A stretch of DNA of 64,000 bases from Methanolobus sediminis. Its GTDB lineage: Archaea; Halobacteriota; Methanosarcinia; Methanosarcinales; Methanosarcinaceae. Location of the stretch: positions 1,860,001-1,924,000 of the forward strand of contig NZ_CP133592.1 of NCBI RefSeq assembly GCF_031312595.1. Direction: 5' to 3'. Below, one piece after another: positions 1-64,000 of this stretch; positions within the stretch are counted from its first letter, which is position 1; every line of letters starts with the position of its first letter. A program made the translations under genes and the position numbers. The notes under the pieces are model-generated. The model did no database searches. It saw nothing but the letters and a program-made list of their open reading frames with translations, and was not told the DNA's origin.

Positions 1-140
1 TTAAGGTCTCTTTCACCGGTGTCATAACCTATTTTGCATCCCTTGCAGGTTCCGGTGTTGAATGGTTTACAGGTTTTGCAGTAGGCACCGCAACAGCCAA
101 TCTCTTTAACAGACATGTTTTCTGAATCAATCTTTGACAT
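1..140 (-). CDS. DUF3795-like Cys-rich protein (N-terminal part, runs off left edge)
   Basis: Reading the minus strand from an ATG at 140 (second in-frame ATG at 116) gives an open frame to the window edge that is very rich in cysteine: CCGAYCKTCK, then CKGCKIGYDTGERDL. This pattern of paired cysteines near the N-terminus resembles the DUF3795 family of small methanogen proteins thought to bind metal or an Fe-S cluster; no reaction is established for the family. The start is ambiguous because neither ATG has a good ribosome binding site. It lies downstream of the metallopeptidase-like gene on the same strand, with an AT-rich spacer between. The C-terminal part is outside the window. Confidence 0.6.
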   Translation of the reverse strand, partial: MSKIDSENMSVKEIGCCGAYCKTCKPFNTGTCKGCKIGYDTGERDL

Positions 141-177
141 TTGATTTTCAAGTTTGTTCTGGTTTTATGTTTTCCAA

Positions 178-203
178 TATTAAATTAAATTAAATTAAAT
201 TAC
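178..203. repeat. TAAAT pentanucleotide tandem repeat
   Basis: About four to five consecutive TAAAT units lie between the DUF3795-like gene and the stop codon of the metallopeptidase-like gene. A simple sequence repeat like this can change length by replication slippage. It is in a position to affect the leader or promoter of the minus-strand DUF3795-like gene. No function is shown by the sequence. Confidence 0.7.
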
Positions 204-226
204 TGATAAGCTCAAAAAGAATATGT

Positions 227-1459
227 TTATTCGAATGCATTTAGTGGCAGTCCCAGAGAATGAGCTTTTTCTGCTGCCCGAAAACGCTTGATTCTAATTT
301 CTAATTCGTTTGATTGTGATTCAAAAGTCACATGAGATTCACTCGCTTTATCTCCAGATTCCCACATGCTGGAAACTTTGTCGGATGAATATGTAAAATT
401 CTTGAAGTTTATCATTGGCGGCGACAAGTAGTGACCTAATAAATGCCGGTAATGTGGCTGACCCGGCAGAGCAAAAATAATCCAGGGATTATTTGCAGCC
501 ATTTCTGTTATTGCATGATTTTCGATCTGCTCCATGGAGTAATCAGTTCTATTATTTTTGTCTTCGTCCGATGCATCGAATATATTTGCCAGCTTCACAA
601 ATTTCCACAATACCTGTGCTTTTTCAAGATATTGATGGTATATTGGATGAGTTCCTAATATTCCTCGCTGTATCACATCAAAACCGCTTGTAAAAATGGG
701 TAAGTTTTTCTCCTCAAGTGTTGGTAACACGATCTGATACCAGGCGAATGTCCAGCTATTGATCCAGTCAAAATTAATATTGCCAGAGCGATGTTCCATT
801 ATCTCCTTTGTTATATCTGCCTGTGTTGCCCGCTCAAAACAACCGGTAAAAAAACTAACCGGGTCAGGACTGCCAAAAGAAGCGTGGGTTATTATTGGAA
901 ATAGAAGTGCAATAAGATAACTATTACCGGAAGATTTTTCCAAAAGCCATTGATAGGGCTGAGCATAGAGATGAGAATCTTCTCCTTTTTGCATTATTGT
1001 GTCATATTCGATCCATGAATATGTGCCGATCAACCTTTTATCAATAGGTTCTAACCTCTCAATTTCAATCTTCTCTTCCTGTATTATCCGGGCAGGACTG
1101 CGAGTATGAACATCCCAGTACCGGGCCCAGCATTCAGTAAGTTCATAAGGTGAAAATGGTTTATCGTCAGAATGAAGGGTGAAGTTCTTTAAAAAATCAC
1201 TTTTAGGAATTATCTCGTTCATTTGTTCAAAATGATTTAAACGTCTCCATTCTTCACTAACCAGGTTGGCTATATATCCAGAGGCAAGAAATTGCCAGAA
1301 ATGGATAGATTCATGATAGAGCACACGGCAGAGAACATCTCCCCATTGTGCATTGTTCGGATCTTCATAGAAGTGGTCCAATCCATTTTCCTGCAAAGTA
1401 TCCGGCAGTGGTGCTGAAATATTAATTGCTCCACTCAGGTATTCAAAATTATTGCTCAT
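227..1459 (-). CDS. Predicted HExxH zinc metallopeptidase-like protein
   Basis: A 410-residue soluble protein with no signal peptide or membrane segment. Residues 49-53 read HESIH, followed by FWQF, the zinc-binding HExxH helix of metallopeptidases. About 56 residues further on, TECWARYWD (E109) has the spacing and pattern of a gluzincin third zinc ligand. The rest is Trp/Tyr-rich and not recognised. It is the second gene of a minus-strand pair, 14 bp after the stop of the small partner at 1474-1896, so the two are probably translated from one mRNA. An intracellular protease paired with a small constant partner is typical of conflict or defence modules, but that role is inference. Peptidase activity is likely from the motif; the substrate is unknown. 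Confidence 0.6.
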   Translation of the reverse strand: MSNNFEYLSGAINISAPLPDTLQENGLDHFYEDPNNAQWGDVLCRVLYHESIHFWQFLASGYIANLVSEEWRRLNHFEQMNEIIPKSDFLKNFTLHSDDKPFSPYELTECWARYWDVHTRSPARIIQEEKIEIERLEPIDKRLIGTYSWIEYDTIMQKGEDSHLYAQPYQWLLEKSSGNSYLIALLFPIITHASFGSPDPVSFFTGCFERATQADITKEIMEHRSGNINFDWINSWTFAWYQIVLPTLEEKNLPIFTSGFDVIQRGILGTHPIYHQYLEKAQVLWKFVKLANIFDASDEDKNNRTDYSMEQIENHAITEMAANNPWIIFALPGQPHYRHLLGHYLSPPMINFKNFTYSSDKVSSMWESGDKASESHVTFESQSNELEIRIKRFRAAEKAHSLGLPLNAFE

Positions 1460-1473
1460 TGAGCTTAGATCCT

Positions 1474-1896
1474 CTATTGGTTGAGTGCAAGGTTTAGTGT
1501 GGCCATCATGGATTTCAATGCCTCATCGTCGCCTTTATCATATTCTACTTTGTGAGTTGTGGCCTTTCCGCTCTTATCGATTATCACAAGAAAACCCATT
1601 GGTATACCGGCAATGCGGGATACGAGTGGTGGTACTTCCCTCAGATCCATCATAACCCCCTGTTCCTTTTGTTTAAACCAATGATCTATCATACGTTTTG
1701 CGAGGTAAAGGACAGTTGTACCAACTAGTGCGGTTATCGGCTCCACAAAACGTGCTTCTTCCAGTGGTTCCCCGGGTAGACTCGTAATAGGTTTGATAGT
1801 TTCGATACTAAATTCGTCTATATCTCCGGAAACTTCTTGCTCTGTTTTTAGGTCTTCTTTTGTCATATCCAGACGAAAATTAATGATATCACTCAT
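1474..1896 (-). CDS. Small partner protein, EACC1-like (tentative)
   Basis: 140 residues. The start is the ATG at 1896, preceded by a strong GGAGG; a longer frame from 1914 only translates that Shine-Dalgarno stretch as Gly-Gly-Gly-Ser-Lys. The N-terminal half is acidic. The middle holds one hydrophobic helix (PITALVGTTVLYLAKRMIDHW) followed by a basic stretch, then a beta-rich end with PMGFLVIIDKSGKAT. This order (short domain, helix ending in W and basic residues, strands with a D-x-S/G turn) recalls the effector-associated constant component 1 (EACC1) proteins that accompany peptidase effectors in predicted conflict systems. The resemblance is by eye only. It is the first gene of the pair with the HExxH protein. 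Confidence 0.5.
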   Translation of the reverse strand: MSDIINFRLDMTKEDLKTEQEVSGDIDEFSIETIKPITSLPGEPLEEARFVEPITALVGTTVLYLAKRMIDHWFKQKEQGVMMDLREVPPLVSRIAGIPMGFLVIIDKSGKATTHKVEYDKGDDEALKSMMATLNLALNQ

Positions 1897-1950
1897 TTTA
1901 CTCCCTCCTCCCACGTTAGATAATGAGCTATATGAAATTATATGGTCAGT

Positions 1951-1960
1951 AATATATAGT
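1951..1960 (-). promoter_or_regulatory. TATA box for the metallopeptidase pair
   Basis: On the minus strand the sequence ACTATATATT lies about 55-64 bases before the ATG at 1896, predicting a start of transcription near 1925 and a leader of roughly 30 bases that includes the GGAGG site. This separates the pair from the small membrane protein gene upstream. Confidence 0.55.
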
Positions 1961-1980
1961 GCTTTGCTGAAGTCCCAACA

Positions 1981-2169
1981 TCACTTAAACAACAACTTCG
2001 CCACAGCCATAATTGCCAGCACAACTACCGCAAACACAATTAGAAGATACACAAAGCTGAATGCCAGGTGGAAAAAAGCTCCCATGAAATTAAGAATAGC
2101 TTTTACTAAGGCAAAAGCAGCTATAATTACTACGATCACCAGAATAATTTCTTTAGCGTCCACTGACAT
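1981..2169 (-). CDS. Small two-helix membrane protein
   Basis: A 62-residue protein that is almost wholly hydrophobic: one transmembrane helix at about residues 7-26, a short Phe-rich turn (NFMGAFFHLAF), and a second helix at about residues 38-58, ending in KLLFK. It starts at ATG 2169, with GGTG a few bases upstream. No family is recognised. It lies just upstream of the metallopeptidase pair on the same strand, but a TATA box between them suggests separate transcription. It could be a membrane partner of that pair or an unrelated small protein. Confidence 0.6.
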   Translation of the reverse strand: MSVDAKEIILVIVVIIAAFALVKAILNFMGAFFHLAFSFVYLLIVFAVVVLAIMAVAKLLFK

Positions 2170-2277
2170 GCACCTGCCATTCTATTAAGACTTTTATTAT
2201 TTTATCGTTTTGAGAATCCGGCCATGAGAAAAAGTTCCACTAATGGATTATAAACCAATGTTAGAATAAGAGTAATG

Positions 2278-2351
2278 AGCCTCAGGCGTGATTTGAACAC
2301 GCGACCTAGTGATTACAAATCACTCGCTCTGCCGGGCTGAGCCACTGAGGC
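2278..2351 (-). tRNA. tRNA-Thr (anticodon TGT)
   Basis: The minus strand folds into a full cloverleaf. The acceptor stem is GCCTCAG/CTGAGGC, the anticodon stem AGTGA/TCACT holds the loop TTTGTAA (anticodon TGT, reading ACA), and the T arm is GCGTG-TTCAAAT-CACGC. The discriminator base is T and CCA is not encoded. No intron is seen. The gene stands alone between the small membrane protein and the aldolase gene. Confidence 0.95.
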
Positions 2352-2449
2352 AACATGATGCGCATTCCACATCTTTTTATGGAAAGCATTCCCTTACATA
2401 CCATAATAGCAGATAAATTTTATGGTAGCAGACTACACGGAGATATCCT

Positions 2450-3010
2450 ATGTGGCGTGAAATTTCAAGGATTGGAAAAAAACTTGTGGAGAACGGACTG
2501 GTAGAATCCCACTTTGGGAATATCAGTGTGAGGATTGGCAACCGTATGCTCATTACACGCAGCGGTTGCGCGCTGGATGAAATAACGGAGGACAATGTAG
2601 TAGAGGTGCGTATCGACGGCTCATCTCCACTTGATATGATTGCCTCATCCGAAGCCATCGTTCATCGTGCTATCTACAGTAAAACTCCTGCTCTTGCTAT
2701 CGTTCATGCACATTGCCCTTTTGCAGTGACACTCTCTCTGCTGGCAGAAGGCGACAGTATAACACCTGCCGACAGCGAGGGTCAATACTTCCTCGGAAAA
2801 GTGCCTGTAGTCAAAGGCGGTATCGGTTCAGACGAGCTTGCTGATAATCTCGCCTCAGCTCTTGCGCATAACAAAACCGCCATAATTTACAGTCACGGCA
2901 CCTTTGCCATAGGAAAAGTACTGGATGAGGCCTATGTACTCACCACGCAGGTTGAACATTCATGCAAGATCAAATACTGGTATGACCTTGCCAAAAACGC
3001 CAGGGCATAA
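2450..3010 (+). CDS. fucA: Class II aldolase/adducin family protein (L-fuculose-phosphate aldolase-like)
   Basis: 186 residues covering a single class II aldolase domain. Zinc-site histidines are visible in VHAHCPFAV (about residues 84-92) and in SHGTFAIG (about 148-155), and a Glu-containing helix follows. The methanogen homologue studied in Methanocaldococcus (MJ1418) makes lactaldehyde and dihydroxyacetone phosphate from fuculose-1-phosphate, and lactaldehyde can feed F420 side-chain synthesis; that role is inferred here. The start at 2450 has GGAGAT about nine bases upstream and a TATA-like element near 2412-2421. It stands alone, downstream of tRNA-Thr on the opposite strand. Confidence 0.8.
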   Translation: MWREISRIGKKLVENGLVESHFGNISVRIGNRMLITRSGCALDEITEDNVVEVRIDGSSPLDMIASSEAIVHRAIYSKTPALAIVHAHCPFAVTLSLLAEGDSITPADSEGQYFLGKVPVVKGGIGSDELADNLASALAHNKTAIIYSHGTFAIGKVLDEAYVLTTQVEHSCKIKYWYDLAKNARA

Positions 3011-3122
3011 AATTTTGCCTTTTTGTCTCCTTTTTGTCTTATAATTAGCCTGAAATTATACTGAAATATTATAAATCCCGGAAAACGTTAAATCATAAAA
3101 ATGCTCATTTGGTACAATATCC

Positions 3123-3734
3123 ATGACATTCAATGCTCTAAGACCGGTAGCATCAAAAATACTGGAGCCAATGGCTGTTGGAATCGCAAAGACGGGTATC
3201 TCCCCTAACACAATCTCAATTATATCACTCCTCTTTGCAGCACTTGCAGGCATATTGTACTACAAGTCAGCCTTTAATCCTTTTCTTGTTCTCGTAGCAG
3301 GTTTATTGGTAGCATTAAACTCATTATTAGATGCAATGGATGGCCTTGTAGCACGCTACCTCAACGCATCAAGTGCAAGAGGTGACTTCCTTGACCATGT
3401 CATTGACCGTTATTCAGACGTGTTCATCATATGCGGTATCTTCTTCGGAGGCTATGTGGACTGGCAGATAGGTGTCATAACCATTGTCGGTGTCCTTCTC
3501 ACAAGCTATCTGGGCACTCAGGCACAGGCACTGCATCTCGGACGCTACTATGGCGGAATCATAGGAAGGGCAGACAGGCTGGTCCTTATCATGTTGTCTT
3601 CAGTGATCTACTATTTTTACCAGGCTGAAGTACTTGGATTCTCATCTCTTGGATGGATGATACTTATTATCGGAGTTGGCAGTCATATCACAGCTTTCCA
3701 GCGTATAGCTCACATATGGAAACAACTGGAATAA
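3123..3734 (+). CDS. CDP-alcohol phosphatidyltransferase family protein, probable archaetidylinositol phosphate synthase
   Basis: A 203-residue membrane protein with several hydrophobic helices. The family signature D-x2-DG-x2-AR-x8-G-x3-D-x3-D is complete, starting at DAMDGLVAR (about residues 69-77) and ending in DFLDHVIDRYSD. These Asp residues bind two metal ions and the CDP-lipid. Length and sequence style match the methanogen enzymes that join CDP-archaeol and inositol-1-phosphate to give archaetidylinositol phosphate. A TATA-like element (attataaatcc) is near 3068-3078. It is distinct from the archaetidylserine synthase of the same superfamily at 11684-12391. The substrate assignment is by family resemblance. 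Confidence 0.75.
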   Translation: MTFNALRPVASKILEPMAVGIAKTGISPNTISIISLLFAALAGILYYKSAFNPFLVLVAGLLVALNSLLDAMDGLVARYLNASSARGDFLDHVIDRYSDVFIICGIFFGGYVDWQIGVITIVGVLLTSYLGTQAQALHLGRYYGGIIGRADRLVLIMLSSVIYYFYQAEVLGFSSLGWMILIIGVGSHITAFQRIAHIWKQLE

Positions 3735-3806
3735 TCCAAAATATAACAATACAACAGTAAACCCCAGAACCAAGTAATTTAATTATCCTGAGGTCAATAA
3801 AGGTTC

Positions 3807-4250
3807 ATGTCATCTGAGATGGATATCGACTACGAGTATCTGGAACACACTGCTGATGTAAGGTTTAGGGCTTATGGGAAAAGCCTTGAGCAGGCGTTTG
3901 AGAATGCCGCCCTTGCCATGCTTAACGTAATGGTTGAAACCTCTTCTGTCAACAACAGCCTTTCAGTAAACATTGAACTTACATCCTTTGATCTTGACAG
4001 CCTGCTCTTTGACTGGCTTTCTGAGATACTTTTCATATTCGAAGTAGATGAAATGGTGTTTGGTCGTGTAAAGGTCAATAAGATCACTGTTGGCGATGAA
4101 GAATGCTCCCTTAAAGCAACACTTTACGGAGAAACCATCGATCTTTCAGTCCATGTCTTTGATACCGAGGTAAAGGCTGCAACTTATAACGACATGAGGA
4201 TCGAGAACTCAGATGATGGCTGGATGATCCAGGCAACAGTTGACACATAA
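3807..4250 (+). CDS. Archease, RtcB ligase activator
   Basis: 147 residues with the archease opening YLEHTADVRFRAYG, then FENAALAML, and a C-terminal AATYNDMRI-type strand. The conserved acidic metal-binding positions are in place (D in EHTADVRF). Archease speeds guanylylation of RtcB and allows multiple turnover in tRNA splicing and RNA repair. The ligase RtcB is encoded 1 kb downstream, separated by an alpha/beta hydrolase gene on the same strand, which supports the call. The first ATG (3807) is kept, with AAAGG just upstream; a second ATG four codons in is possible. Confidence 0.9.
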   Translation: MSSEMDIDYEYLEHTADVRFRAYGKSLEQAFENAALAMLNVMVETSSVNNSLSVNIELTSFDLDSLLFDWLSEILFIFEVDEMVFGRVKVNKITVGDEECSLKATLYGETIDLSVHVFDTEVKAATYNDMRIENSDDGWMIQATVDT

Positions 4251-4299
4251 TGGTTTATCTGGATAGAGTTAGAATTGTAACTGCATTGGAGCGGTGAAT

Positions 4300-5100
4300 A
4301 TGAAACGTTCGTATTTTTATAGTGATGATCTGAGGCTGTCATATCTTGATTATGGTGGTGATGGCAATCCAGTCCTTCTTTTGCTTCATGGGCATTTTGG
4401 AAATGCGAGGACATTCAATAAAGTTGCGGAATCTCTAAAGGATTGGCATGTCTATGCTCTGGATCAGCGCGGTCATGGCTGGAGTGATCATGCAGACAGC
4501 GACCATTACAGGCGTGAAGACTACATCCATGACATAGAGCAGTTTTCATCTCAGGTAACAGGCGACGAACATCAGATGGTAATTTTAGGTCATTCTCTTG
4601 GCGGAGTCAATGCATATCAGTATGCAGCAAGGAATAAGGATAAGGTACGTTCTTTGATCATCGAGGATATCGGGGCTGAGATCAATGATGATCTGTCATT
4701 TGCAAGTTTCTTCCCTGATACTGCTCCTACGCTGGAAGCCCTTTCTGATAATATCCGTTCATTTGGTATAGATGACCCTCGTTATTTTCTGGAAAGTGCG
4801 TATGAAGATGAGACCGGATGGCATTTAAGATTTGACAAAAATAACCTTCCTGTATCACAGGAGTCACTGAATGGCAACTGGTGGGATGATCTGCTTGAAA
4901 CTGATTGTCCTATGCTCCTGTTGCATGGCAAGCATTCCCATGTTACAAATGCAGATCATATAAAAGCAATAGCTGATAAAAGACCCAATACCAGATATCA
5001 TGTATTTGATAACAGTGGTCATGGCATACATTATGATGAAACTGAACATTTCATACAGGTCGTCAGTGATTTTCTACGGGATATGACAAAGGGTTATTAG
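4300..5100 (+). CDS. Alpha/beta hydrolase fold protein
   Basis: 266 residues with the whole alpha/beta hydrolase core: oxyanion-hole region LLLLHGHFGNART (about 29-41), DQRGHGWSDH (about 55-64), nucleophile elbow GHSLGG (about 105-110), an Asp-containing strand LLLHGKHSHVT, and the catalytic His in NSGHGIHYDE near the C-terminus. It is probably an esterase or peptidase-like enzyme; the substrate cannot be read from sequence. The ATG at 4300 is chosen because GGAG lies eight bases upstream, whereas a GTG two codons earlier is too close to that site. It lies between archease and RtcB, so a link with RNA repair is possible but unproven. Confidence 0.8.
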   Translation: MKRSYFYSDDLRLSYLDYGGDGNPVLLLLHGHFGNARTFNKVAESLKDWHVYALDQRGHGWSDHADSDHYRREDYIHDIEQFSSQVTGDEHQMVILGHSLGGVNAYQYAARNKDKVRSLIIEDIGAEINDDLSFASFFPDTAPTLEALSDNIRSFGIDDPRYFLESAYEDETGWHLRFDKNNLPVSQESLNGNWWDDLLETDCPMLLLHGKHSHVTNADHIKAIADKRPNTRYHVFDNSGHGIHYDETEHFIQVVSDFLRDMTKGY

Positions 5101-5232
5101 TAATCATACACATCTGGACGTTTCCCATTTCCAGTTCATTAATTAATTATTGGGAATCAATATATTCATACGATTAGAGCGCATAGTCTTCATTATAGAT
5201 GATTGACAGGAAGAATGACAAGAGGAAATAAT

Positions 5233-6699
5233 ATGTCAGATAAAAATACAACATCAATTCTCGATATTCTCACAAAAGTAAATGATAATACATGGGAGGT
5301 GCCCGGTAATTACAAACCAGGGATGAATGTTCCTGGAAGGATATTCGTATCAAAACCTCTCCTTGAAATTCTGGAACCTGAAACCATCGATCAGGTCGCA
5401 AATGTAGCTTCCCTGCCAGGCATCCAGAAATACTCCATGGCAATGCCGGATGCACATCTTGGTTATGGTTTCTCCATTGGCGGAGTTGCAGCTTTTGATA
5501 AAGATGAAGGTGTGATAAGTCCGGGAGGTGTGGGTTTTGATATCAACTGCGGAGTCCGTCTCATTCGCTCCAATCTCATGGAAGATGATGTCCGTCCAAG
5601 ACTTGCTGAACTTCTCGATTCATTGTTCGAAGCGATACCTTCCGGTGTTGGTTCCAAGAGTCGCATGAGGCTTACTGATGAGGAACTGGATGACGTATTC
5701 ATCCACGGAGTGAACTGGGCTGTTAAGAATGGCTATGGTATGAAAGGAGACCTCAGCCATTGTGAGAGCAATGGAATGATGCCAGGTGCTGATCCATCAA
5801 AGGTCAGTATAAAAGCCCGCAAAAGAGGCCGTCCGCAGATAGGAACCCTTGGAAGTGGAAACCATTTCCTTGAAGTGCAGTATGTGGATAAGGTCTATGA
5901 CGAGGAAGCTGCAAAGGCTTTCGGTCTTAAGGAAGGACAGATCACTTTCATGATCCACTGCGGTTCACGTGGAGCAGGTCATCAGATATGCACTGACCAT
6001 CTCCAGAAGCTTACTCAGGCTTCTAAGAAGTATAAGATTCCTTTACCTGACAAACAGCTTGCATGTGCCCCTGCAAGTTCTGAGGAGGCGCAGGATTATT
6101 TCAAGGCAATGATATGTGCGGCAAACTATGCATGGGTAAACCGCCAGATGATAATGCACTGGGCTCGCGAGGTCTTTGATGAGTTCTTCAAGGCTCAGCA
6201 TGGTGACCTGGGACTTGACCTTGTGTATGATGTTGCTCACAATGTTGCAAAGCTTGAGAAACACATGATCGATGGCGAGGAAAAAGAAGTCTATGTCCAC
6301 AGGAAAGGTGCAACACGCGCATTCCCTGCTGGTCATCCTGAGATTCCGGAAGATTACAAAGACATTGGACAACCGGTCATAATTCCTGGAAGTATGGGAA
6401 CAGCATCCTATGTCCTGAAAGGCTGCCCTGCTGCCATGGAACTTACTTTCGGCAGCGCCTGTCATGGTGCAGGAAGGGTTATGAGTCGAAGCAGTGCTAA
6501 GAAAGAGCTGCGCGGTGAAGAGATCCAGAATGAACTGAAGTCACAGGGAATTATTGTAAGAGCGACACAGCCATCACTGATTGCTGAGGAAGCGCCAGAG
6601 GTCTACAAATCCAGCAGTGATGTAGTGGATGTCGTACATAACCTTGGCATTGCTACAAAAGTTGCACGTGTACTTCCAATGGGAGTTGTCAAAGGTTGA
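5233..6699 (+). CDS. rtcB: RtcB family tRNA-splicing/RNA ligase
   Basis: 488 residues, the usual RtcB length, with no intein. It joins 2',3'-cyclic phosphate or 3'-phosphate ends to 5'-hydroxyl ends using GTP and Mn2+. Visible signature elements are [16 protein letters not shown], the metal cysteine in [32 protein letters not shown], and [13 protein letters not shown] containing the His that becomes guanylylated. The start at 5233 is supported by AGAGGA seven bases upstream; a frame opening at 5203 has none. Together with archease at 3807 this forms the archaeal tRNA intron splicing/repair pair. A T-rich run after the stop (6719-6735) is a likely terminator. Confidence 0.95.
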
Positions 6700-6718
6700 T
6701 CTGACCTTTGGCTTAACT

Positions 6719-6756
6719 TTCCTTTTTTTATTTTTCTCAAAACAGATTCTGTTTTG
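6719..6756 (+). terminator. T-rich tract and short hairpin after rtcB
   Basis: Twenty bases after the rtcB stop there is a pyrimidine run with long T tracts (archaeal-type termination), followed by a short inverted repeat CAAAACA-gattc-TGTTTTG at 6738-6756. The T tract is the stronger part of the call. Confidence 0.5.
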
Positions 6757-7120
6757 TTTCTGATTTTCAAATTGAAAATTGATTTTATTACATAACCTTA
6801 ATCCGTCCTAAAGCAAAGAAAATCAGAGTTAACACTGGTCAGTAAAACAACATAAAAGAAGTCTCGCTCTGTAATTGAGCAACGAGGAAACGGGGACATG
6901 TTTGAGGGGATGAATGGTTTTGCTTGGTTACAGTTACTATACCTTTGAATACAGTTACAAGCAGTAGTTCCCGTTTCCTCAACTTATAATTGGTCATTAT
7001 TATATATAAATCTGTTTGACATTATTTATATAGCAAACAAAGTTCACTTCCTTAAATAAGAGATAATCTGATATCAATTTAACCGCTATCATTTTAAAAC
7101 TTATACTTTATTTAGCAACT
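6757..7120. other. 420-bp intergenic region with a long hairpin and TATA elements
   Basis: This gene-free stretch between rtcB and the PUA gene has no convincing coding frame. It holds a small AT palindrome (about 6762-6779), the long hairpin described separately at 6884-6980, and two TATA-like stretches (about 6997-7008 and 7025-7032), of which the downstream one can serve the PUA gene at 7121. Confidence 0.6.
6884..6980. ncRNA. Candidate structured RNA (long nested hairpin)
   Basis: GAGGAAACGGGGA at 6884-6896 can pair with TTCCCGTTTCCTC at 6968-6980: 13 pairs with one G-U. Inside it, TGCTTG (6921-6926) pairs with CAAGCA (6958-6963). The motif TACAGTTAC occurs twice in the inner loop. If the minus strand is transcribed, the TATA-like TTTATATATAA around 6997-7008 lies about 25 bases before the 5' arm, as expected for an archaeal promoter of a small RNA. 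It does not match RNase P RNA, SRP RNA or a clear C/D or H/ACA guide RNA. Strand and function are unknown. Confidence 0.4.
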
Positions 7121-7594
7121 ATGAGCAATGCAGATAAAAACCTCATTAGAGTCAGGACAATGGCCGATATTCAGTTCGGTAAGGGTTGTGGAGAGATCCT
7201 TTTTCCTGACGGTGTCACATTCCTGCTTTCCAGGACAAAACGTGTAAGACAGGTCCAGTTCAACGGAAAGCATATGGCAACAGTCCGTGCAAAGGACGGA
7301 ATGCTCACACTCAGTATAGACGGAGCCGCTGCACTTCATCAGGGACTTGAAAAGCCTGCATCAAGAGTCGTGGTATGTGATGATGCAGTTCCATTTGTCT
7401 CAGCAGGCAAAACCGCTTTTGCAAAACACGTAGTTGCAGTAGACCCGGAACTAAGAGCAGGGGATGAGGTGATCTTAGTAGATGGAAAGGATGAGATCCT
7501 TGCAACAGGGCAATTGTTACTATCACCTGCTGAAGCAATCCGCATGGACCGTGGTCCTGCCGTTGATGTAAGGCGAGGGATAGCACAATCTTAG
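7121..7594 (+). CDS. PUA-domain RNA-binding protein
   Basis: 157 residues. The C-terminal half (about residues 75-155) looks like a PUA domain, the RNA-binding fold of pseudouridine synthases and archaeosine transglycosylase: VVVCDDAVPFVSAGKTAFAK, then VDPELRAGDEVILVD, and a closing GPAVDVRRGI. The N-terminal part, with FPDGVTFLLSRTKRVRQV, is not recognised. No catalytic domain is attached, so it is probably a stand-alone RNA-binding or tRNA-modification accessory protein. A similar PUA-like segment is seen inside the PAPS-reductase fusion at 29658-31736. TATA-like elements lie in the upstream region. Confidence 0.7.
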   Translation: MSNADKNLIRVRTMADIQFGKGCGEILFPDGVTFLLSRTKRVRQVQFNGKHMATVRAKDGMLTLSIDGAAALHQGLEKPASRVVVCDDAVPFVSAGKTAFAKHVVAVDPELRAGDEVILVDGKDEILATGQLLLSPAEAIRMDRGPAVDVRRGIAQS

Positions 7595-7600
7595 AATAAC

Positions 7601-7609
7601 TATTTATAA
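7601..7609 (+). promoter_or_regulatory. TATA box upstream of the bactofilin-like gene
   Basis: TTTATAAAT immediately follows the stop of the PUA gene, predicting transcription start near 7630 for the next gene. Confidence 0.5.
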
Positions 7610-7735
7610 ATCTATCTCTATTAAATACGATGAAAATAAAGTCATTAGTGCCTTTGATACAGTAATCCCTGACCGGAGAGTGAAAGCATAGAAGAGGAGA
7701 TATTCAAGACATTTGTAATTCCAGACAATACAAGG

Positions 7736-8566
7736 ATGGAAGAGCGTACAATAGTCGTAGATGGGGATGTTATTGCAGGCAATCACTCTGAAATAAAGTA
7801 CGGTATCATTGCACATTCAGCAATACTTGGTGAAAGGGTCAACGTCACAGGTGATCTGGTAACCACCGGAGACACACGGATCGATATCTGGTCTGAGATT
7901 GGCGGTAACGTCAAAACAGATGAGAATGCCTATATCGGGGAATTCGTTACTATCGATGGGAAATTGGTGGTAAAGGGTGATCTGGATATTGGTAACGATG
8001 TGAAGATCAATGGCGGTTTTGAAGCCAAGGGCTGGATAGTTGTAAGAAATCCCGTACCGGTCATAGTTTATCTTTTCCTTTATATCAGCGAGCTTCTGAG
8101 GCTTGGAAAGGATGAGGAAGTTGAAAAGGCATTAGAAGAATTGTTTGAGGATGATGAGGAGTCCATAGGGCTTAATTCCATGATCATTCCAAACGGTTCC
8201 AAGATATCCATGGATTCCATAAGGGTTCCTTCAAATGCTATTATCGGAAGCAAGTGCAGACTTGTAGGGAACATACGTGCAACATCCCTTGATATGGCAA
8301 ATGAGACTACACTTTATGGAAGCATACGTACCATTCAGGATGTAAAACTCGGAACAGATAATGTGATTCACGGAAATATTATTTCCAGGGGCAATGTTTA
8401 CGTTGCTGCCGGAACACATATTCTGGGAGAGATCAACTCGCAGTCAATAAAGATACATGAAAGTGCCCGTGTAGATGGCGTGATGCGTGCACCGGGTGGT
8501 ATCATCTTTGAGCGTGAGGAAGATGATGCTTTGAGTGACAATGAACTGATGCAACTGGATGTCTGA
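7736..8566 (+). CDS. Bactofilin-like / polymer-forming cytoskeletal protein (DUF583 type)
   Basis: 276 residues built largely from short beta-helix turns such as VVDGDVIAG, VNVTGDLV, IDIWSEIGGNV, LVVKGDLDIGNDVKINGG, and again at the C-terminus (GNIISRGNVYVAAGTHILGEI). This right-handed beta-helix pattern is that of bactofilins, which self-assemble into filaments at the membrane. A more hydrophobic insert (VPVIVYLFLYISELLR) with an acidic helix sits in the middle. The ATG at 7736 has no usable ribosome site. The same frame is open upstream and protein-like (IEEEIFKTFVIPDNTR) back to an ATA codon at 7688 with GGAG before it, so the true start may be further upstream. It is followed by a small membrane protein. 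Confidence 0.65.
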   Translation: MEERTIVVDGDVIAGNHSEIKYGIIAHSAILGERVNVTGDLVTTGDTRIDIWSEIGGNVKTDENAYIGEFVTIDGKLVVKGDLDIGNDVKINGGFEAKGWIVVRNPVPVIVYLFLYISELLRLGKDEEVEKALEELFEDDEESIGLNSMIIPNGSKISMDSIRVPSNAIIGSKCRLVGNIRATSLDMANETTLYGSIRTIQDVKLGTDNVIHGNIISRGNVYVAAGTHILGEINSQSIKIHESARVDGVMRAPGGIIFEREEDDALSDNELMQLDV

Positions 8567-8611
8567 TTGGCTTTAAGGTATAGGGTTACACAAAAATATG
8601 AGGGGATGGCT

Positions 8612-8953
8612 ATGAGTCTAAGTTCAATGTTCCATTTTCTGGATCTTGCAATACGTCTTTGTATAGTGATTCTGGCGCTATTGACATCTTATCTCCTGAT
8701 GAAGATCGATCCCGATGTCATACGCTCGCGAATTTATGTATCATTTAACAATCTGAAAAAGTATTTTGTCTTTCTGACAGTAGGTTTTGTACTATATCTT
8801 TTAGAGGTACTTGTAACGATAAATTCAATACCTGGAAGCACAGAGTCTGATAATGTTAAAAGTTTGATGCTGCTTGTTTTCCAGATATCAATGCTTGTTT
8901 TCCTTTATCATCTCTACGTGGCGATAAAGGTACCTGACAGACGCATTCTTTAA
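8612..8953 (+). CDS. Small three-helix membrane protein
   Basis: 113 residues with three predicted membrane helices (about residues 8-27, 46-64 and 82-102) and a basic C-terminus. The start at ATG 8612 is chosen because GAGGGG lies about eight bases upstream; an open frame beginning at 8567 would need a TTG with no site. It follows the bactofilin-like gene by 45 bases and may be its membrane partner in one operon. No family is recognised. Confidence 0.6.
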   Translation: MSLSSMFHFLDLAIRLCIVILALLTSYLLMKIDPDVIRSRIYVSFNNLKKYFVFLTVGFVLYLLEVLVTINSIPGSTESDNVKSLMLLVFQISMLVFLYHLYVAIKVPDRRIL

Positions 8954-8990
8954 GAAGTGGCATTCGGCTGGCTGAAGGCTGGTCAGGGTC

Positions 8991-9018
8991 ACATTTATTT
9001 TCTTTTTGTTTTTTTCTT
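8991..9018 (+). terminator. T-rich terminator
   Basis: A stretch rich in T (several runs of 4-7) lies about 40 bases after the small membrane protein gene and before the argD promoter. Such runs terminate archaeal RNA polymerase without a hairpin. Confidence 0.5.
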
Positions 9019-9030
9019 GAGCGATAGTCA

Positions 9031-9040
9031 GATTTAAAAA
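9031..9040 (+). promoter_or_regulatory. TATA box of argD-hisC
   Basis: GATTTAAAAA lies 34-43 bases before the TTG start of argD, giving a predicted short leader of about 10-20 bases containing AGGTG. Confidence 0.45.
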
Positions 9041-9073
9041 CGGTTCTAATAATTATAGTGAACAGGTGTTAAT

Positions 9074-10249
9074 TTGCAACAGGATTATACTTCATCATCA
9101 TCTGAGTCAAAATCCATATTCGATAAGGACTCAAAATATGTAATGCAGACATACGGCCGCCAGCCAGTGGTCCTTGAAAGCGGCAAAGGTTCTCTGGTTT
9201 ATGATATCGAAGGCAGGGAATATGTTGACTGTGTTGCCGGAATTGCGGTGAACAATATTGGTCACTGCCACCCACGTCTTACAGAAGCGATTAAAAAGCA
9301 GGCTGAGAAACTCATTCACGTTTCCAATCTTTATTATACGCAGCCACAGGCAGAGCTTGCCGAGCAACTGGTCAATGTCACAGGCATGGACCGTGTGTTC
9401 TTCTGTAATTCTGGAACTGAGGCAGTTGAAGCTGCAATGAAACTTGCAAGGGCAACAACCAAAAAGACCGATTTCATAGCAGTGGAACACTCCTTCCACG
9501 GTCGTACTATGGGTGCACTGAGCCTGACATACAAAGACATTTACCGCGCTCCGTTCAAACCACTTGTGCAGGAAGAAAAGTTTGTACCATTCAATGATGC
9601 GCAGGCAGTATCCGATTCGATCACCTCAAAAACCGCTGCTGTTATCGTTGAGCCAATACAGGGAGAAGGCGGCATTAACGTTCCTTCGCCGGATTATCTG
9701 AAAGAGGTCCGCAAGATATGTGACGAGAATGAAGTTCTCCTCATCTTTGACGAGGTCCAGACCGGGTTTGGTAGGACAGGAACCTGGTTCTGTAAAGAAC
9801 ACTTTGGTGTTGAACCAGACATCATGACAATGGCCAAAGCAATTGGTGGAGGTTTCCCAATGGGTGCTATCGCTGCCCGTGAAGGTGTAGCCTTCAACCG
9901 TGGCGAACATGCTGCAACATTCGGAGGCAGTCCACTTGCATGCGCCGCTGCACTTGCATCAATCGATGTTATCCGTGAAGAGGATCTCATCCAGCGCTCA
10001 AAGGAAATGGGTGAATACTTCCGCAGTGAACTAAGCAAAATTTCCACCGAGGGCTTTGTAGAAGTTCGTGGAAAGGGTCTTATGATTGGTGTCCAGTTTG
10101 ACCGTAAATGCGCTGACCTTGTGGAACACGGTCGCAAAAATGGTGTTCTTCTTAACTGCACCTCTGAAACAGTACTGCGTATCGCTCCTCCACTGGTAAT
10201 CACAAAAGAGCAGATCGATAGGGTGGTGGGCGTACTTGAGCAGGCCTGA
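9074..10249 (+). CDS. argD: Acetylornithine aminotransferase
   Basis: 391 residues, a class III PLP aminotransferase converting N-acetylglutamate semialdehyde and glutamate to N-acetylornithine in arginine synthesis. Signature parts include [69 protein letters not shown], and the PLP-binding Lys in [13 protein letters not shown]. The sequence style closely follows Methanosarcina ArgD. The start is TTG at 9074 with AGGTG upstream; no ATG is available before conserved sequence. It overlaps hisC by 14 bases, so the two are co-translated. In methanogens this enzyme may also serve in lysine synthesis. Confidence 0.9.
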
Positions 10250-11333
10250 GCTAATCAAGGGCGTTGTAAATTCGATTGCAGAATATGTTCCTGGAAAATC
10301 CATAGAGGAAATTGCAAAGAAATACGGCATCAATCCAAAGGATATCATAAAGCTGGGTTCCAATGAGAATGTTCTTGGTCCGTCTCCTAAGGCAGTTGAA
10401 GCTCTTGTATCTACTGCTTCAAAAGTGAATATATATCCTTCAGCTGATGCTTCCGAGCTTGTGGAAGCTCTCTCTGTATACACAGGTCTTCCTATTGAGA
10501 ACATATGTGCTTCCGGTCCGGGCATGGACGGTTTGCTTGACAACCTCATGCGTATACTTATCGAGCCTGGGGATGAAGTGGTAATTCCAACCCCAACATT
10601 CTCCTATTATGAGATTGCAGCACGTGCAAACGGAGCGACTGCGATTCATGTAGCTCCCGGTGAAGGGCTGGAATTCGATGTAGCTGCCATAAAGGAAGCT
10701 ATTACTGACAGGACAAAAGTTGTATTCCTCTGTTCCCCAAACAACCCTACCGGCATGCTTACTTCAGAAGATGATGTCCGTTCTCTTCTTGGATCTACAA
10801 AGGGACTTGTGTTTGTGGATGAGGCATATGTTGATTTTGCGAACTGCAATCTCTCAAAACTGGTGCTTGAGTACGATAACCTTGTAATCGGCAGAACCTT
10901 CTCAAAGGCATTCGGACTTGCGGGTCTGAGAATCGGATATGGTTTGATGCCAGCATGGCTCAAAGTCCAGTATATGAAGATCGCAACTCCTTTCAATGTC
11001 AGTCTGCCTGCTGTTATGGCAGGAGTGGCTGCACTTTCTGATTCGGAATATCTGAAGGAGAGTATCTCAATGACTGTGGAAGGCCGTAAGTTCCTGACAG
11101 AGAAGATACCATTTAAGGTGTATGAATCTCAGGCCAATTTCATCCTTGTGGATGTTTCACCATTGATTGCAAAGGATGTATCAGAGTCTCTTATGAAAAA
11201 AGGCATCATTGTAAGGGATTGTCGCTCTTTCAAAAATGCCGGTGAATCACTGATACGTGTGACCGTGGGAACCCGGGAACAGAATGAGAAAGTAGTGTCA
11301 GCCTTTGAAGAAGCAAAGGCCGGTTCTAACTGA
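10236..11333 (+). CDS. hisC: Histidinol-phosphate aminotransferase
   Basis: 365 residues, a fold-type I (class I/II) PLP aminotransferase using imidazole-acetol phosphate and glutamate in histidine synthesis. Visible features are [15 protein letters not shown] (substrate arm), [22 protein letters not shown], and the PLP lysine in [17 protein letters not shown], followed by the C-terminal Arg motif [11 protein letters not shown]. The start is a TTG at 10236 inside the end of argD, with GGTGG upstream; the next ATG is too far in. The argD-hisC overlap indicates one operon for two aminotransferases of amino-acid synthesis. Confidence 0.9.
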
Positions 11334-11349
11334 ATCTAGTTAGCAAAAA

Positions 11350-11709
11350 TCAATATATTTTTTCTATTTTCATAAGTGGGTAGTCAAGTTCTGTGTCAAA
11401 TGCCAGGCTGACATCCACTTTTGCAGTTTTGAATATGGCTGTGATATGAACATCCAGCATGCGCCCTTCAAGTTCGCAGTAGCCGTACTTGCCGTTTAGC
11501 TTGGAACTTATCATGTCCCTGTTGATGGAGACACTTATCTTCTCAACGCAGGGCTGAACTGAAATACTTTCCTGTATTCCTTTTTCCAGACTATCGACTG
11601 TATCCAGATTGACCGGTGAGCCTGTGAACTGGTGATAAAGTGCACCAAGCTTGATACCTGCTTCAAAAAGTACGTTATCCCTGTCAGTTATTACTTCGTT
11701 TTCCTGCAT
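11350..11709 (-). CDS. mptD: Archaeal dihydroneopterin aldolase MptD (DUF372)
   Basis: 119 residues matching the methanogen MptD family: FEAGIKLGALYHQFTGSPVN near residues 15-34, SLEKGIQESISVQPCVEKI in the middle and DYPLMKIEKIY at the end. MptD cleaves 7,8-dihydroneopterin to 6-hydroxymethyl-dihydropterin and glycolaldehyde, an early step to tetrahydromethanopterin. Its start overlaps the end of the archaetidylserine synthase gene by 26 bases, making it the last gene of the artA lipid operon, although its pathway is unrelated. Confidence 0.85.
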   Translation of the reverse strand: MQENEVITDRDNVLFEAGIKLGALYHQFTGSPVNLDTVDSLEKGIQESISVQPCVEKISVSINRDMISSKLNGKYGYCELEGRMLDVHITAIFKTAKVDVSLAFDTELDYPLMKIEKIY

Positions 11710-12391
11710 ATTGTACCTCTTTGTTCTTCTTGATGATAGGTGAGATTATGTAAAATGTCATCAGTCCGGAAAGTATTGATGCCATAATGTGGGTGTATTC
11801 GATATTTACAAAGTATGAAACAATGGTTGCAGCGAATATCAGTGTGAGTGAAACAAGTATATTCTTATTTCTTGCTTTGATGTATGTCACGTTGCTGATC
11901 ATGAGAAAACCGAGTACTATTGCCAGCAAAGCCATAGTATATGTATCAAAGAATCGCTCGCCAATGAGTAGATATGAAGATACGGCTATGCCTCCGGCAG
12001 TTATTGGTAAACCGCTAAATGCATTCATACCCAGATGCATTGTGTTAAACCTTGCAAGTCTCAGTATGCCACATATGAAATAGAATAACATTGCAGGAAG
12101 CAGAATATACTGTGCTTGTGCTCCAGTGATATATGAGTATGTGATTATAACGGGTGCGACTCCAAATGAAATAACGTCTGCAAGTGAATCCAGGTTACCT
12201 CCTATTTCACTGGATGAGAATTTGCGGGCAAGATGACCATCGGCGCCATCTGCAATTGCAGCAATTAGTATGAGCAGTGGTGCAAGATAAGTAAAACCAT
12301 CAAGCACAATTATAATGGCAATAACTCCACACAATGCATTCAGTAAAGTGACAAAATCAGGTAGTTTTAATGTATGGAGTATCTGGTTCAC
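11684..12391 (-). CDS. pssA: CDP-archaeol:serine transferase (archaetidylserine synthase)
   Basis: 235 residues, multi-pass membrane protein with the CDP-alcohol phosphatidyltransferase signature DGADGHLARKFSSSEIGGNL followed by DSLADVISFG, which holds the metal-binding Asp residues. It opens with LKLPDFVTLLNALCGVIAI, typical of the PssA branch (N-terminal LPN/PD-type helix then LLNALCG). It makes archaetidylserine from CDP-archaeol and serine. Directly upstream lies the decarboxylase for its product (5-bp gap), then archaeosortase A. Downstream mptD overlaps it. Confidence 0.85.
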   Translation of the reverse strand: MNQILHTLKLPDFVTLLNALCGVIAIIIVLDGFTYLAPLLILIAAIADGADGHLARKFSSSEIGGNLDSLADVISFGVAPVIITYSYITGAQAQYILLPAMLFYFICGILRLARFNTMHLGMNAFSGLPITAGGIAVSSYLLIGERFFDTYTMALLAIVLGFLMISNVTYIKARNKNILVSLTLIFAATIVSYFVNIEYTHIMASILSGLMTFYIISPIIKKNKEVQYAGKRSNN

Positions 12392-12396
12392 TTCCT

Positions 12397-13005
12397 TTAT
12401 TTTATTCTGGCAATTACTGTTTCACCGGCAAATAAGCGGTCTCCCTTTTTTATTAATATATCAAAATTTTCTGGAATTGTAACATCAACTCTTGATCCAA
12501 AGCGTATCATTCCAAAACGCTGCCCTTGTTTCATGTGATCTCCTTCCTGCACATAGGAGACAATTCTACGTGTGACTGTTCCTGCTATCTGTATCACTTC
12601 TACCAGGCCATGCTCTGTTTCTATAAGCGTATGGCTTCTTTCGTTCCGATGTGAATCTTTGCAGAATGCAGGGATGTATCCACCTTTTTTATGTTCGATA
12701 GTGTGTATCTTACCGGTAATTGGCAATCTGTTTACATGAACATTCTGGAAGTTCATAAAAATACAGATTTTCCGATCTCTTATGTCCACTACTCTGCCAT
12801 CTGCAGGTGAGAGCATGTGGCTCTCGTGTTCCTTTATTTCTCTTTCGGGGTCTCTGAAAAAGAATAAGAAGAATATTGTGACTGATATTCCAAGTGCAGC
12901 AATCATTCCGGAATATGGAACTTTGTATAGCAGGTATGCAAAGAAGCTTACCACACTTACAGTGATGGATGTTAGTATCCAGGGAAAAGAACCTTTTGCA
13001 AGCAT
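12397..13005 (-). CDS. asd: Archaetidylserine decarboxylase (pyruvoyl, phosphatidylserine decarboxylase family)
   Basis: 202 residues, the short form of the family. Two N-terminal membrane helices precede the catalytic domain (LSPADGRV, MNFQNVHVNRLPITGKI). The self-processing site is GMIRFGSRVDV near residue 170, where cleavage before Ser generates the pyruvoyl group. It converts archaetidylserine to archaetidylethanolamine. Its start codon follows the stop of artA with no gap, so the two are translationally coupled. In haloarchaea the homologous PssA and PssD enzymes are needed for archaeosortase A substrate processing, which gives this gene order meaning. Confidence 0.88.
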   Translation of the reverse strand: MLAKGSFPWILTSITVSVVSFFAYLLYKVPYSGMIAALGISVTIFFLFFFRDPEREIKEHESHMLSPADGRVVDIRDRKICIFMNFQNVHVNRLPITGKIHTIEHKKGGYIPAFCKDSHRNERSHTLIETEHGLVEVIQIAGTVTRRIVSYVQEGDHMKQGQRFGMIRFGSRVDVTIPENFDILIKKGDRLFAGETVIARIK

Positions 13006-13821
13006 TTACTGGTTTCCTACTACTTTATAGAATAGCTTCTGAACAAATCCGGTAACCAAAAACCAGATTCCTTCTATCAGGTCTACCAGCTCCGGTAGTA
13101 TGCGCATGACAATGTAAGCGATTACAAATAATGCAAATCCTGATCCTATCTTTGCAATAGTATTATGGGCTATTTCAAAGCTTTCAGGACCGAACCACTG
13201 GTACCCATAGGCTATAATTACAAAAGCATCTCTTAGTATATTTAATATATATATAACAGGCACTGAAGCTATGAATGCTGCTGCCAATCTTTTAATTGGT
13301 GCGTTTACTGATGCGATGAGGCCTATGAAAAGTGCTATACTCTCAATAGCAGTGCAGGCAAGTATAATCTCTACTGTGTATCCGTTAAGTGTTATTTTGT
13401 TCCATGCTACCAGTTCAGCTGGGATGTTCAGGTAATGCAGGGTAAGAAGTACGGTATCCGTGACCTGGGATATGATTCCTACATTCAGGACTTCCATTTG
13501 TGCAAAAGGGAAGTAAAACAGACAGCCAAGCGCTGTCGCGCTGGTAGCCATTGTTGTAATGTCAGGTGAAGGGATGTTCTTTTTCCTGTATTCTCTAAAC
13601 ATAGTATAATCTATGATCAAGCAGGTTATTCCGACTGTTATAACCAAGGCAACATTTACGTAATCCCTGATTTCGATATAGTGCAATGGCTGATAGAACC
13701 AGTGTATGGAGAAAAATCCCCATCCTGCTGCAGATACTGCTCTGCGCACCTCCACAGTTTTCGGCAAAATCGATCCGATAAGCATGAGGGCAACTGCAAT
13801 CCATAGAATATTTTCGATCAT
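13006..13821 (-). CDS. artA: Archaeosortase A
   Basis: 271 residues, polytopic membrane protein (about seven or more helices). The exosortase/archaeosortase catalytic triad is visible: Cys156 in ACTAIES, Arg197 in NILRDAF and His219 in IAHNTIAKIGS. Archaeosortase A recognises a C-terminal PGF-CTERM tripartite tail on secreted proteins such as S-layer glycoprotein, removes it, and allows attachment of a prenyl-derived lipid. It heads the operon with the archaetidylserine decarboxylase and synthase. A palindrome overlaps the predicted transcription start (13830-13842). The family also contains forms for PEF-CTERM tails; the assignment to ArtA rather than a related type rests on the ACTxIES motif and the neighbours. 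Confidence 0.85.
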   Translation of the reverse strand: MIENILWIAVALMLIGSILPKTVEVRRAVSAAGWGFFSIHWFYQPLHYIEIRDYVNVALVITVGITCLIIDYTMFREYRKKNIPSPDITTMATSATALGCLFYFPFAQMEVLNVGIISQVTDTVLLTLHYLNIPAELVAWNKITLNGYTVEIILACTAIESIALFIGLIASVNAPIKRLAAAFIASVPVIYILNILRDAFVIIAYGYQWFGPESFEIAHNTIAKIGSGFALFVIAYIVMRILPELVDLIEGIWFLVTGFVQKLFYKVVGNQ

Positions 13822-13829
13822 TCAAGTAC

Positions 13830-13842
13830 ACCTATTATAGGT
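13830..13842. promoter_or_regulatory. 13-bp palindrome at the artA operon start (possible operator)
   Basis: ACCTATTATAGGT is a perfect palindrome around a central T. A further copy of the half site, ACCTATA, lies at 13848-13854 and runs into the TATA-like element at 13851-13859 of the minus strand. The palindrome would sit at about the transcription start and partly cover the ribosome site (AGGTG), a usual position for an archaeal repressor site. Confidence 0.45.
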
Positions 13843-14101
13843 ATGGCACCTATATATTTGATGTAGTCTATTAAGTTTTTGTTCCTATCCCATGTTTGCT
13901 TTCTTCTATTGTCTTTAGTATTTGTCGAAGCAATGGCCACTTAATAGGATATCTTTCTTTAACTCTGAAAGTAGTTCTTACAATACATAACTATGTTATT
14001 TCATGTACAACTAATTATGGTGTTGGTACGGTTCACTTAAAGCGCACCTTTAATATGTATGGCTTCCATAGTTTAATCCCAAAAGTTAAATTCTGTTCAT
14101 C

Positions 14102-14518
14102 ATGCCCCCCACAACCCCGAAATTAACAGTTGATGCAGTAATCGTATTGAACAGGCAAATTGTACTGATAGAACGAAAAAACGCTCCTTTTCAGGGAAAA
14201 TTCGCACTTCCCGGAGGTTTTGTGGACATTGGTGAGACAACAGAAGAGGCTGTTGTGCGTGAGGTTCTTGAAGAAACAGGCCTTACAATAGAAATAGTTA
14301 AGTTACTTGGAGTATATTCTGAACCTTCGCGCGACCCCCGCGGACACACGGTGAGCGTAGTTTACCTGACTCTGGGGAAAGGTGAACCCAGAGCCGATTC
14401 AGATGCTAAGGCGGTACATTTGTTCGATGTTTCGGATATACCGCAAATGGCTTTTGACCATAACTTAATAATAGATAATGCGAGAAGTGATATTTATGGA
14501 ATTTTGTCCCGAATGTAA
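14102..14518 (+). CDS. Nudix hydrolase (ADP-ribose pyrophosphatase-like)
   Basis: 138 residues with a full Nudix box G-x5-E-x7-REUXEExGU, from GGFVDIGE (about 38-45) to REVLEETGL. The residues before (RKNAPFQGKFALPGG) and after (YSEPSRDPRGHTVSVVY) fit the ADP-ribose pyrophosphatase branch known from methanogens. It probably cleaves ADP-ribose or another nucleoside diphosphate derivative. It overlaps the start of the transcription factor S gene by 23 bases, so both are on one mRNA. The upstream 280-bp gap to artA holds divergent promoters. Confidence 0.85.
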   Translation: MPPTTPKLTVDAVIVLNRQIVLIERKNAPFQGKFALPGGFVDIGETTEEAVVREVLEETGLTIEIVKLLGVYSEPSRDPRGHTVSVVYLTLGKGEPRADSDAKAVHLFDVSDIPQMAFDHNLIIDNARSDIYGILSRM

Positions 14519-14810
14519 AAGTATGATGTTCCCTGCAGGTGATTCATTTAAGTGCAGAAAATGTGGTTTTGTAAAGGGAAAACAGCAAGGCTCTGAGGCA
14601 CTTGTATCAAAAGAATCCAGGGAAAAGAGGGATGTCACTGTGCTTGAAGGTAATGTAGATCAGGGTCTTCCTACAACCACTGTAAGATGTGAGGAATGTG
14701 GGCACAACGTTGCATATTGGTGGTTGCGCCAGCTTAGATCTGCTGATGAATCAGAGACACGTTTCTTCAAATGTACAAAGTGTGGCTGTACCTGGCGTGA
14801 ATACGACTAA
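14496..14810 (+). CDS. tfs: Transcription factor S (TFIIS/RPB9-like)
   Basis: 104 residues, the normal length. The N-terminal zinc ribbon (FCPECKSMMFPAGDSFKCRKCG) is RPB9-like, and the C-terminal ribbon has CEECGHNVAYWW, the DE dipeptide in QLRSADESETRFFKCTKCG, and WREYD. The DE pair enters the RNA polymerase active site to stimulate cleavage of backtracked RNA. The start at 14496 is used because it gives the family length and has GAGAAGTG upstream; an earlier ATG at 14478 is less suitable. It overlaps the Nudix gene and precedes pcn and priL. Confidence 0.92.
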   Translation: MEFCPECKSMMFPAGDSFKCRKCGFVKGKQQGSEALVSKESREKRDVTVLEGNVDQGLPTTTVRCEECGHNVAYWWLRQLRSADESETRFFKCTKCGCTWREYD

Positions 14811-14856
14811 AGATATCTGATACATTTTTCTTCGTTTCGGATATTTAAAAGAAAAC

Positions 14857-14866
14857 TTATATTACT
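14857..14866 (+). promoter_or_regulatory. TATA box for pcn-priL
   Basis: CTTATATTAC lies about 50-58 bases before the PCNA start; a GGTGGCG site sits nine bases before that ATG. Confidence 0.45.
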
Positions 14867-14914
14867 TATTAGATATAATGACCTAAAAATTCAATTTATT
14901 GGTGGCGAATCCAG

Positions 14915-15652
14915 ATGTTCAAGGCAACTATTGATGCAGATATTTTAAAGACTGCAATTGAAACTCTTTCGGTTCTTGTTGATGAAGCACGTTTCAGGAT
15001 CTCTCCTGAAGGCCTGGTTGTAAGGGCTGTAGACCCTGCAAATGTGGCTATGGTAAGTTTTGAGCTTAGCTCAAGTGCTTTTGATGAGTTCAATGCTGAT
15101 GATTCCGAGATTGGTATGGACCTCTCAAAGATCAGTGATATTTTCAGTGTTGCAGGCAGGGATGAGAAAGTTGTCATGGAATTAGATGAGATGTCACAGA
15201 AAATGTCACTTCATCTTGGTGGTCTTTCATATACTCTTGCCTTGCTTGATCCATCTACTATCAGGGCAGAACCAAGGATACCACAGCTAGAGTTGCCTGC
15301 TGAGGTTGTCCTTAATGGAAAGGATCTCCAGAGGGCTGTAAAAGCCGCCGAGAAGATAAGTGACCACATGTTGCTTGGTATTGATGAAGATGTCTTCTAT
15401 ATGGAAGCTGAAGGTGACACAGACCGCGTACGCCTTGACATGACGCGTGACAGTCTTATTGACCTGAAATCAGGTGAGGCACGTTCACTTTTCTCACTGG
15501 ATTACCTGTCCGATATAGTCAAACCTGCTTCACGTTCTAATGAAGTTACCGTAGAGCTTGGAAAGGACTTCCCTGTGAAGATTGGGTTCACGATTGCAAA
15601 CGGTGCAGGAAAGGTCGGTTATCTTCTGGCTCCGAGGATCGAGTCTGACTGA
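14915..15652 (+). CDS. pcn: DNA polymerase sliding clamp (PCNA)
   Basis: 245 residues, full-length archaeal PCNA that forms a trimeric ring tethering polymerases and other replication and repair factors. Recognisable parts are the opening FKATIDADILKTAIETLSVL, the strand RISPEGLVVRAVDPANVAMV, the interdomain region after LALLDPSTIRAEPRIPQL, and the C-terminal GAGKVGYLLAPRIESD that contacts PIP-box partners. The primase large subunit follows three bases after its stop, forming a replication operon. Confidence 0.96.
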   Translation: MFKATIDADILKTAIETLSVLVDEARFRISPEGLVVRAVDPANVAMVSFELSSSAFDEFNADDSEIGMDLSKISDIFSVAGRDEKVVMELDEMSQKMSLHLGGLSYTLALLDPSTIRAEPRIPQLELPAEVVLNGKDLQRAVKAAEKISDHMLLGIDEDVFYMEAEGDTDRVRLDMTRDSLIDLKSGEARSLFSLDYLSDIVKPASRSNEVTVELGKDFPVKIGFTIANGAGKVGYLLAPRIESD

Positions 15653-15655
15653 TCT

Positions 15656-16720
15656 ATGGATGAAAAAGACTTTGCACTATATCCTTACATTTCCGGGGCA
15701 TCAGCACATGTAAAAAACCTCGGAATATCCCTTGATCGCCTGGTTACTTCCAGAGCCATGGAATCTGCACGAATCCGTGGAAAAGAACGTGTTATGCAGG
15801 CGATCGAAGGTGAGCTGTTCAAGCCTTCTCTTTCTGTATCAGATGAACAGAAGATATTGCTGGAACTGCTTTCCTACCCATTTTCAAGAATACTTGTTTC
15901 ATGTATCGATGATCCTTTTCTGATTCGCAGGTACTGTCTTGCAGAGGCTGTTGCCTCATACAAACTCCTGAAGACAATGAACCTTGATTTCCTTGAGGAG
16001 TTTGCATCTGATTTTTCTGTGTATCCTGATACAAGTGATTCTGGATTTAAGCTGCATTTTACCTCATACATTAGAATGGCAAGTTCCCTAAAAGCAATTG
16101 AATGGAAACTTGTTAATCGCAAGCTTCATCATGGAAACGTGAACGTTTCAAAAGAAGAGTTCTCCCGTCTTTTACAGGAACTTATCAAGGAACGTGTTGA
16201 ACACAATCTGCCCATGCCTGTGAATGAAGAACTTGTACAGTCATGTGAGCCTTATCTTGCAGATATCCGGGAGTTGCTTGAGGAACGAAAGAGCACTTTT
16301 GGTGATTCGGAATTTGAATCAGTTGAAACTGATCTTTTCCCTCCGTGTATTACACAAGCTATAGCTAATACTCAGGCAGGTGTGAACCTTGCTCATTCCA
16401 TGAGATTTGCCATGACTGCATTCCTGCTAACTATAGGTATGACCGTTGATGACATTATGAATCTCTTTACTGCATCGCCTGATTTTGATATCGAAAAGGC
16501 CAGGTATCAGATCGAGCATATTGCTGGTTCTTCAGGTACTCACTACAAGCCACCATCTTGCTCAACAATGCAGACTTATGGTAATTGCTATGCTCCTGAT
16601 GAAATGTGCAAGAAAATAAGCCATCCTCTCAATTATTACAGCCGCAAGGTCTGGTTCAGGAAAAGAGATACTCAAAAGGCTGCTGGGAATAATGCTCCTG
16701 AAAAGAGTCCGGATGAGTGA
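15656..16720 (+). CDS. priL: DNA primase large subunit PriL
   Basis: 354 residues. The C-terminal domain carries the four cysteines that hold the [4Fe-4S] cluster: FPPC, PPSCSTMQTYGNC and DEMCKK, with HPLNYYSRK after. Helical N-terminal domain as expected. PriL works with the catalytic subunit PriS (not in this window) to make primers. The gene starts three bases after pcn, so the clamp and primase subunit are co-expressed. A hairpin plus T tract follows at 16755-16787. Confidence 0.95.
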   Translation: MDEKDFALYPYISGASAHVKNLGISLDRLVTSRAMESARIRGKERVMQAIEGELFKPSLSVSDEQKILLELLSYPFSRILVSCIDDPFLIRRYCLAEAVASYKLLKTMNLDFLEEFASDFSVYPDTSDSGFKLHFTSYIRMASSLKAIEWKLVNRKLHHGNVNVSKEEFSRLLQELIKERVEHNLPMPVNEELVQSCEPYLADIRELLEERKSTFGDSEFESVETDLFPPCITQAIANTQAGVNLAHSMRFAMTAFLLTIGMTVDDIMNLFTASPDFDIEKARYQIEHIAGSSGTHYKPPSCSTMQTYGNCYAPDEMCKKISHPLNYYSRKVWFRKRDTQKAAGNNAPEKSPDE

Positions 16721-16754
16721 AAGTTAGTATTCGGTTTTTAAAAAAGAATAATAA

Positions 16755-16787
16755 GGACATAATTTGTCCCATTAATTATTTTTTTAA
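16755..16787. terminator. Hairpin and T tract after priL
   Basis: GGACA-taatt-TGTCC (16755-16769) forms a perfect short hairpin, followed by an AT-rich stretch with seven consecutive T (16779-16785). On the minus strand it is followed by T-rich sequence too, so it may serve both directions, including the former minus-strand PEF-CTERM gene. Confidence 0.55.
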
Positions 16788-16879
16788 CAGTCCTTTCTGC
16801 GCTGCATGAAGAATGCAAGTCCGATAATTGCTGCGACAGGGATTGCAATTGTTGGGAACTCAGGGATTTCTACAGAGCC
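16784..16879 (-). pseudogene. Remnant: C-terminal PEF-CTERM sorting tail
   Basis: The minus strand encodes GSVEIPEFPTIAIPVAAIIG continuing LAFFMQRRKDC and stop. This is a complete PEF-CTERM tail: PEF motif, hydrophobic helix, and a basic cluster at the end. Such tails are cut by an archaeosortase (PEF-specific type) in methanogens. Upstream in this frame the sequence loses character within about seven codons and reaches a TGA at about 16932, with no start codon, so only the tail of a once larger secreted protein remains. It abuts a plus-strand remnant of an unrelated gene. Confidence 0.75.
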
Positions 16880-17126
16880 AAAATGTGATGTACTCTTCAA
16901 TGTGCTGTACCAGATGGGAATTCATCCGAATATGGAAACTTTCACACTTGGAAGAACTGAGGCATATGAAACACTTGATGAAGCAGTTGACAACCTGTCA
17001 AGCCATTTTTCACTTAAGAATGATGATCAAAAGAAGATACTGGAACAATATCTGGAAAAGACTCTTCAAAAAGAAAATGGGAACTATATTTACGATGCCT
17101 GCTCAAAGCGTGTAAAAATATGGTGA
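16880..17126 (+). pseudogene. Remnant: C-terminal part of a probable SAM methyltransferase
   Basis: From about 16884 the plus strand reads CDVLFNVLYQMGIHPNMETF and on through ETLDEAVDNLSSHFSLKND to CSKRVKIW and stop. This looks like the C-terminal third of a methanogen class I SAM-dependent methyltransferase that has lost its cofactor-binding N-terminal domain. The open frame that begins at 16806 is an artefact: its first 25 codons are the complement of the PEF-CTERM tail. The methyltransferase identity is a by-eye resemblance; that the gene is truncated is clearer than what it was. Confidence 0.5.
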
Positions 17127-17153
17127 AATACTCAGGATAAATGAGATGATTTA

Positions 17154-17666
17154 TCAGGAGTCAGACTCAGGCATAACTTCACTCATTATCTTTTTTACAA
17201 CCCCCATCACTTTATCGTTTCGGGAAACGTTTATAGTATAGTCCGCAAAAGACATGTAAAGCCCTGTCCTCTCTTCATAAAGACCACGAAGACCTTTTTC
17301 CTTAAGGCCTACTACGCCGCGGGTTGCAAGATTTGACAGGCGGTAAACAATTGTTCCAAAAGGAACATCAAGATAAACAATAACGGAGTGCCCTTTCAGG
17401 AAATTCATTGCTTTTTCTGAGTAGACAACACTCCCACCAGTAGCAATGATACAATTATCCTTCAGCTCCATGTTGATGATACTCTGTTCCTCGGCTTTCA
17501 GCAATGCTATGTCCCCCAGGTCATTAACTATATCCTGCAAATCTTTTCCGGAGTTATCGATAACTAATTTATCCGTATCGATAAACTCATAGCCAAGTAA
17601 GGAAGCAAGTTTCATTCCCGCAGAACTTTTCCCTGCGCCCGGCATGCCGATGAGAGTTATAATCAT
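17154..17666 (-). CDS. Shikimate-kinase-like P-loop kinase
   Basis: 170 residues with Walker A GMPGAGKS (7-14), DTD at about 31-33, TGGS in place of the GGG of shikimate kinase, and an ATRGV/YEERTGLYMSFAD lid region resembling the AroK lid. The substrate-binding FR-x2-E motif of AroK is replaced (GDIALLKAEEQ has no Arg), so shikimate may not be the substrate. Archaea generally use an unrelated GHMP-type shikimate kinase. It is probably a small-metabolite kinase of the AroK/gluconate kinase superfamily. It lies 44 bases downstream of the UPF0210 gene on the same strand. Confidence 0.65.
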   Translation of the reverse strand: MIITLIGMPGAGKSSAGMKLASLLGYEFIDTDKLVIDNSGKDLQDIVNDLGDIALLKAEEQSIINMELKDNCIIATGGSVVYSEKAMNFLKGHSVIVYLDVPFGTIVYRLSNLATRGVVGLKEKGLRGLYEERTGLYMSFADYTINVSRNDKVMGVVKKIMSEVMPESDS

Positions 17667-17710
17667 ATTATCATCACGTATCTTTGAACAAAAAATAATG
17701 GACGGTTTGA

Positions 17711-19072
17711 TCAGTTAGTAAGCGATTGTATAGGTGCAGGAATGCGTCCGCCTCTTGAAATGAACTGTTCGGAACTGAAATTATGCACTGGCATTACCGG
17801 TGCGCTTCCAAGCAGGCCACCGAATTCTATCATGTCACCGACCTTTGTGCCCGGAGCTGGGATTACCCTGACAGCAGTTGTCTTTTTATTGATCATACCG
17901 ATAGCCATTTCATCTGCAATAATAGCGGATATGGTGGAGGATGAAGTATCTCCAGGAACTGCTATCATATCAAGACCAACAGAACATACACTTGTCATAG
18001 CCTCCAGCTTGTCCAATGTAAGAGAACCTCGCTGAACAGCTCTGATCATATCCGCATCCTCACTGACTGGAATGAAAGCACCACTCAGGCCACCAACAGA
18101 CGAAGATGCCATAGCTCCTCCTTTTTTAACAGCATCATTCAAAAGTGCCAGTGCAGCAGTCGTACCGTGTGTACCACAGCTTTCCAGACCCATGGCCTCA
18201 AGGATGGCGGCAACACTATCACCTATAGCAGGAGTCGGGGCAAGAGATAGGTCAAGCACACCAAACTGGACATTGAGCCTGCGGGCAGCTTCACGTCCCA
18301 CCATTTCACCCATTCTGGTGATCTTAAAAGCAGTCTTTTTGATGCACTCTGAAATGTCACCCAATGTAGGGTCTTGAAGAGAGCGCACAGTGGAATTGAC
18401 GACTCCGGGACCGCTCACACCGACATTGATTACACAATCCGGTTCACCAACACCGTGGAAAGCACCTGCCATGAATGGATTATCTTCCGGTGCATTTGCA
18501 AATACCACAAGTTTCGCGCAACCAATACCGGCATTATCTTTTGTCAGCTCTGCAGTTTCTTTGATGACTTTACCCATCAGGGCAACAGCATCCATATTAA
18601 TACCTGCTTTAGTAGTTGCTACATTCACAGAGGAACATACTTTATTAGTATTAGCAAGAGCTCGTGGGATAGAGTTGATAAGATTAAGGTCACCAGGAGT
18701 CATACCTTTCTGAACAAGTGCACTGAAACCTCCGATGAAGTCAACACCAGCATCCTCAGCCGCCCGGTCAAGAGTCCGGGCAACTGATGTCAGATCAGTA
18801 GTATCGCAACTCTCTGCGACAATAGCTATTGGTGTTACTGAAATACGTTTGTTAATAATAGGAATGCCGTAAAGGTTCTGGATATCATTGGTGGTCTTTA
18901 CAAGATCCTTTGCGTAATGCATTATCCGGTTATAAACATTCTCATTGAAAATATCGATATCAGGATGACTGCAGCCGCGAAGACTGATACCCATGGTGAC
19001 TGTCCTTATGTCAAGATTCTCACTACTTACCATTTTTATTGTTTCAAGGATCTCTTCAGGATGGATTAACAT
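17711..19072 (-). CDS. UPF0210 / DUF711 (PFL family) protein
   Basis: 453 residues matching the UPF0210 family. It opens with [15 protein letters not shown] and has [17 protein letters not shown], then a Gly-rich core ([66 protein letters not shown]). The fold relates to glycyl-radical/PFL-like barrels but no glycyl radical motif is evident. Its biochemical role is not established. The ACT-domain gene that usually accompanies it lies nine bases upstream, suggesting amino-acid-responsive regulation. Confidence 0.88.
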
Positions 19073-19081
19073 GGAAGCACC

Positions 19082-19360
19082 TCAGATCCTGTGCATAAAA
19101 CGGAAAGCATCTTCATGCTGAACCTTAACTTCCACACCCAGGGCAGTGCCTTTTTCAGACATTGCCTGCTGGAAAGCTGAAAGGTCAAAGTTCTCTTCGG
19201 TTATTTGCGCTAACATAATCATGGTGAACAGGTCATCCATAATTGTCTGGCTTATGTCAACTATATTGACATTGTACTCTGCCATAGTCTGCGTGATACC
19301 CGCAACGATACCAACTTTATCGATACCAATAACAGTAATTATAAAACGACTGGATGACAT
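19082..19360 (-). CDS. ACT-domain protein (UPF0237)
   Basis: 92 residues forming one ACT domain: FIITVIGIDKVGIVAGITQTMAE is the ligand-binding first strand and helix, then VNIVDISQTIMDDLFTMIML. ACT domains bind amino acids and regulate partner enzymes. This family is regularly next to UPF0210, as here, with nine bases between, so it is likely the regulatory subunit. Confidence 0.88.
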   Translation of the reverse strand: MSSSRFIITVIGIDKVGIVAGITQTMAEYNVNIVDISQTIMDDLFTMIMLAQITEENFDLSAFQQAMSEKGTALGVEVKVQHEDAFRFMHRI

Positions 19361-19819
19361 GAATTTTCCTTCTATATATGGTTTTTTGAATGGAGTTTAA
19401 AGTGATTGACTAATTATAAAGTAGCATAATATATGAAATGCTATTTTGACTTTGCCGGTGAAAAAACATCGCCTGAAAAAAGTACAATATTAATTCAATG
19501 AAAAAGTATATTTGCCAGTGGCTAAATCTTCTTTAATTACTATAACAAATAAAAATCATCCTGAGCGCTTTGCCAGCTTTGTACAAACAAAAGTTAGTCA
19601 AATACAGACATGATGGAAAATTTTGAGTGATGCAGGCACATAATATTCCCAAAAAGAATATATTTTCTTAAATATATAATAGCCTACGTAAAAGTCAGAT
19701 AACCCCTGAAAACGCTTTTGAGCAGGTAACAAAGTTTATATACAAATTTCATCATGATTATTATGATGATGGTTTGAACGGCTAAGTTCATCAGATGATT
19801 CAAACAATCAGGAGATACA
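19361..19819. other. 459-bp divergent intergenic region
   Basis: No coding frame is convincing. It holds the promoter of the UPF0237-UPF0210 operon on the minus strand, AT-rich TATA-like stretches (for example near 19670-19682), a short inverted repeat around AATATTC/GAATATA near 19645-19662, and the promoter and leader of the 19820 gene. There is a TATA box TTTATATAC at 19735-19743. Confidence 0.5.
19735..19743 (+). promoter_or_regulatory. TATA box for the DUF5371-like/pilin locus
   Basis: TTTATATAC lies about 80 bases before the ATG at 19820. The predicted leader starts near 19766 and contains a hairpin GTTTGAA (19772-19778) with TTCAAAC (19799-19805), ending six bases before the GGAG ribosome site. 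Confidence 0.55.
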
Positions 19820-20026
19820 ATGGTTAAAATTGTACACGCACAAACTGTACTCACGGAAGATGAACTGGCGGCTTTAAAGAAGAAATGTAATGAGTCGTCA
19901 ACAAAAGAAGCCTTGAGTATGGCGGTGCAACATTATCTCGAGTGCGAATACACCGACCTCGATGATAAAATGTGGACCAAGAAACTTGAAAAAGTAGTCC
20001 AGAAAAAAAAGCAGAAAAAAGTATAG
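19820..20026 (+). CDS. Small conserved methanogen protein (DUF5371-like)
   Basis: 68 residues, highly charged: MVKIVHAQTVLTEDELAALK, then SSTKEALSMAVQHYLECEY and a Lys-rich end with KKLEKVVQKKKQKKV. The short strand followed by two helices recalls ribbon-helix-helix-type small DNA-binding proteins, and methanogen genomes encode close relatives often grouped as DUF5371 (from memory). Ribosome site GGAG is seven bases upstream. The pilin gene follows 26 bases later, so they may share a transcript. Confidence 0.6.
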   Translation: MVKIVHAQTVLTEDELAALKKKCNESSTKEALSMAVQHYLECEYTDLDDKMWTKKLEKVVQKKKQKKV

Positions 20027-20052
20027 ATTTCTGAACAAGAGAGGAACAACTA

Positions 20053-20538
20053 ATGAGCAAAGCAAACCAATTCTTAAATGAGGATGCAGTATCCCCGGTC
20101 ATCGGTGTTATCCTGATGGTCGCAATCACTGTAATCCTTGCTGCAGTTATTGCAGCATTCGTATTCGGCATGGGACCACCAGAACAGGCACCACAGGCAA
20201 GTATTAGAGCAAGTGCAACTGAAGTAACGGTAGGAGCTAATGATTATTCAATCGTTCAGCTTGAACATCAGGGCGGAGACGAAGTTACACTTACAACATC
20301 AGCTACCAAGTTTAGTGTTGGTGGAACAGGAGCAATATATGGCGACGTGCAGGACTACTTCACTGCAGGAGACCGTCTCTACATTGGGACATATGGTAAC
20401 GGCACTTATACAGTTGCAAACACAACAGCTGGTACAAACGCTGCCGCAAACATTGGCAATTCAACCGAGACTGTTGATATAACCATCATTGATGTCGGAA
20501 GCCAGCAGATGATTGCTGACCTGAGCGTCAGGTTCTAA
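20053..20538 (+). CDS. Archaeal type IV pilin-like protein
   Basis: 161 residues. The N-terminus MSKANQFLNEDAVSPVIGV is a class III signal peptide, probably cut by PibD just before VSPVIGV, followed by a long hydrophobic helix (residues about 13-38) that builds the filament core. The rest is Thr/Gly/Asn-rich beta structure with several N-x-S/T sites (for example NGT, NTT, NST) that the AglB pathway in this window could glycosylate. It is an adhesion-type pilin rather than an archaellin judging by the VSPVIG signature. AGAGG precedes the ATG. A strong terminator follows. Confidence 0.85.
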   Translation: MSKANQFLNEDAVSPVIGVILMVAITVILAAVIAAFVFGMGPPEQAPQASIRASATEVTVGANDYSIVQLEHQGGDEVTLTTSATKFSVGGTGAIYGDVQDYFTAGDRLYIGTYGNGTYTVANTTAGTNAAANIGNSTETVDITIIDVGSQQMIADLSVRF

Positions 20539-20550
20539 ACACAAACTTAA

Positions 20551-20580
20551 TGACGCATCTTGCGTCATCTTTTTTATTTT
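20551..20580 (+). terminator. Hairpin terminator after the pilin gene
   Basis: TGACGCA-tct-TGCGTCA (20551-20567) is a perfect seven-pair hairpin directly followed by a T-rich tract. It lies 12 bases after the pilin stop codon. Confidence 0.8.
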
Positions 20581-20662
20581 TTGATTTTGCAACCATATAT
20601 AGATAATTATATATACTTTCTAAATCACACGTCATTGTAAATAATTATATTCAGGATGTGGT

Positions 20663-21205
20663 ATGTTGGACTATGAATCATCATTAAAGAATTCATGGAA
20701 TGTGGTTAAAGAAAACATTGTTACATTTATTGTTGGTCTTTTGATAACTGTAATTGGATCTGTTTTTATTGTTACTATGGCACCTCTGTTTTATGGATTT
20801 ACCTCGATGGCTGTAAAGGGTGCAAGAGGAGGAGCAATAGAAATTGGCGATGTCTTTGAAGGATTCAAAAAGGATAATATAATCAGAAGCTGGACATTTA
20901 TGATCATATATCTGGTTATTGCAGGAGTGCTTGGAGAGATAGCATCAATACTCAGCACCATAGTAGGAATACTCTTCATGTTTTCAATGCCATTGCTTGC
21001 TATAAAAGGGACAAACAGTGGAATTGAAGCAATTACAGAAAGTGTCGAAATTGTGAAAGCTGCCCCGGTAGAAAGTATTATTGTTTATGTTATAACGCTC
21101 GTACTCAACGTGATCGGCATTTTACTTCTTGGAATAGGAGTACTTATTACTGCACCTATAAGCGCAGTATTCCTGGTTTATGCAACCTTAGAGATGGCAG
21201 AGTAA
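20663..21205 (+). CDS. Multi-pass membrane protein, DUF4013-like
   Basis: 180 residues, with about five hydrophobic helices and short loops rich in Gly (FVEG-like GDVFEGFKK, GTNSGIEAITESVEIVKAAP). The repeated helix-loop pattern with amphipathic SVEIVK segments resembles the DUF4013/glycerophosphodiesterase-membrane-domain group common in methanogens. Function is unknown. Ribosome site AGGATG precedes the ATG. It has its own AT-rich upstream region (20590-20650), and it converges with the large coiled-coil gene at a shared terminator. Confidence 0.6.
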   Translation: MLDYESSLKNSWNVVKENIVTFIVGLLITVIGSVFIVTMAPLFYGFTSMAVKGARGGAIEIGDVFEGFKKDNIIRSWTFMIIYLVIAGVLGEIASILSTIVGILFMFSMPLLAIKGTNSGIEAITESVEIVKAAPVESIIVYVITLVLNVIGILLLGIGVLITAPISAVFLVYATLEMAE

Positions 21206-21251
21206 TATAGTAATTAAAAATAGTATGATCAAAATTGATCAAATAAAATAA

Positions 21252-21287
21252 GTTGTAGTAAAATACTACAACATATTCTTTTTTATA
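21252..21287. terminator. Bidirectional hairpin terminator
   Basis: GTTGTAGTA-aaa-TACTACAAC (21252-21272) is a perfect nine-pair hairpin followed by a T run on the plus strand and preceded by A-rich sequence for the minus strand. It sits between two convergent genes. Confidence 0.75.
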
Positions 21288-21305
21288 CGGATATACAAAA
21301 AATAG

Positions 21306-23969
21306 TTATATTCCGTATATCTCAGAACCTTTCTTAACTTTCTCGATATCCCTTTCTATTACAGAAAGTCTGTTCTTATCAACTTTCATACCTGCAAGGC
21401 TTTCGATGAACCAGATAGATTTTACATGGTCATCGGGAGTGAGCTTCCAGTCAGGTTTCTCCATATAGAAATCGATACCTTCGGCATAATGAAGAAGCTC
21501 CATCCTTACTTTCTCAGTGATCCAGCCAAGCTCTTCATAATACGACAATATATCAGGAAGGTTGTTGCGACCAACAAGTTCCATCAAAAACTCAAGCCAC
21601 TCCATACAGAGCTTCATGTTACTGGAATTTTTAACGATATTGGAAAGGTGAACATTCTGTCCGAATCCCTTATAACTTCTTGCACCAAGTTTCTTTAATT
21701 CACTTTCCATATATTCTGTGAGTGAATCGATCTTTTCCAGAACAGCAGTATTTTTCTGCTCGGATTCTTCCCTGAATTCCTGGAACTCTGAAGATACCTT
21801 TCCAAGATTATCAACCATTGATGATATCGAACGTGAAAATTCTTTTGATGTAGATCTTGATTCTTCCTGCATCTTTTCGATAAGCTCAACTCTTGGTCCA
21901 AATGAATCGATCTTAGATGACAATTCAGTCAGGATCGCAAATTTTGATTCGTTCTCCTGCAATGACTCATGCAACTGAGCAAGAAGGGCCATATAAGAAC
22001 CAACAAGTTCAGATATGTTCTCTTCTATTTGTGACATATTAGTTTTCATTGAAGCAGTATCAGAATTCAACATACCGATTGAAGAATCAAATTCAGAAAT
22101 CCTGGTTTCAACCTGTGAAACTTTACCGTCAACAAGATCAAAACGGGAATTGGTTTGGGAGAGAATATTTTCACTTGAATTTACAGCGGAAGCTACAGAT
22201 TCAGTAATCTCTGAGATTCGGTTTGAAAAATCTTCAACTTCAGAATGCATAGAGGAGAATTGAAGGTTCATATCATTCAGACTCGTTTTCAGTCCACCAA
22301 GGTCACCTTCAAGATTTTCAAACTTCTTATCAGTAGTTGACTTTATCTCCTTCAACTCTTTGGTGAACACCTTTTTTGAGAGTTCCATACCTGATGTGGA
22401 AGACGTCTTTTCCTGTACACTCATACTTTCAGACACATCTGAAACTTCATTTTCAATACAAGCTTCAACTTCAGGTTCTGTTTCTTCAGATAATGAATCT
22501 TGATTATGTTCCAATATAAATCGCTTATCAGATTTTGGCATATTATCAGGAAAAGAAGCCATTGTAAATGCACCAATTGAATCATCATTACCAAAATCAT
22601 CACTATCAAGTAGATATTCCTCTTTCATTTCCATAATTGGATTCTCAATAGGAGTTACCTGGCGTATAGAACTAACTGTCCCATCATCTTTATTTTCTAT
22701 GAAAGGATCCACGGATACTTTGGCATTTTCCTCAACAACCTTTTCGTTCTCAGCAAAAGGAGAAGAGAACGGACTAGAATCAACATTATTTTCCGAGGAT
22801 TCAAAGGGATTAGCATCAAATGGGGAAGCACTCGAAGTAATTTCCGGTTTTGATTCGGCAGTGTCTCTTAAAGACTCTGCAATATCCACTTCCCCCCGCA
22901 TGTCTTCCATCCGCTCAATAAGACTTTTGCCTTTAGTCAGATTTTTGAGGAAACCTCTTGTGATGCCAGAGATGCCTTCCAGGTTTTTCTTAAATGAACC
23001 CATATCAATTGGCAATTTAACAGGAAGCTTTTGTGAAGGTGTATTCTTTTCAAATGACCCTGCATCAGAAGCAACTTGATCACCAAATGGATTTTGAGAC
23101 TGAAAAACTCCAGGAGTTGGTTCAAAAGGATTGGATGCTACCGGGCTGCCGGCTGAAGCAAAAGGATCAGCTGGAGGAACAGCACCAGGACTAGATGCGA
23201 AGGGATTAGATTCTACCGGACCACCAGCGGAAGAAAAAAGATTGCCAGGTGGAACATCCCTAGAAGTGGACTCAAAGGGATTGGATTCTACAGGGACACC
23301 TGCAGGAGCAAAAGGATCAGCAGATGGAACATTGACAGGAGTGGATTCAAAGGGATTGAATTCTACAGAACCAGCAGAGGGAAAGTGATCAGGCTTTGGA
23401 AACAGTGGAGTCTGTACCTGTGAAGCAAATGATTGGGACTGATTTGATTCAGGAACAAAAGGTAAGGATTCCCCTATTTCAGGAGAAGATAGTCCGGATG
23501 GTTCGTCTGAGTTGATAAAAGGTTCAAATAATGGAGGAGGTGATCTTTTCTTTGCAGGAATTTCCATAACAGGCGAGGATCCAGATGATTGGTCCAAAGG
23601 TGAGACTATATCTAACTCATCTGTATTTGGTGGTGAGTTCATAAATGGCGGCATCTCCAGGGGAGCTTCTTTTTCCTCTGAAAAAGGAGCATTTGGAGGA
23701 GTGCTACCTAATACCGAAAGGTCAGGAAGATCACCAAATGAAGGAAAAGCTGTTTGTAGTGCCCCTGCCTTTGTTGAGGATGGATTTTCCTCAGATACCT
23801 CTATTTTTGCCTCTTCCATTGGTATGTCGGCAAAAGCATTTGCCAGTATGTCGGGAATCGGTGGTGCAGATTTCTTTTTTTCGCCGGATGCGTTCACAGA
23901 AGATTGCTCATCTTCAACAGAAGACATAATCTCTGCTATCTTTTTATTCTCCCATGGAAGTTCACTCAT
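21306..23969 (-). CDS. Very large FlaC/D/E-like (ArlCDE) coiled-coil protein
   Basis: 887 residues from ATG 23969. Residues about 1-340 are low-complexity, acidic, Pro/Ser-rich, with four copies of a 25-residue repeat containing NPFES and DPF motifs (about residues 195-295). Residues about 560-770 form a long coiled coil (LEGDLGGLKTSLNDMNLQFS, SSKIDSFGPRVELIEKM). The last about 115 residues are a FlaD/E domain (WLEFLMELVGRNNLPDIL, YMEKPDWKLTPDDHVKSIW, IESLAGMKVDKNRL), closely like the C-terminus of the ArlCDE protein at 61825. ArlC/D/E proteins link the archaellum motor to the chemotaxis adaptor CheF. This paralogue is outside the arl operon and twice as long. It has no signal peptide; it probably acts at the cytoplasmic face. 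Confidence 0.75.
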   Translation of the reverse strand: MSELPWENKKIAEIMSSVEDEQSSVNASGEKKKSAPPIPDILANAFADIPMEEAKIEVSEENPSSTKAGALQTAFPSFGDLPDLSVLGSTPPNAPFSEEKEAPLEMPPFMNSPPNTDELDIVSPLDQSSGSSPVMEIPAKKRSPPPLFEPFINSDEPSGLSSPEIGESLPFVPESNQSQSFASQVQTPLFPKPDHFPSAGSVEFNPFESTPVNVPSADPFAPAGVPVESNPFESTSRDVPPGNLFSSAGGPVESNPFASSPGAVPPADPFASAGSPVASNPFEPTPGVFQSQNPFGDQVASDAGSFEKNTPSQKLPVKLPIDMGSFKKNLEGISGITRGFLKNLTKGKSLIERMEDMRGEVDIAESLRDTAESKPEITSSASPFDANPFESSENNVDSSPFSSPFAENEKVVEENAKVSVDPFIENKDDGTVSSIRQVTPIENPIMEMKEEYLLDSDDFGNDDSIGAFTMASFPDNMPKSDKRFILEHNQDSLSEETEPEVEACIENEVSDVSESMSVQEKTSSTSGMELSKKVFTKELKEIKSTTDKKFENLEGDLGGLKTSLNDMNLQFSSMHSEVEDFSNRISEITESVASAVNSSENILSQTNSRFDLVDGKVSQVETRISEFDSSIGMLNSDTASMKTNMSQIEENISELVGSYMALLAQLHESLQENESKFAILTELSSKIDSFGPRVELIEKMQEESRSTSKEFSRSISSMVDNLGKVSSEFQEFREESEQKNTAVLEKIDSLTEYMESELKKLGARSYKGFGQNVHLSNIVKNSSNMKLCMEWLEFLMELVGRNNLPDILSYYEELGWITEKVRMELLHYAEGIDFYMEKPDWKLTPDDHVKSIWFIESLAGMKVDKNRLSVIERDIEKVKKGSEIYGI
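23124..23357. repeat. 75-bp tandem repeat inside the large ArlCDE-like gene
   Basis: The NPF-coding nonamer (AAAGGGATT and variants on the plus strand) recurs at 23124, 23199, 23274 and 23349, exactly 75 bases apart. Each unit codes for 25 residues of the form NPFES-x6-P-x3-PF-x3-G-x-PVES. A fifth, shorter NPF copy (near 23084) lies off the register. Copy number could vary between strains. Confidence 0.85.
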
Positions 23970-24145
23970 AAAAACCAACTGATAAGAAGTATTGATATTA
24001 TTATAATTACGGGATTATTATATGCAGGATATTTATATAAGAGTTACTCTTGGCTAAAAAAGAAAAGTTCGAGATATTTTAAAACATTACAAATGATAAT
24101 GAAAATATCATAAGAAATTCAACGTAAACTGATGCTAAAAAGAGT

Positions 24146-24237
24146 TTAGGCGCACGGGAATAATTGAGGGAATGGACGAGAGATAAAGGATGAAATTTGT
24201 GCTAAAAATTCACTTTGCTGTGAGTTTGTGCGCCTAA
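24146..24237. ncRNA. Candidate structured RNA or regulatory inverted repeat
   Basis: Ten perfect base pairs join TTAGGCGCAC (24146-24155) and GTGCGCCTAA (24228-24237) across a 72-base A/G-rich interior, a long-stem layout for a small RNA. The GC-rich arms stand out in an AT-rich setting. Neither strand nor function can be told; it could instead be two operator sites in opposite orientation. Confidence 0.35.
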
Positions 24238-24379
24238 GTGTGCATTGTTAACAATAGTATATAAGTATTTTGCACTACTTCCAAAAATGAACACAATTAT
24301 GATGGCATGATGAAATCACTAAGCTGTTAATCAATAATAATAAAAATATAGTAATTAAAAGTAAAATATGTAAAAATAT

Positions 24380-24402
24380 ATTTGTGCAAAAGGCGCACAA
24401 AT
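24380..24402 (-). terminator. Hairpin downstream of thiI
   Basis: ATTTGTGC-aaaaggc-GCACAAAT is a perfect eight-pair hairpin 35 bases after the thiI stop on the minus strand, followed by T-rich sequence (on the minus strand ATATTTTTACATATTTTAC). It fits a terminator. Confidence 0.6.
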
Positions 24403-24436
24403 AAACGCAAAAGTGCAATCATCCTACATAGTATAA

Positions 24437-25615
24437 CTACTCGTTACCAATCCTGGATATACGGGCATTTTCTACAGAAGCATCCACAAGATTTTCTATA
24501 GGAATCTTAGCTTCCTCAACAATCATTGAATCCATTGCTGCTTTCACTTCAGGATGTACAGGTACAGCTCCACATCCACCTGCTTCGCGAATAGAGATGT
24601 CATAAGTCCCTATTTTTCTGGCGATGTCAATTATCTCATTCTTATCAAAAGCTATCAATGGATGATACAGAGGGACACAAAGTCCGTAAAGTTCGGCATA
24701 CATATTGGAAGTCGTCTGCGAGGCAACCTGACCTATAGATGACCCGGTAATAATTCCTGCTGCATCTTCCTTTTTCATGATCTTCAAGGCAATCCTGTAC
24801 ATTGTACGTTTACACAACAGACATGTCTTGTTCTTGGAACAATTATCTATGAAAGACTGAAGATTCGCACCATGAGGGACTTCATATACCTTGAACGGAT
24901 GACCAGGGCACCATTCCTGAAGAGCTTTGAGACAATCCATTGTACGGTTATGTGCACGATCGTCATTGAAAGGAGTGTTATTACAGTAAACCGGAATTAC
25001 CTCGATCCCACGTTTCATCATCAGCCATGTAGCCACAGGTGAATCGATACCACCAGATACAAGTGAGATCATCTTTCCCTGGGTACCCAGTGGCAGACCC
25101 CCGACACCTTCCACAGTCTCTGTGAATACATAAGACTTGCTCTGACGCATTTCCACAAATATTTCCCTGTCCGGATTTGTGAGATCAACGGAAGGCGTGA
25201 ATCCTTTTGATTCAAGCATCTGCCAGACAGCATCCCCACATTTCATCCCAATATCACGTGATGAGAATGAGTGATTGCCTGTGCGTCTTGACCTTATTGC
25301 AAAGGACTGCCCTTCTGAGATATAACCGTCGGCAATCTCTGCACATAAAATCCCTGCTGCTTTTATGGTAGCATCAGTTACCTGCGCAAATGATGTGGAA
25401 ACAACTCCGAAAACATCTGCTGCTGCTTTTGCAGCCATTACATCATCACTTTTAACGAATATCCTGCCCCATTCACGGGTAATACCGGAATAAGGAATGC
25501 CACGATGATCCAGCATCGCAGATATGTTCCTTACAAGGGTTTTCTCATACCAGTTACGAACACCTGTGCTCTTTAATGCAAGTTCGCCATATCTTACAAT
25601 GATAATGTTTTCCAT
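24437..25615 (-). CDS. thiI: tRNA 4-thiouridine sulfurtransferase ThiI
   Basis: 392 residues: N-terminal ferredoxin-like and THUMP domains (about 1-165), then the PP-loop ATPase domain with SLVSGGIDSPVA (about 182-193). It activates U8 of tRNA with ATP and inserts sulfur. There is no rhodanese extension; the CLLCKR motif (about residues 262-267) fits the methanogen type that carries an Fe-S cluster instead of rhodanese sulfur transfer. GSSIGQVASQT follows as expected. It stands at the downstream end of a minus-strand gene run starting at SudB. Confidence 0.92.
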   Translation of the reverse strand: MENIIIVRYGELALKSTGVRNWYEKTLVRNISAMLDHRGIPYSGITREWGRIFVKSDDVMAAKAAADVFGVVSTSFAQVTDATIKAAGILCAEIADGYISEGQSFAIRSRRTGNHSFSSRDIGMKCGDAVWQMLESKGFTPSVDLTNPDREIFVEMRQSKSYVFTETVEGVGGLPLGTQGKMISLVSGGIDSPVATWLMMKRGIEVIPVYCNNTPFNDDRAHNRTMDCLKALQEWCPGHPFKVYEVPHGANLQSFIDNCSKNKTCLLCKRTMYRIALKIMKKEDAAGIITGSSIGQVASQTTSNMYAELYGLCVPLYHPLIAFDKNEIIDIARKIGTYDISIREAGGCGAVPVHPEVKAAMDSMIVEEAKIPIENLVDASVENARISRIGNE

Positions 25616-25698
25616 TGGTAAGCAATCAACTTAAGACTATTAAAGGTAATCGGAAACGGCAATTATTGAATACATCTTATGAATATGATATTTCTTAA

Positions 25699-26013
25699 TT
25701 ATTCCTTGACGCTAAAGTCAGAATAAGTTGAAGAATAAGATGACCAGGAAACAATAACATCATCGACTGCTACAGTATCTGATTTATCAAATGTCTTGTT
25801 CATTTCCATATACCCTATCAGTGCCTGTATAGAAGATTTTTCCCCCTCTACAACTACCTTGTACAGGCCATCAGATATATCCTGAGAATAACCTTTTAAA
25901 GATCGTTGGCTGGCAATTTTGGATGCATATTCATGAAAATCACCTTTTGGGCTTCTGAGCTTTACCAGAATCGTTGCAGCGGATAAGTTTTCAGAGTTTG
26001 TCTCATCTGACAT
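25699..26013 (-). CDS. Degenerate acylphosphatase-fold protein
   Basis: 104 residues that align along their length with the acylphosphatase encoded next door: KLRSPKGDFHEYASKIA takes the place of the catalytic GRVQGVYFRRF, SDGLYKVVVEGEKSSIQALI matches PDGRVEVFAEGKTTSIQKLI, and both end in DFSVK/DFSIK. The active-site Arg and the Asn of ARN are missing, so enzyme activity is unlikely. It is probably an old tandem duplicate now used as a small binding protein. It lies 94 bases downstream of the acylphosphatase. Confidence 0.65.
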   Translation of the reverse strand: MSDETNSENLSAATILVKLRSPKGDFHEYASKIASQRSLKGYSQDISDGLYKVVVEGEKSSIQALIGYMEMNKTFDKSDTVAVDDVIVSWSSYSSTYSDFSVKE

Positions 26014-26107
26014 GAAGACAGATACGAGTAGTAAGAATATAATATTTTTGAACAGGAAAATCTAAGGAAATAAAACAAAAAAGATGAAATGAAGAAAATA
26101 GAGAAAT

Positions 26108-26410
26108 CTAGCGCTTTATTGAGAAATCAGTACACTCGCCTGCAGGTTCTGACCACTCAACACTAACATCCTCCACATTTGCAAGAGCCGGACCTATGTG
26201 AAGAAAATCAATTAGTTTCTGAATAGAGGTTGTTTTACCTTCTGCAAAGACCTCAACCCTTCCATCAGGCAGGTTCCTGGCAAACCCGACAAGCCCGAGT
26301 TTTTGTGCGTTGTCCACAGTGAACCTGCGGAAATAAACTCCCTGAACTCTTCCCGTAACAACTATTATTGCAGAGGAAATATCCTCTGCGTTGGACAAGT
26401 TATCCTGCAT
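26108..26410 (-). CDS. acyP: Acylphosphatase
   Basis: 100 residues from ATG 26410. The signature GRVQGVYFRRFT (catalytic Arg) and ARNLPDGRVEV (catalytic Asn, then the second motif) are both intact. The enzyme hydrolyses acyl phosphates such as carbamoyl or acetyl phosphate. The open frame extends upstream into the thrS gene, but the family length supports this ATG, 24 bases after the thrS stop. It is followed by its degenerate paralogue. Confidence 0.88.
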   Translation of the reverse strand: MQDNLSNAEDISSAIIVVTGRVQGVYFRRFTVDNAQKLGLVGFARNLPDGRVEVFAEGKTTSIQKLIDFLHIGPALANVEDVSVEWSEPAGECTDFSIKR

Positions 26411-26433
26411 ACACTTTAATTTGCAGAACGGCC

Positions 26434-28341
26434 TTATAAGAATTTTGGCCTCTGTGAAAGCATCTTTGAAAGGCAAAGGCCCTTGTATGGCATGCCTTCA
26501 GTTTCTGCGGCAATCCTTGCATTGAGCTCTTCTAGAGTCATTTCAACCTTCATCGGCTTCTTTGGCTCTGATTCTGCACGAATGGTCACATTAACAGTTC
26601 CGCTCTCAACTTCGCTGTCACCGACAACAACAACGTATGGGATCCATTCGCGGCCTGCCTCACGTATCTTCTTACCGACTGTATCTTCTCTGTCATCGAT
26701 ATCAACACGGCAGTTAAGTTTATCGGCAACCTGCATGGCATAATCCATATGTTTGTCAGCTATTGGGAGAACTCTTACCTGAGTTGGGGAGAGCCAGAGT
26801 GGAAGCATTGGAACTCCACCTTCTTCAGCCTTCATAGCCTCTTTCTCAAGAAGACCATAGATACAGCGCTCTATTGCACCGCTTGGTGAGCAGTGAAGAA
26901 TTACCGGCCTGTTGGCACTTCCATCTGAGTCGATGTAATTAATGTCATACCTTTCAGCATTCTCAACATCTATCTGTACGGTTGAGAGTGCACTTGCCTT
27001 TGCAAGAGCATCAACGAAGTTGAACTCGAACTTAAGCACGAAATAGAAGAAACGGGTGTCCCACATCTCAACAAGTACCGGTTTGTCCACGGTCTTTGCG
27101 AGTTGTGTGATGAAATCCTTGTTCTCATTATAGAAATCCCTGGTAAACCTGATAGCAACCTCGAAGTCATCTACCTTGATGCCTATCTTGTCAAGTACAG
27201 CGATACACATGTTGTACTGCTTGCCGAACTGGTCTATTGCACCTTCCATATCGGCACAAAGACTGTGCATATCTGGCATTGTGAAAGCCCTGAGCCTTCT
27301 AAGACCTACGAGTTCACCACGCTGTTCCTTCCTGAAACTGTACCTGGTCATCTCGACCATCTTAAGTGGCAGGTTCTTGTAGGAAATGGTCATGTCGTGG
27401 TTCATAAGGAACTGACCGAAACATGCGGCGAATCTCAAAAACATCTGCCTCTTGTCAGATTCAATTGAATACTGACGTGCAGGGAACCTGTCAAGATATT
27501 TCTTCAGGGTTGGGTGATTCATATCGTACATCAGAGGTGTTTCTACCTCCATTGCACCAACCTTTGAAGTTTCTTCGAGTACATAGTTCTCAAGGAGTGA
27601 TTTCATAAGGCGTCCTTTTGGATAGTAACGCATGTTACCGGAATCTGACCCTGGCTCATAGTCTGCCAGTTCCAGCCTGCGCATGAGCTCTACGTGTGGT
27701 GGAGCCTTTTCAACAGCCCTCTTCTTGGAAATCTCATAGTCCACAAACTTTCCAAGATTATCATGACCTGTGAAATCAAAGGTTGCTGCATCATGAAGCC
27801 CACCATCTGGTGTGAGGACATGCCAGTAAGATTTGGCAGTGCTTTCTGCTTTGAGTGCTTCAGAGACAACTTCCTCCTTTACCACTTCACCGCAGGCTGA
27901 AGACTCTGCACCAGTTGATTCATCTGGAACAATAGAACGTGACAGCTCGGAAAGTGGATGTCCTTTACAGCTGATCTTGAATGCCTTGTACCAGCCAAAT
28001 GGTGCCCTCTTTACAGTATAATCATCTGAAAGTGCAGCTTCGATACCTTTAAGAACCGCAACGCCTGCTTTTGGAGAAGAAAGGTCTGAACTGAGATGAG
28101 CATACGGGTAAACCATAATATTCTCAGCCTTCACCTGTGTAGCTACACTCTTAATCTCTTCCACAGCTTTGGAGATGGCACCTTCCACATTTGCCTCGTC
28201 GACCTTTTCAACTGCTATGAAAGCTGTAAGAGCCTCCTCAAGTCTTCCCTGTTTAAAGGAATCTTCGATTTTTTCAGCAACAGGAGTGCTCTTTTTCACT
28301 TCATATTCAATATAATCAGAATGAATGAGTAATAACTGCAT
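26434..28341 (-). CDS. thrS: Threonyl-tRNA synthetase, archaeal type
   Basis: 635 residues. The N-terminal domain (about 1-140, opening [17 protein letters not shown]) is the archaeal editing domain related to D-aminoacyl-tRNA deacylase that removes serine. The catalytic class II domain follows: motif 2 region [26 protein letters not shown], and [17 protein letters not shown] of motif 3. The C-terminal anticodon-binding domain has [16 protein letters not shown] tRNA-Thr gene is also in this window at 2278. The acylphosphatase gene follows. Confidence 0.95.
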
Positions 28342-28435
28342 AAAATCACCTTTAAGATTCTGCTACCTTATTAGACCAATCCTTATTAACCTTTTTCAAT
28401 TCATGAAAAAACAGAAACAAGGAAGTATCAAAATC

Positions 28436-29533
28436 CTATTCATTTACGCCTTTGGATTCAGCATCATCCTTGCAGATTGACATGTTCATCTGTGAGCAGA
28501 TAGCAGTATTGTCATTTACATACACCCGGTATGCTGCAATGACTGCACCAAGTACTATAGGAGCCAGGAAGAAACCTGCAACGCCTCCTACAAAACCACC
28601 ACCCAGGAAAGCCAGAAGAATAAGGAAAGGATGGATCTGGGATTTTATACTTGCAAGATATGGACGCAGGACAAGTTCTGGTGGTGCATAAATCACAATG
28701 GATGAAACAATAAAGAACACGGCAGCACTTTCAAGTCCCTGTTGCATATATCGATAAACAGATAGCATAAGTAGAACCATATAACCCGCAAACATCGGAA
28801 TTACCGATGCCACGAATATAAGCGCTGAAAGCGCCAGTATATGAGTTAAACCAAATGCATAGAACACAATCAAAGACAGGACACTGACAATTAATGCTGC
28901 TGAAGCGTTTCCTACAAAAATTCCCTGCAGTATCACATCAAGATGCAACGCAAAACATTCAAAATCTTGTTCATGTCTGGAAGGAACTACCTTATATACG
29001 GCCCTGTAGAGTCCATCGCCATCTGCCAGCAGGAAATAGCACAGGAATATGGCCAGGAAAAGATTGATACTGAACATCATCAGGTTACGGGCATAGGAAA
29101 TGAGTCCTATTCTACCAAGTAATGGAAGGATAGATGTGGAGAGGTCCCACACCATTTGCTGCACATCATTACTATATCTGGCGGGGATATCGATGGATCT
29201 TAAAATGTCAAGACTTGTGTTCATTACATAAGACTGGTTCTCAAATACCCATACGATCTGGCGAAATATCTCCACCATACCGGATCCAATAATGAATATT
29301 ACAGGAACGACGATACATAGTGTTGCTATGAGAGCACCTACCCGTCTGAAACGTCTGAGTTTCATGAAGATCGGACGTGCTATATAGGCAAATACAAGAC
29401 CAAGCACAATACCATCGGCAAGAGGAAATAGTATATAGCAAAACAGGAGAAAAAGAAGCAAAACTACTACGAAGGAAGCTATTTTCCATTTTGCAGCAAT
29501 AATACGGGAAATTCCATCTTCGTTATTAACCAT
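28436..29533 (-). CDS. AI-2E family (PerM/UPF0118) transporter
   Basis: 365 residues, polytopic membrane protein of about eight helices with the family layout: paired N-terminal helices (FVVVLLLFLLFCYILFPLAD then GLVFAYIARPIF), a long extramembrane region (about 70-150), and C-terminal helices with VASVIPMFAGYM and AFLGGGFVGGVAGFFLAPIV. Members export signalling molecules or act as ion/proton antiporters; which applies cannot be read here. It lies between thrS and the PAPS-reductase fusion on the same strand, with its own upstream gap. Confidence 0.85.
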   Translation of the reverse strand: MVNNEDGISRIIAAKWKIASFVVVLLLFLLFCYILFPLADGIVLGLVFAYIARPIFMKLRRFRRVGALIATLCIVVPVIFIIGSGMVEIFRQIVWVFENQSYVMNTSLDILRSIDIPARYSNDVQQMVWDLSTSILPLLGRIGLISYARNLMMFSINLFLAIFLCYFLLADGDGLYRAVYKVVPSRHEQDFECFALHLDVILQGIFVGNASAALIVSVLSLIVFYAFGLTHILALSALIFVASVIPMFAGYMVLLMLSVYRYMQQGLESAAVFFIVSSIVIYAPPELVLRPYLASIKSQIHPFLILLAFLGGGFVGGVAGFFLAPIVLGAVIAAYRVYVNDNTAICSQMNMSICKDDAESKGVNE

Positions 29534-29657
29534 TTTTACCCTTCAAAGATTCTTGTTTGTTTATATAATATTTAAGCTATTAATAATTCATCCCTATAAT
29601 CCCTATAATTTCAATACATGAATTTATCGGACCATTGAAAAATTTGTGTAAGATTCA

Positions 29658-31736
29658 TCACAGCTTGTTTTTATATCTTAGAACAACACAGGAATCAGTA
29701 CATTTACCGCAATGTGTGCAGCTTTCATTTATACATACATGACGATTCTCTATTGAAATCGCATTCATAGGACAGGCTTTGATACATATCCCACATCCTG
29801 TACACCTGTGAGCTTTCAATAACTGACGCGAGGTTTCTGCAAAAATTGAATCTGCTGAAGATTTGTCATCTGAGTTCACAACAACATTACCTGACGAGAA
29901 TATCTTTATCGTTGAAGTTTTCCCCCGGACCATGAGAAGACCAAGCTCCTCTGAAAATACGTTTTCTCCCATTATGTTCATTACGTCCTGGGTTTTCTTC
30001 ATGGAAAAACCACGGATAGATGCTTCAATAGTATAACCTCCTGCCTTGCATGGAGATATACCTGATGTGATGCTAATACTGAATTCTGATTCTGCTGTCG
30101 TTGCACAGGCAGATATACCCATTTCTTCACAGAGTTTGACCATCTTGGGGGGAAGTTCCTTCCACCTCCAGAGACCGTGTTCTATAAATGGATCTGACAG
30201 ACCGTTCTTCTTTGCCCATTGCATAAGGAATCCTTCCCACTTTTCATGTAACTCGGGGTGTAAGTCCTTCAAACGCTGGTATTCTGCTGAAAGGGCTGCC
30301 GGGCAAAGATAACAGCCAACTCTTTCAAAACCTAAATCGTAAAGAGGATTATAGTCTAGTTTTCTCCAGTAAATGTAAAGCCAGACCTCTATCGCTTTCC
30401 AGTCCTTTATTGGGAAAATATTGAGCTGCCCGGGTACAAATGGATTGTTCTCACTAGTAGAGATGCGTGCCCTTGAGAACGACTCATACCTGCGTTTCCC
30501 GTCAACTGTTATACATGTAGGAGCTTTTGCCAGGCATTCTTCTATTGCTTCGTTTGCAGGTGCAAGTTTACATATCTTACAGCACCAGCGAAAATCCTTT
30601 GCAGGAGGACCGAATGCCTCTACGTTATCCCAAAAATCAGAAGATGCTTTCTTTTCTATTAGCTCAATGTTACTGTCTTTGCAGAAGTTACGGGCAAATT
30701 CCACTGTTTCAGGAAACTCGATACCAGTATTGAGGAAAAACGCATGGATTTCCCTGTCAACCTGATTCTTCAGTGCACTCACAGTAAGATCAAGCACAAC
30801 AAGACTGTCCTTTCCACCACTGAATGAGACATTAACCGGGAGATCTTTGTACTCTTTCTGGTTTGCAATTCCCTTTATGGTATTCATTGCATTCCTGCCA
30901 AGATTGCGTATGTGAGGAACATTTGCAGCCACCACATCATCCATGGTTGGAACTTTTTGATTCAATGAGGCGTGTTGCGAGTCTACTTTTCTGACCCTTA
31001 GCACAGGGCCAGCAAAAGTTGGTGCTTTTTTTGCATCGCATAAAGCTACCCCAAACCCTGTAAGATTACCTGACTTTATCAGGACAATATCATTTACCCT
31101 GATATCATCAGACATGGATTCAACCATATCGTAACTGACCTTCTTACCATTAAGATGTCTGGAGTTCTTTTTCAGAATTACGGTTTTCTTTTCTGTGCTC
31201 TCAAGAAGTATGTGGGCACCTAATACAGAAGGCTCAAATACATAATCCAGCTTTTGCATGTCAAAACGAAGAATACCGAACACAAAAGCATCAACAATAA
31301 CCTCATCGGTCTTGTCATCTCCTGGTATTTTGTTCAGAAGGATTATTCTGTCACCCAGAGGATCAGCTCTGAATTCTGCAATCAGGGCATCGTGGAGAAC
31401 TTCCCTTTCATGGGTGGAACAAAACCTCACATCTGCTGGTTGTGACAGATCTATCTTTGTACCATCGCCACCGCAAATGCTACATTCCTTTTCTATTAGT
31501 GGTGCATTGCATTTCTGACACCAGAAAATGTAATCTTTCTCATTACTGGCATACTTTTGAACATTTTTACTGTGGCTTGCTCCTCTATCCTGTTTTTGTG
31601 AATGACTGGAAGACTTCCTGTATCCGGATGAGAGTGAACCTGCACTTCTCATGTGTGACTTACCGGCAGAACTACTTTGTCTGCTGGATTTTCCAGAACT
31701 GCTGGAAGAGGATTTGCCTTTTTTCATTGATACCAT
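29658..31736 (-). CDS. PUA / PAPS-reductase-like / ferredoxin fusion protein
   Basis: 692 residues. Order: Ser/Lys-rich tail (1-60); zinc ribbon CQKCNAPLIEKECSIC (about 73-88); PUA-like region (about 195-270); PP-loop adenylyl/PAPS-reductase domain with VSFSGGKDSLVVLDL (about 303-317), FLNTGIEFPET, WCCKICKLAPAN and CYLCPAA; and a C-terminal 2x[4Fe-4S] ferredoxin (CTGCGICIKACP, CTHCGKCTDSC). Methanogens have homologues of this fusion. It is unlikely to serve plain sulfate assimilation; sulfur insertion into RNA or a cofactor is a reasonable inference given the PUA part. The start at 31736 has GGTGA upstream. Confidence 0.82.
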   Translation of the reverse strand: MVSMKKGKSSSSSSGKSSRQSSSAGKSHMRSAGSLSSGYRKSSSHSQKQDRGASHSKNVQKYASNEKDYIFWCQKCNAPLIEKECSICGGDGTKIDLSQPADVRFCSTHEREVLHDALIAEFRADPLGDRIILLNKIPGDDKTDEVIVDAFVFGILRFDMQKLDYVFEPSVLGAHILLESTEKKTVILKKNSRHLNGKKVSYDMVESMSDDIRVNDIVLIKSGNLTGFGVALCDAKKAPTFAGPVLRVRKVDSQHASLNQKVPTMDDVVAANVPHIRNLGRNAMNTIKGIANQKEYKDLPVNVSFSGGKDSLVVLDLTVSALKNQVDREIHAFFLNTGIEFPETVEFARNFCKDSNIELIEKKASSDFWDNVEAFGPPAKDFRWCCKICKLAPANEAIEECLAKAPTCITVDGKRRYESFSRARISTSENNPFVPGQLNIFPIKDWKAIEVWLYIYWRKLDYNPLYDLGFERVGCYLCPAALSAEYQRLKDLHPELHEKWEGFLMQWAKKNGLSDPFIEHGLWRWKELPPKMVKLCEEMGISACATTAESEFSISITSGISPCKAGGYTIEASIRGFSMKKTQDVMNIMGENVFSEELGLLMVRGKTSTIKIFSSGNVVVNSDDKSSADSIFAETSRQLLKAHRCTGCGICIKACPMNAISIENRHVCINESCTHCGKCTDSCVVLRYKNKL

Positions 31737-31839
31737 GTAGCGCTCACCAGCTTAAAAAACTGTCCGGGAAAGAAACTGAAAATGAAGATAATTACAGGAA
31801 TATGACTGAAATGAATAAAAATGGCTAAAAATGAAGAAA

Positions 31840-31857
31840 ATCCGGTTAAAACCGGAT
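31840..31857 (-). terminator. Hairpin terminator after the SudA/GltD-like gene
   Basis: ATCCGGTT-aa-AACCGGAT is a perfect eight-pair hairpin 22 bases after the minus-strand stop codon, followed on that strand by a T-rich run. Confidence 0.75.
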
Positions 31858-31879
31858 AATCGAGTTACAAATAATAGCC

Positions 31880-33250
31880 TCAGTTGCTGAGATACTCATT
31901 GATTGCCTTTGCAGCAACCTTTCCGGCACCCATTGCACTGATGACTGTTGCAGCACCTGTGACAGCATCGCCACCTGCATAGACATTATCAAGTGATGTC
32001 TTGCCGGATTCATCAACTATAATAGTTCCTCTGGAATTAGTATCAAGTCCCTCTGAACCGGAGAATATCATCGGGTTTGGAGAAGTTCCAATGGCAATGA
32101 TAACGATGTCGGCAGGTATCACATGCTCAGAACCTTCTACTGCAACCGGACTTCTGCGACCTGACTCATCAGGCTCGCCAAGTTCCATCTTTATGCATTC
32201 CACGCCATTGACAGTCATGTTCTCACCCTCAAGTATCCTTGTAGGATTGGTCAGAAGTCTGAAGACAATGCCCTCTTCTTTTGCATTCTCTATTTCTTCC
32301 TTTCTTGCAGGAAGTTCATCCTCACCACGGCGATAGACTATGCTTACTTCATCTGCACCAAGACGGAGTGCACTTCTTGCAGCATCCATAGCAACATTAC
32401 CGCCACCCACTACGATGACATTCTTACCTCTCTTGATAGGAGTGTCATAGTCAGGGAACTGGTATGCTTTCATCAGGTTAACTCTTGTGAGGAACTCGTT
32501 TGCGGAATAAACACCATTAAGGTTCTCTCCCTCAATGCCCATGAACTTTGGGAGTCCTGCACCGGTTCCAAGGAAAACAGCATCGTACTCATTCCTGAGC
32601 TCATCAAGAGTCTTTATCTTACCGATAACATAGTCAACCTTGACATCGACACCAAGCTGTTTAATGTACTCTACCTCTTCCTTTACAATTGCCTTTGGAA
32701 GCCTGAATTCTGGAATTCCGTAAGTCAGCACACCACCAGTGTCGTGAAGTGATTCAAATATTGTAATTTCGTGGCCTTCTTTTGCCAGATCTGCTGCTGC
32801 TGTAAGTCCTGCCGGACCTGCACCGATGACAGCAACCTTCTTTCCTGTTGATTCCGGGCGAACTGGTGGAGTTACACCTTTCTTTCTTTCGTAATCAGCA
32901 CAGAAACGCTCAAGTCTGCCAATTGCAACTGGTTTTCCCTTCTTTGCCAGTACGCACAATTCCTCGCACTGGACTTCCTGAGGGCACACACGTCCACATA
33001 CGGCAGGAAGCGCATTGGTAAGTTTAATGGTTTCAATAGCACCGTCAAAATCCTCAGCCTTTATGTGAGCTATGAATCCGGGAATATCAATATTTACAGG
33101 ACATCCGTCTACACATTTCGGATTCTTACATTCAAGGCACCTGGAAGCTTCTGCAAGAGCCATTTCATCGGTGTAACCAAGTGCAACTTCATCGAAGTTC
33201 TTCGCTCTTTCCTTAGGATCCTGCAATGGCATTGCCTGCCTGTCTGTCAT
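31880..33250 (-). CDS. sudA: NADPH-dependent glutamate-synthase-small-chain-like flavoprotein (SudA/NfnB)
   Basis: 456 residues. N-terminal cysteine motifs CLECKNPKCVDGCP and CGRVCPQEVQCEELC bind Fe-S clusters; two Rossmann FAD/NAD(P) motifs follow (VIGAGPAGLTAAADLAKEG and VIVVGGGNVAMDAARSALRLG), and the family end VYAGGDAVTGAATVISAMGAGK is present. Although often named glutamate synthase small chain, adjacency to the FNR-like subunit points to the two-subunit SudAB/NfnAB-type enzyme, which exchanges electrons among NAD(P)H, ferredoxin and possibly polysulfide. Its ATG overlaps the stop of the upstream gene. Confidence 0.88.
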   Translation of the reverse strand: MTDRQAMPLQDPKERAKNFDEVALGYTDEMALAEASRCLECKNPKCVDGCPVNIDIPGFIAHIKAEDFDGAIETIKLTNALPAVCGRVCPQEVQCEELCVLAKKGKPVAIGRLERFCADYERKKGVTPPVRPESTGKKVAVIGAGPAGLTAAADLAKEGHEITIFESLHDTGGVLTYGIPEFRLPKAIVKEEVEYIKQLGVDVKVDYVIGKIKTLDELRNEYDAVFLGTGAGLPKFMGIEGENLNGVYSANEFLTRVNLMKAYQFPDYDTPIKRGKNVIVVGGGNVAMDAARSALRLGADEVSIVYRRGEDELPARKEEIENAKEEGIVFRLLTNPTRILEGENMTVNGVECIKMELGEPDESGRRSPVAVEGSEHVIPADIVIIAIGTSPNPMIFSGSEGLDTNSRGTIIVDESGKTSLDNVYAGGDAVTGAATVISAMGAGKVAAKAINEYLSN

Positions 33251-34098
33251 TAGTTCTCACCCCTGCAGGTACATTTGTGATCGTGATTCTCCTGACACTT
33301 TGATTCCTCACTTCTGTATAGTGCCAGACGACTCATTAGCAAATTGAAGTCAACCTTGTGAGCATCGAATTCCGGACCGTCAACGCATGCGAACTTTGTC
33401 TCACCGCCAACGGATACTCTGCATCCGCCACACATACCGGTTCCGTCGATCATGATAGGATTAAGACTTACAATTGTCTCAACGCCATAAGGCTCAGTCA
33501 TACCTGCTGCTACCTTCATGAGAATTGGAGGACCAATGACCACGATTCTTGCAACCTTTTCACCGCTGTCAAGGATATTCTTGACGACATCTGTAACAAA
33601 ACCGTGGTGACCTTTTGAACCATCATCTGTTGCAACATGGAGTTCATTTGAAGCTGCTCTCATCTCATCCTCGAGAATCAGAAGGCTCTCGTTCCTTGCA
33701 CCGATTACGGAGATTACTTTGTTGCCTGCCTCACGGTATGCTTTTACCTGTGGATATACCGGAGCAATTCCTACTCCACCACCTACAAGGATCACAGTTC
33801 CAAGTTCCCTGACATCTGCAGGAGTTCCCAGTGGACCTACAAAATCCTGAAGCTCATCTGAAGCTGACATCTTTGCAAGCTGCTTTGTTGTCTTGCCCAT
33901 TTCCTGGAAGATAATAGTAACTGTTCCTTCATTTGCATCAAAATCAGCAATGGTCAGTGGGACTCTTTCGCTGGTCTCATCAATACGTAAAATGATAAAC
34001 TGGCCTGCCTTTGCGGCTTTGGCAACATCCGGTGCTTTGATCTTCATCATATGCACTGATGATGCTATTTCTTTTTTCTCTATGATTTGATATGACAT
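33250..34098 (-). CDS. sudB: Ferredoxin-NADP reductase-like subunit (SudB/NfnA)
   Basis: 282 residues: N-terminal FAD-binding barrel (ERVPLTIADF), NAD(P)-binding domain with LVGGGVGIAPVYPQ, and C-terminal [2Fe-2S] cysteines in GTGMCGGCRVSVGGETKFAC, as in dihydroorotate dehydrogenase electron-transfer subunits. An extra Cys/His-rich tail (CQENHDHKCTC) is unusual. It is first in a two-gene operon; TAATG joins it to the flavoprotein subunit. Seven bases before the ATG begins a GTGATCAC palindrome (34100-34107). Confidence 0.88.
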   Translation of the reverse strand: MSYQIIEKKEIASSVHMMKIKAPDVAKAAKAGQFIILRIDETSERVPLTIADFDANEGTVTIIFQEMGKTTKQLAKMSASDELQDFVGPLGTPADVRELGTVILVGGGVGIAPVYPQVKAYREAGNKVISVIGARNESLLILEDEMRAASNELHVATDDGSKGHHGFVTDVVKNILDSGEKVARIVVIGPPILMKVAAGMTEPYGVETIVSLNPIMIDGTGMCGGCRVSVGGETKFACVDGPEFDAHKVDFNLLMSRLALYRSEESKCQENHDHKCTCRGEN

Positions 34099-34405
34099 GT
34101 GATCACGTAATATGTTATGTTAGAAATAATAGGATTTTGGGGGTATGATTAAGTTAATAGTACTTAAGAATTGATATTAGATGATTTAAAAAATGATAAA
34201 AATAACCTTATGCTAAAAACATTCATGCAATAATTAAATATTTGTGTTTGATAGAATTGCCTATAAATCCTTGAACTTCTAACGATTTCAAGAGCAACAT
34301 ATTGCGATTCCAAAATAAATGCAGTTCGTTTATATATTTGTATGTCCATTTATGGGCAAGCACACATCATTTATAGACACATACGGAGGAATAATTGTTA
34401 AATCA
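34099..34405. other. Divergent promoter region between sudBA and the glycan island
   Basis: An AT-rich 300-bp stretch without coding content. It holds the minus-strand promoter of sudB and a clear TATA box for the plus-strand island, TTTATATATTT at 34329-34339, predicting transcription start near 34362. GGAGG at 34385-34389 is the ribosome site for manC. A longer manC frame from 34319 would include the TATA box and is therefore not translated. Confidence 0.6.
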
Positions 34406-35764
34406 ATGATACTGGCTGGTGGATCAGGAACACGCCTCTGGCCACTTAGTCGTGAAATGTATCCTAAACAGTTTCTGAAATTGAATGATACCTCCTTATT
34501 TCAGGACACAGTACTCAGATGTCTTGAGATATCAAACATCACAGAGATATTCATTGTAACAAACGAATTGCAGAAATTCTTTGTCATAGGTCAGATAGAA
34601 GAACTGGGCTATGAAATACCACCTGAAAACATACTTCTGGAACCCGTTGGAAAGAACACGCTTCCTGCAATCACTTTTGGAATGCATGAGATAAAGCAAC
34701 GCTTTGGAAAGTCTACAGTAGGCATATTTTCATCCGACCATATATTGGATAAAAAAGCAATGGAAATTATCAAAAATGTAGAGGAACTTGCCTCTGAATA
34801 TCTACTGACGTTCGGAGTAGTACCTACTTCACCACATACAGGTTACGGATACATTAAACCAGCAAATCCAATTGGAAATGGATTCAAGGTATCGGAGTTC
34901 AAAGAAAAACCAGATATATTCAATGCTGAGAAGTATATTAAAGAAGGGTGCCTCTGGAACAGTGGAATATTCCTGTTTGACACGGATATTTTTTTCGAAG
35001 AACTTGAAAAATATGCTCCAGAGATCAATGCTGCATTCAATAAAATAGAGGACATAGGAAAACTTTTTGAGGAAATCCCCTCAATTTCTATTGACTACGG
35101 AATAATGGAAAAATCGAATCGGGTTGCAGTCATAAAGCTTGATGAACGATGGAGTGACCTTGGCAGTTTCAAAGCCATCCATGATGAATTTGAGAAAGAT
35201 GAGAACAATAATATCATATTAAATTGCGATAATGTACTAATTAATTCATCCGGCAACTTAATTCATTCAAAAAACGGCAAAGTAGTATCACTTATTGATA
35301 TTAACGATACAATCGTTGTGGACACTCCTGACGCATTGTTGGTCTGCCCAAAAGAGAGTAGCCAGAAAGTAAAGGATGTTGTATCTTCACTCAAAGATAG
35401 AAAAGATGAACGTGCACAATTGCATCAGACAGTGTACAGGCCGTGGGGATCATACACAATACTGGAAGATTCTGAAAGGCACAAGATAAAGAACATAGTT
35501 GTTCTGTCACAGAAAAAGTTGAGTTTGCAATTACATCACCATAGAAGTGAACACTGGGTAGTTGTGAAGGGAATGGCTTGCGTACAGGTGGATGGTGAAC
35601 AATATTTCCTGAGACAGGGTGAGAGTACTTTCATCAAGGCAGGAATGAAACACAGATTATCTAACCCAGGAAAAGTGCCTCTTGAAATTATTGAGGTACA
35701 GCTAGGAGACTATGTAGGAGAGGATGATATTATCAGGTTTGACGATGATTATGGGAGAGAGTAA
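34406..35764 (+). CDS. manC: Mannose-1-phosphate guanylyltransferase / mannose-6-phosphate isomerase
   Basis: About 452 residues, the bifunctional type II enzyme. The nucleotidyltransferase domain has MILAGGSGTRLWPLSREMYP and FSSDHIL, FKEKP, and LWNSGIFLF; the cupin isomerase domain has YRPWGSYTILE, LQLHHHRSEHWVVVKG and GMKHRLSNPG. It makes GDP-mannose, precursor for mannose units and for GDP-fucose (gmd and fcl in this island). GGAGG lies 17 bases before this ATG but only five to six bases before ATT-GTT-AAA-TCA, so initiation at a non-ATG codon giving M(V)KSMILAGG, as in homologues, is possible. Confidence 0.92.
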   Translation: MILAGGSGTRLWPLSREMYPKQFLKLNDTSLFQDTVLRCLEISNITEIFIVTNELQKFFVIGQIEELGYEIPPENILLEPVGKNTLPAITFGMHEIKQRFGKSTVGIFSSDHILDKKAMEIIKNVEELASEYLLTFGVVPTSPHTGYGYIKPANPIGNGFKVSEFKEKPDIFNAEKYIKEGCLWNSGIFLFDTDIFFEELEKYAPEINAAFNKIEDIGKLFEEIPSISIDYGIMEKSNRVAVIKLDERWSDLGSFKAIHDEFEKDENNNIILNCDNVLINSSGNLIHSKNGKVVSLIDINDTIVVDTPDALLVCPKESSQKVKDVVSSLKDRKDERAQLHQTVYRPWGSYTILEDSERHKIKNIVVLSQKKLSLQLHHHRSEHWVVVKGMACVQVDGEQYFLRQGESTFIKAGMKHRLSNPGKVPLEIIEVQLGDYVGEDDIIRFDDDYGRE

Positions 35765-35824
35765 AAGATTGCATCTTTAGCAAATTTCCTCATTTATATA
35801 AAATCAAGACGTTAGAAGATTACA

Positions 35825-36787
35825 ATGCAAACTGAATCAAAACTTAAGAACAAAAAAATACTTGTCACCGGCGGTGCGGGATTCATCGGTAGTCATATTG
35901 TGGACATATTGATGAAAGAAGAGTGTAAAGTCATAGTTTTTGATAACTTGAGTTCGGGACGCATGGAGTTTATTGAACACCATACCGGAAATCCTAATTT
36001 TGAGTTCATAAATGGAGATTTACTTGCAACCGACGAAATAAGCATGGCATGTAATGACATTGATTTTGTATTTCATGTTGCAGCAAATCCAGATGTGAAG
36101 CTAGGAGTAGTTAACACAAAAGTGCACTTTGAACAGAACATCACAGCAACGTACAATCTGCTTGAAGCAATGCGCAAGAACAATGTACAAAATATTGCTT
36201 TCACTTCCACATCAACAGTTTACGGTGAAGCAGAGATTATTCCCACACCTGAGAACTATGGTCCATTGATACCAATATCGCTTTATGGTGCATCAAAGCT
36301 TGCATGTGAAGCACTTATTACCTCCTATTCACATACATTTGACATCAAATCCTGGATATTTAGGTTTGCGAATATTATAGGAGAAAGAAGCACGCATGGG
36401 ATCATTGTAGATTTCATTCAGAAACTAAAGGACAATCCATATCAACTTGAGATTCTTGGTGATGGTAGACAATCTAAATCATATCTTCATGTGAATGAAT
36501 GTGTCACGGCAATAATATTTGCTATAAACAGCAGCAATAAATCTGTTAATATATTCAATGTTGGTTCAGAGGATACGATAAATACCACTGATATTGGGAA
36601 GATTGTTGTAGAGAAAATGGGACTTCAGAATGTCGACTTCACATATACAGGCGGCAAACGCGGATGGAAAGGCGATGTACCAAGGATGTTGCTTGGAATT
36701 GATAAGTTGAAAAATATGGGATGGAATCCTGAGTATTCATCAAAAAGAAGTGTAAAAGAAACTGTGAAATCATTTATACATGACTAA
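35825..36787 (+). CDS. NAD-dependent sugar epimerase/dehydratase (GalE-like)
   Basis: 320 residues, extended SDR: GGAGFIGS NAD motif near residues 16-23, TSTSTVYGE with the active-site Ser/Thr, and YGASKLACE carrying the YxxxK pair. It resembles UDP-glucose 4-epimerases and related nucleotide-sugar enzymes of methanogens; the exact substrate is not clear. It is 60 bases after manC and 13 before the nucleotidyltransferase. Confidence 0.85.
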   Translation: MQTESKLKNKKILVTGGAGFIGSHIVDILMKEECKVIVFDNLSSGRMEFIEHHTGNPNFEFINGDLLATDEISMACNDIDFVFHVAANPDVKLGVVNTKVHFEQNITATYNLLEAMRKNNVQNIAFTSTSTVYGEAEIIPTPENYGPLIPISLYGASKLACEALITSYSHTFDIKSWIFRFANIIGERSTHGIIVDFIQKLKDNPYQLEILGDGRQSKSYLHVNECVTAIIFAINSSNKSVNIFNVGSEDTINTTDIGKIVVEKMGLQNVDFTYTGGKRGWKGDVPRMLLGIDKLKNMGWNPEYSSKRSVKETVKSFIHD

Positions 36788-36800
36788 AAAGTGACTATTT

Positions 36801-37811
36801 ATGAAAGTAATTATCCCCGCAGCAGGTACTGGAAAACGGCTTTTTCCCCACACTCACACAAAACCAAAACCCATGGTTTACATTGCAGGTAAACCCATAA
36901 TAGGACATATTCTTGATAGAATGATAGACCTTGAACCTGAAGAGATCATACTTATCGTTGGATACCACAAAGATCAATTAATTTCATACGTCAACGAAAA
37001 CTATAGAAACATATTTAACATCACGTATGTGGAGCAGGAAAAGAGGCTTGGACTTGGCCATTCTATATACATAGCACGTGAATATGTGAATGGTTCGGAC
37101 ATCATGATCGCTCTGGGAGATATGATCTTTAAAGCAGGATATCTGGATTTCTATCAAAGACATACTGGAAATGAGAAATGTGCAGGTTCGATAGGAGTAA
37201 AAGAAGTTGATGAACCCCGAAAATACGGAATCGTTGAGCTTGAGCAGAATTCGCCTTGCATCAGGAAACTTGAGGAAAAACCAGAAATACCAGTATCCAA
37301 TCTTGGAATTGCAGGAGTATACTTCATCAAAGATACAAAAATCCTGTTCGAAATCCTTGAAAGGATGATACAGGACAATATACGCTCACGCGGAGAATTC
37401 CAGCTGACTGATGCACTCCAGGAAATGATACAACAGGGCAACAAGCTTAAGACATTCGAGGTATCCAGCTGGTATGATTGCGGGCATGCAACATCTCTCC
37501 TTGAAACGAATCAGGTACTGTTGAACGAAAAAGAAAATATAAGCCATGATTACGAAAGCGTAGATTCTGTTATCATACATCCTGTGGCAATAGGAAACAA
37601 TGTAAAAATTACTAATTCTGTAATCGGACCACATGCATCGATTGCTGATGAAACAACTGTCGAGAATTCCATAATATCAGACAGTGTGATCGGGTCAAGG
37701 GCATGCATATCCAAAGTGAACCTGCAGTCATCCATAGTTGGGGATGAAGCTCATGTGGTTGGTAAGCATAACTCCTTAAATATAGGAGACTCTTCTTCAA
37801 TAGAGTTCTAA
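36801..37811 (+). CDS. Sugar-phosphate nucleotidyltransferase
   Basis: 336 residues. The N-terminal domain starts [22 protein letters not shown], the nucleotide-binding signature (with AAGTGKR instead of AGGxGTR), then [18 protein letters not shown] and LEEKPEIP. The C-terminal part (about residues 250-330) is a left-handed beta-helix with hexapeptide-like repeats ([17 protein letters not shown]). It couples UTP or dTTP to glucose-1-phosphate or a related sugar phosphate. It may supply the UDP-glucose route that ends in UDP-xylose. Confidence 0.85.
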
Positions 37812-37822
37812 AAAGTGATAAT

Positions 37823-38761
37823 ATGAAGTCAATAGTAACCGGTGGTGCAGGTTTTTTAGGATCACATCTGTGTGATCTCCTACTTGAGAAAGGACATGAG
37901 GTAGTTTGCATAGATAACCTTGTGACGGGGAATACAAAGAATCTTGACCACATTAACTCGGATAAATTTACCTATTTGAAACACGATGTAACCAAACCAA
38001 TATATTTTGATGATAAGATCGATTATATATTCCACCTGGCAAGTCCTGCTTCCCCAGTTGATTATCTCGAATTACCAATTCAGACATTAAAAGTGGGAGC
38101 TCTGGGTACTTATAATATGCTAGGGCTGGCAAAAGAGAAAGGTGCAAGATTGCTTATTGCCTCTACTTCTGAAGTTTATGGAGATCCTCAGGTCAATCCT
38201 CAGCCTGAAACCTATTGGGGGAATGTGAACCCTATTGGACCCAGAGGAGTCTATGACGAAGCGAAACGTTATGCTGAAGCTATTACTATGGCGTATCACA
38301 GGTATCACGGCATAGATACCAGAATCGTACGTATATTCAACACATATGGGCCACGTATGCGTGCAAATGACGGAAGGGTTGTCCCGAATTTTATAAACCA
38401 GGCACTAAAGGAGGAAGATATCACTGTGTATGGTAATGGAAGCCAGACAAGGTCCTTTTGTTACGTTTCCGATCTCATAGAGGGAATATACAGACTGATG
38501 ATGTCTGATTTTACAGATTCTGTGAACATAGGCAATCCTGCCGAAATGACAGTGTTGAAGTTTGCAGAAGAAGTTATTGATATAATTGGAAGCAAATCAA
38601 AGATCGTATTCAAAGACTTACCAGTTGATGATCCGAAAGTAAGAAGACCTGATATAAGCAGAGCTAAAGAGGTTCTCAAATGGGAACCAAAGGTCGGATT
38701 GAGGGAAGGGTTAGAGAAGACTATCAGATATTTTGAGAACATAGAATCCAATAAAAACTAA
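37823..38761 (+). CDS. uxs: UDP-glucuronate decarboxylase (UDP-xylose synthase)
   Basis: 312 residues, extended SDR with [32 protein letters not shown] (typical of this enzyme), [19 protein letters not shown] (YxxxK) and [10 protein letters not shown] with VPNFINQAL. It oxidises and decarboxylates UDP-glucuronate to UDP-xylose. The UDP-glucose dehydrogenase that would supply its substrate is not in the window. Being next to an NDP-sugar synthetase and gmd, it supplies an activated sugar for the surface glycan. Confidence 0.9.
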
Positions 38762-38784
38762 ATAAGTTATCAGGGGATATCCAA

Positions 38785-39819
38785 ATGACAAAAATCGCAT
38801 TGATCACCGGAATCACCGGTCAGGATGGAGCATATCTTGCAGAATTTCTCTTAAATAAAGGATATATTGTGCATGGTATCAAAAGGAGGGCATCTTCATT
38901 TAATACTGCACGCATTGATCATCTTTACAAGGATCCGCATGAGAGGAACGTGAACTTCTTCATGCATTATGGTGACCTGACAGACTCTACCAATCTTATA
39001 AGGATCATACAGGAAACACAGCCCGATGAGATCTACAACCTTGCTGCCCAGAGTCATGTGCAGGTTTCATTCGAAACCCCGGAATACACAGCAAATTCTG
39101 ATGCCTTAGGAACTCTCCGGCTCCTGGAAGCTATACGCATACTCGGTCTGGAAAAGAAGACGAAATTCTACCAGGCCTCCACAAGTGAGCTCTATGGAAA
39201 GGTACAGGAGATCCCACAAAGTGAAACAACACCATTCTATCCAAGAAGCCCTTATGCAGCAGCTAAATTATATGCCTACTGGATCACCATAAACTATCGT
39301 GAAGCTTACGGCATGTTTGCTTGTAATGGCATACTGTTCAACCATGAATCCCCCATACGTGGCGAGACCTTCGTTACAAAAAAGATAACAATGGCTGTGG
39401 CCAATATCAAGAAAGGTCTTCAAGAGAAATTATATCTAGGAAATCTTGATGCAAAAAGAGATTGGGGGTTTGCAGGCGACTATGTGGAAGCCATGTGGTT
39501 GATGCTGCAACAGGATGAACCTGATGATTATGTAATCGCGACCGGGAAGACTCATTCAGTAAGAGAGTTTGTGGAGCTTGCATTTGGGGAAGTTGGAATT
39601 GAAATTGAATGGAAAGGCAAAGGTGTTGATGAGGTAGGATTGGATGCTGCAACTGGTGAGACTATGGTTGAGATTGATCCACGATATTACAGACCAACTG
39701 AAGTAGATATTCTTGTAGGTGATCCTACTAAAGCTAAGAATAAGCTAGGATGGGAATCAAAGGTTGAGTATGGAAATTTGGTGAAGATGATGGTTGATGA
39801 AGATTTAAGGAAATTCTGA
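38785..39819 (+). CDS. gmd: GDP-mannose 4,6-dehydratase
   Basis: 344 residues with the full signature: [17 protein letters not shown] at the N-terminus, [58 protein letters not shown] (YxxxK) and [16 protein letters not shown]. It converts GDP-mannose to GDP-4-keto-6-deoxymannose, the first step to GDP-fucose; the second enzyme is at 49632. Ribosome site GGGG at a suitable distance. Confidence 0.95.
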
Positions 39820-39894
39820 AGACTACATATATACCAATTAAACTGGTTTTATTCATATTACTATAGTTCATACATAAAAGATATCCTACAAACC

Positions 39895-41364
39895 ATGTTC
39901 AAATTAACCACCTTTGTTTCACATATAATGAGTATAGGTTCAATCCAGCGACAGGCCATAGTTTCTTTCGTCTGGCAGATTACATTCACCTTCGTCGGTC
40001 TTTTAAGCACAATTTATTTCGCACGCACAGTTGGAGCAGGTGTTCTGGGAGAATACTTCCTATTTCTTGCATACCTCAGTATCATTTCTCTAATGACAGA
40101 TGGAGGATTAGGAGGGGCTGCGATCAAGCGCATAAGTGAAGGTGAAGAACCAGATACTTATTTCAGCGCATTCGTCGTCTTACGCTCGTTTTTTATGATG
40201 TTGGTATTGGTAACTCTTATAGTACTTAGAACTTGTTTTGAAGAACTCAACAATTCTGGCATATTTATCTGGCTTATACTGGCATTGATAGTTTCACTGT
40301 TGCATGGAGCTGTATCAAGCAGCATGGCAGGATGTGGCAAGATTGGAATACAGTCCACAGCTACATTCATAAATAACATTTCACGAATTTTTTTTCAAGT
40401 CTTCGCCGTTTTTTTAGGGTTTGGTATTTCGGGGCTTGCAGGGGGGTTTGTTTTTGGATTGTTTGTAGGCTCTATAGTTCAATTGCATTTTTTTGATCTT
40501 CGTTTTGTACGTTTTGAGTGGAAACATGTTAAAAGTCTGTGGAGTTTTTCGTTGTGGACATTTTTAATATCAGCTGGAATGATTGTGTATTCTACTGCAG
40601 ATACAATTATGTTAGGTTATTATCTTAGTAATGCAGACGTGGGTGTGTATCGCATAGCACTACAGTTTACAGCACTAGCAACATTTGCAACAGATGCACT
40701 TCGTGTGACTTTGTGGCCAAGGGTCAGCCGCTGGGGAATAGTTGGAGAGATTGGATTAATAGAAGATTCGCTCTCTCGTGCATTTACATACTCACTTGTT
40801 CTAGCAATACCAATATTTGTAGGTGGGGTTTTACTGGGGGATAAACTCCTGTATTATTTCTACGGTGCGGAATTTGGACGAGGCTATATGACAATGGTGC
40901 TATTGTTCATTGTACAACTTGTAAATATATTTCAGTTCATTTCCACATCATATCTGAGTGCGTTGGATCATCTTAAAGACCTGTTAAGAATCACTATGGT
41001 GGCAGTTGTGGCAAACATTGTGTTGAATGCAATATTGATACCTGTAATAGGTATTGAAGGAGCTGCAATTGCTACGTTTATCACCATGGGATTAAATGCG
41101 GTTCTGGCAATGTGGGTATTATCAAAAATACTGACAATAAGAGTGGAATCGGAAAGCTTGATGAATATTCTTAAGGCATCTTTTTTGATGTCGTTGTTTG
41201 TGGGTGGATATCGAATGATTGTACCTTTGTCTAATATATGGCTGGTACTGGTTCCAGTTATAGTGGGCGGAGGTATCTATGGGATTTTGGTGTTGAATTT
41301 TGATAGAAAGATTTTAGGAGAATTCAACATGATATGTACAAATTTAATAAAAAATACCAAATAA
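39895..41364 (+). CDS. Polysaccharide/oligosaccharide flippase (MOP superfamily)
   Basis: 489 residues with about 12-14 hydrophobic helices over its length, opening RQAIVSFVWQITFTFVGLLSTIYFARTVGAGVLGEYFLF, the family's first two helices (positions 39940-40060 encode them). Members flip lipid-linked oligosaccharides across the membrane; here the partner is AglB at 51773. An internal ATG at 39928 (MSIGSIQRQ) may be the start; neither has a clear ribosome site. A TATA-like element (atacataaaag) lies about 25-35 bases upstream of 39895. Confidence 0.88.
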   Translation: MFKLTTFVSHIMSIGSIQRQAIVSFVWQITFTFVGLLSTIYFARTVGAGVLGEYFLFLAYLSIISLMTDGGLGGAAIKRISEGEEPDTYFSAFVVLRSFFMMLVLVTLIVLRTCFEELNNSGIFIWLILALIVSLLHGAVSSSMAGCGKIGIQSTATFINNISRIFFQVFAVFLGFGISGLAGGFVFGLFVGSIVQLHFFDLRFVRFEWKHVKSLWSFSLWTFLISAGMIVYSTADTIMLGYYLSNADVGVYRIALQFTALATFATDALRVTLWPRVSRWGIVGEIGLIEDSLSRAFTYSLVLAIPIFVGGVLLGDKLLYYFYGAEFGRGYMTMVLLFIVQLVNIFQFISTSYLSALDHLKDLLRITMVAVVANIVLNAILIPVIGIEGAAIATFITMGLNAVLAMWVLSKILTIRVESESLMNILKASFLMSLFVGGYRMIVPLSNIWLVLVPVIVGGGIYGILVLNFDRKILGEFNMICTNLIKNTK

Positions 41365-41392
41365 ATCATAAGCTCAATTATAAACTTGCCAC

Positions 41393-41406
41393 TTGTACGA
41401 GTACAA
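41393..41406. promoter_or_regulatory. Short palindrome upstream of the AT-rich glycosyltransferase block
   Basis: TTGTAC-ga-GTACAA forms a near-perfect palindrome in the 167-bp gap after the flippase gene. It may be a terminator stem or protein site. The AT-rich glycosyltransferase block begins just after. Confidence 0.35.
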
Positions 41407-41531
41407 TAAAAGTGATTGAAGAAGAATATATACTAAATTATTATGGTCGTTAGTATTATATTGGGGTAAAACCTCATGACAATTTGAATAAAATTGTTAA
41501 AGCACTAAATCCAAGTTAGAGAGGATTTTAA

Positions 41532-42305
41532 ATGAGTAATGTTGTTAATCAAGAATATTGGGATTCATCATATTCCAATTTAAATCTTGAATATGATGAA
41601 AAGAAGGTACTTTTTAAAAAGATATTTGAAAAATATCTACGCCACAACCCACAAGGTTCCTGTATTGAAATTGGTTGTTACCCCGGAAACTTTTTAATCT
41701 ACATATGTAGCAAATTTAAATATATTGCTAACGGCGTAGATACTACGCCCTATATTAATACTAAGTTAGTACCTCATCTGAAAAATAACAACATATCTAT
41801 TGGTGATTTCTTTCAACAAGATTTTATGAGTTTTAACCCAGGGATTACCTACGATTTGGTTTGTTCATTTGGATTTATAGAACATTTTAGAAATATGGAT
41901 GATGTTATGCTGAAACATATTGAACTTGTTAAACCAGATGGAACATTGATAATATCCTGTCCAAATTATAGAAAAATTCAATATATACTCCATAAATTGT
42001 TAGATTCTGATAATTTAGAACGCCATGTGCTTGAAACTATGGATTTACATAAAATGACTCAGATTTTAGAAAAATATGATATGGAAGTACTCTTTCAAGG
42101 ATATTTCAAAACAGCGGATTTTTGGATAGATTCAAACCATCAAAGCTTTTTAAAACCTGTGCTATCTCAATGCATCACATATGTTTTTAGTATTATAAAT
42201 AAATATGTTGATAAACCTAACTCATGGCTTTCTCCATATATGATATGCATAGCAAAAAAAAAGAATAGCCCCAATAATTCTACTAATGTAAAGAAGATAT
42301 TATGA
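41532..42305 (+). CDS. Class I SAM-dependent methyltransferase
   Basis: 257 residues. The SAM-binding motif I is CIEIGCYPGNFL (about 38-49), with SFGFIEHF and PDGTLIISCPNY as later motifs. Such small methyltransferases in glycan clusters methylate sugar hydroxyls. GAGAGG is upstream of the ATG. Its base composition is visibly more AT-rich than the nucleotide-sugar genes before it. It overlaps the following glycosyltransferase by four bases (ATGA). Confidence 0.82.
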   Translation: MSNVVNQEYWDSSYSNLNLEYDEKKVLFKKIFEKYLRHNPQGSCIEIGCYPGNFLIYICSKFKYIANGVDTTPYINTKLVPHLKNNNISIGDFFQQDFMSFNPGITYDLVCSFGFIEHFRNMDDVMLKHIELVKPDGTLIISCPNYRKIQYILHKLLDSDNLERHVLETMDLHKMTQILEKYDMEVLFQGYFKTADFWIDSNHQSFLKPVLSQCITYVFSIINKYVDKPNSWLSPYMICIAKKKNSPNNSTNVKKIL

Positions 42306-43492
42306 AAATATTACACACTGTTGAATTTTATCATCCGTCCGTAGGTGGAGCTCAGGAAGTGGTAAGGCAGCTTTCAGAGAGGTTGGCTCAATTAGGACAT
42401 GACGTAACTGTTGCAACAACACGATTGCCAGAAAGAGATTTCACAATTTTTAACGGTGTTAAGATTAAAGATTTTAGTATATCTGGAAATGCTGTAAGAG
42501 GTTTTTCTGGTGAAATTGAAAGATATAAAGAATTTATTCTTGAATCTGATTTTGATGTGATAATGAATTATGCTGCACAGCAATGGACAACTGATCTGAT
42601 GTTGCCGATGTTGGACAAAATACCTAGTAAAAAAGTTCTTGTCCCCTGCGGTTTTTCTGGTTTATACTCTTCAGAATATAGAGAGTATTATGAACAAATG
42701 AAAATTTGGCTGAAAAAATATGATGCTTGTGTTTATCTGTCAAATGATTACAGGGACATCAACTTTGCCAAAAAAAATGGAGTTGACAACAAAAGCATAA
42801 TTATTCCAAATGGTGCAGGAGAAGATGAATTTAGTAAAAAAGTTAATATTGATATAAGAGCTAAACTTAAAATTCCACATAATCACTTTCTATTGTTACA
42901 CGTTGGATCCCATACCGGATTAAAGGGACACAGGGAAGCCATAACGATTTTCAAAAAATCGAATATAAAAGATGCTACTTTATTAATCGTTGCCAATGAT
43001 ATTAATGTTAGATGCACTCTCAATTGCCATCTTGCTGAAATAACAAACCATTTTTGTAAGCTTTTGCACTTTACTGATAAACATATAATAGTTAAATTTT
43101 TGTCAAGAGAAGAGACTGTTGCTGCGTATCATGAAGCAGATCTATTTCTTTTCCCTTCAAATATAGAATGTTCTCCTCTTGTCTTGTTTGAAGCAATGGC
43201 TTCAAAAACTCCTTTTTTAACAACAGATGTAGGAAATGCAAAAGAGATTATTGATTGGTCAAATGGTGGTGAACTGTTACCAACATTACAATATCTAAAT
43301 GGATACGTTAAAGCAGACATAAATGCATCAATTGATGTTCTTCAAAATTTGTTCTATAATCCTCAAAAAAGACAAAATTTAGCAATTAATGGATACAAAA
43401 AATGGATTCTCTCGTTTACTTGGGAAAAAATCACAAGAGATTATGAAAATTTATATTTCAACGTTTTAAATGATGGTTGGAATGAACTATGA
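42302..43492 (+). CDS. Glycosyltransferase family 4
   Basis: 396 residues of GT-B fold. The N-terminal domain has HPSVGGAQEVVRQLSERLAQLGHDV, the usual GT4 acceptor loop; the C-terminal donor domain has LLHVGSHTGLKGH and the E-x7-E region LFPSNIECSPLVLFEAMASKTPF. It is predicted to add a sugar from a nucleotide donor with retention of configuration. It overlaps its neighbours on both sides by four bases, as expected for one operon. Confidence 0.85.
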   Translation: MKILHTVEFYHPSVGGAQEVVRQLSERLAQLGHDVTVATTRLPERDFTIFNGVKIKDFSISGNAVRGFSGEIERYKEFILESDFDVIMNYAAQQWTTDLMLPMLDKIPSKKVLVPCGFSGLYSSEYREYYEQMKIWLKKYDACVYLSNDYRDINFAKKNGVDNKSIIIPNGAGEDEFSKKVNIDIRAKLKIPHNHFLLLHVGSHTGLKGHREAITIFKKSNIKDATLLIVANDINVRCTLNCHLAEITNHFCKLLHFTDKHIIVKFLSREETVAAYHEADLFLFPSNIECSPLVLFEAMASKTPFLTTDVGNAKEIIDWSNGGELLPTLQYLNGYVKADINASIDVLQNLFYNPQKRQNLAINGYKKWILSFTWEKITRDYENLYFNVLNDGWNEL

Positions 43493-44364
43493 TTATCGTT
43501 AAATTAATGGGCGGATTGGGTAACCAAATGTTTCAATATGCAGCTGGACGACGATTAGCATTAGAACATAACACCATCCTTAAACTTGATTTGAGCTTCT
43601 TGTTAGACAGAACTCCTCGTGAAAATTTTACCTATCGGCCATACGAACTTGATGTTTTTAATATTCAAGGCGAGATTGCCAGTCCTTCTGAAATCAATAA
43701 ATTTGCTCCAGCTAACAATAACATATTCAACTATATCAAACAGAAACTCAAAATATCTAAAATAATAACAGAACCTCATTTTCATTTTGACAAAGGAATT
43801 TTGTCATCCCCAGACAACTCTTATTTAGATGGATACTGGCAAAGTGAGAAATATTTCAAAGAAATTAGAGATATTATACATACAGATTTTACATTCAAAG
43901 TAAAACCAACTAATATTAACCAAAAATTAGCAAATGAAATTGGCTTTTGTGAATCAGTGTCTATTCATATCAGAAGAGGAGACTATGTTTCAAATCCTGA
44001 AACAAAGAAGTTACATGGATACTGCTCATTGGAGTATTATGAAAAGGCGATTAAAAAAATTTGTTGTTATGTAGAGAATCCTCATTTTTTTATATTCTCT
44101 GATGATCCTGATTGGGCTGAAGACAATCTTATATATGACTGTCCCATCAAATTTGTAACTCACAACGACTCCGAAAAAGGTTATGAAGATCTACGATTAA
44201 TGAGTTTATGCAAACATAATATAATAGCAAACAGTTCATTTAGCTGGTGGGGTGCTTGGTTAAACAAAAATCCAGAGAAAATAGTCCTTTCTCCTGAGAA
44301 ATGGTTTAATGATTCATCGATAAACACGGATGACCTGGTTCCAGATAATTGGATACGGACATGA
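43489..44364 (+). CDS. Alpha-1,2-fucosyltransferase (GT11)
   Basis: 291 residues with the GT11 marks: opening VKLMGGLGNQMFQYAAGRRLA, the GDP-fucose-binding HIRRGDYV (about residues 163-170), FIFSDDPDWA, and SSFSWWGAWLN. It transfers fucose from GDP-fucose, whose two synthesis enzymes (gmd, fcl) and GDP-mannose enzyme (manC) are in the same island. This gives a consistent prediction that the surface glycan is fucosylated. It overlaps both neighbours by four bases. Confidence 0.92.
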   Translation: MIIVKLMGGLGNQMFQYAAGRRLALEHNTILKLDLSFLLDRTPRENFTYRPYELDVFNIQGEIASPSEINKFAPANNNIFNYIKQKLKISKIITEPHFHFDKGILSSPDNSYLDGYWQSEKYFKEIRDIIHTDFTFKVKPTNINQKLANEIGFCESVSIHIRRGDYVSNPETKKLHGYCSLEYYEKAIKKICCYVENPHFFIFSDDPDWAEDNLIYDCPIKFVTHNDSEKGYEDLRLMSLCKHNIIANSSFSWWGAWLNKNPEKIVLSPEKWFNDSSINTDDLVPDNWIRT

Positions 44365-45371
44365 AAAGTATGAATCCCAAAGTTACTGTGTTGATGCCTG
44401 TTTACAATGGCGAAGAGTTCTTGGGCGAAGCTATCGACAGTATTCTGAACCAGACATTAAATGATTTTGAATTCCTTATCATTAGCGAACATGGCACAAG
44501 TGAGGAGAGTCTACACATAATTAATAATTATAAGGACGAGCGAATACGACATTTACACAATAAAACTCCTCTTGGATTGGTAGGGTCACTAAATTTTGGT
44601 TTGAAAGAAGCAAAGGGCGATTATATTGCAAGGATGGATGCTGATGATTTTAGCTATCCAAAAAGGCTTGATTTGCAAGTAAAATTACTAGACAGAAACA
44701 AAAAAATAGGAATATGTGGAACTTGGGTTGAGACTATTGAAGTTAACTCCAGTAGCACATTTAGATATCCAACAGAACCAAGCAGACTTCAATCCCGCTT
44801 GTTGTTCGATTCTGCATTAGCACACCCTTCGGTCATGTTCAGAAAAATATTTATAGATAAGTTTGGACTGAAATATGATGAAAACGATTTATATGCAGAA
44901 GATTGGAGTTTTTGGCAAAAAAGCAGCTTTATCTTTCCAATAACCAATATCCCTAAAGTTTTACTAAAATATCGCATTACTGAACATAGCACAAGTAGAT
45001 TTAACGCAGATAAGCAATTAAGTGTAATAAAAACTATTCATAAAAGAAATATTCAGAATCTTTGCAGTGAGTTTACAGATGAAGATATAGATCTTCATAC
45101 AGAGTTGGGAATGTGGCAGTTTAAATCTAATCAAGCTTTTATTGAAAAATCAGAAAAATGGTTGCTTAAGTTGAAACATTGTAATTCTGTTAAGAAAATA
45201 TACCCAGAACCTGAATTTACTAGCATACTTGCTGAAAGATGGTTCTTTGTCTGTAGAGCAGCAAGTAAGTTAGGACTGATAACCTGGTCAATTTATTGGA
45301 ATTCTCCACTAAGAAAACATAACGAACATTATAAACATGCATATATATTTATTAAATGTATTATTAAATAA
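44361..45371 (+). CDS. Glycosyltransferase family 2
   Basis: 336 residues from the ATG at 44361, whose ATGA overlaps the fucosyltransferase stop. GT-A signature: VTVLMPVYNGEEFLGEAIDSIL, then DYIARMDADDFSYPKR with the DxD metal site, and EDWSFWQK. The C-terminal part is helical with no membrane anchor evident. An inverting sugar transferase; donor unknown. Confidence 0.88.
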   Translation: MKSMNPKVTVLMPVYNGEEFLGEAIDSILNQTLNDFEFLIISEHGTSEESLHIINNYKDERIRHLHNKTPLGLVGSLNFGLKEAKGDYIARMDADDFSYPKRLDLQVKLLDRNKKIGICGTWVETIEVNSSSTFRYPTEPSRLQSRLLFDSALAHPSVMFRKIFIDKFGLKYDENDLYAEDWSFWQKSSFIFPITNIPKVLLKYRITEHSTSRFNADKQLSVIKTIHKRNIQNLCSEFTDEDIDLHTELGMWQFKSNQAFIEKSEKWLLKLKHCNSVKKIYPEPEFTSILAERWFFVCRAASKLGLITWSIYWNSPLRKHNEHYKHAYIFIKCIIK

Positions 45372-45382
45372 TCGAGTTTAAT

Positions 45383-46522
45383 ATGTCAAATAAAAAAAAA
45401 ATATTGTTGATTCCAGAATTTAACTCATTCGGAGGAACCCGAAGTTATTTTATATCTTTATTAGAGTTCTATTCATCTCAAGATTATAATGTTACAGTCA
45501 TTCTTACAAAACACCAATTAGATACGGAAATAAAGCTGCTATTAAAACACTACAACTATAAATATTACAATATTCCTGATAGAAATGGAAGATTCAAAAA
45601 ATGTTTATGTTATTTCCCACTCAACCTTTTCTATGACATTCCAATGATATTCCCAATATATTTTAAAGAAAAACCTAGCGTTATAGTTGTATCAAATGGT
45701 ACGCCTGGGATGTTTATAGGACTTATTTTATTTCCTGTAAAGTTTATTTATATATTTCATACATATCCCTTAAAGAGCAAAATTGTTGGCCTTAGCAGTA
45801 TACAAAAGTTGTTTTTAAGTTTTTTCTTAAACACTAATAAAATACTGGTTACGGTATCAGAATACTCAAAAAAACAGATATTATCCAATTGGGTACCAGC
45901 GAAAAAAAGCAAGCATATTCATGTTATTTACAATTCTACAAAAACTCATGTAAAGAATCTCAATTCTGTAAATACGAATGTGTATCGTATTTTGACGTTA
46001 GGGCATGTTACCTGGTATAAGAATCCAAAGTTATGGATAGAAGTCTCGCAAAAAGTAATCAGACAAAGACCAAAGATGGACATTGAATTCATCTGGGCTG
46101 GCGAAGGAGATCTTCTAAATCAATGTCAAGATTTAGTAAACCAAATTGGCTTAGATACAATTAAGTTTATTGGATATCAAGAAAATGTAGATTTACTATA
46201 TCAAAAAAGTGTAATATATTTCCAACCAAGTTTACTTGAAAATCATAGCATCTCTGTTGTGGAAGCAATGGCCTACGGATTACCTTGTGTAACATCTAAT
46301 ATTGGAGGCCTGCCTGAATCTGTTGTAGATGGTGAAACAGGATTTACGTGCCCGCCACATGATGTTGAATGTTTTGTATCACAAATTATTAAATTACTAG
46401 ACGATGATAAACTTATATGCAAAGTGGGGCAGTGTGGAAAATTAAGAGCAGAAACACTTTTTTCAGAAGAAGTCCAAGAAAGAAAAATGATAGACTTATA
46501 CAGTTCATTGTTAAACAAATAG
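45383..46522 (+). CDS. Glycosyltransferase family 4
   Basis: 379 residues, GT-B fold. N-terminal LLIPEFNSFGGTRSYFISLL, a central hydrophobic stretch (FIGLILFPVKFIYIFHTYPL), then LTLGHVTWYKNPKLWIEV and donor-site YFQPSLLENHSISVVEAMAYG and GGLPESVVDGETGF. Very AT-rich with long A runs at the start. Nine codons of the next open frame overlap its end, but the next gene's real start is after this stop. Confidence 0.87.
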   Translation: MSNKKKILLIPEFNSFGGTRSYFISLLEFYSSQDYNVTVILTKHQLDTEIKLLLKHYNYKYYNIPDRNGRFKKCLCYFPLNLFYDIPMIFPIYFKEKPSVIVVSNGTPGMFIGLILFPVKFIYIFHTYPLKSKIVGLSSIQKLFLSFFLNTNKILVTVSEYSKKQILSNWVPAKKSKHIHVIYNSTKTHVKNLNSVNTNVYRILTLGHVTWYKNPKLWIEVSQKVIRQRPKMDIEFIWAGEGDLLNQCQDLVNQIGLDTIKFIGYQENVDLLYQKSVIYFQPSLLENHSISVVEAMAYGLPCVTSNIGGLPESVVDGETGFTCPPHDVECFVSQIIKLLDDDKLICKVGQCGKLRAETLFSEEVQERKMIDLYSSLLNK

Positions 46523-46530
46523 GTATAAAA

Positions 46531-47463
46531 ATGTCCGATTTTCATCTAAGAACGCCAGTTGCATTCATAATCTTCAACCGCCCTGAAACCACCAAAAAAG
46601 TGTTTGCAGAAATAGCGAAAGCCAAGCCTCCAAAACTTCTGGTAATTGCAGACGGACCTCGTGCCAATCATCCCGGAGAGGAAGAAAAATGTAATGCTGC
46701 CCGTTCTATAATTAATAATGTAGACTGGGAATGTGAGATTTTGACAAACTATTCAGATGTAAATATGGGGTGCAAACGGCGAGTATCAAGTGGTCTGAAT
46801 TGGGTATTTGATATAGTTGAAGAAGCTATAATTCTAGAGGACGACTGCTTACCACATCCTACATTCTTCAGATTCTGCGATGAGTTGTTAGAGAAATATC
46901 GCAATGATGAACGTATAGCCATGATTAGCGGTGATAATTTCCAGTTCGGTAGAAAAAGAACAGAATATAGCTACTATTTCTCCCGATATCCCCACATATG
47001 GGGCTGGGCATCTTGGCGTAGATCATGGAAAAAATATGATGTAGATATGAAAATATGGCCAGAAATAAAGAAGAATAATTGGTTACAAGATATACTTGAA
47101 AATAAGAAGGTCGTGAAGCACTGGACTAAGAAATTTGACTATGTGTATGATGGAAAAATAGACACGTGGGATACACAGTGGTTATTTTCTCGCTGGATAA
47201 ATAATGAATTGGCGATTCTTCCAAACGTAAATTTAATATCAAATATAGGATTTGGTCCGAATGCAATGCATACAAAATATAAAACACGCATTAGTGAAAT
47301 GGACATAGAGCCTACCAGATTCCCTATTTTGCATCCTCCATATGTGATACGTGACAGAATTGCAGATAATTATACTGAAAAAAATGATTTTTCAGGCCAA
47401 ACAATAATACATAAATTAGCGAAAATATTAAAGGCAAATATTCTAACTAAAAATAGATTATAA
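46531..47463 (+). CDS. Glycosyltransferase family 2-like (HlpA-like) protein
   Basis: 310 residues. PVAFIIFNRPETTKKVFAEI opens a GT-A-like fold, followed by ADGPRANHPGEEEKC, AIILEDDCLPHPTFFRFCDELL (EDD as metal site) and the strongly conserved HIWGWASWRRSWKKYD. This pattern is that of a sugar-transferase group annotated as hemolytic-protein HlpA-like. Start 46531 follows the previous stop by eight bases; an earlier frame opening overlaps the upstream gene. Confidence 0.82.
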   Translation: MSDFHLRTPVAFIIFNRPETTKKVFAEIAKAKPPKLLVIADGPRANHPGEEEKCNAARSIINNVDWECEILTNYSDVNMGCKRRVSSGLNWVFDIVEEAIILEDDCLPHPTFFRFCDELLEKYRNDERIAMISGDNFQFGRKRTEYSYYFSRYPHIWGWASWRRSWKKYDVDMKIWPEIKKNNWLQDILENKKVVKHWTKKFDYVYDGKIDTWDTQWLFSRWINNELAILPNVNLISNIGFGPNAMHTKYKTRISEMDIEPTRFPILHPPYVIRDRIADNYTEKNDFSGQTIIHKLAKILKANILTKNRL

Positions 47464-47478
47464 TTAAAGGATTTAACC

Positions 47479-48426
47479 ATGTTTGCACGTATAATTTCTC
47501 ACAGAATGTTAAGCATACCAAACAAAGGATTGTTTTACATAACTCTGTATGGTATACTGTATGTGATACGCCGTATTATGTTGAAATTCGTCGATCCCAT
47601 TATAGTTAATAAAGTAGGTAACTTCAATCTTTTAATGCCATTTTCTCACAACTTACCGCACTACATCAGATCCTATCCTAGTTATTCATCAAATCTTGGA
47701 CGTATCGCTAAATTAATATCTAAAAAATACAACTATCTTTCTGTAATAGATATTGGAGCAAATATAGGAGATTCAGTCGCAATAATTAAAACGGAAATTG
47801 ATCTTCCCATATTGTGTATTGAAGGAAATAAACGTTTTTTCGAATTATGTCAGAAAAATACATCATCTATCTCCAATGTGAGTTTAGAAAATGTTTATAT
47901 TGGCAATAAAACAGAAACTACTTCATTAAAAACAAAGAATGTTGGAGGTACATCTCACATATATAAAGATAACACAATGAATACAGTTAGTGAAATTAAC
48001 ATGAAAACATTGACTGATGTCTTGAAAGAACATCCTTTGTATTTGAAATCCAAATTAATAAAGATAGATACAGATGGTTTTGATGGAATTATTTTAAGAG
48101 GAGCAATAGATTATATTTCAGCAACAAAACCAATCATTTTTTTTGAATATGACCCTTTTTTTCTTTCTAAGCAAAATGACGATGGAATATCCATCTTTGC
48201 AATGTTGAGATCACTTGGATACAAAGTAGCACTGATATATGATAATTATGGATTTTATATGTTATCGACATACTTGACAAATCTGCATCTTCTCGAAGAT
48301 TTGCACAACTACATCTCCGACCGTGGAGGAAAATACTACTATGACATATGTGTATTTCATTCTGAAGATGAAGATTTGTACAATAACATCAGACAATCTG
48401 AAATACAGTTCTTTAAAACGCACTAA
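47479..48426 (+). CDS. FkbM-family methyltransferase
   Basis: 315 residues. A short hydrophobic or amphipathic N-terminus precedes the FkbM domain: VIDIGANIGDSVAII (SAM motif I), CIEGNKRFFELCQKN, NMKTLTDVL, LIKIDTDGFDGIILRGA. The domain O-methylates sugars in many surface glycans. It is the second methyltransferase of the island, so methylated sugars in the glycan are likely. Confidence 0.87.
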   Translation: MFARIISHRMLSIPNKGLFYITLYGILYVIRRIMLKFVDPIIVNKVGNFNLLMPFSHNLPHYIRSYPSYSSNLGRIAKLISKKYNYLSVIDIGANIGDSVAIIKTEIDLPILCIEGNKRFFELCQKNTSSISNVSLENVYIGNKTETTSLKTKNVGGTSHIYKDNTMNTVSEINMKTLTDVLKEHPLYLKSKLIKIDTDGFDGIILRGAIDYISATKPIIFFEYDPFFLSKQNDDGISIFAMLRSLGYKVALIYDNYGFYMLSTYLTNLHLLEDLHNYISDRGGKYYYDICVFHSEDEDLYNNIRQSEIQFFKTH

Positions 48427-48448
48427 CTGCACTTTCAATAGAGATAAC

Positions 48449-49597
48449 ATGAAAATACTTTACGATTACTCAGTATTTGAATTCCAGCGATATGGAGGGA
48501 TATCTAGATACTTCTATGAACTTATAACCAGACTCTCAACAGAAGAGAAAGTAAATTTAAGCTTGTTCCAAGGATTAAATGTTAATGAATATGCCCTTTC
48601 TGAAAAAAAAGAATCGTTTGATTCATATTATGGGCATAAGTGGAAATATAAAAAACCTGCATCCAGATACATGGCAATTCTGTTCAAGTTACCAAACAGA
48701 ATATTATTTGACAACTACATGAGGACTTCATGTGCAGATGTATATCATCCAACATATTACAGAGCAAACCTAGGTAAATACACTAAACCAGCTATTGTGT
48801 TGACAGTTCACGATATGATCCATGAATTATATCCAGACCAGTTCATAGATAGCCGCTTTGTTATTAGGGCTAAAAAGAAATCAATAAGTGCAGCTGACTT
48901 GATAATATGTGTTTCCGAAAATACAAAACGCGACCTGATGAAAATGTATGAGGTTCCAGAAGAGAGAATAAAGGTCATATACCATGGCAACGCACTGCCC
49001 AAATCAAATGAATATCTGAAACTTGCTGATTTAAAGAGAAACTACTCTATAGAAAAACCGTTTTTACTTTATGTTGGTGACAGAAAAACACCTTATAAAA
49101 ATTTTCACTTTTTGCTAGAGGCATACTCTGAAATGTTTTCTGAACGCTTTGACCTAGTCTGTTTTGGCGGTGGAAAATTAACTCCGAATGAATTGAAAAA
49201 GATAAAGAACATAAAGCACTCAGGAAAGGTAATCCAGCTAAGTGGTCCTGATCTTTTGCTTGCATCACTATATAAAAATGCATTTTGTTTCATATACCCC
49301 TCTCTGTATGAAGGATTCGGCATACCACTGCTTGAATCCATGGGACAGGGATGCCCCATAATAGCAAGTAATACAAGCTCTATACCTGAAGTAGCTGGAA
49401 ATGCTGCTTTTCTTTTTGATCCAACTTCAAAAGACAGCCTTATCAGTTCCATAGAACTTCTTGAGAAAAATGTTGTAACTCGTCAAAAATTGATAGATAA
49501 TGGTTTTGAACGGGAAAAAGAATTCAGTTGGGAGAAAACTGCTAGTGAGACGCTGAAAGTATATAAAGCCGCATATGAGTTAAAGTTTGGTTCCTAA
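48449..49597 (+). CDS. Glycosyltransferase (GT-B, group 1)
   Basis: 382 residues from ATG 48449. Opening ILYDYSVFEFQRYGGISRYF, then HDMIHELYPDQF, SAADLIICVSENTKRDLMKMY, LLYVGDRKTPYKNFHFLLEA, and donor-site IYPSLYEGFGIPLLESMGQGCPII with SIPEVAGNAAFLFDP. This is the mannosyltransferase-like branch of group 1 enzymes found with GDP-mannose pathways. An open frame from 48323 overlaps the FkbM gene and is not the real start. Confidence 0.87.
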   Translation: MKILYDYSVFEFQRYGGISRYFYELITRLSTEEKVNLSLFQGLNVNEYALSEKKESFDSYYGHKWKYKKPASRYMAILFKLPNRILFDNYMRTSCADVYHPTYYRANLGKYTKPAIVLTVHDMIHELYPDQFIDSRFVIRAKKKSISAADLIICVSENTKRDLMKMYEVPEERIKVIYHGNALPKSNEYLKLADLKRNYSIEKPFLLYVGDRKTPYKNFHFLLEAYSEMFSERFDLVCFGGGKLTPNELKKIKNIKHSGKVIQLSGPDLLLASLYKNAFCFIYPSLYEGFGIPLLESMGQGCPIIASNTSSIPEVAGNAAFLFDPTSKDSLISSIELLEKNVVTRQKLIDNGFEREKEFSWEKTASETLKVYKAAYELKFGS

Positions 49598-49631
49598 AAT
49601 AATATGATATAAAATGTTATGAGGGTAAATA

Positions 49632-50567
49632 ATGGATATTCAATCAAAAATCTACATTGCTGGCCACCGTGGAATGGTTGGCTCAGCTATAAAAAGAAAT
49701 CTGGAGTCTAGAGGCTATCAAAACCTTGTATGTAGAACACATAGTGAACTTGACCTGACAAATCAACAGGCTGTCAATGAATTTTTCAAAACAGAAAAAC
49801 CTGAATATGTCTTTCTTGCAGCAGCTAAAGTAGGAGGTATCCTTGCAAACAGTACATATCCTGCAGAATTCATATACCAGAATCTTCTAATTGAAGCTAA
49901 TATCATTCATGCTGCTTACATACATAATATTAAGAAACTTCTCTTCTTGGGATCATCATGTATATATCCTAAATTTGCACCTCAGCCAATGAAAGAAGAA
50001 TACCTGCTTACTGGAGATTTAGAAGTTACAAATGAAGCATATGCAATCGCTAAAATTGCAGGGATACGACTTTGTAAACACTACAACCAGCAGTATAATA
50101 CCAATTTCATGTCTGTAATGCCCACAAACCTTTATGGACAAAATGATAACTTTAATTTAGAGTCGTCTCATGTTATGCCTGCCCTCATTCGTAAGTTCCA
50201 TGAAGCAAAGATCAATAATATATCAGAAATTGTAATATGGGGAACGGGCTCACCAAAACGTGAGTTTTTGCATGTAGACGATATGGCAGATGCGTGTGTT
50301 CATCTAATGATGAATTATAATGCATCTGACATAGGTGAGTTTGTTAATGTAGGAACAGGAAAAGATATTACAATAAAAGAACTTGCTGAACTTGTCGGAG
50401 ATATTGTAGATTATGATGGAAAGATCATATATGATGCATCCAAACCAGATGGAACTCCCCGTAAATTGCTTGATGTAAGTAGATTGAATGTACTGGGATG
50501 GAAAGCTAAAATCTCGCTCAAAGACGGAATAAAGCAAACATATGAGTGGTATACAGATAGTAAATGA
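49632..50567 (+). CDS. fcl: GDP-L-fucose synthase
   Basis: 311 residues, extended [77 protein letters not shown] (YxxxK), and [12 protein letters not shown]. It epimerises and reduces GDP-4-keto-6-deoxymannose to GDP-L-fucose. It completes the pathway begun by manC and gmd, but is separated from them by the AT-rich transferase block. GAGGG lies upstream. Confidence 0.95.
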
Positions 50568-50624
50568 ATTGATAAATACTATATATTGACGAGATATCAA
50601 TCAAAATCCCATAACAAAAGGACC

Positions 50625-51479
50625 ATGTCAAAACCCTTTATTTCAATCATTGTTGCCGTGTATAATGGATCAAAAACGCTACAACGTTGCATAGATAGTG
50701 TATCTGGTCAAACATACCTTAATAAAGAACTTATTATTATAGACGGTGGGTCCACTGATGACACTGTAGGTATCTTGAAAAAGAATAATGACAAAATCAC
50801 CTACTGGAAATCTGAACCGGATAATGGCATATATAATGCATGGAACAAGGCACTTAAACACATTACAGGAAATTGGATCTATTTTCTTGGGTCTGATGAC
50901 TACCTTTGGAAAAATGATGTATTAAGCCAGATTGTTCCTTATCTGATAAAAGCAGAATCTGAAGAAACTAAACTAGTCTATGGGCAAGTTGCAAGAGTAA
51001 CAGAAACAAATGATGTATGTTGTGTTGATGGGGAACCATGGGAACATACATGGAATGGTATTGTTTTAGATGGAATCTGTACATTTACACATCAGGGAAT
51101 GTTTCACCATCGAAGTCTCTTTGAAACATATGGAATATTTGATGAATCGTATAAAATCATCGGTGACTACGAATTACTCCTTCGTGCATTTAAAAATGGA
51201 GGAAATGCTCTTTTTGTTAATGGATTGATTGTAGCTGGTATGCAAACAGGAGGAGTTACCTCCAACTGTACTAAGCTTGTACAGGAAATTGGCAAAGCAA
51301 GGAAAAGCCATCATCTAAAGGTAATCACTATCCCTTGGCTGATATCCTATGCATGGTCAATATGCCATACACCTTTAACCTATATAGTAGGAGATAAAAA
51401 AACCAGATATTTGCTAAATTCTGGAAAATTATTTGTGACACATATATCTCACTGGAAGGATTCAACTTTAAAAAAATAA
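50625..51479 (+). CDS. Glycosyltransferase family 2
   Basis: 284 residues from ATG 50625 with AAAGGA upstream. GT-A elements: ISIIVAVYNGSKTLQRCIDSV, ELIIIDGGSTDDTVGI, NGIYNAWNKALKHITGNWI, and FLGSDDYLW (DD of the metal site), with HQGMFHHRSLFETYG in the acceptor part. This sub-type is common in O-antigen-like clusters. Last transferase before the oligosaccharyltransferase. Confidence 0.88.
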   Translation: MSKPFISIIVAVYNGSKTLQRCIDSVSGQTYLNKELIIIDGGSTDDTVGILKKNNDKITYWKSEPDNGIYNAWNKALKHITGNWIYFLGSDDYLWKNDVLSQIVPYLIKAESEETKLVYGQVARVTETNDVCCVDGEPWEHTWNGIVLDGICTFTHQGMFHHRSLFETYGIFDESYKIIGDYELLLRAFKNGGNALFVNGLIVAGMQTGGVTSNCTKLVQEIGKARKSHHLKVITIPWLISYAWSICHTPLTYIVGDKKTRYLLNSGKLFVTHISHWKDSTLKK

Positions 51480-51772
51480 CTATTTAATAGGGCACACATT
51501 TTGATAGCATAATACATATTTCCATTCGACAGTAATTAAAAGAGTTCTTTCAGAATTAATTAGTGACTGATAGATATATATTGAATAATGAATTAATAAC
51601 TCACAGTTCAGAAATCATTTATTATCATATAGGTATATTCTACAAAGTTGTTAAAAAGCCAATGGCTGGTCACTTAGATTCTATTATGCAGAAATATGAT
51701 ACATGATAAATTAAGTTCCATAACTGCATATACGAGAATTTGTTTGATACGCATTAAATGTGAGTGAAGCAT

Positions 51773-54235
51773 ATGCCCACCGAAGATCAAAAAATAAAGC
51801 TCAGCGACATCATACCTTATGGTATGGGATTGCTAATATCATTCCTAATTGCACTATATATAAGAACAATCCCCAAAGCAAGCGTATTCCTTTCAAATGG
51901 GTTTGTACGGTTTGGTGGAAATGATCCATGGTATCATCTACGAAACGTGGAATCGATCATTAACAATTTTCCAAATATTCTGTGGTTTGACGCTTACACA
52001 GTATATCCAAAAGGAACGGTTCAGATATTTGCACCACTTTATGACTTATTCCTGTCAGCCATTATCTGGTTAATGGGTTTGGGCAACCCTGATCAGAACC
52101 TTATCAACACAGTATGTGCATATTATCCGGCATTTCTGGGGGCAATTGTTGTAATACCAACATACTTTGCTGCTAAATGGTTGTTTAATCGCAGAATTGG
52201 TCTGCTTGCAGCATTAATGATAGCAATTGCGCCGGGGCAGTTTCTCTCAAGATCATTGATAGGATTCAATGACCACCACATTGCTGAAACCCTGTTGACT
52301 ACTATTGTAGCCATGTTTATGATAATGGCACTGAAGATTGCTTTTGAAAATCCAATTAGCTTTGAAGACTTCAAGAAAAAGAACTATGATGCTTTTAAAT
52401 TATCCGTTCCATATATCGTGCTAGCAGGATTTACATTGGGAGCCTATTCACTTGCATGGTATGGAGCCATATTTTTCAGTTTTATAATTGGTATATATAT
52501 AACAGTCCAACATGTGATAAACCATATACACAAAAGACCTACTGACTATTTGGCAATCATTGGAGTGATAATCTTCAGTATTGCGTTAATAATGGTACTA
52601 ATGGTACCTAACTTATCTTCAAAAGACCTCCTTATAAAAGGTCTCTTTGCAGGGATTATAGTATTCCCTTTACTCACCATTATCTCTATTGAACTAAATA
52701 AAAGGAAACTTAACGGATATTATTACCCGCTTTTGATAGCAGTAATAGCACTAATTGCAATTGTGCTCTCAAAAATATTTTCACCATCTACCTACGCACT
52801 TGTTTCCAGTTTGGCCAGTTACTTCATGAGAACCGGCGGTGGCCTGACCATTGCTGAAGCTTCTCCTCTCCTCTCATCGGGCGGAGTGTTTACCCTTCAG
52901 CCACTCTGGTACAACTTCGGCACACTTGGCTACATCTCATTCATCGCACTTGCAATATTAATCTATAAAGCATTTACCAAAGAGAATACTCCAGACAAAA
53001 CATTCCTTTTAGTTTGGACACTCATGATAATCTGGGCTATGCTTCAACAAAACCGTTTTGCATACTATTACTCAGTAAATGCAGCAATTCTCAGCGCATG
53101 GGTAGGTATTGAAATTCTGAATCTTGCAGGATGGCAAAGTCTGATAGATAGTATCAAATCAAAAACATTCAATGCTAAAAATATTAAAGCCATGCATATA
53201 CTCTCAGCTATATTCATAGTTTTGATTATGATATATCCAAGCTATAGTCTTGCAATGCAGCAAAATCAGGGGACAGGAGGTCCAAATGGTTACTGGATTG
53301 AAGCAACCACATGGCTAAGATACAACACCCCAGACCCAGGACTTGATTACTATGAGAACTATGAAATACCTGCAGATGGAGAAAGTTATCAATATCCAGA
53401 TAGTGCATACGGCGTAATGTCCTGGTGGGACTATGGGCATTGGATAGAAGTCATAGGCCATCGAATTCCAAATGCAAACCCATTCCAGCAAGGTATTGGT
53501 GGACGTACGAACAGCATTGAAGAAGAAAATCAACCCGGTGCTTCCACATTCTTCACTGCATCATCTGAAGAAGAAGCTACAAAAGTTCTGGAAGCTATTA
53601 ACCCTAACCTTGATAAAGCAGGAGCACGCTACATAGTATCAGACGTTGAAATGGCAACCGGAAAATTCTACGCCATGACTGCTTGGACATTGGACACTGA
53701 CGGCTATTACATACAGGTTCAGACAGACTCCGGATACATGACAGTTCCCGGACAGAGATACTATAATTCAATGGAAGCAAGACTTCACATCTTTGACGGG
53801 AACGGATTAAAACAATACCGTATGGTTCATGAATCCCCAATATCAAGTAGCACACAGGAAGCAGGATATAAGAATGTCTATAATGTGCTATTTGGAGGAA
53901 ATCTGGCAGAAGATTACAGCGGATATGTAAAAATCTTTGAATATGTAGAAGGTGCTACGATCACAGGAACAGCCTCTGCTGGTGAAACTGTGACCATTAC
54001 AAACACTATACTGACAAGCCAGATGAGGACATTCGCATACACACAAACTACAACGGCAGGATCTGACGGAACTTACTCATTCACAGTCCCATATTCAACA
54101 ACAGGACCTGTTGAAGGAGGAACACAGTTCGACACCATGCCAACCGGATCTTATGTGGTAAGTTTTGGAAACACTACACAGCAGGTTAGTGTCAGTGAAA
54201 CAGACGTTATGAATGGGAATACACTAGAAATTTAA
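51773..54235 (+). CDS. aglB: Oligosaccharyltransferase AglB (STT3)
   Basis: About 820 residues. Some 13 membrane helices fill the first two thirds, with the first-loop metal motif FGGNDPWYH (DxD-like D) and SRSLIGFNDHH; the periplasmic domain carries WWDYGHWIEVIGHR (the catalytic WWDYG) near residue 545. The C-terminal about 80 residues form an Ig-like or carboxypeptidase-regulatory-like domain (ITGTASAGETVTITN). It transfers the lipid-linked glycan to Asn in N-x-S/T of S-layer, pilin and archaellin proteins. The start may be GTG 51764 three codons earlier. T-rich sequence after the stop (about 54252-54270) probably terminates the island. Confidence 0.93.
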   Translation: MPTEDQKIKLSDIIPYGMGLLISFLIALYIRTIPKASVFLSNGFVRFGGNDPWYHLRNVESIINNFPNILWFDAYTVYPKGTVQIFAPLYDLFLSAIIWLMGLGNPDQNLINTVCAYYPAFLGAIVVIPTYFAAKWLFNRRIGLLAALMIAIAPGQFLSRSLIGFNDHHIAETLLTTIVAMFMIMALKIAFENPISFEDFKKKNYDAFKLSVPYIVLAGFTLGAYSLAWYGAIFFSFIIGIYITVQHVINHIHKRPTDYLAIIGVIIFSIALIMVLMVPNLSSKDLLIKGLFAGIIVFPLLTIISIELNKRKLNGYYYPLLIAVIALIAIVLSKIFSPSTYALVSSLASYFMRTGGGLTIAEASPLLSSGGVFTLQPLWYNFGTLGYISFIALAILIYKAFTKENTPDKTFLLVWTLMIIWAMLQQNRFAYYYSVNAAILSAWVGIEILNLAGWQSLIDSIKSKTFNAKNIKAMHILSAIFIVLIMIYPSYSLAMQQNQGTGGPNGYWIEATTWLRYNTPDPGLDYYENYEIPADGESYQYPDSAYGVMSWWDYGHWIEVIGHRIPNANPFQQGIGGRTNSIEEENQPGASTFFTASSEEEATKVLEAINPNLDKAGARYIVSDVEMATGKFYAMTAWTLDTDGYYIQVQTDSGYMTVPGQRYYNSMEARLHIFDGNGLKQYRMVHESPISSSTQEAGYKNVYNVLFGGNLAEDYSGYVKIFEYVEGATITGTASAGETVTITNTILTSQMRTFAYTQTTTAGSDGTYSFTVPYSTTGPVEGGTQFDTMPTGSYVVSFGNTTQQVSVSETDVMNGNTLEI

Positions 54236-54327
54236 TCTATTCCCATTCTCATCTTTTTTTTACTTTTTAGTTTCATTCCCGACACTTACAAATAATATCA
54301 CGCAGAAGCTAGCCATAAGGTGATATA

Positions 54328-54816
54328 TTGGACAATATAATCAAGGGAAAAGCATGGATATTCGGTAACGATATCGATACAGATGTAATAATTCCCGGAA
54401 AATACCTGCGCACAAAAGATATGCAGGTCTTTGCAGATCATGCTATGGAAGGAATTGATCCCGATTTTTCAAAGAAAGTGCAGAAAGGCGACATCATTGT
54501 TGCCAATGATAATTTTGGTTGCGGATCATCCAGAGAGCAAGCTGCACTTGCACTTAAATATGCAGGTGTTGGATGTGTGGTCGCTAAATCGTTCGGCAGG
54601 ATATTTTTCAGAAATGCCATCAATGTAGGGCTGCCATTAATGGAAGCGGACGTTGAGTGTAATGAAGGAGACGAAGTTGAGATTGACCTGCTTCAGGGAA
54701 CGGTGAACGTCAATGGGAAAGTTTTCCAGGGCAACAAGCTTCCTGATTTCCTGCTGGAAATGCTTACTGATGGTGGCCTTGTAGCACACAGAAAAGCGCA
54801 GAAGAACAAACAGTAA
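54328..54816 (+). CDS. hacB: Aconitase-family small subunit (homoaconitase/isopropylmalate isomerase, HacB/LeuD)
   Basis: 162 residues, single swivel domain: [21 protein letters not shown], then [16 protein letters not shown] and [17 protein letters not shown]. The loop reads YLRT, the form reported for methanogen homoaconitase (coenzyme B synthesis), whereas the isopropylmalate-specific paralogue has YLVY; this favours HacB. It pairs with a large Fe-S subunit located elsewhere. The start is TTG 54328, strongly supported by AAGGTGAT six bases upstream. Confidence 0.88.
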
Positions 54817-54827
54817 TACAGGTTGAA

Positions 54828-55688
54828 ATGATATTTCCAGATGAATACAAATACGTCGGGCACAGCAAAGAGATACCTGCCGGTGAAGACAGGCGGATCT
54901 ACTTTCTCACTAAATACCTGATAGTAGAAAACTGTGAAACCGGCAACTATTCTCTTTTTGAGGTGGAACATCAGGGAGATGGACTTCTCAGGGATGCTAC
55001 CAGTCTTAAGGAACTTGCTTCAGGTGAAGAGATTATTAACTATGAAAAGGAGCTGAATATCAAAGACAGGGCACTTCTCATAGACATAGCGGCTGAAATA
55101 TGCAAAGGTAAAGTCAACACTGTAATATTCACAGGCATAGACAAACACCTGACATTCGTGCATAAACCTGACACCTCAGAAATCATTGAAATTGAGATTG
55201 TGGACGTATTTCCACCTGAGCCTTCATGGCTTGCAAGTGTTGTCCGCAGGATTGAGCAAAGCGGAGTATGGGGAGACTTATCCATAAGGTTCTCAGAGAA
55301 CCTTACTGACCTGAGACAATTCGAAGGAAAAAATACAGTTTTCCCATGTTCTTCTTCAGGACTTAAGGGTAAATGTCTGGATTGTGATGTTATTGAAGAG
55401 GATGGAGCACTGCTTGTTGGTTGCGAGATATCAAAGAGTCTTTTTGAGTCCAGATTCCCGGGAATTGAGTATTCATTTGTTAACATCTGTCCCTTCAAAT
55501 CAGACATATTCAAGCCCACCAAGGTCTTCATTACAAGATGCTGCCGTGCTGAGAAATCCGGAATTGTCACCATTGGTGGCATAAGAGGAGCAGTTGTACA
55601 CTGGGGAGCATCAGAATTTGATGTGACCATGGCAATCAGGAATCTTGTCCAGGAGCTAAGGCTTTCAGGTAAGAAAGATAATTTATAA
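54828..55688 (+). CDS. Conserved-looking Cys-rich protein of unknown function
   Basis: 286 residues, not recognised. The first two thirds are acidic and mixed alpha/beta (IVENCETGNYSLFEVEHQGDG; SWLASVVRRIEQSGVWGDL). The last 110 residues contain eight cysteines: PCSSSGLKGKCLDCD, LLVGCEIS, NICPF and TRCCRAE, ending GGIRGAVVHWGASEFDVTMA. The arrangement suggests a metal or Fe-S site. It sits 11 bases after the HacB-like gene and 23 before the dehydrogenase, inside what is clearly one operon, so a role in coenzyme B or leucine synthesis (for example Fe-S delivery to the aconitase partner) is a reasonable guess. Confidence 0.6.
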   Translation: MIFPDEYKYVGHSKEIPAGEDRRIYFLTKYLIVENCETGNYSLFEVEHQGDGLLRDATSLKELASGEEIINYEKELNIKDRALLIDIAAEICKGKVNTVIFTGIDKHLTFVHKPDTSEIIEIEIVDVFPPEPSWLASVVRRIEQSGVWGDLSIRFSENLTDLRQFEGKNTVFPCSSSGLKGKCLDCDVIEEDGALLVGCEISKSLFESRFPGIEYSFVNICPFKSDIFKPTKVFITRCCRAEKSGIVTIGGIRGAVVHWGASEFDVTMAIRNLVQELRLSGKKDNL

Positions 55689-55711
55689 TTACAGATGATC
55701 GGGGATTTGAC

Positions 55712-56710
55712 ATGAAACTTGCAGTAATAGAAGGCGACGGAGTTGGGAAAGAAGTAATTCCTGCAGCACTCGAAGTTCTTGACGCATTTGAACTTGACGT
55801 GGAAAAAGTTCCTCTGGAACTTGGATATGACAGATGGGAACGCACTGGTACTGCTATTACGGATGATGATATAGATATATTGAAAGAGTGTGATTGCGTA
55901 ATTTTTGGTGCAGTGACAACACCTCCTGATCCGAATTACAAAAGTGTTCTCCTGACAATCCGCAAGGAGCTCGATATGTATGCAAATGTCCGTCCAATAC
56001 GTCCTCTTCCTTCAGTGAAGGGAATTCATGACAGAACAGATTTCAATTACATAATAGTGAGAGAAAATACAGAAGGACTGTATTCCGGAATAGAAGAGAT
56101 CGGTGAAGATGTTTCTACCACAAAAAGAGTGATCACAAGAAAAGGATCAAAGAGAATTGCAGATTATGCGAGCAAACTAGCCGGGAGCAGGACTAACAAA
56201 CTGACAATTGTCCACAAATCCAATGTAATGAAATCCGACAAATTATTCCTTGACGTTTGCCGCCAGTCTGCGACGGATGCAGGAGTTACACACAGTGACG
56301 AACTGGTGGATTCTTTTGCTTACAATCTGATAAGAAATCCGTGGAACTATGATGTAATAGTTACAACAAATCTGTTCGGAGATATTCTCAGCGATATGTC
56401 AGGAGCACTTGTAGGAGGACTTGGTCTTTTGCCAAGTGCCAATATAGGGGAAAAATATGCATTCTTTGAACCGGTCCATGGTAGCGCACCGGATATTGCG
56501 GGCAGAAACATTGCAAACCCACTTGCTACAGTACTCAGTCTCAAAATGCTTCTTGAATGGCATGGAGATATAGCTGAAGCTGCAATCCTTGAAGAAGCTA
56601 TAGATTCATCCCTTAATCTTGGCATCTGCACCCCTGACCTTGGAGGGAAGAGCAGTACATCCGAAGTTGGCGAGTTCTTAGCAAATCACATCAAAACAAG
56701 GGTAAAATAA
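55712..56710 (+). CDS. Isopropylmalate/homoisocitrate dehydrogenase (AksF/LeuB family)
   Basis: 332 residues, beta-decarboxylating dehydrogenase: VIEGDGVGKEVIPAALEVL, LTIRKELDMYANVRPIRPLP (substrate Arg residues), IVRENTEGLYSGIE, the catalytic Lys in IVHKSNVMK, and GDILSDMSGALVGGLGLLPSAN with the metal Asp residues. It oxidises homoisocitrate in coenzyme B synthesis or 3-isopropylmalate in leucine synthesis. Neighbouring YLRT-type HacB favours the former; specificity cannot be fixed from sequence. Confidence 0.88.
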   Translation: MKLAVIEGDGVGKEVIPAALEVLDAFELDVEKVPLELGYDRWERTGTAITDDDIDILKECDCVIFGAVTTPPDPNYKSVLLTIRKELDMYANVRPIRPLPSVKGIHDRTDFNYIIVRENTEGLYSGIEEIGEDVSTTKRVITRKGSKRIADYASKLAGSRTNKLTIVHKSNVMKSDKLFLDVCRQSATDAGVTHSDELVDSFAYNLIRNPWNYDVIVTTNLFGDILSDMSGALVGGLGLLPSANIGEKYAFFEPVHGSAPDIAGRNIANPLATVLSLKMLLEWHGDIAEAAILEEAIDSSLNLGICTPDLGGKSSTSEVGEFLANHIKTRVK

Positions 56711-56765
56711 GACTCTGGCATTATTTGTCATTTGTCTTATATTCCATACTTTTTTATATCCCATG

Positions 56766-58421
56766 TCAGGCAATGCCCAGTAGTGATGACACTGCTGCCA
56801 TGGTCACCACAGCACTTGCACCGGATATCCATACCATGATCACAAAATCAATTGTAGCACTGAGCATATGTCCACCATCCACAATACGGATCAGGATAGC
56901 TGACATCAGTGAATGACCGATCATGATCGCCAGAACCATGTTTGAAAGTGTGGTTAAGCTCCCTATATTAGTGTAGAGAACCATTCCCATGGACATCCCG
57001 GCAGGCATTTCCACTGCGGAGAACATATTCTGCATAAGTCCCACTACACCAAGGGAAATATACATGGTAAAACCAATACCCCCCGTCAGACCATACAAAA
57101 CACCCACAAGACTTCCGGCAGACTGCGACCTTTTCTTTCTGAGAGTTACTATCCTGTGGAAATTCGTAGCAATAATGTCACCTATGACCTCTGGCTGACC
57201 ACCGAGATTTGTAGATTGAACGAACATTCCGGAAAAACGCTGGATAAGATTGCTTCCGGTATTTGAGGCAAAATAATCCCAGGAATCGAACTTGTTAATC
57301 CTGGTAACAAGCATCTTATAGAGATTGTTCACATCAGTTGTCAGCGGTCCGAAGTCATGCGCCCTCAAAGCTCTAAGAGCATCATCAATGACACCACCCC
57401 TGGCACCGGCAGAACTTCCAAGAGAACGAATGAAAGCAGGAAAATTCTCATCTTTTCTCCTGATACTCTTTTCGATCTTTCTTGAAACATGACCGGTGTA
57501 GACAAGAGGCGTTAGCACCATGGCAACTGCAATACTTGTTTCTATTTTACCATAAAGGACTACAGCAATTAAAACAACAATACATCCTGCAATTGATACT
57601 GGTATTGAACGATATAGTTTCAGTTTGTTCTCAGTCATATTCGTTGACTGGCTCCATGCCGGATCTTTTGGGATCTTGCTCTTTGTGAACATCACCATTA
57701 CAAGATCAGTTACAAGGAAAATGACTACCACAATACCCATGAGTAGTTCTGCATTCATACCGGTAATAACAGGCATGATTACAGCAAATGAAGCCATGAA
57801 AATCAGTGACATAACCAGAGATACAAAAAGTTCCTTGATGATCTCAACAACATAGAGTGCACCGTTGTACATGGCCTCATACTCGTTCATCACAACGTTC
57901 TGTTCTGCGAAAAGGAAAGTCTTTACATCTTCTCCTGACTGGAGAGCATGTGCAAATCTATCCAGGAAATCCTCGAATATTACAGAAGGAGTCCTTTTGG
58001 AAATGAAACGACATGCATCTGCCAGACTCATGTGCCATACCGTCACAAGGTCGTATATTTTCTTTGTTTCCGTTGCAAGCTCCTGATAATCCTCATTTTC
58101 CGAAACAATACGTACAATATCTATCCTCGGAGTTTCTGCCGTTGCAATGGAACCCATCTGAGTGATGTAATAGTGCATATTATTGTCTATTCGCGAAGCT
58201 TTGCCAGCCAGAATCGAAAGAGGGTAAGAAAATGCAAATACAATACAGATAATGGGTATCAAATAAGGGATATATCTGGCAGTTCCCACAAATATCGTTG
58301 GGAGCAATAAAAGAAGAAGGATTGCGAAAAAAAATCCAAAAGCTATGATAGGTAAAGCAAATTTTCTGAAATAGGCCTTGGGCTCCATACCAATATTCTT
58401 GAATGCTTTATCATAGCTCAC
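56766..58421 (-). CDS. arlJ: Archaellum membrane protein ArlJ (FlaJ)
   Basis: 551 residues with two groups of membrane helices at each end and cytoplasmic loops with charged helices (GEDVKTFLFAEQNVV), as in the TadC/FlaJ platform family. It forms the membrane base on which the ArlI ATPase acts. It is the last gene of the arl operon, nine bases after arlI, and converges with the AksF/LeuB-like gene. Confidence 0.92.
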   Translation of the reverse strand: MSYDKAFKNIGMEPKAYFRKFALPIIAFGFFFAILLLLLLPTIFVGTARYIPYLIPIICIVFAFSYPLSILAGKASRIDNNMHYYITQMGSIATAETPRIDIVRIVSENEDYQELATETKKIYDLVTVWHMSLADACRFISKRTPSVIFEDFLDRFAHALQSGEDVKTFLFAEQNVVMNEYEAMYNGALYVVEIIKELFVSLVMSLIFMASFAVIMPVITGMNAELLMGIVVVIFLVTDLVMVMFTKSKIPKDPAWSQSTNMTENKLKLYRSIPVSIAGCIVVLIAVVLYGKIETSIAVAMVLTPLVYTGHVSRKIEKSIRRKDENFPAFIRSLGSSAGARGGVIDDALRALRAHDFGPLTTDVNNLYKMLVTRINKFDSWDYFASNTGSNLIQRFSGMFVQSTNLGGQPEVIGDIIATNFHRIVTLRKKRSQSAGSLVGVLYGLTGGIGFTMYISLGVVGLMQNMFSAVEMPAGMSMGMVLYTNIGSLTTLSNMVLAIMIGHSLMSAILIRIVDGGHMLSATIDFVIMVWISGASAVVTMAAVSSLLGIA

Positions 58422-58430
58422 AAAAACACC

Positions 58431-60092
58431 TCATATTGAAAATGGAAGACCGTCTATTCCATGCTTGTAGAAATTGACTATGATCTCAAGCACGTCATAA
58501 TAATCCTCAATGCCCCTTGACTTCATTTCTTCCAGTATCTTTGCTCTGAGGAAAAGATCCTGGTAAATCATTCTTTTATCTTCATAACCAAGCTTTGTAG
58601 CTATTTTATCCTCGAGGATGTAACTGTTGTTCAGACCACGGAACTTGTGCCTATCAGTATCAGGTTCCCATTGGAAAACAGCCCTTGTTGCAACACCACC
58701 TATTTCCTCATAGTAACCTTCTATTTCCTCAATGGCAAGAGCTCGCCTGAGAAACTTTCCTTTACGATAAACTGCCGAAAGGATCATTGCAATGTTAAGG
58801 TTATCAATGAAAGTTACAGGTACATTGATAGGGTCTGCCGTAAGACGCTGGATCATCTTTGATACAGCAGATGCGTGGAAAGTTGCGAGTACAGGGTGAC
58901 CTGTCTGCATACCCTGAAAAGCTACGTTACCTTCGGCTCCTCGAATCTCACCTACGATGATGTAGTTTGGTCTTGAACGAAGAGCGGCCTTTAGCAAGGC
59001 AAAAGTATCTACTCTTGATTCAGGCGGACCTTCCTCACGAGTGATCAACTGCTGCCAAACAGGCTGTGGTGGCTGAACTTCAGCAGTGTCTTCTGCAGAA
59101 AATACCTTGGCTTTTGGGTTAACAAAAGCAAGACATGCATTGAGCATTGTTGTTTTCCCACTTGCGGTTTCACCACTAAAGAAAATACTCATACCGTTCT
59201 CAAGGCACATCCACATGTAAGCCGCCATTTCAGCACTTAATGCGCCCCAGCTTATGAGCTGGATAATACTTACCGGCACTTCACTGAATTTACGCATGGT
59301 GAAACTGCTACCACGCCTACTGACATCTATACTATAAATGATATTGATACGCGAACCATCAGGAAGAGCACCATCGGCAATTGGCCTTGCATCACTTACA
59401 GGACGGCCGATACGCTCACTCATACTGCGCAGCCAGTTATCCAGACCTTCCTCATCCCCAAATGTCAGATCGGTTTTAATGGTGTCAAATATTTTGTGAA
59501 CAATAAATACGTTGTCCACACCTATACTGCTGATATCTTCAAGATAAGGGTCTCTGATAATTGGTTCAATGGGGCCGGAGCCGATGATGTCCCTTTCAAG
59601 ATGATAGAGAATTTTATTATACTCTCCCTGGGTCATAGGCACTTTTTTCTGGACCGGCATGAGTTTCTGGAGAATATCGAACTTCCCTCCGCCCTTTTCA
59701 TCAGCCATATTCCCGCCTGAACCTATGTCTATAGATTCATTGAACAGTTTTGTGATAAGATCCTTAAGTTCCGCTTCGGTGTTTGGGACAGGTTCGCGAG
59801 CAGATTTTTCCAGAATGATGTCCAGAGCTGCTTTATACTTCTTTTTTTCCAGATTATTAAGTTCAGGTTCTACTCCATAGTAGTTTATCTCTCCCTGTTC
59901 GTCACCACCATAAAGGTGTATGAATACAGGATCACCAACCGGAAGGATGATATTAACTCTTGAATGATCGATGTCTTTTGAAAGACTTACCATGAAAGTT
60001 GGTTCATCTTCACCAGTCTCGCGCATGAATTTCTTTACATATTCACCCAGATGCGGGTTCCTTTGTACTGCTTTCTGAAATTCTGCATCCAT
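58431..60092 (-). CDS. arlI: Archaellum motor ATPase ArlI (FlaI)
   Basis: 553 residues, type II/IV secretion ATPase. Walker A FFSGETASGKTTMLNACLAF (about residues 305-324), an Asp box (VFSAEDTAEVQ), Walker B-like YIIVGEIRGAEG, and His box (MQTGHPVLATFHA) are all present; the N-terminal domain is of the FlaI type. It powers both archaellum assembly and rotation. It is followed by arlJ and preceded by arlH. Confidence 0.95.
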   Translation of the reverse strand: MDAEFQKAVQRNPHLGEYVKKFMRETGEDEPTFMVSLSKDIDHSRVNIILPVGDPVFIHLYGGDEQGEINYYGVEPELNNLEKKKYKAALDIILEKSAREPVPNTEAELKDLITKLFNESIDIGSGGNMADEKGGGKFDILQKLMPVQKKVPMTQGEYNKILYHLERDIIGSGPIEPIIRDPYLEDISSIGVDNVFIVHKIFDTIKTDLTFGDEEGLDNWLRSMSERIGRPVSDARPIADGALPDGSRINIIYSIDVSRRGSSFTMRKFSEVPVSIIQLISWGALSAEMAAYMWMCLENGMSIFFSGETASGKTTMLNACLAFVNPKAKVFSAEDTAEVQPPQPVWQQLITREEGPPESRVDTFALLKAALRSRPNYIIVGEIRGAEGNVAFQGMQTGHPVLATFHASAVSKMIQRLTADPINVPVTFIDNLNIAMILSAVYRKGKFLRRALAIEEIEGYYEEIGGVATRAVFQWEPDTDRHKFRGLNNSYILEDKIATKLGYEDKRMIYQDLFLRAKILEEMKSRGIEDYYDVLEIIVNFYKHGIDGLPFSI

Positions 60093-60111
60093 ATTACAAC
60101 TACCTTTAAGA

Positions 60112-60807
60112 TTATGATACTGAAGCTATCTCTACTACAAGACCGACCTTAGGTTCTATTCTAAACCCGATCATCTGTCCGACCGGACCCTTGGCACCGG
60201 TGAACTTGTTTACAACAATAGTCCTCTTGACTTCACTTCCCAGAGGCTTTGATTTGAGAGTAATGTAAACGTCACAGGAAGAGCGGAACATTGAAGCAAG
60301 GTCTTCTGTTAACTGGTTTGGCTCTATTGTAAGAATTATAACCTTACCCATACCATTCAGTTTCTTGAAAAACGAAATCAGATCAAGAGTTTTCTCAGTA
60401 TTGGCACTGTATTTGATAAGTGAGGATAGAGTATCAATTATGATCACATCTTTTTCAAACAGCTCCTCTGCAGCCATTAGTCTTTCAATAAAATCACAAC
60501 GGGATTTTGCTGCCTGGACCAGCGGAATAACAGGTATGTATAAAAGCAGACCATTCAAAAGAAACGGAGCTATGGGATAATCCATTGAATACATCTGGTT
60601 AATAAAACCCTTTGTTGTCATTTGTGTCGAGACAAACGTAACACTGACATCGTTTTCGTTTAATCCGAATGAAAGACGCTGGGAAATTGTACTTTTTCCT
60701 CCGCCACTGCCACCTTCAAGTACGACTAGTGAACCGGCAGGAAAGCCTCCTCCCAATTTATCATTCAAATCATCCCTCGGGATTGCAAATGCATTGATCT
60801 TTGCCAT
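60112..60807 (-). CDS. arlH: Archaellum ATP-binding protein ArlH (FlaH)
   Basis: 231 residues, RecA/KaiC-like fold. Walker A GGSGGGKST (about 32-40) and a Walker B-like VIIIDTLSSL (about 122-131) are visible. ArlH binds ATP and forms a ring with ArlI inside the motor complex. It is 13 bases downstream of arlG. Confidence 0.92.
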   Translation of the reverse strand: MAKINAFAIPRDDLNDKLGGGFPAGSLVVLEGGSGGGKSTISQRLSFGLNENDVSVTFVSTQMTTKGFINQMYSMDYPIAPFLLNGLLLYIPVIPLVQAAKSRCDFIERLMAAEELFEKDVIIIDTLSSLIKYSANTEKTLDLISFFKKLNGMGKVIILTIEPNQLTEDLASMFRSSCDVYITLKSKPLGSEVKRTIVVNKFTGAKGPVGQMIGFRIEPKVGLVVEIASVS

Positions 60808-60820
60808 TATTTGCCTCTTA

Positions 60821-61327
60821 TTACGTTTTGAAACTCATTGCACCGGATTTTCCATTCTCAGCTGCAACAAGCACTCTGTGATCACCTGTTTCAAGTGGTG
60901 AAGGCTCAGTGGTTACATTCAGTGTGAGAATATCTCCCGGCCTCCATACAACATCCCCATCTGTCAACGCAGCATCGACACTAGTAGGTTCTATTAATAT
61001 ACCATCCACAAGTACGGTCACATATTCAGGAACAAGTTCAGTCTTGCCGGTATTCTTTGCGTAAAATGTGTATTTACCGGAACCACCGTCATAGGGGATT
61101 ATCTCAGGATCGTTCACTATGGTTATGTCAGTCCGCATCTGTTCGGACACTAATTTGCTGCTTGCACTGGATGAAGCAATCATGGACTGAACATTACCGG
61201 AGATAAGAACAACTACACTGACAGCCAGGATCATTGCGGCTATAAAGAAGATCATATGAGTTACTGCGGTTTCTGCACCTGTATTTTTCAGTAAGCTGTT
61301 TCTCTCTGTTTTTAGCATGCTTTTCAT
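60821..61327 (-). CDS. arlG: Archaellum stator-type protein ArlG (FlaG)
   Basis: 168 residues with one N-terminal membrane helix (about 25-47: MIFFIAAMILAVSVVVLIS) and an extracytoplasmic beta domain (YTFYAKNTGKTELVPEYVTVLVDG) like an archaellin core. ArlG and ArlF link the motor to the S-layer. No class III cleavage site is evident. A second ATG three codons in is possible as start. Confidence 0.85.
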   Translation of the reverse strand: MKSMLKTERNSLLKNTGAETAVTHMIFFIAAMILAVSVVVLISGNVQSMIASSSASSKLVSEQMRTDITIVNDPEIIPYDGGSGKYTFYAKNTGKTELVPEYVTVLVDGILIEPTSVDAALTDGDVVWRPGDILTLNVTTEPSPLETGDHRVLVAAENGKSGAMSFKT

Positions 61328-61403
61328 GTTTTTCTGCCAGCCCGATGCAAATAGAATTAGAATTATAATATATAATTAATAGTATATAAGATTGCTATTC
61401 TGT

Positions 61404-61835
61404 TCAGACAATATATGAACTATAAGCAGAAACTCCGTTTCGAGTTACAATTTTTACACGATGGACACCGGTACCGGAAAGATCAGTTATTGTCATATTA
61501 CGGGTCTCTGCAGGTGTCCAGATTGCTGCAACATCACTGTACACATAGGATTCCAGATCGCCGTCAACAAGAACGTTGAGCTCATCAAAGCGGATAGTCT
61601 CGCTACCAGTGTTTGAAAGTGTCACAGTCAAGTTGTAGGTGCCTGAGTAGTTCCCTGCAACAGCACTTTCCACCTCAAGATTCGTTTTAAGTTTTGAATT
61701 CTGCATCTGGTAATGTTCTTCAGAAGCATCGCTTACAATCTCATTTGAAGTGTTAAGCATGGAATATGAATATGAACCAACTACAAGAGCAGAGATGAAG
61801 AATATCACTGCCACAACAGAAAGTTCAAATCCCAT
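61404..61835 (-). CDS. arlF: Archaellum stator protein ArlF (FlaF)
   Basis: 143 residues: N-terminal helix (SVVAVIFFISALVVGSYSYS) then a beta-sandwich (NLTVTLSNTGSETIRFDELN, VLVDG). ArlF binds S-layer protein in its soluble domain and is thought to anchor the motor. Its start overlaps the ArlCDE stop by 11 bases, confirming one operon. Confidence 0.87.
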   Translation of the reverse strand: MGFELSVVAVIFFISALVVGSYSYSMLNTSNEIVSDASEEHYQMQNSKLKTNLEVESAVAGNYSGTYNLTVTLSNTGSETIRFDELNVLVDGDLESYVYSDVAAIWTPAETRNMTITDLSGTGVHRVKIVTRNGVSAYSSYIV

Positions 61836-63132
61836 ACAATTCCTCCAGACCGTGCTTTACCTTTGCCATTTCCCTGTCAATAGAACTGAGCATGTTTCTG
61901 TCGATCTTGCGGCCTGAGAGCCTTTCAATGAAGAGCAGGGATTTTGTATGGTCTTCTGGCAAAAGACGCCATGTGGGCTTTTCCACATAATAGTCAATTC
62001 CACGAGCATATGCCATTATCTCTGACATAACATCCTCGCTTATCCAGCCAATGTCAACATAATAATCAAGAGCATCCATCAGATTGTTTCTTCCAACTCT
62101 TTCCATGAGGAACTCTATCCAGTTAAGCAGGACAACTACACTGGTAGGGTCTGCTTTTATGAACTCAAGTCTTACAAGAGGCAGGGCAGATTTCTTTGCA
62201 GCATGTTCCTCTGCATCTTCACTTTCCTGAGTACTTGTATCCTGGGCATTTTCATCGTCCTTAGAAGAAGCAACATTTGAACCTGCAACTGGAACTGGGC
62301 GATTTTCAAGATCTTCAAGCCTGATAGTAATAGCGGATGTAGTTTCTGCAAGGTCAAGCAAATTCTGATTAATGGAATCGGTACGTGTGAATAATTCGTC
62401 TGTTTTTGAGTTTAATTGCTCGATACTTTCATGCATCATTATCATGGCATCAGCGAATGCATCCATCTTGGATTCAAAATCCTGCAACCTTGAAGCAGCT
62501 TCTTCAGAGATACCTTTTGACATACTTAATTTCTGAGCAGTGGAATCAAACTCATTTTTCATGAGAACGAGCATATCACCCATTTCGGTGAGACGGGTCT
62601 CTGTCTTTTCAAATCTCTCAATAGTATCCCTGGAACCTGCACTATCCCCTACAAAAGGATTGACCTGGTTGGATACGATTTCATACAGGGATAATAATTC
62701 AAGGACACTCTGGTCGATCTTATCAACCGTTTTTCTAATTTCCTCATTGTCCCTCTGCACCATATTGAGAGTAACATCTGCTTTTGATACTTTAGACTCA
62801 ACTTCCTTGATCTTTTTGCGATTCTCCTCCAGCATCTCATTATCTATAGGTGCAGCCTGAGGAGCGGCTTGTCCCGGCATACCCGGCGGACCGCCGGGAG
62901 GAGACATACCCGGAGGAAATACAGAATCTCCGGGCGAACCTGGAGCCATGCCAGGAAGACCACCTAGTACAGGTGGCATACCAGCAGCCAGATCAGGAAC
63001 GGAACCCAGGTCAGGTCCACCCTGCATGAAAGGAGGGACATCACCACCAAACGGAGAGCCCCCTCCATTGCTCTTGTTCTTTTTGGAAAGAACAGAGGTA
63101 ACTTTTTTGATTTTATCACTAAATCCGGCCAT
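61825..63132 (-). CDS. arlD: Archaellum cytoplasmic protein ArlCDE (FlaC/D/E fusion type)
   Basis: 435 residues. The N-terminal part (about 20-95) is Gly/Pro/Met-rich and low-complexity (GGDVPPFMQGG, PPGGPPGMPG), residues about 100-265 are coiled-coil, and the last 110 residues are the FlaD/E domain (LLNWIEFLMERVGRNNLMDA, YVEKPTWRLLPEDHTKSLLF, RMLSS-like end). In euryarchaea, ArlC/D/E proteins couple chemotaxis signals (through CheF) to the motor. It heads the operon; no archaellin gene precedes it. Compare the giant paralogue at 21306-23969. Confidence 0.88.
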   Translation of the reverse strand: MAGFSDKIKKVTSVLSKKNKSNGGGSPFGGDVPPFMQGGPDLGSVPDLAAGMPPVLGGLPGMAPGSPGDSVFPPGMSPPGGPPGMPGQAAPQAAPIDNEMLEENRKKIKEVESKVSKADVTLNMVQRDNEEIRKTVDKIDQSVLELLSLYEIVSNQVNPFVGDSAGSRDTIERFEKTETRLTEMGDMLVLMKNEFDSTAQKLSMSKGISEEAASRLQDFESKMDAFADAMIMMHESIEQLNSKTDELFTRTDSINQNLLDLAETTSAITIRLEDLENRPVPVAGSNVASSKDDENAQDTSTQESEDAEEHAAKKSALPLVRLEFIKADPTSVVVLLNWIEFLMERVGRNNLMDALDYYVDIGWISEDVMSEIMAYARGIDYYVEKPTWRLLPEDHTKSLLFIERLSGRKIDRNMLSSIDREMAKVKHGLEELYGI

Positions 63133-63194
63133 ATTTCCACTGGTTTTATTTAATTAATGAGGGATATATCTATACACCTAACAATATAGGCTCA

Positions 63195-63209
63195 ATAATA
63201 TATATAAAT
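63195..63209. promoter_or_regulatory. Shared TATA region of the archaellum operon and divergent methyltransferase
   Basis: The stretch AATAATATATATAAA contains TATA boxes readable on both strands: minus-strand TTTATATATATTATT for arlCDE (leader about 45 bases) and plus-strand ATATATATAAAT for the gene at 63287 (leader about 55 bases). Confidence 0.55.
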
Positions 63210-63286
63210 TATGAATAAAACATGCGTTGAGCTTACTGTAAAATCAGATGATTTTAAATCATTTACCTGACTTGTAGGAGTAGTCC

Positions 63287-64000
63287 ATGGCACGTAAAAA
63301 GCAATTCAAAACAGAAATGATATCCGACAAGGATGGTATAAGATTTGCAACTCCTGAGCCTGTTGCTGAGTACAGGGCAAAGAGGCTGCAATGCAAAACA
63401 ATTGCTGACATCAGTTGCGGCATTGGTGGTCAGGCCCTATTTTTTGCTAAATACTGTGATTTTGTCTATGCTATTGAAATTGACCCTAAGAAAATAGCAT
63501 TTGCAAAAAAGAATGCTAAGATAATGGGTGTTGATAACATAGAATTCATTGTAGGTGATGCACTCTCTTCAGAAGTCATTGCAAAGTTACCGCAGTTGGA
63601 TGTTGTCTTTTCAGATCCTGCAAGACCGCCTACCGAAAAGGAGAGAAGCATTGACAACCTCAGTCCTTCTATCCCTGAAGTGATGAAAGCTTATGCGGAC
63701 ATTTCCCCAAACTTTGCTTTTGAAGCACCTCCACAATTATCTCCAGAGAAAATACCGTTTGACTGTGAAAGAGAATACATGTCCCTTGAAGGAAAGCTTA
63801 ACCGCCTTAACCTCTATTTTGGAGAACTGAAAAAAGCAGATGTTTCTGCTGTCGCGCTTCCGGGAAGCAATATTATCAGGAAAACAGGAGCTATCGAACC
63901 TGCAATTAAAGTAAAGGAAACAGCTCTTTACGCATATGAGCCAGAGGAATGTGTCACCAAGGCAGGTCTGCTTGAACAGCTTGTGGCAGAGCTTAAAAAA
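63287..64000 (+). CDS. SAM-dependent methyltransferase (THUMP-like/trimethylguanosine-synthase-like), runs off right edge
   Basis: At least 238 residues, open to the window end. After RFATPEPVAEYRAKRL comes SAM motif I ADISCGIGGQALFFA (about 40-54), the acidic loop VYAIEIDPKKIAFAKKN, and the catalytic-type DPARPPTEKERSIDNLSPS, in place of NPPY. Later AFEAPPQLSPEKIP and VSAVALPGS agree with the archaeal family that carries a THUMP-like C-terminal domain, probably acting on RNA. TAGGAG precedes the ATG. The C-terminal part is outside the window. Confidence 0.75.
   Translation, partial: MARKKQFKTEMISDKDGIRFATPEPVAEYRAKRLQCKTIADISCGIGGQALFFAKYCDFVYAIEIDPKKIAFAKKNAKIMGVDNIEFIVGDALSSEVIAKLPQLDVVFSDPARPPTEKERSIDNLSPSIPEVMKAYADISPNFAFEAPPQLSPEKIPFDCEREYMSLEGKLNRLNLYFGELKKADVSAVALPGSNIIRKTGAIEPAIKVKETALYAYEPEECVTKAGLLEQLVAELKK

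Follow-up and report, generated by a model that had tools for sequence, protein, structure and literature searches.

A giant ArlCDE paralogue outside the archaellum operon of Methanolobus sediminis, probably a displaced second D/E-type subunit of the archaellum

Two D/E proteins per archaellum are likewise found in Haloferax and Halobacterium, where one of them, ArlCE, is fused to FlaC and the other, ArlD, is sometimes encoded outside the cluster. In Haloferax ArlCE and ArlD interact (reviewed in PMC8978795), and in H. salinarum FlaCE and FlaD are both bound by CheF-type proteins and deletion of flaCE or flaD reduces archaellation and motility (Schlesner et al., PMC2666748). The latter paper also places CheF in nearly all archaeal che regions, with the che2 regions of Methanosarcina lacking it. 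An additional flaD outside the fla cluster was described in M. burtonii and two haloarchaea by Desmond et al. (2007, PMC1914349), whose text, so far as it bears on this gene, explains it by duplication and displacement. The second FlaD of M. burtonii is, as described there, the same kind of gene as the one analysed below, and the sampled Methanococcoides genomes carry an orthologue of it.

The gene lies within a window of 64,000 nucleotides of Methanolobus sediminis (positions 1,860,001 to 1,924,000 of contig NZ_CP133592.1), to which coordinates given without a locus refer. It occupies positions 21306..23969 on the minus strand and encodes 887 residues, running from an ATG at 23969 to a stop at 21306; the call draws on the open reading frame, Pfam matches, orthologues and purifying selection. 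A TTG nine bases upstream of the ATG is a possible alternative start, and the ATG is preferred because the N-terminus MSELPWENKK (23940..23969, minus) is conserved. The first-pass annotation had proposed an ArlCDE paralogue outside the archaellum operon, and the C-terminal domain bears this out: residues 771–860 (21390..21659, minus) match PF04659 (Arch_fla_DE) with 95.8 bits, above the curated cut-off of 21 bits (1.5e-27 in the Pfam search, 1.1e-28 in the whole-genome search), and the gene lies outside the arl cluster, about 38 kb from that of the operon ArlCDE, whose own D/E domain scores 94.2 bits. The two D/E domains are 53% identical across 115 residues and both contain the FlaD/E motifs that had been listed (RNNL; Y-EKP-W-L-P-DH-KS; LAG/LSG-K-D). 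A FlaD/E-like fold is also predicted, as AlphaFold gives this domain the same five helices in the same order in both proteins, with high confidence for the giant, the models being compared through secondary structure and not by superposition. With the operon ArlCDE model as query, Foldseek found no match with E < 1 in the PDB, and for this reason we assign the D/E domain no named known fold; searched against solved structures, the sequence of the entire giant gave coiled-coil matches only.

Preceding the D/E domain, residues 553–758 (21696..22313, minus) are modelled as a single continuous helix of about 206 residues, in agreement with the 200-residue coiled coil of the annotation. Hidden in this helix is a degenerate FlaC-like segment (residues 616–659; 21993..22124, minus) that matches PF05377 (FlaC_arch) with 22.6 bits, below the cut-off of 27.8 bits; in orthologues the match reaches up to 35.6 bits, in some cases over the cut-off. 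Among the operon-type ArlC proteins examined in the phylum sample, YE...VNPF or a close variant closes the FlaC segment. The VNPF signature is missing from every giant compared, and in the M. sediminis genome the giant thus has neither of the two marks of ArlC, a PF05377 match over the cut-off and VNPF. Because the helix holds the weak FlaC match, the giant has the full ArlCDE order of parts, its FlaC being decayed and its N-terminus very long. This N-terminus, residues 1–545 (22335..23969, minus), is predicted to be disordered, with pLDDT mostly below 50 (460 of the 887 residues of the whole protein fall below this value) and short predicted helices at residues 8–15, 324–342 and 350–360. It had been described as a 340-residue acidic tail rich in Pro and Ser; the composition holds, while the region is N-terminal and about 545 residues long.

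The operon copy (61825..63132, minus; 435 residues, FlaC plus D/E by Pfam and AlphaFold model) shares the order of FlaC, coil and D/E with the giant and differs from it in possessing the ArlC signature, here VNPFVGD (62644..62664, minus); in the giant this is lost, the disordered N-terminus is more than fivefold longer and the helix is unbroken. The rest of the archaellum operon (56766..61835, minus), read from gene order and searches, comprises ArlF (61404-61835) and ArlG (60821-61327), assigned from gene order, and three genes named from their place in the operon and its usual layout as ArlH (60112-60807), ArlI (58431-60092) and ArlJ (56766-58421), all on the minus strand. No k-mer of 10 or more occurs both upstream of the giant and upstream of the ArlCDE operon. 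Open reading frames at 34319-54235, near the operon, read as sugar-nucleotide, glycosyltransferase and AglB-like oligosaccharyltransferase genes and constitute a candidate archaellin glycosylation set, and a GvpD/KaiC-like ATPase and a response-regulator protein are encoded just past the operon (L106:2899-4239 and 1748-2809).

The disordered region of the giant includes a stretch rich in NPF and DPF (residues 203–400; 22770..23363, minus). The protein has six NPF and three DPF motifs, nine in total against 0.49 expected from composition (Poisson P ~3e-9), so that the motifs noted in the first pass are indeed enriched. It is a feature of Methanolobus only, with up to 18 motifs per giant in other members of this genus and 0–3 in other genera, and NPF is ruled out as the family-wide core docking motif since it is almost absent outside Methanolobus. 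The residues flanking NPF in the disordered part are unlike the FlaC signature. The short motif conserved across the family is instead [FL]PW[DE], which lies at or near the N-terminus, is present or nearly so in most full-length giants and is repeated in some; PLFEP occurs in many. To our knowledge, neither NPF/DPF nor [FL]PW[DE] has a known binding partner in archaea.

Comparison of M. sediminis with five Methanolobus relatives, with synonymous sites saturated in one of the pairs, gave dN/dS values of 0.30–0.37 for the disordered part, 0.13–0.27 for the coil and 0.00–0.01 for the D/E domain. The giant is under purifying selection, which is very strong on the D/E domain and weaker in the disordered part. 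The D/E domain of the operon copy gave 0.03–0.04, and within the genus that of the giant is therefore at least as constrained. Across genera the giant has diverged more, its D/E domain being 76% identical to that of Methanococcoides as against 89% for the operon copy.

A tree calculated from 128 D/E domains recovers the giants as a single clade (97/92), which joins the short second copies of family f3 (99/94), and sets the operon copies apart, so that the phylogeny called for in the first pass places the giants in a clade of their own. In the same tree the Methanosarcinales copies group together against the haloarchaeal-type pairs (support 98/93; a few rows from other families fall within), and the giant clade is found in the Methanosarcinaceae only. 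In a smaller tree of 58 rows the giants plus f3 copies are supported at 100/98 and the giants alone at 89/40, and the AU test on this tree disfavours, marginally, a grouping of the giants with haloarchaeal-type short D proteins (p 0.029 and 0.047). The giant does not group with haloarchaeal ArlD-type proteins as an ArlD orthologue would, and the haloarchaeal D-type proteins that were fetched are mostly about 150–300 residues long, compared with 887. Since the Methanosarcinales copies group together and the AU test disfavours the haloarchaeal-type grouping, the pair of giant and operon copy probably arose separately from the haloarchaeal pair. The evidence that a separate, old duplication within the order gave rise to the giant clade is moderate, because the trees rest on just 110 columns. 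Two further genomes of the same order (G037:C18 and G040:C69) contain weak D/E matches (38–42 bits) within open frames that are very long, 1943 and 894 residues, and in family f5 (G050:C60 and G054:C37; L225 and L227) there are proteins of 200–209 residues whose D/E domain is N-terminal rather than C-terminal.

The sample comprised 112 Methanosarcinaceae genomes, of which 55 encode a full-length ArlJ of this archaellum type. The giant is present in 53 of these 55 and missing from G017 and G062, drafts that consist of about 170 and 130 contigs, respectively. Of the remaining 57 genomes three have it intact or nearly so, G013 and G018 among them being fragmented drafts with ArlCDE; G134, with pieces of the giant at contig ends, was left out of the count. 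Many of the genomes come from one genus, so the counts are phylogenetically non-independent and Fisher's test on them is descriptive only. Complete giants range from 446 to 1056 residues and vary in length chiefly through the disordered part. Three genomes from two genera (G033, G090 and G077) have lost their archaellum genes or keep only remnants of them; the pilin-like operon described below is intact in these genomes, and at the same site the giant persists as a remnant, either interrupted by stop codons or cut down to 49 matching residues. Of two other archaellum-less genomes, G088 has the giant split into 118 and 99 residues and G084 lacks it. The third of the genomes outside the 55, G089, has an intact giant frame of 478 residues although its ArlJ is reduced to a 66-residue remnant; it is a real exception to the co-loss and has perhaps lost its archaella recently. 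Apart from G089, the giant co-occurs with the archaellum motor and is lost alongside it.

Two Methanosalsum genomes, G031 and G097, encode a second giant of 884 and 887 residues (L089 and L173), which is co-oriented with a second ArlCDE, separated from it by two genes, and adjoins an archaellin array. A giant near a second ArlCDE and archaellins was found only in Methanosalsum. Two small genes beside this array resemble ones beside the archaellin array of M. sediminis (L249). The ArlI frame of G031 (L091:738-4235) is 1165 residues long compared with about 553, with two matching parts and some 600 extra residues, possibly an intein.

Taken with D/E homology and the predicted fold, the degenerate FlaC, the separate clade and purifying selection on the D/E domain, the co-occurrence in 53 of 55 genomes, the decay in most archaellum-less genomes read and the position of the second Methanosalsum giant lead us to regard the giant as probably a dedicated archaellum component, a second D/E-type subunit of the cytoplasmic ArlCDE switch/scaffold complex that was displaced after an old duplication. 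The link to the archaellum that had been suggested in the first pass is supported by the same distribution, remnants and archaellin-array giant. Against this reading stand the intact giant of G089 and the lack of a common 10-mer upstream of the giant and the ArlCDE operon. The D/E domain would work by homology to haloarchaeal ArlCE and ArlD, which bind each other and CheF (PMC8978795), and the long helix and disordered N-terminus may extend outward to recruit, space or position other proteins; beyond homology and co-occurrence, each step of this mechanism is one that we infer. Given the modelled coil and disordered region, the scaffold role proposed in the first pass is a fair guess.

The gene neighbourhood in other genera brings in a different candidate partner. 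In six genera, g3, g4, g5, g6, g8 and g23, the giant stands at the start of an operon with six pilin-like genes (Pfam DUF7287, DUF7288, DUF7261, DUF7266 and DUF7289), reading in the same direction as these and nearly abutting them, with gaps of about 8–75 nt or small overlaps, at a site that often has the atpABD genes or dapF on one side and a DUF4013 gene on the other. On the basis, in part, of named sister loci, we take g3 to be Methanococcoides, g5 Methanohalobium, g6 Methanosalsum and g8 Methanohalophilus. This arrangement argues for some link with the pilin-like system, and G085 and G089 have a divergent pilin-like set after the giant, yet it is unlikely that the giant serves that system by providing a type IV pilus with a borrowed D/E module. 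In Methanolobus and g25 the giant occupies the same syntenic site and the pilins are not there. In M. sediminis the site is marked by a gene for a DUF4013-like membrane protein (20663..21205, plus), convergent with and still adjacent to the giant, and the pilin-like operon lies some 0.7 Mb off, as a tandem pair near 1.18 Mb that adjoins Mre11/Rad50-like genes (L247:7833-17322). It is likewise duplicated in G004 (L248), away from the giant and adjoining Mre11/Rad50-like genes, and no D/E protein is encoded beside the duplicated operons of either genome. Moreover, G033, G090 and G077 retain the pilins and have lost the giant, and the second Methanosalsum giant sits in an archaellin locus. Because archaellum-less genomes keep pilins while the giant usually decays, the simplest account is that the gene was kept for the archaellum rather than for the pilins. 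The switching between archaellum and pilus suggested in the first pass is not supported as stated, given the same losses and the distance of the Methanolobus pilin-like operons.

Other readings keep the giant at the motor and assign it a different task there. The che cluster of M. sediminis (L104, near 2.08 Mb) encodes CheY, CheB, CheA, CheR, CheD and four CheC-family proteins, and CheW genes are present besides; between CheR and a CheC-like gene it also encodes a 706-residue PilM/FtsA/MreB-type actin-fold protein (L104:6523-8643; PilM_2, 7e-12). A search of the entire genome with PF04283 (CheF) gave no match, so that CheF as a partner, the suggestion of the first pass, fails as stated; the Pfam matches of the giant include no CheF either. 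Among the archaellate genomes of the family, 31 were searched (G000-G026 and G028-G031) and none gave a full CheF match; five Methanolobus gave partial matches of 19–28 bits, and the control genomes and family f3 gave clear ones. One partial match (L250:5260-6462) was rejected, as it covers the N-terminal part only and lies in no che cluster but beside a KaiC-like and a PAS-type gene. In other archaea CheF is the adaptor at the cytoplasmic face of ArlCDE; its comparison with the giant is functional, with no sequence relation found. We give little credence to the giant as a CheF substitute, in which the disordered region would dock CheY-P, CheC or CheD on the motor in a lineage that has the other che proteins and lacks CheF; such an adaptor role, gathering chemotaxis proteins on the motor and connecting CheY-P to rotation switching, with the Methanolobus NPFs perhaps replacing the lost VNPF, seems equally doubtful. 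That family f3, which has CheF, carries second copies that are all short and devoid of a disordered region agrees with it, but this is a single evolutionary contrast, G029 has a giant and an archaellum and no CheW-domain match, no CheY-binding motif was identified in the giant, and the CheF family is divergent and could escape detection; CheF in the M. sediminis lineage may itself have diverged beyond the PF04283 model. More doubtful still is a role in the polar cap, a cone-shaped sheet that lies in the cytoplasm behind the motors of euryarchaea, with the giant as a structural component or as an anchor. A long modelled coil and disordered region on an ArlCDE module might suit such a part, and a suggested contact of ArlC and ArlDE with the cap is related in PMC8978795, but caps are reported in Thermococcales and Halobacterium and the giant clade is confined to the Methanosarcinaceae.

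With the giant read as a second D/E-type subunit, what is new here is its architecture, the lost VNPF, the family-wide distribution, the pilin linkage with its opposing loss pattern, the second Methanosalsum pair and the undetectable CheF. The account in PMC1914349, in the parts that deal with the M. burtonii gene, covers its existence and duplication and does not extend to the disordered region, the degenerate FlaC, the linkage to a pilin operon, the co-loss or the distribution across the family. According to PMC8978795 it is yet to be established where the ArlCDE subunits lie and how many there are, and the wiring of the motor to chemotaxis and its cytoplasmic anchoring are at stake. A second subunit throughout the family, with a long and variable arm and in a lineage whose che genes include no CheF that can be detected, allows a direct test of whether another adaptor is used. 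The pattern of loss indicates in addition that gene neighbourhood, here a pilin-like operon, can point to a different partner than evolutionary history does.
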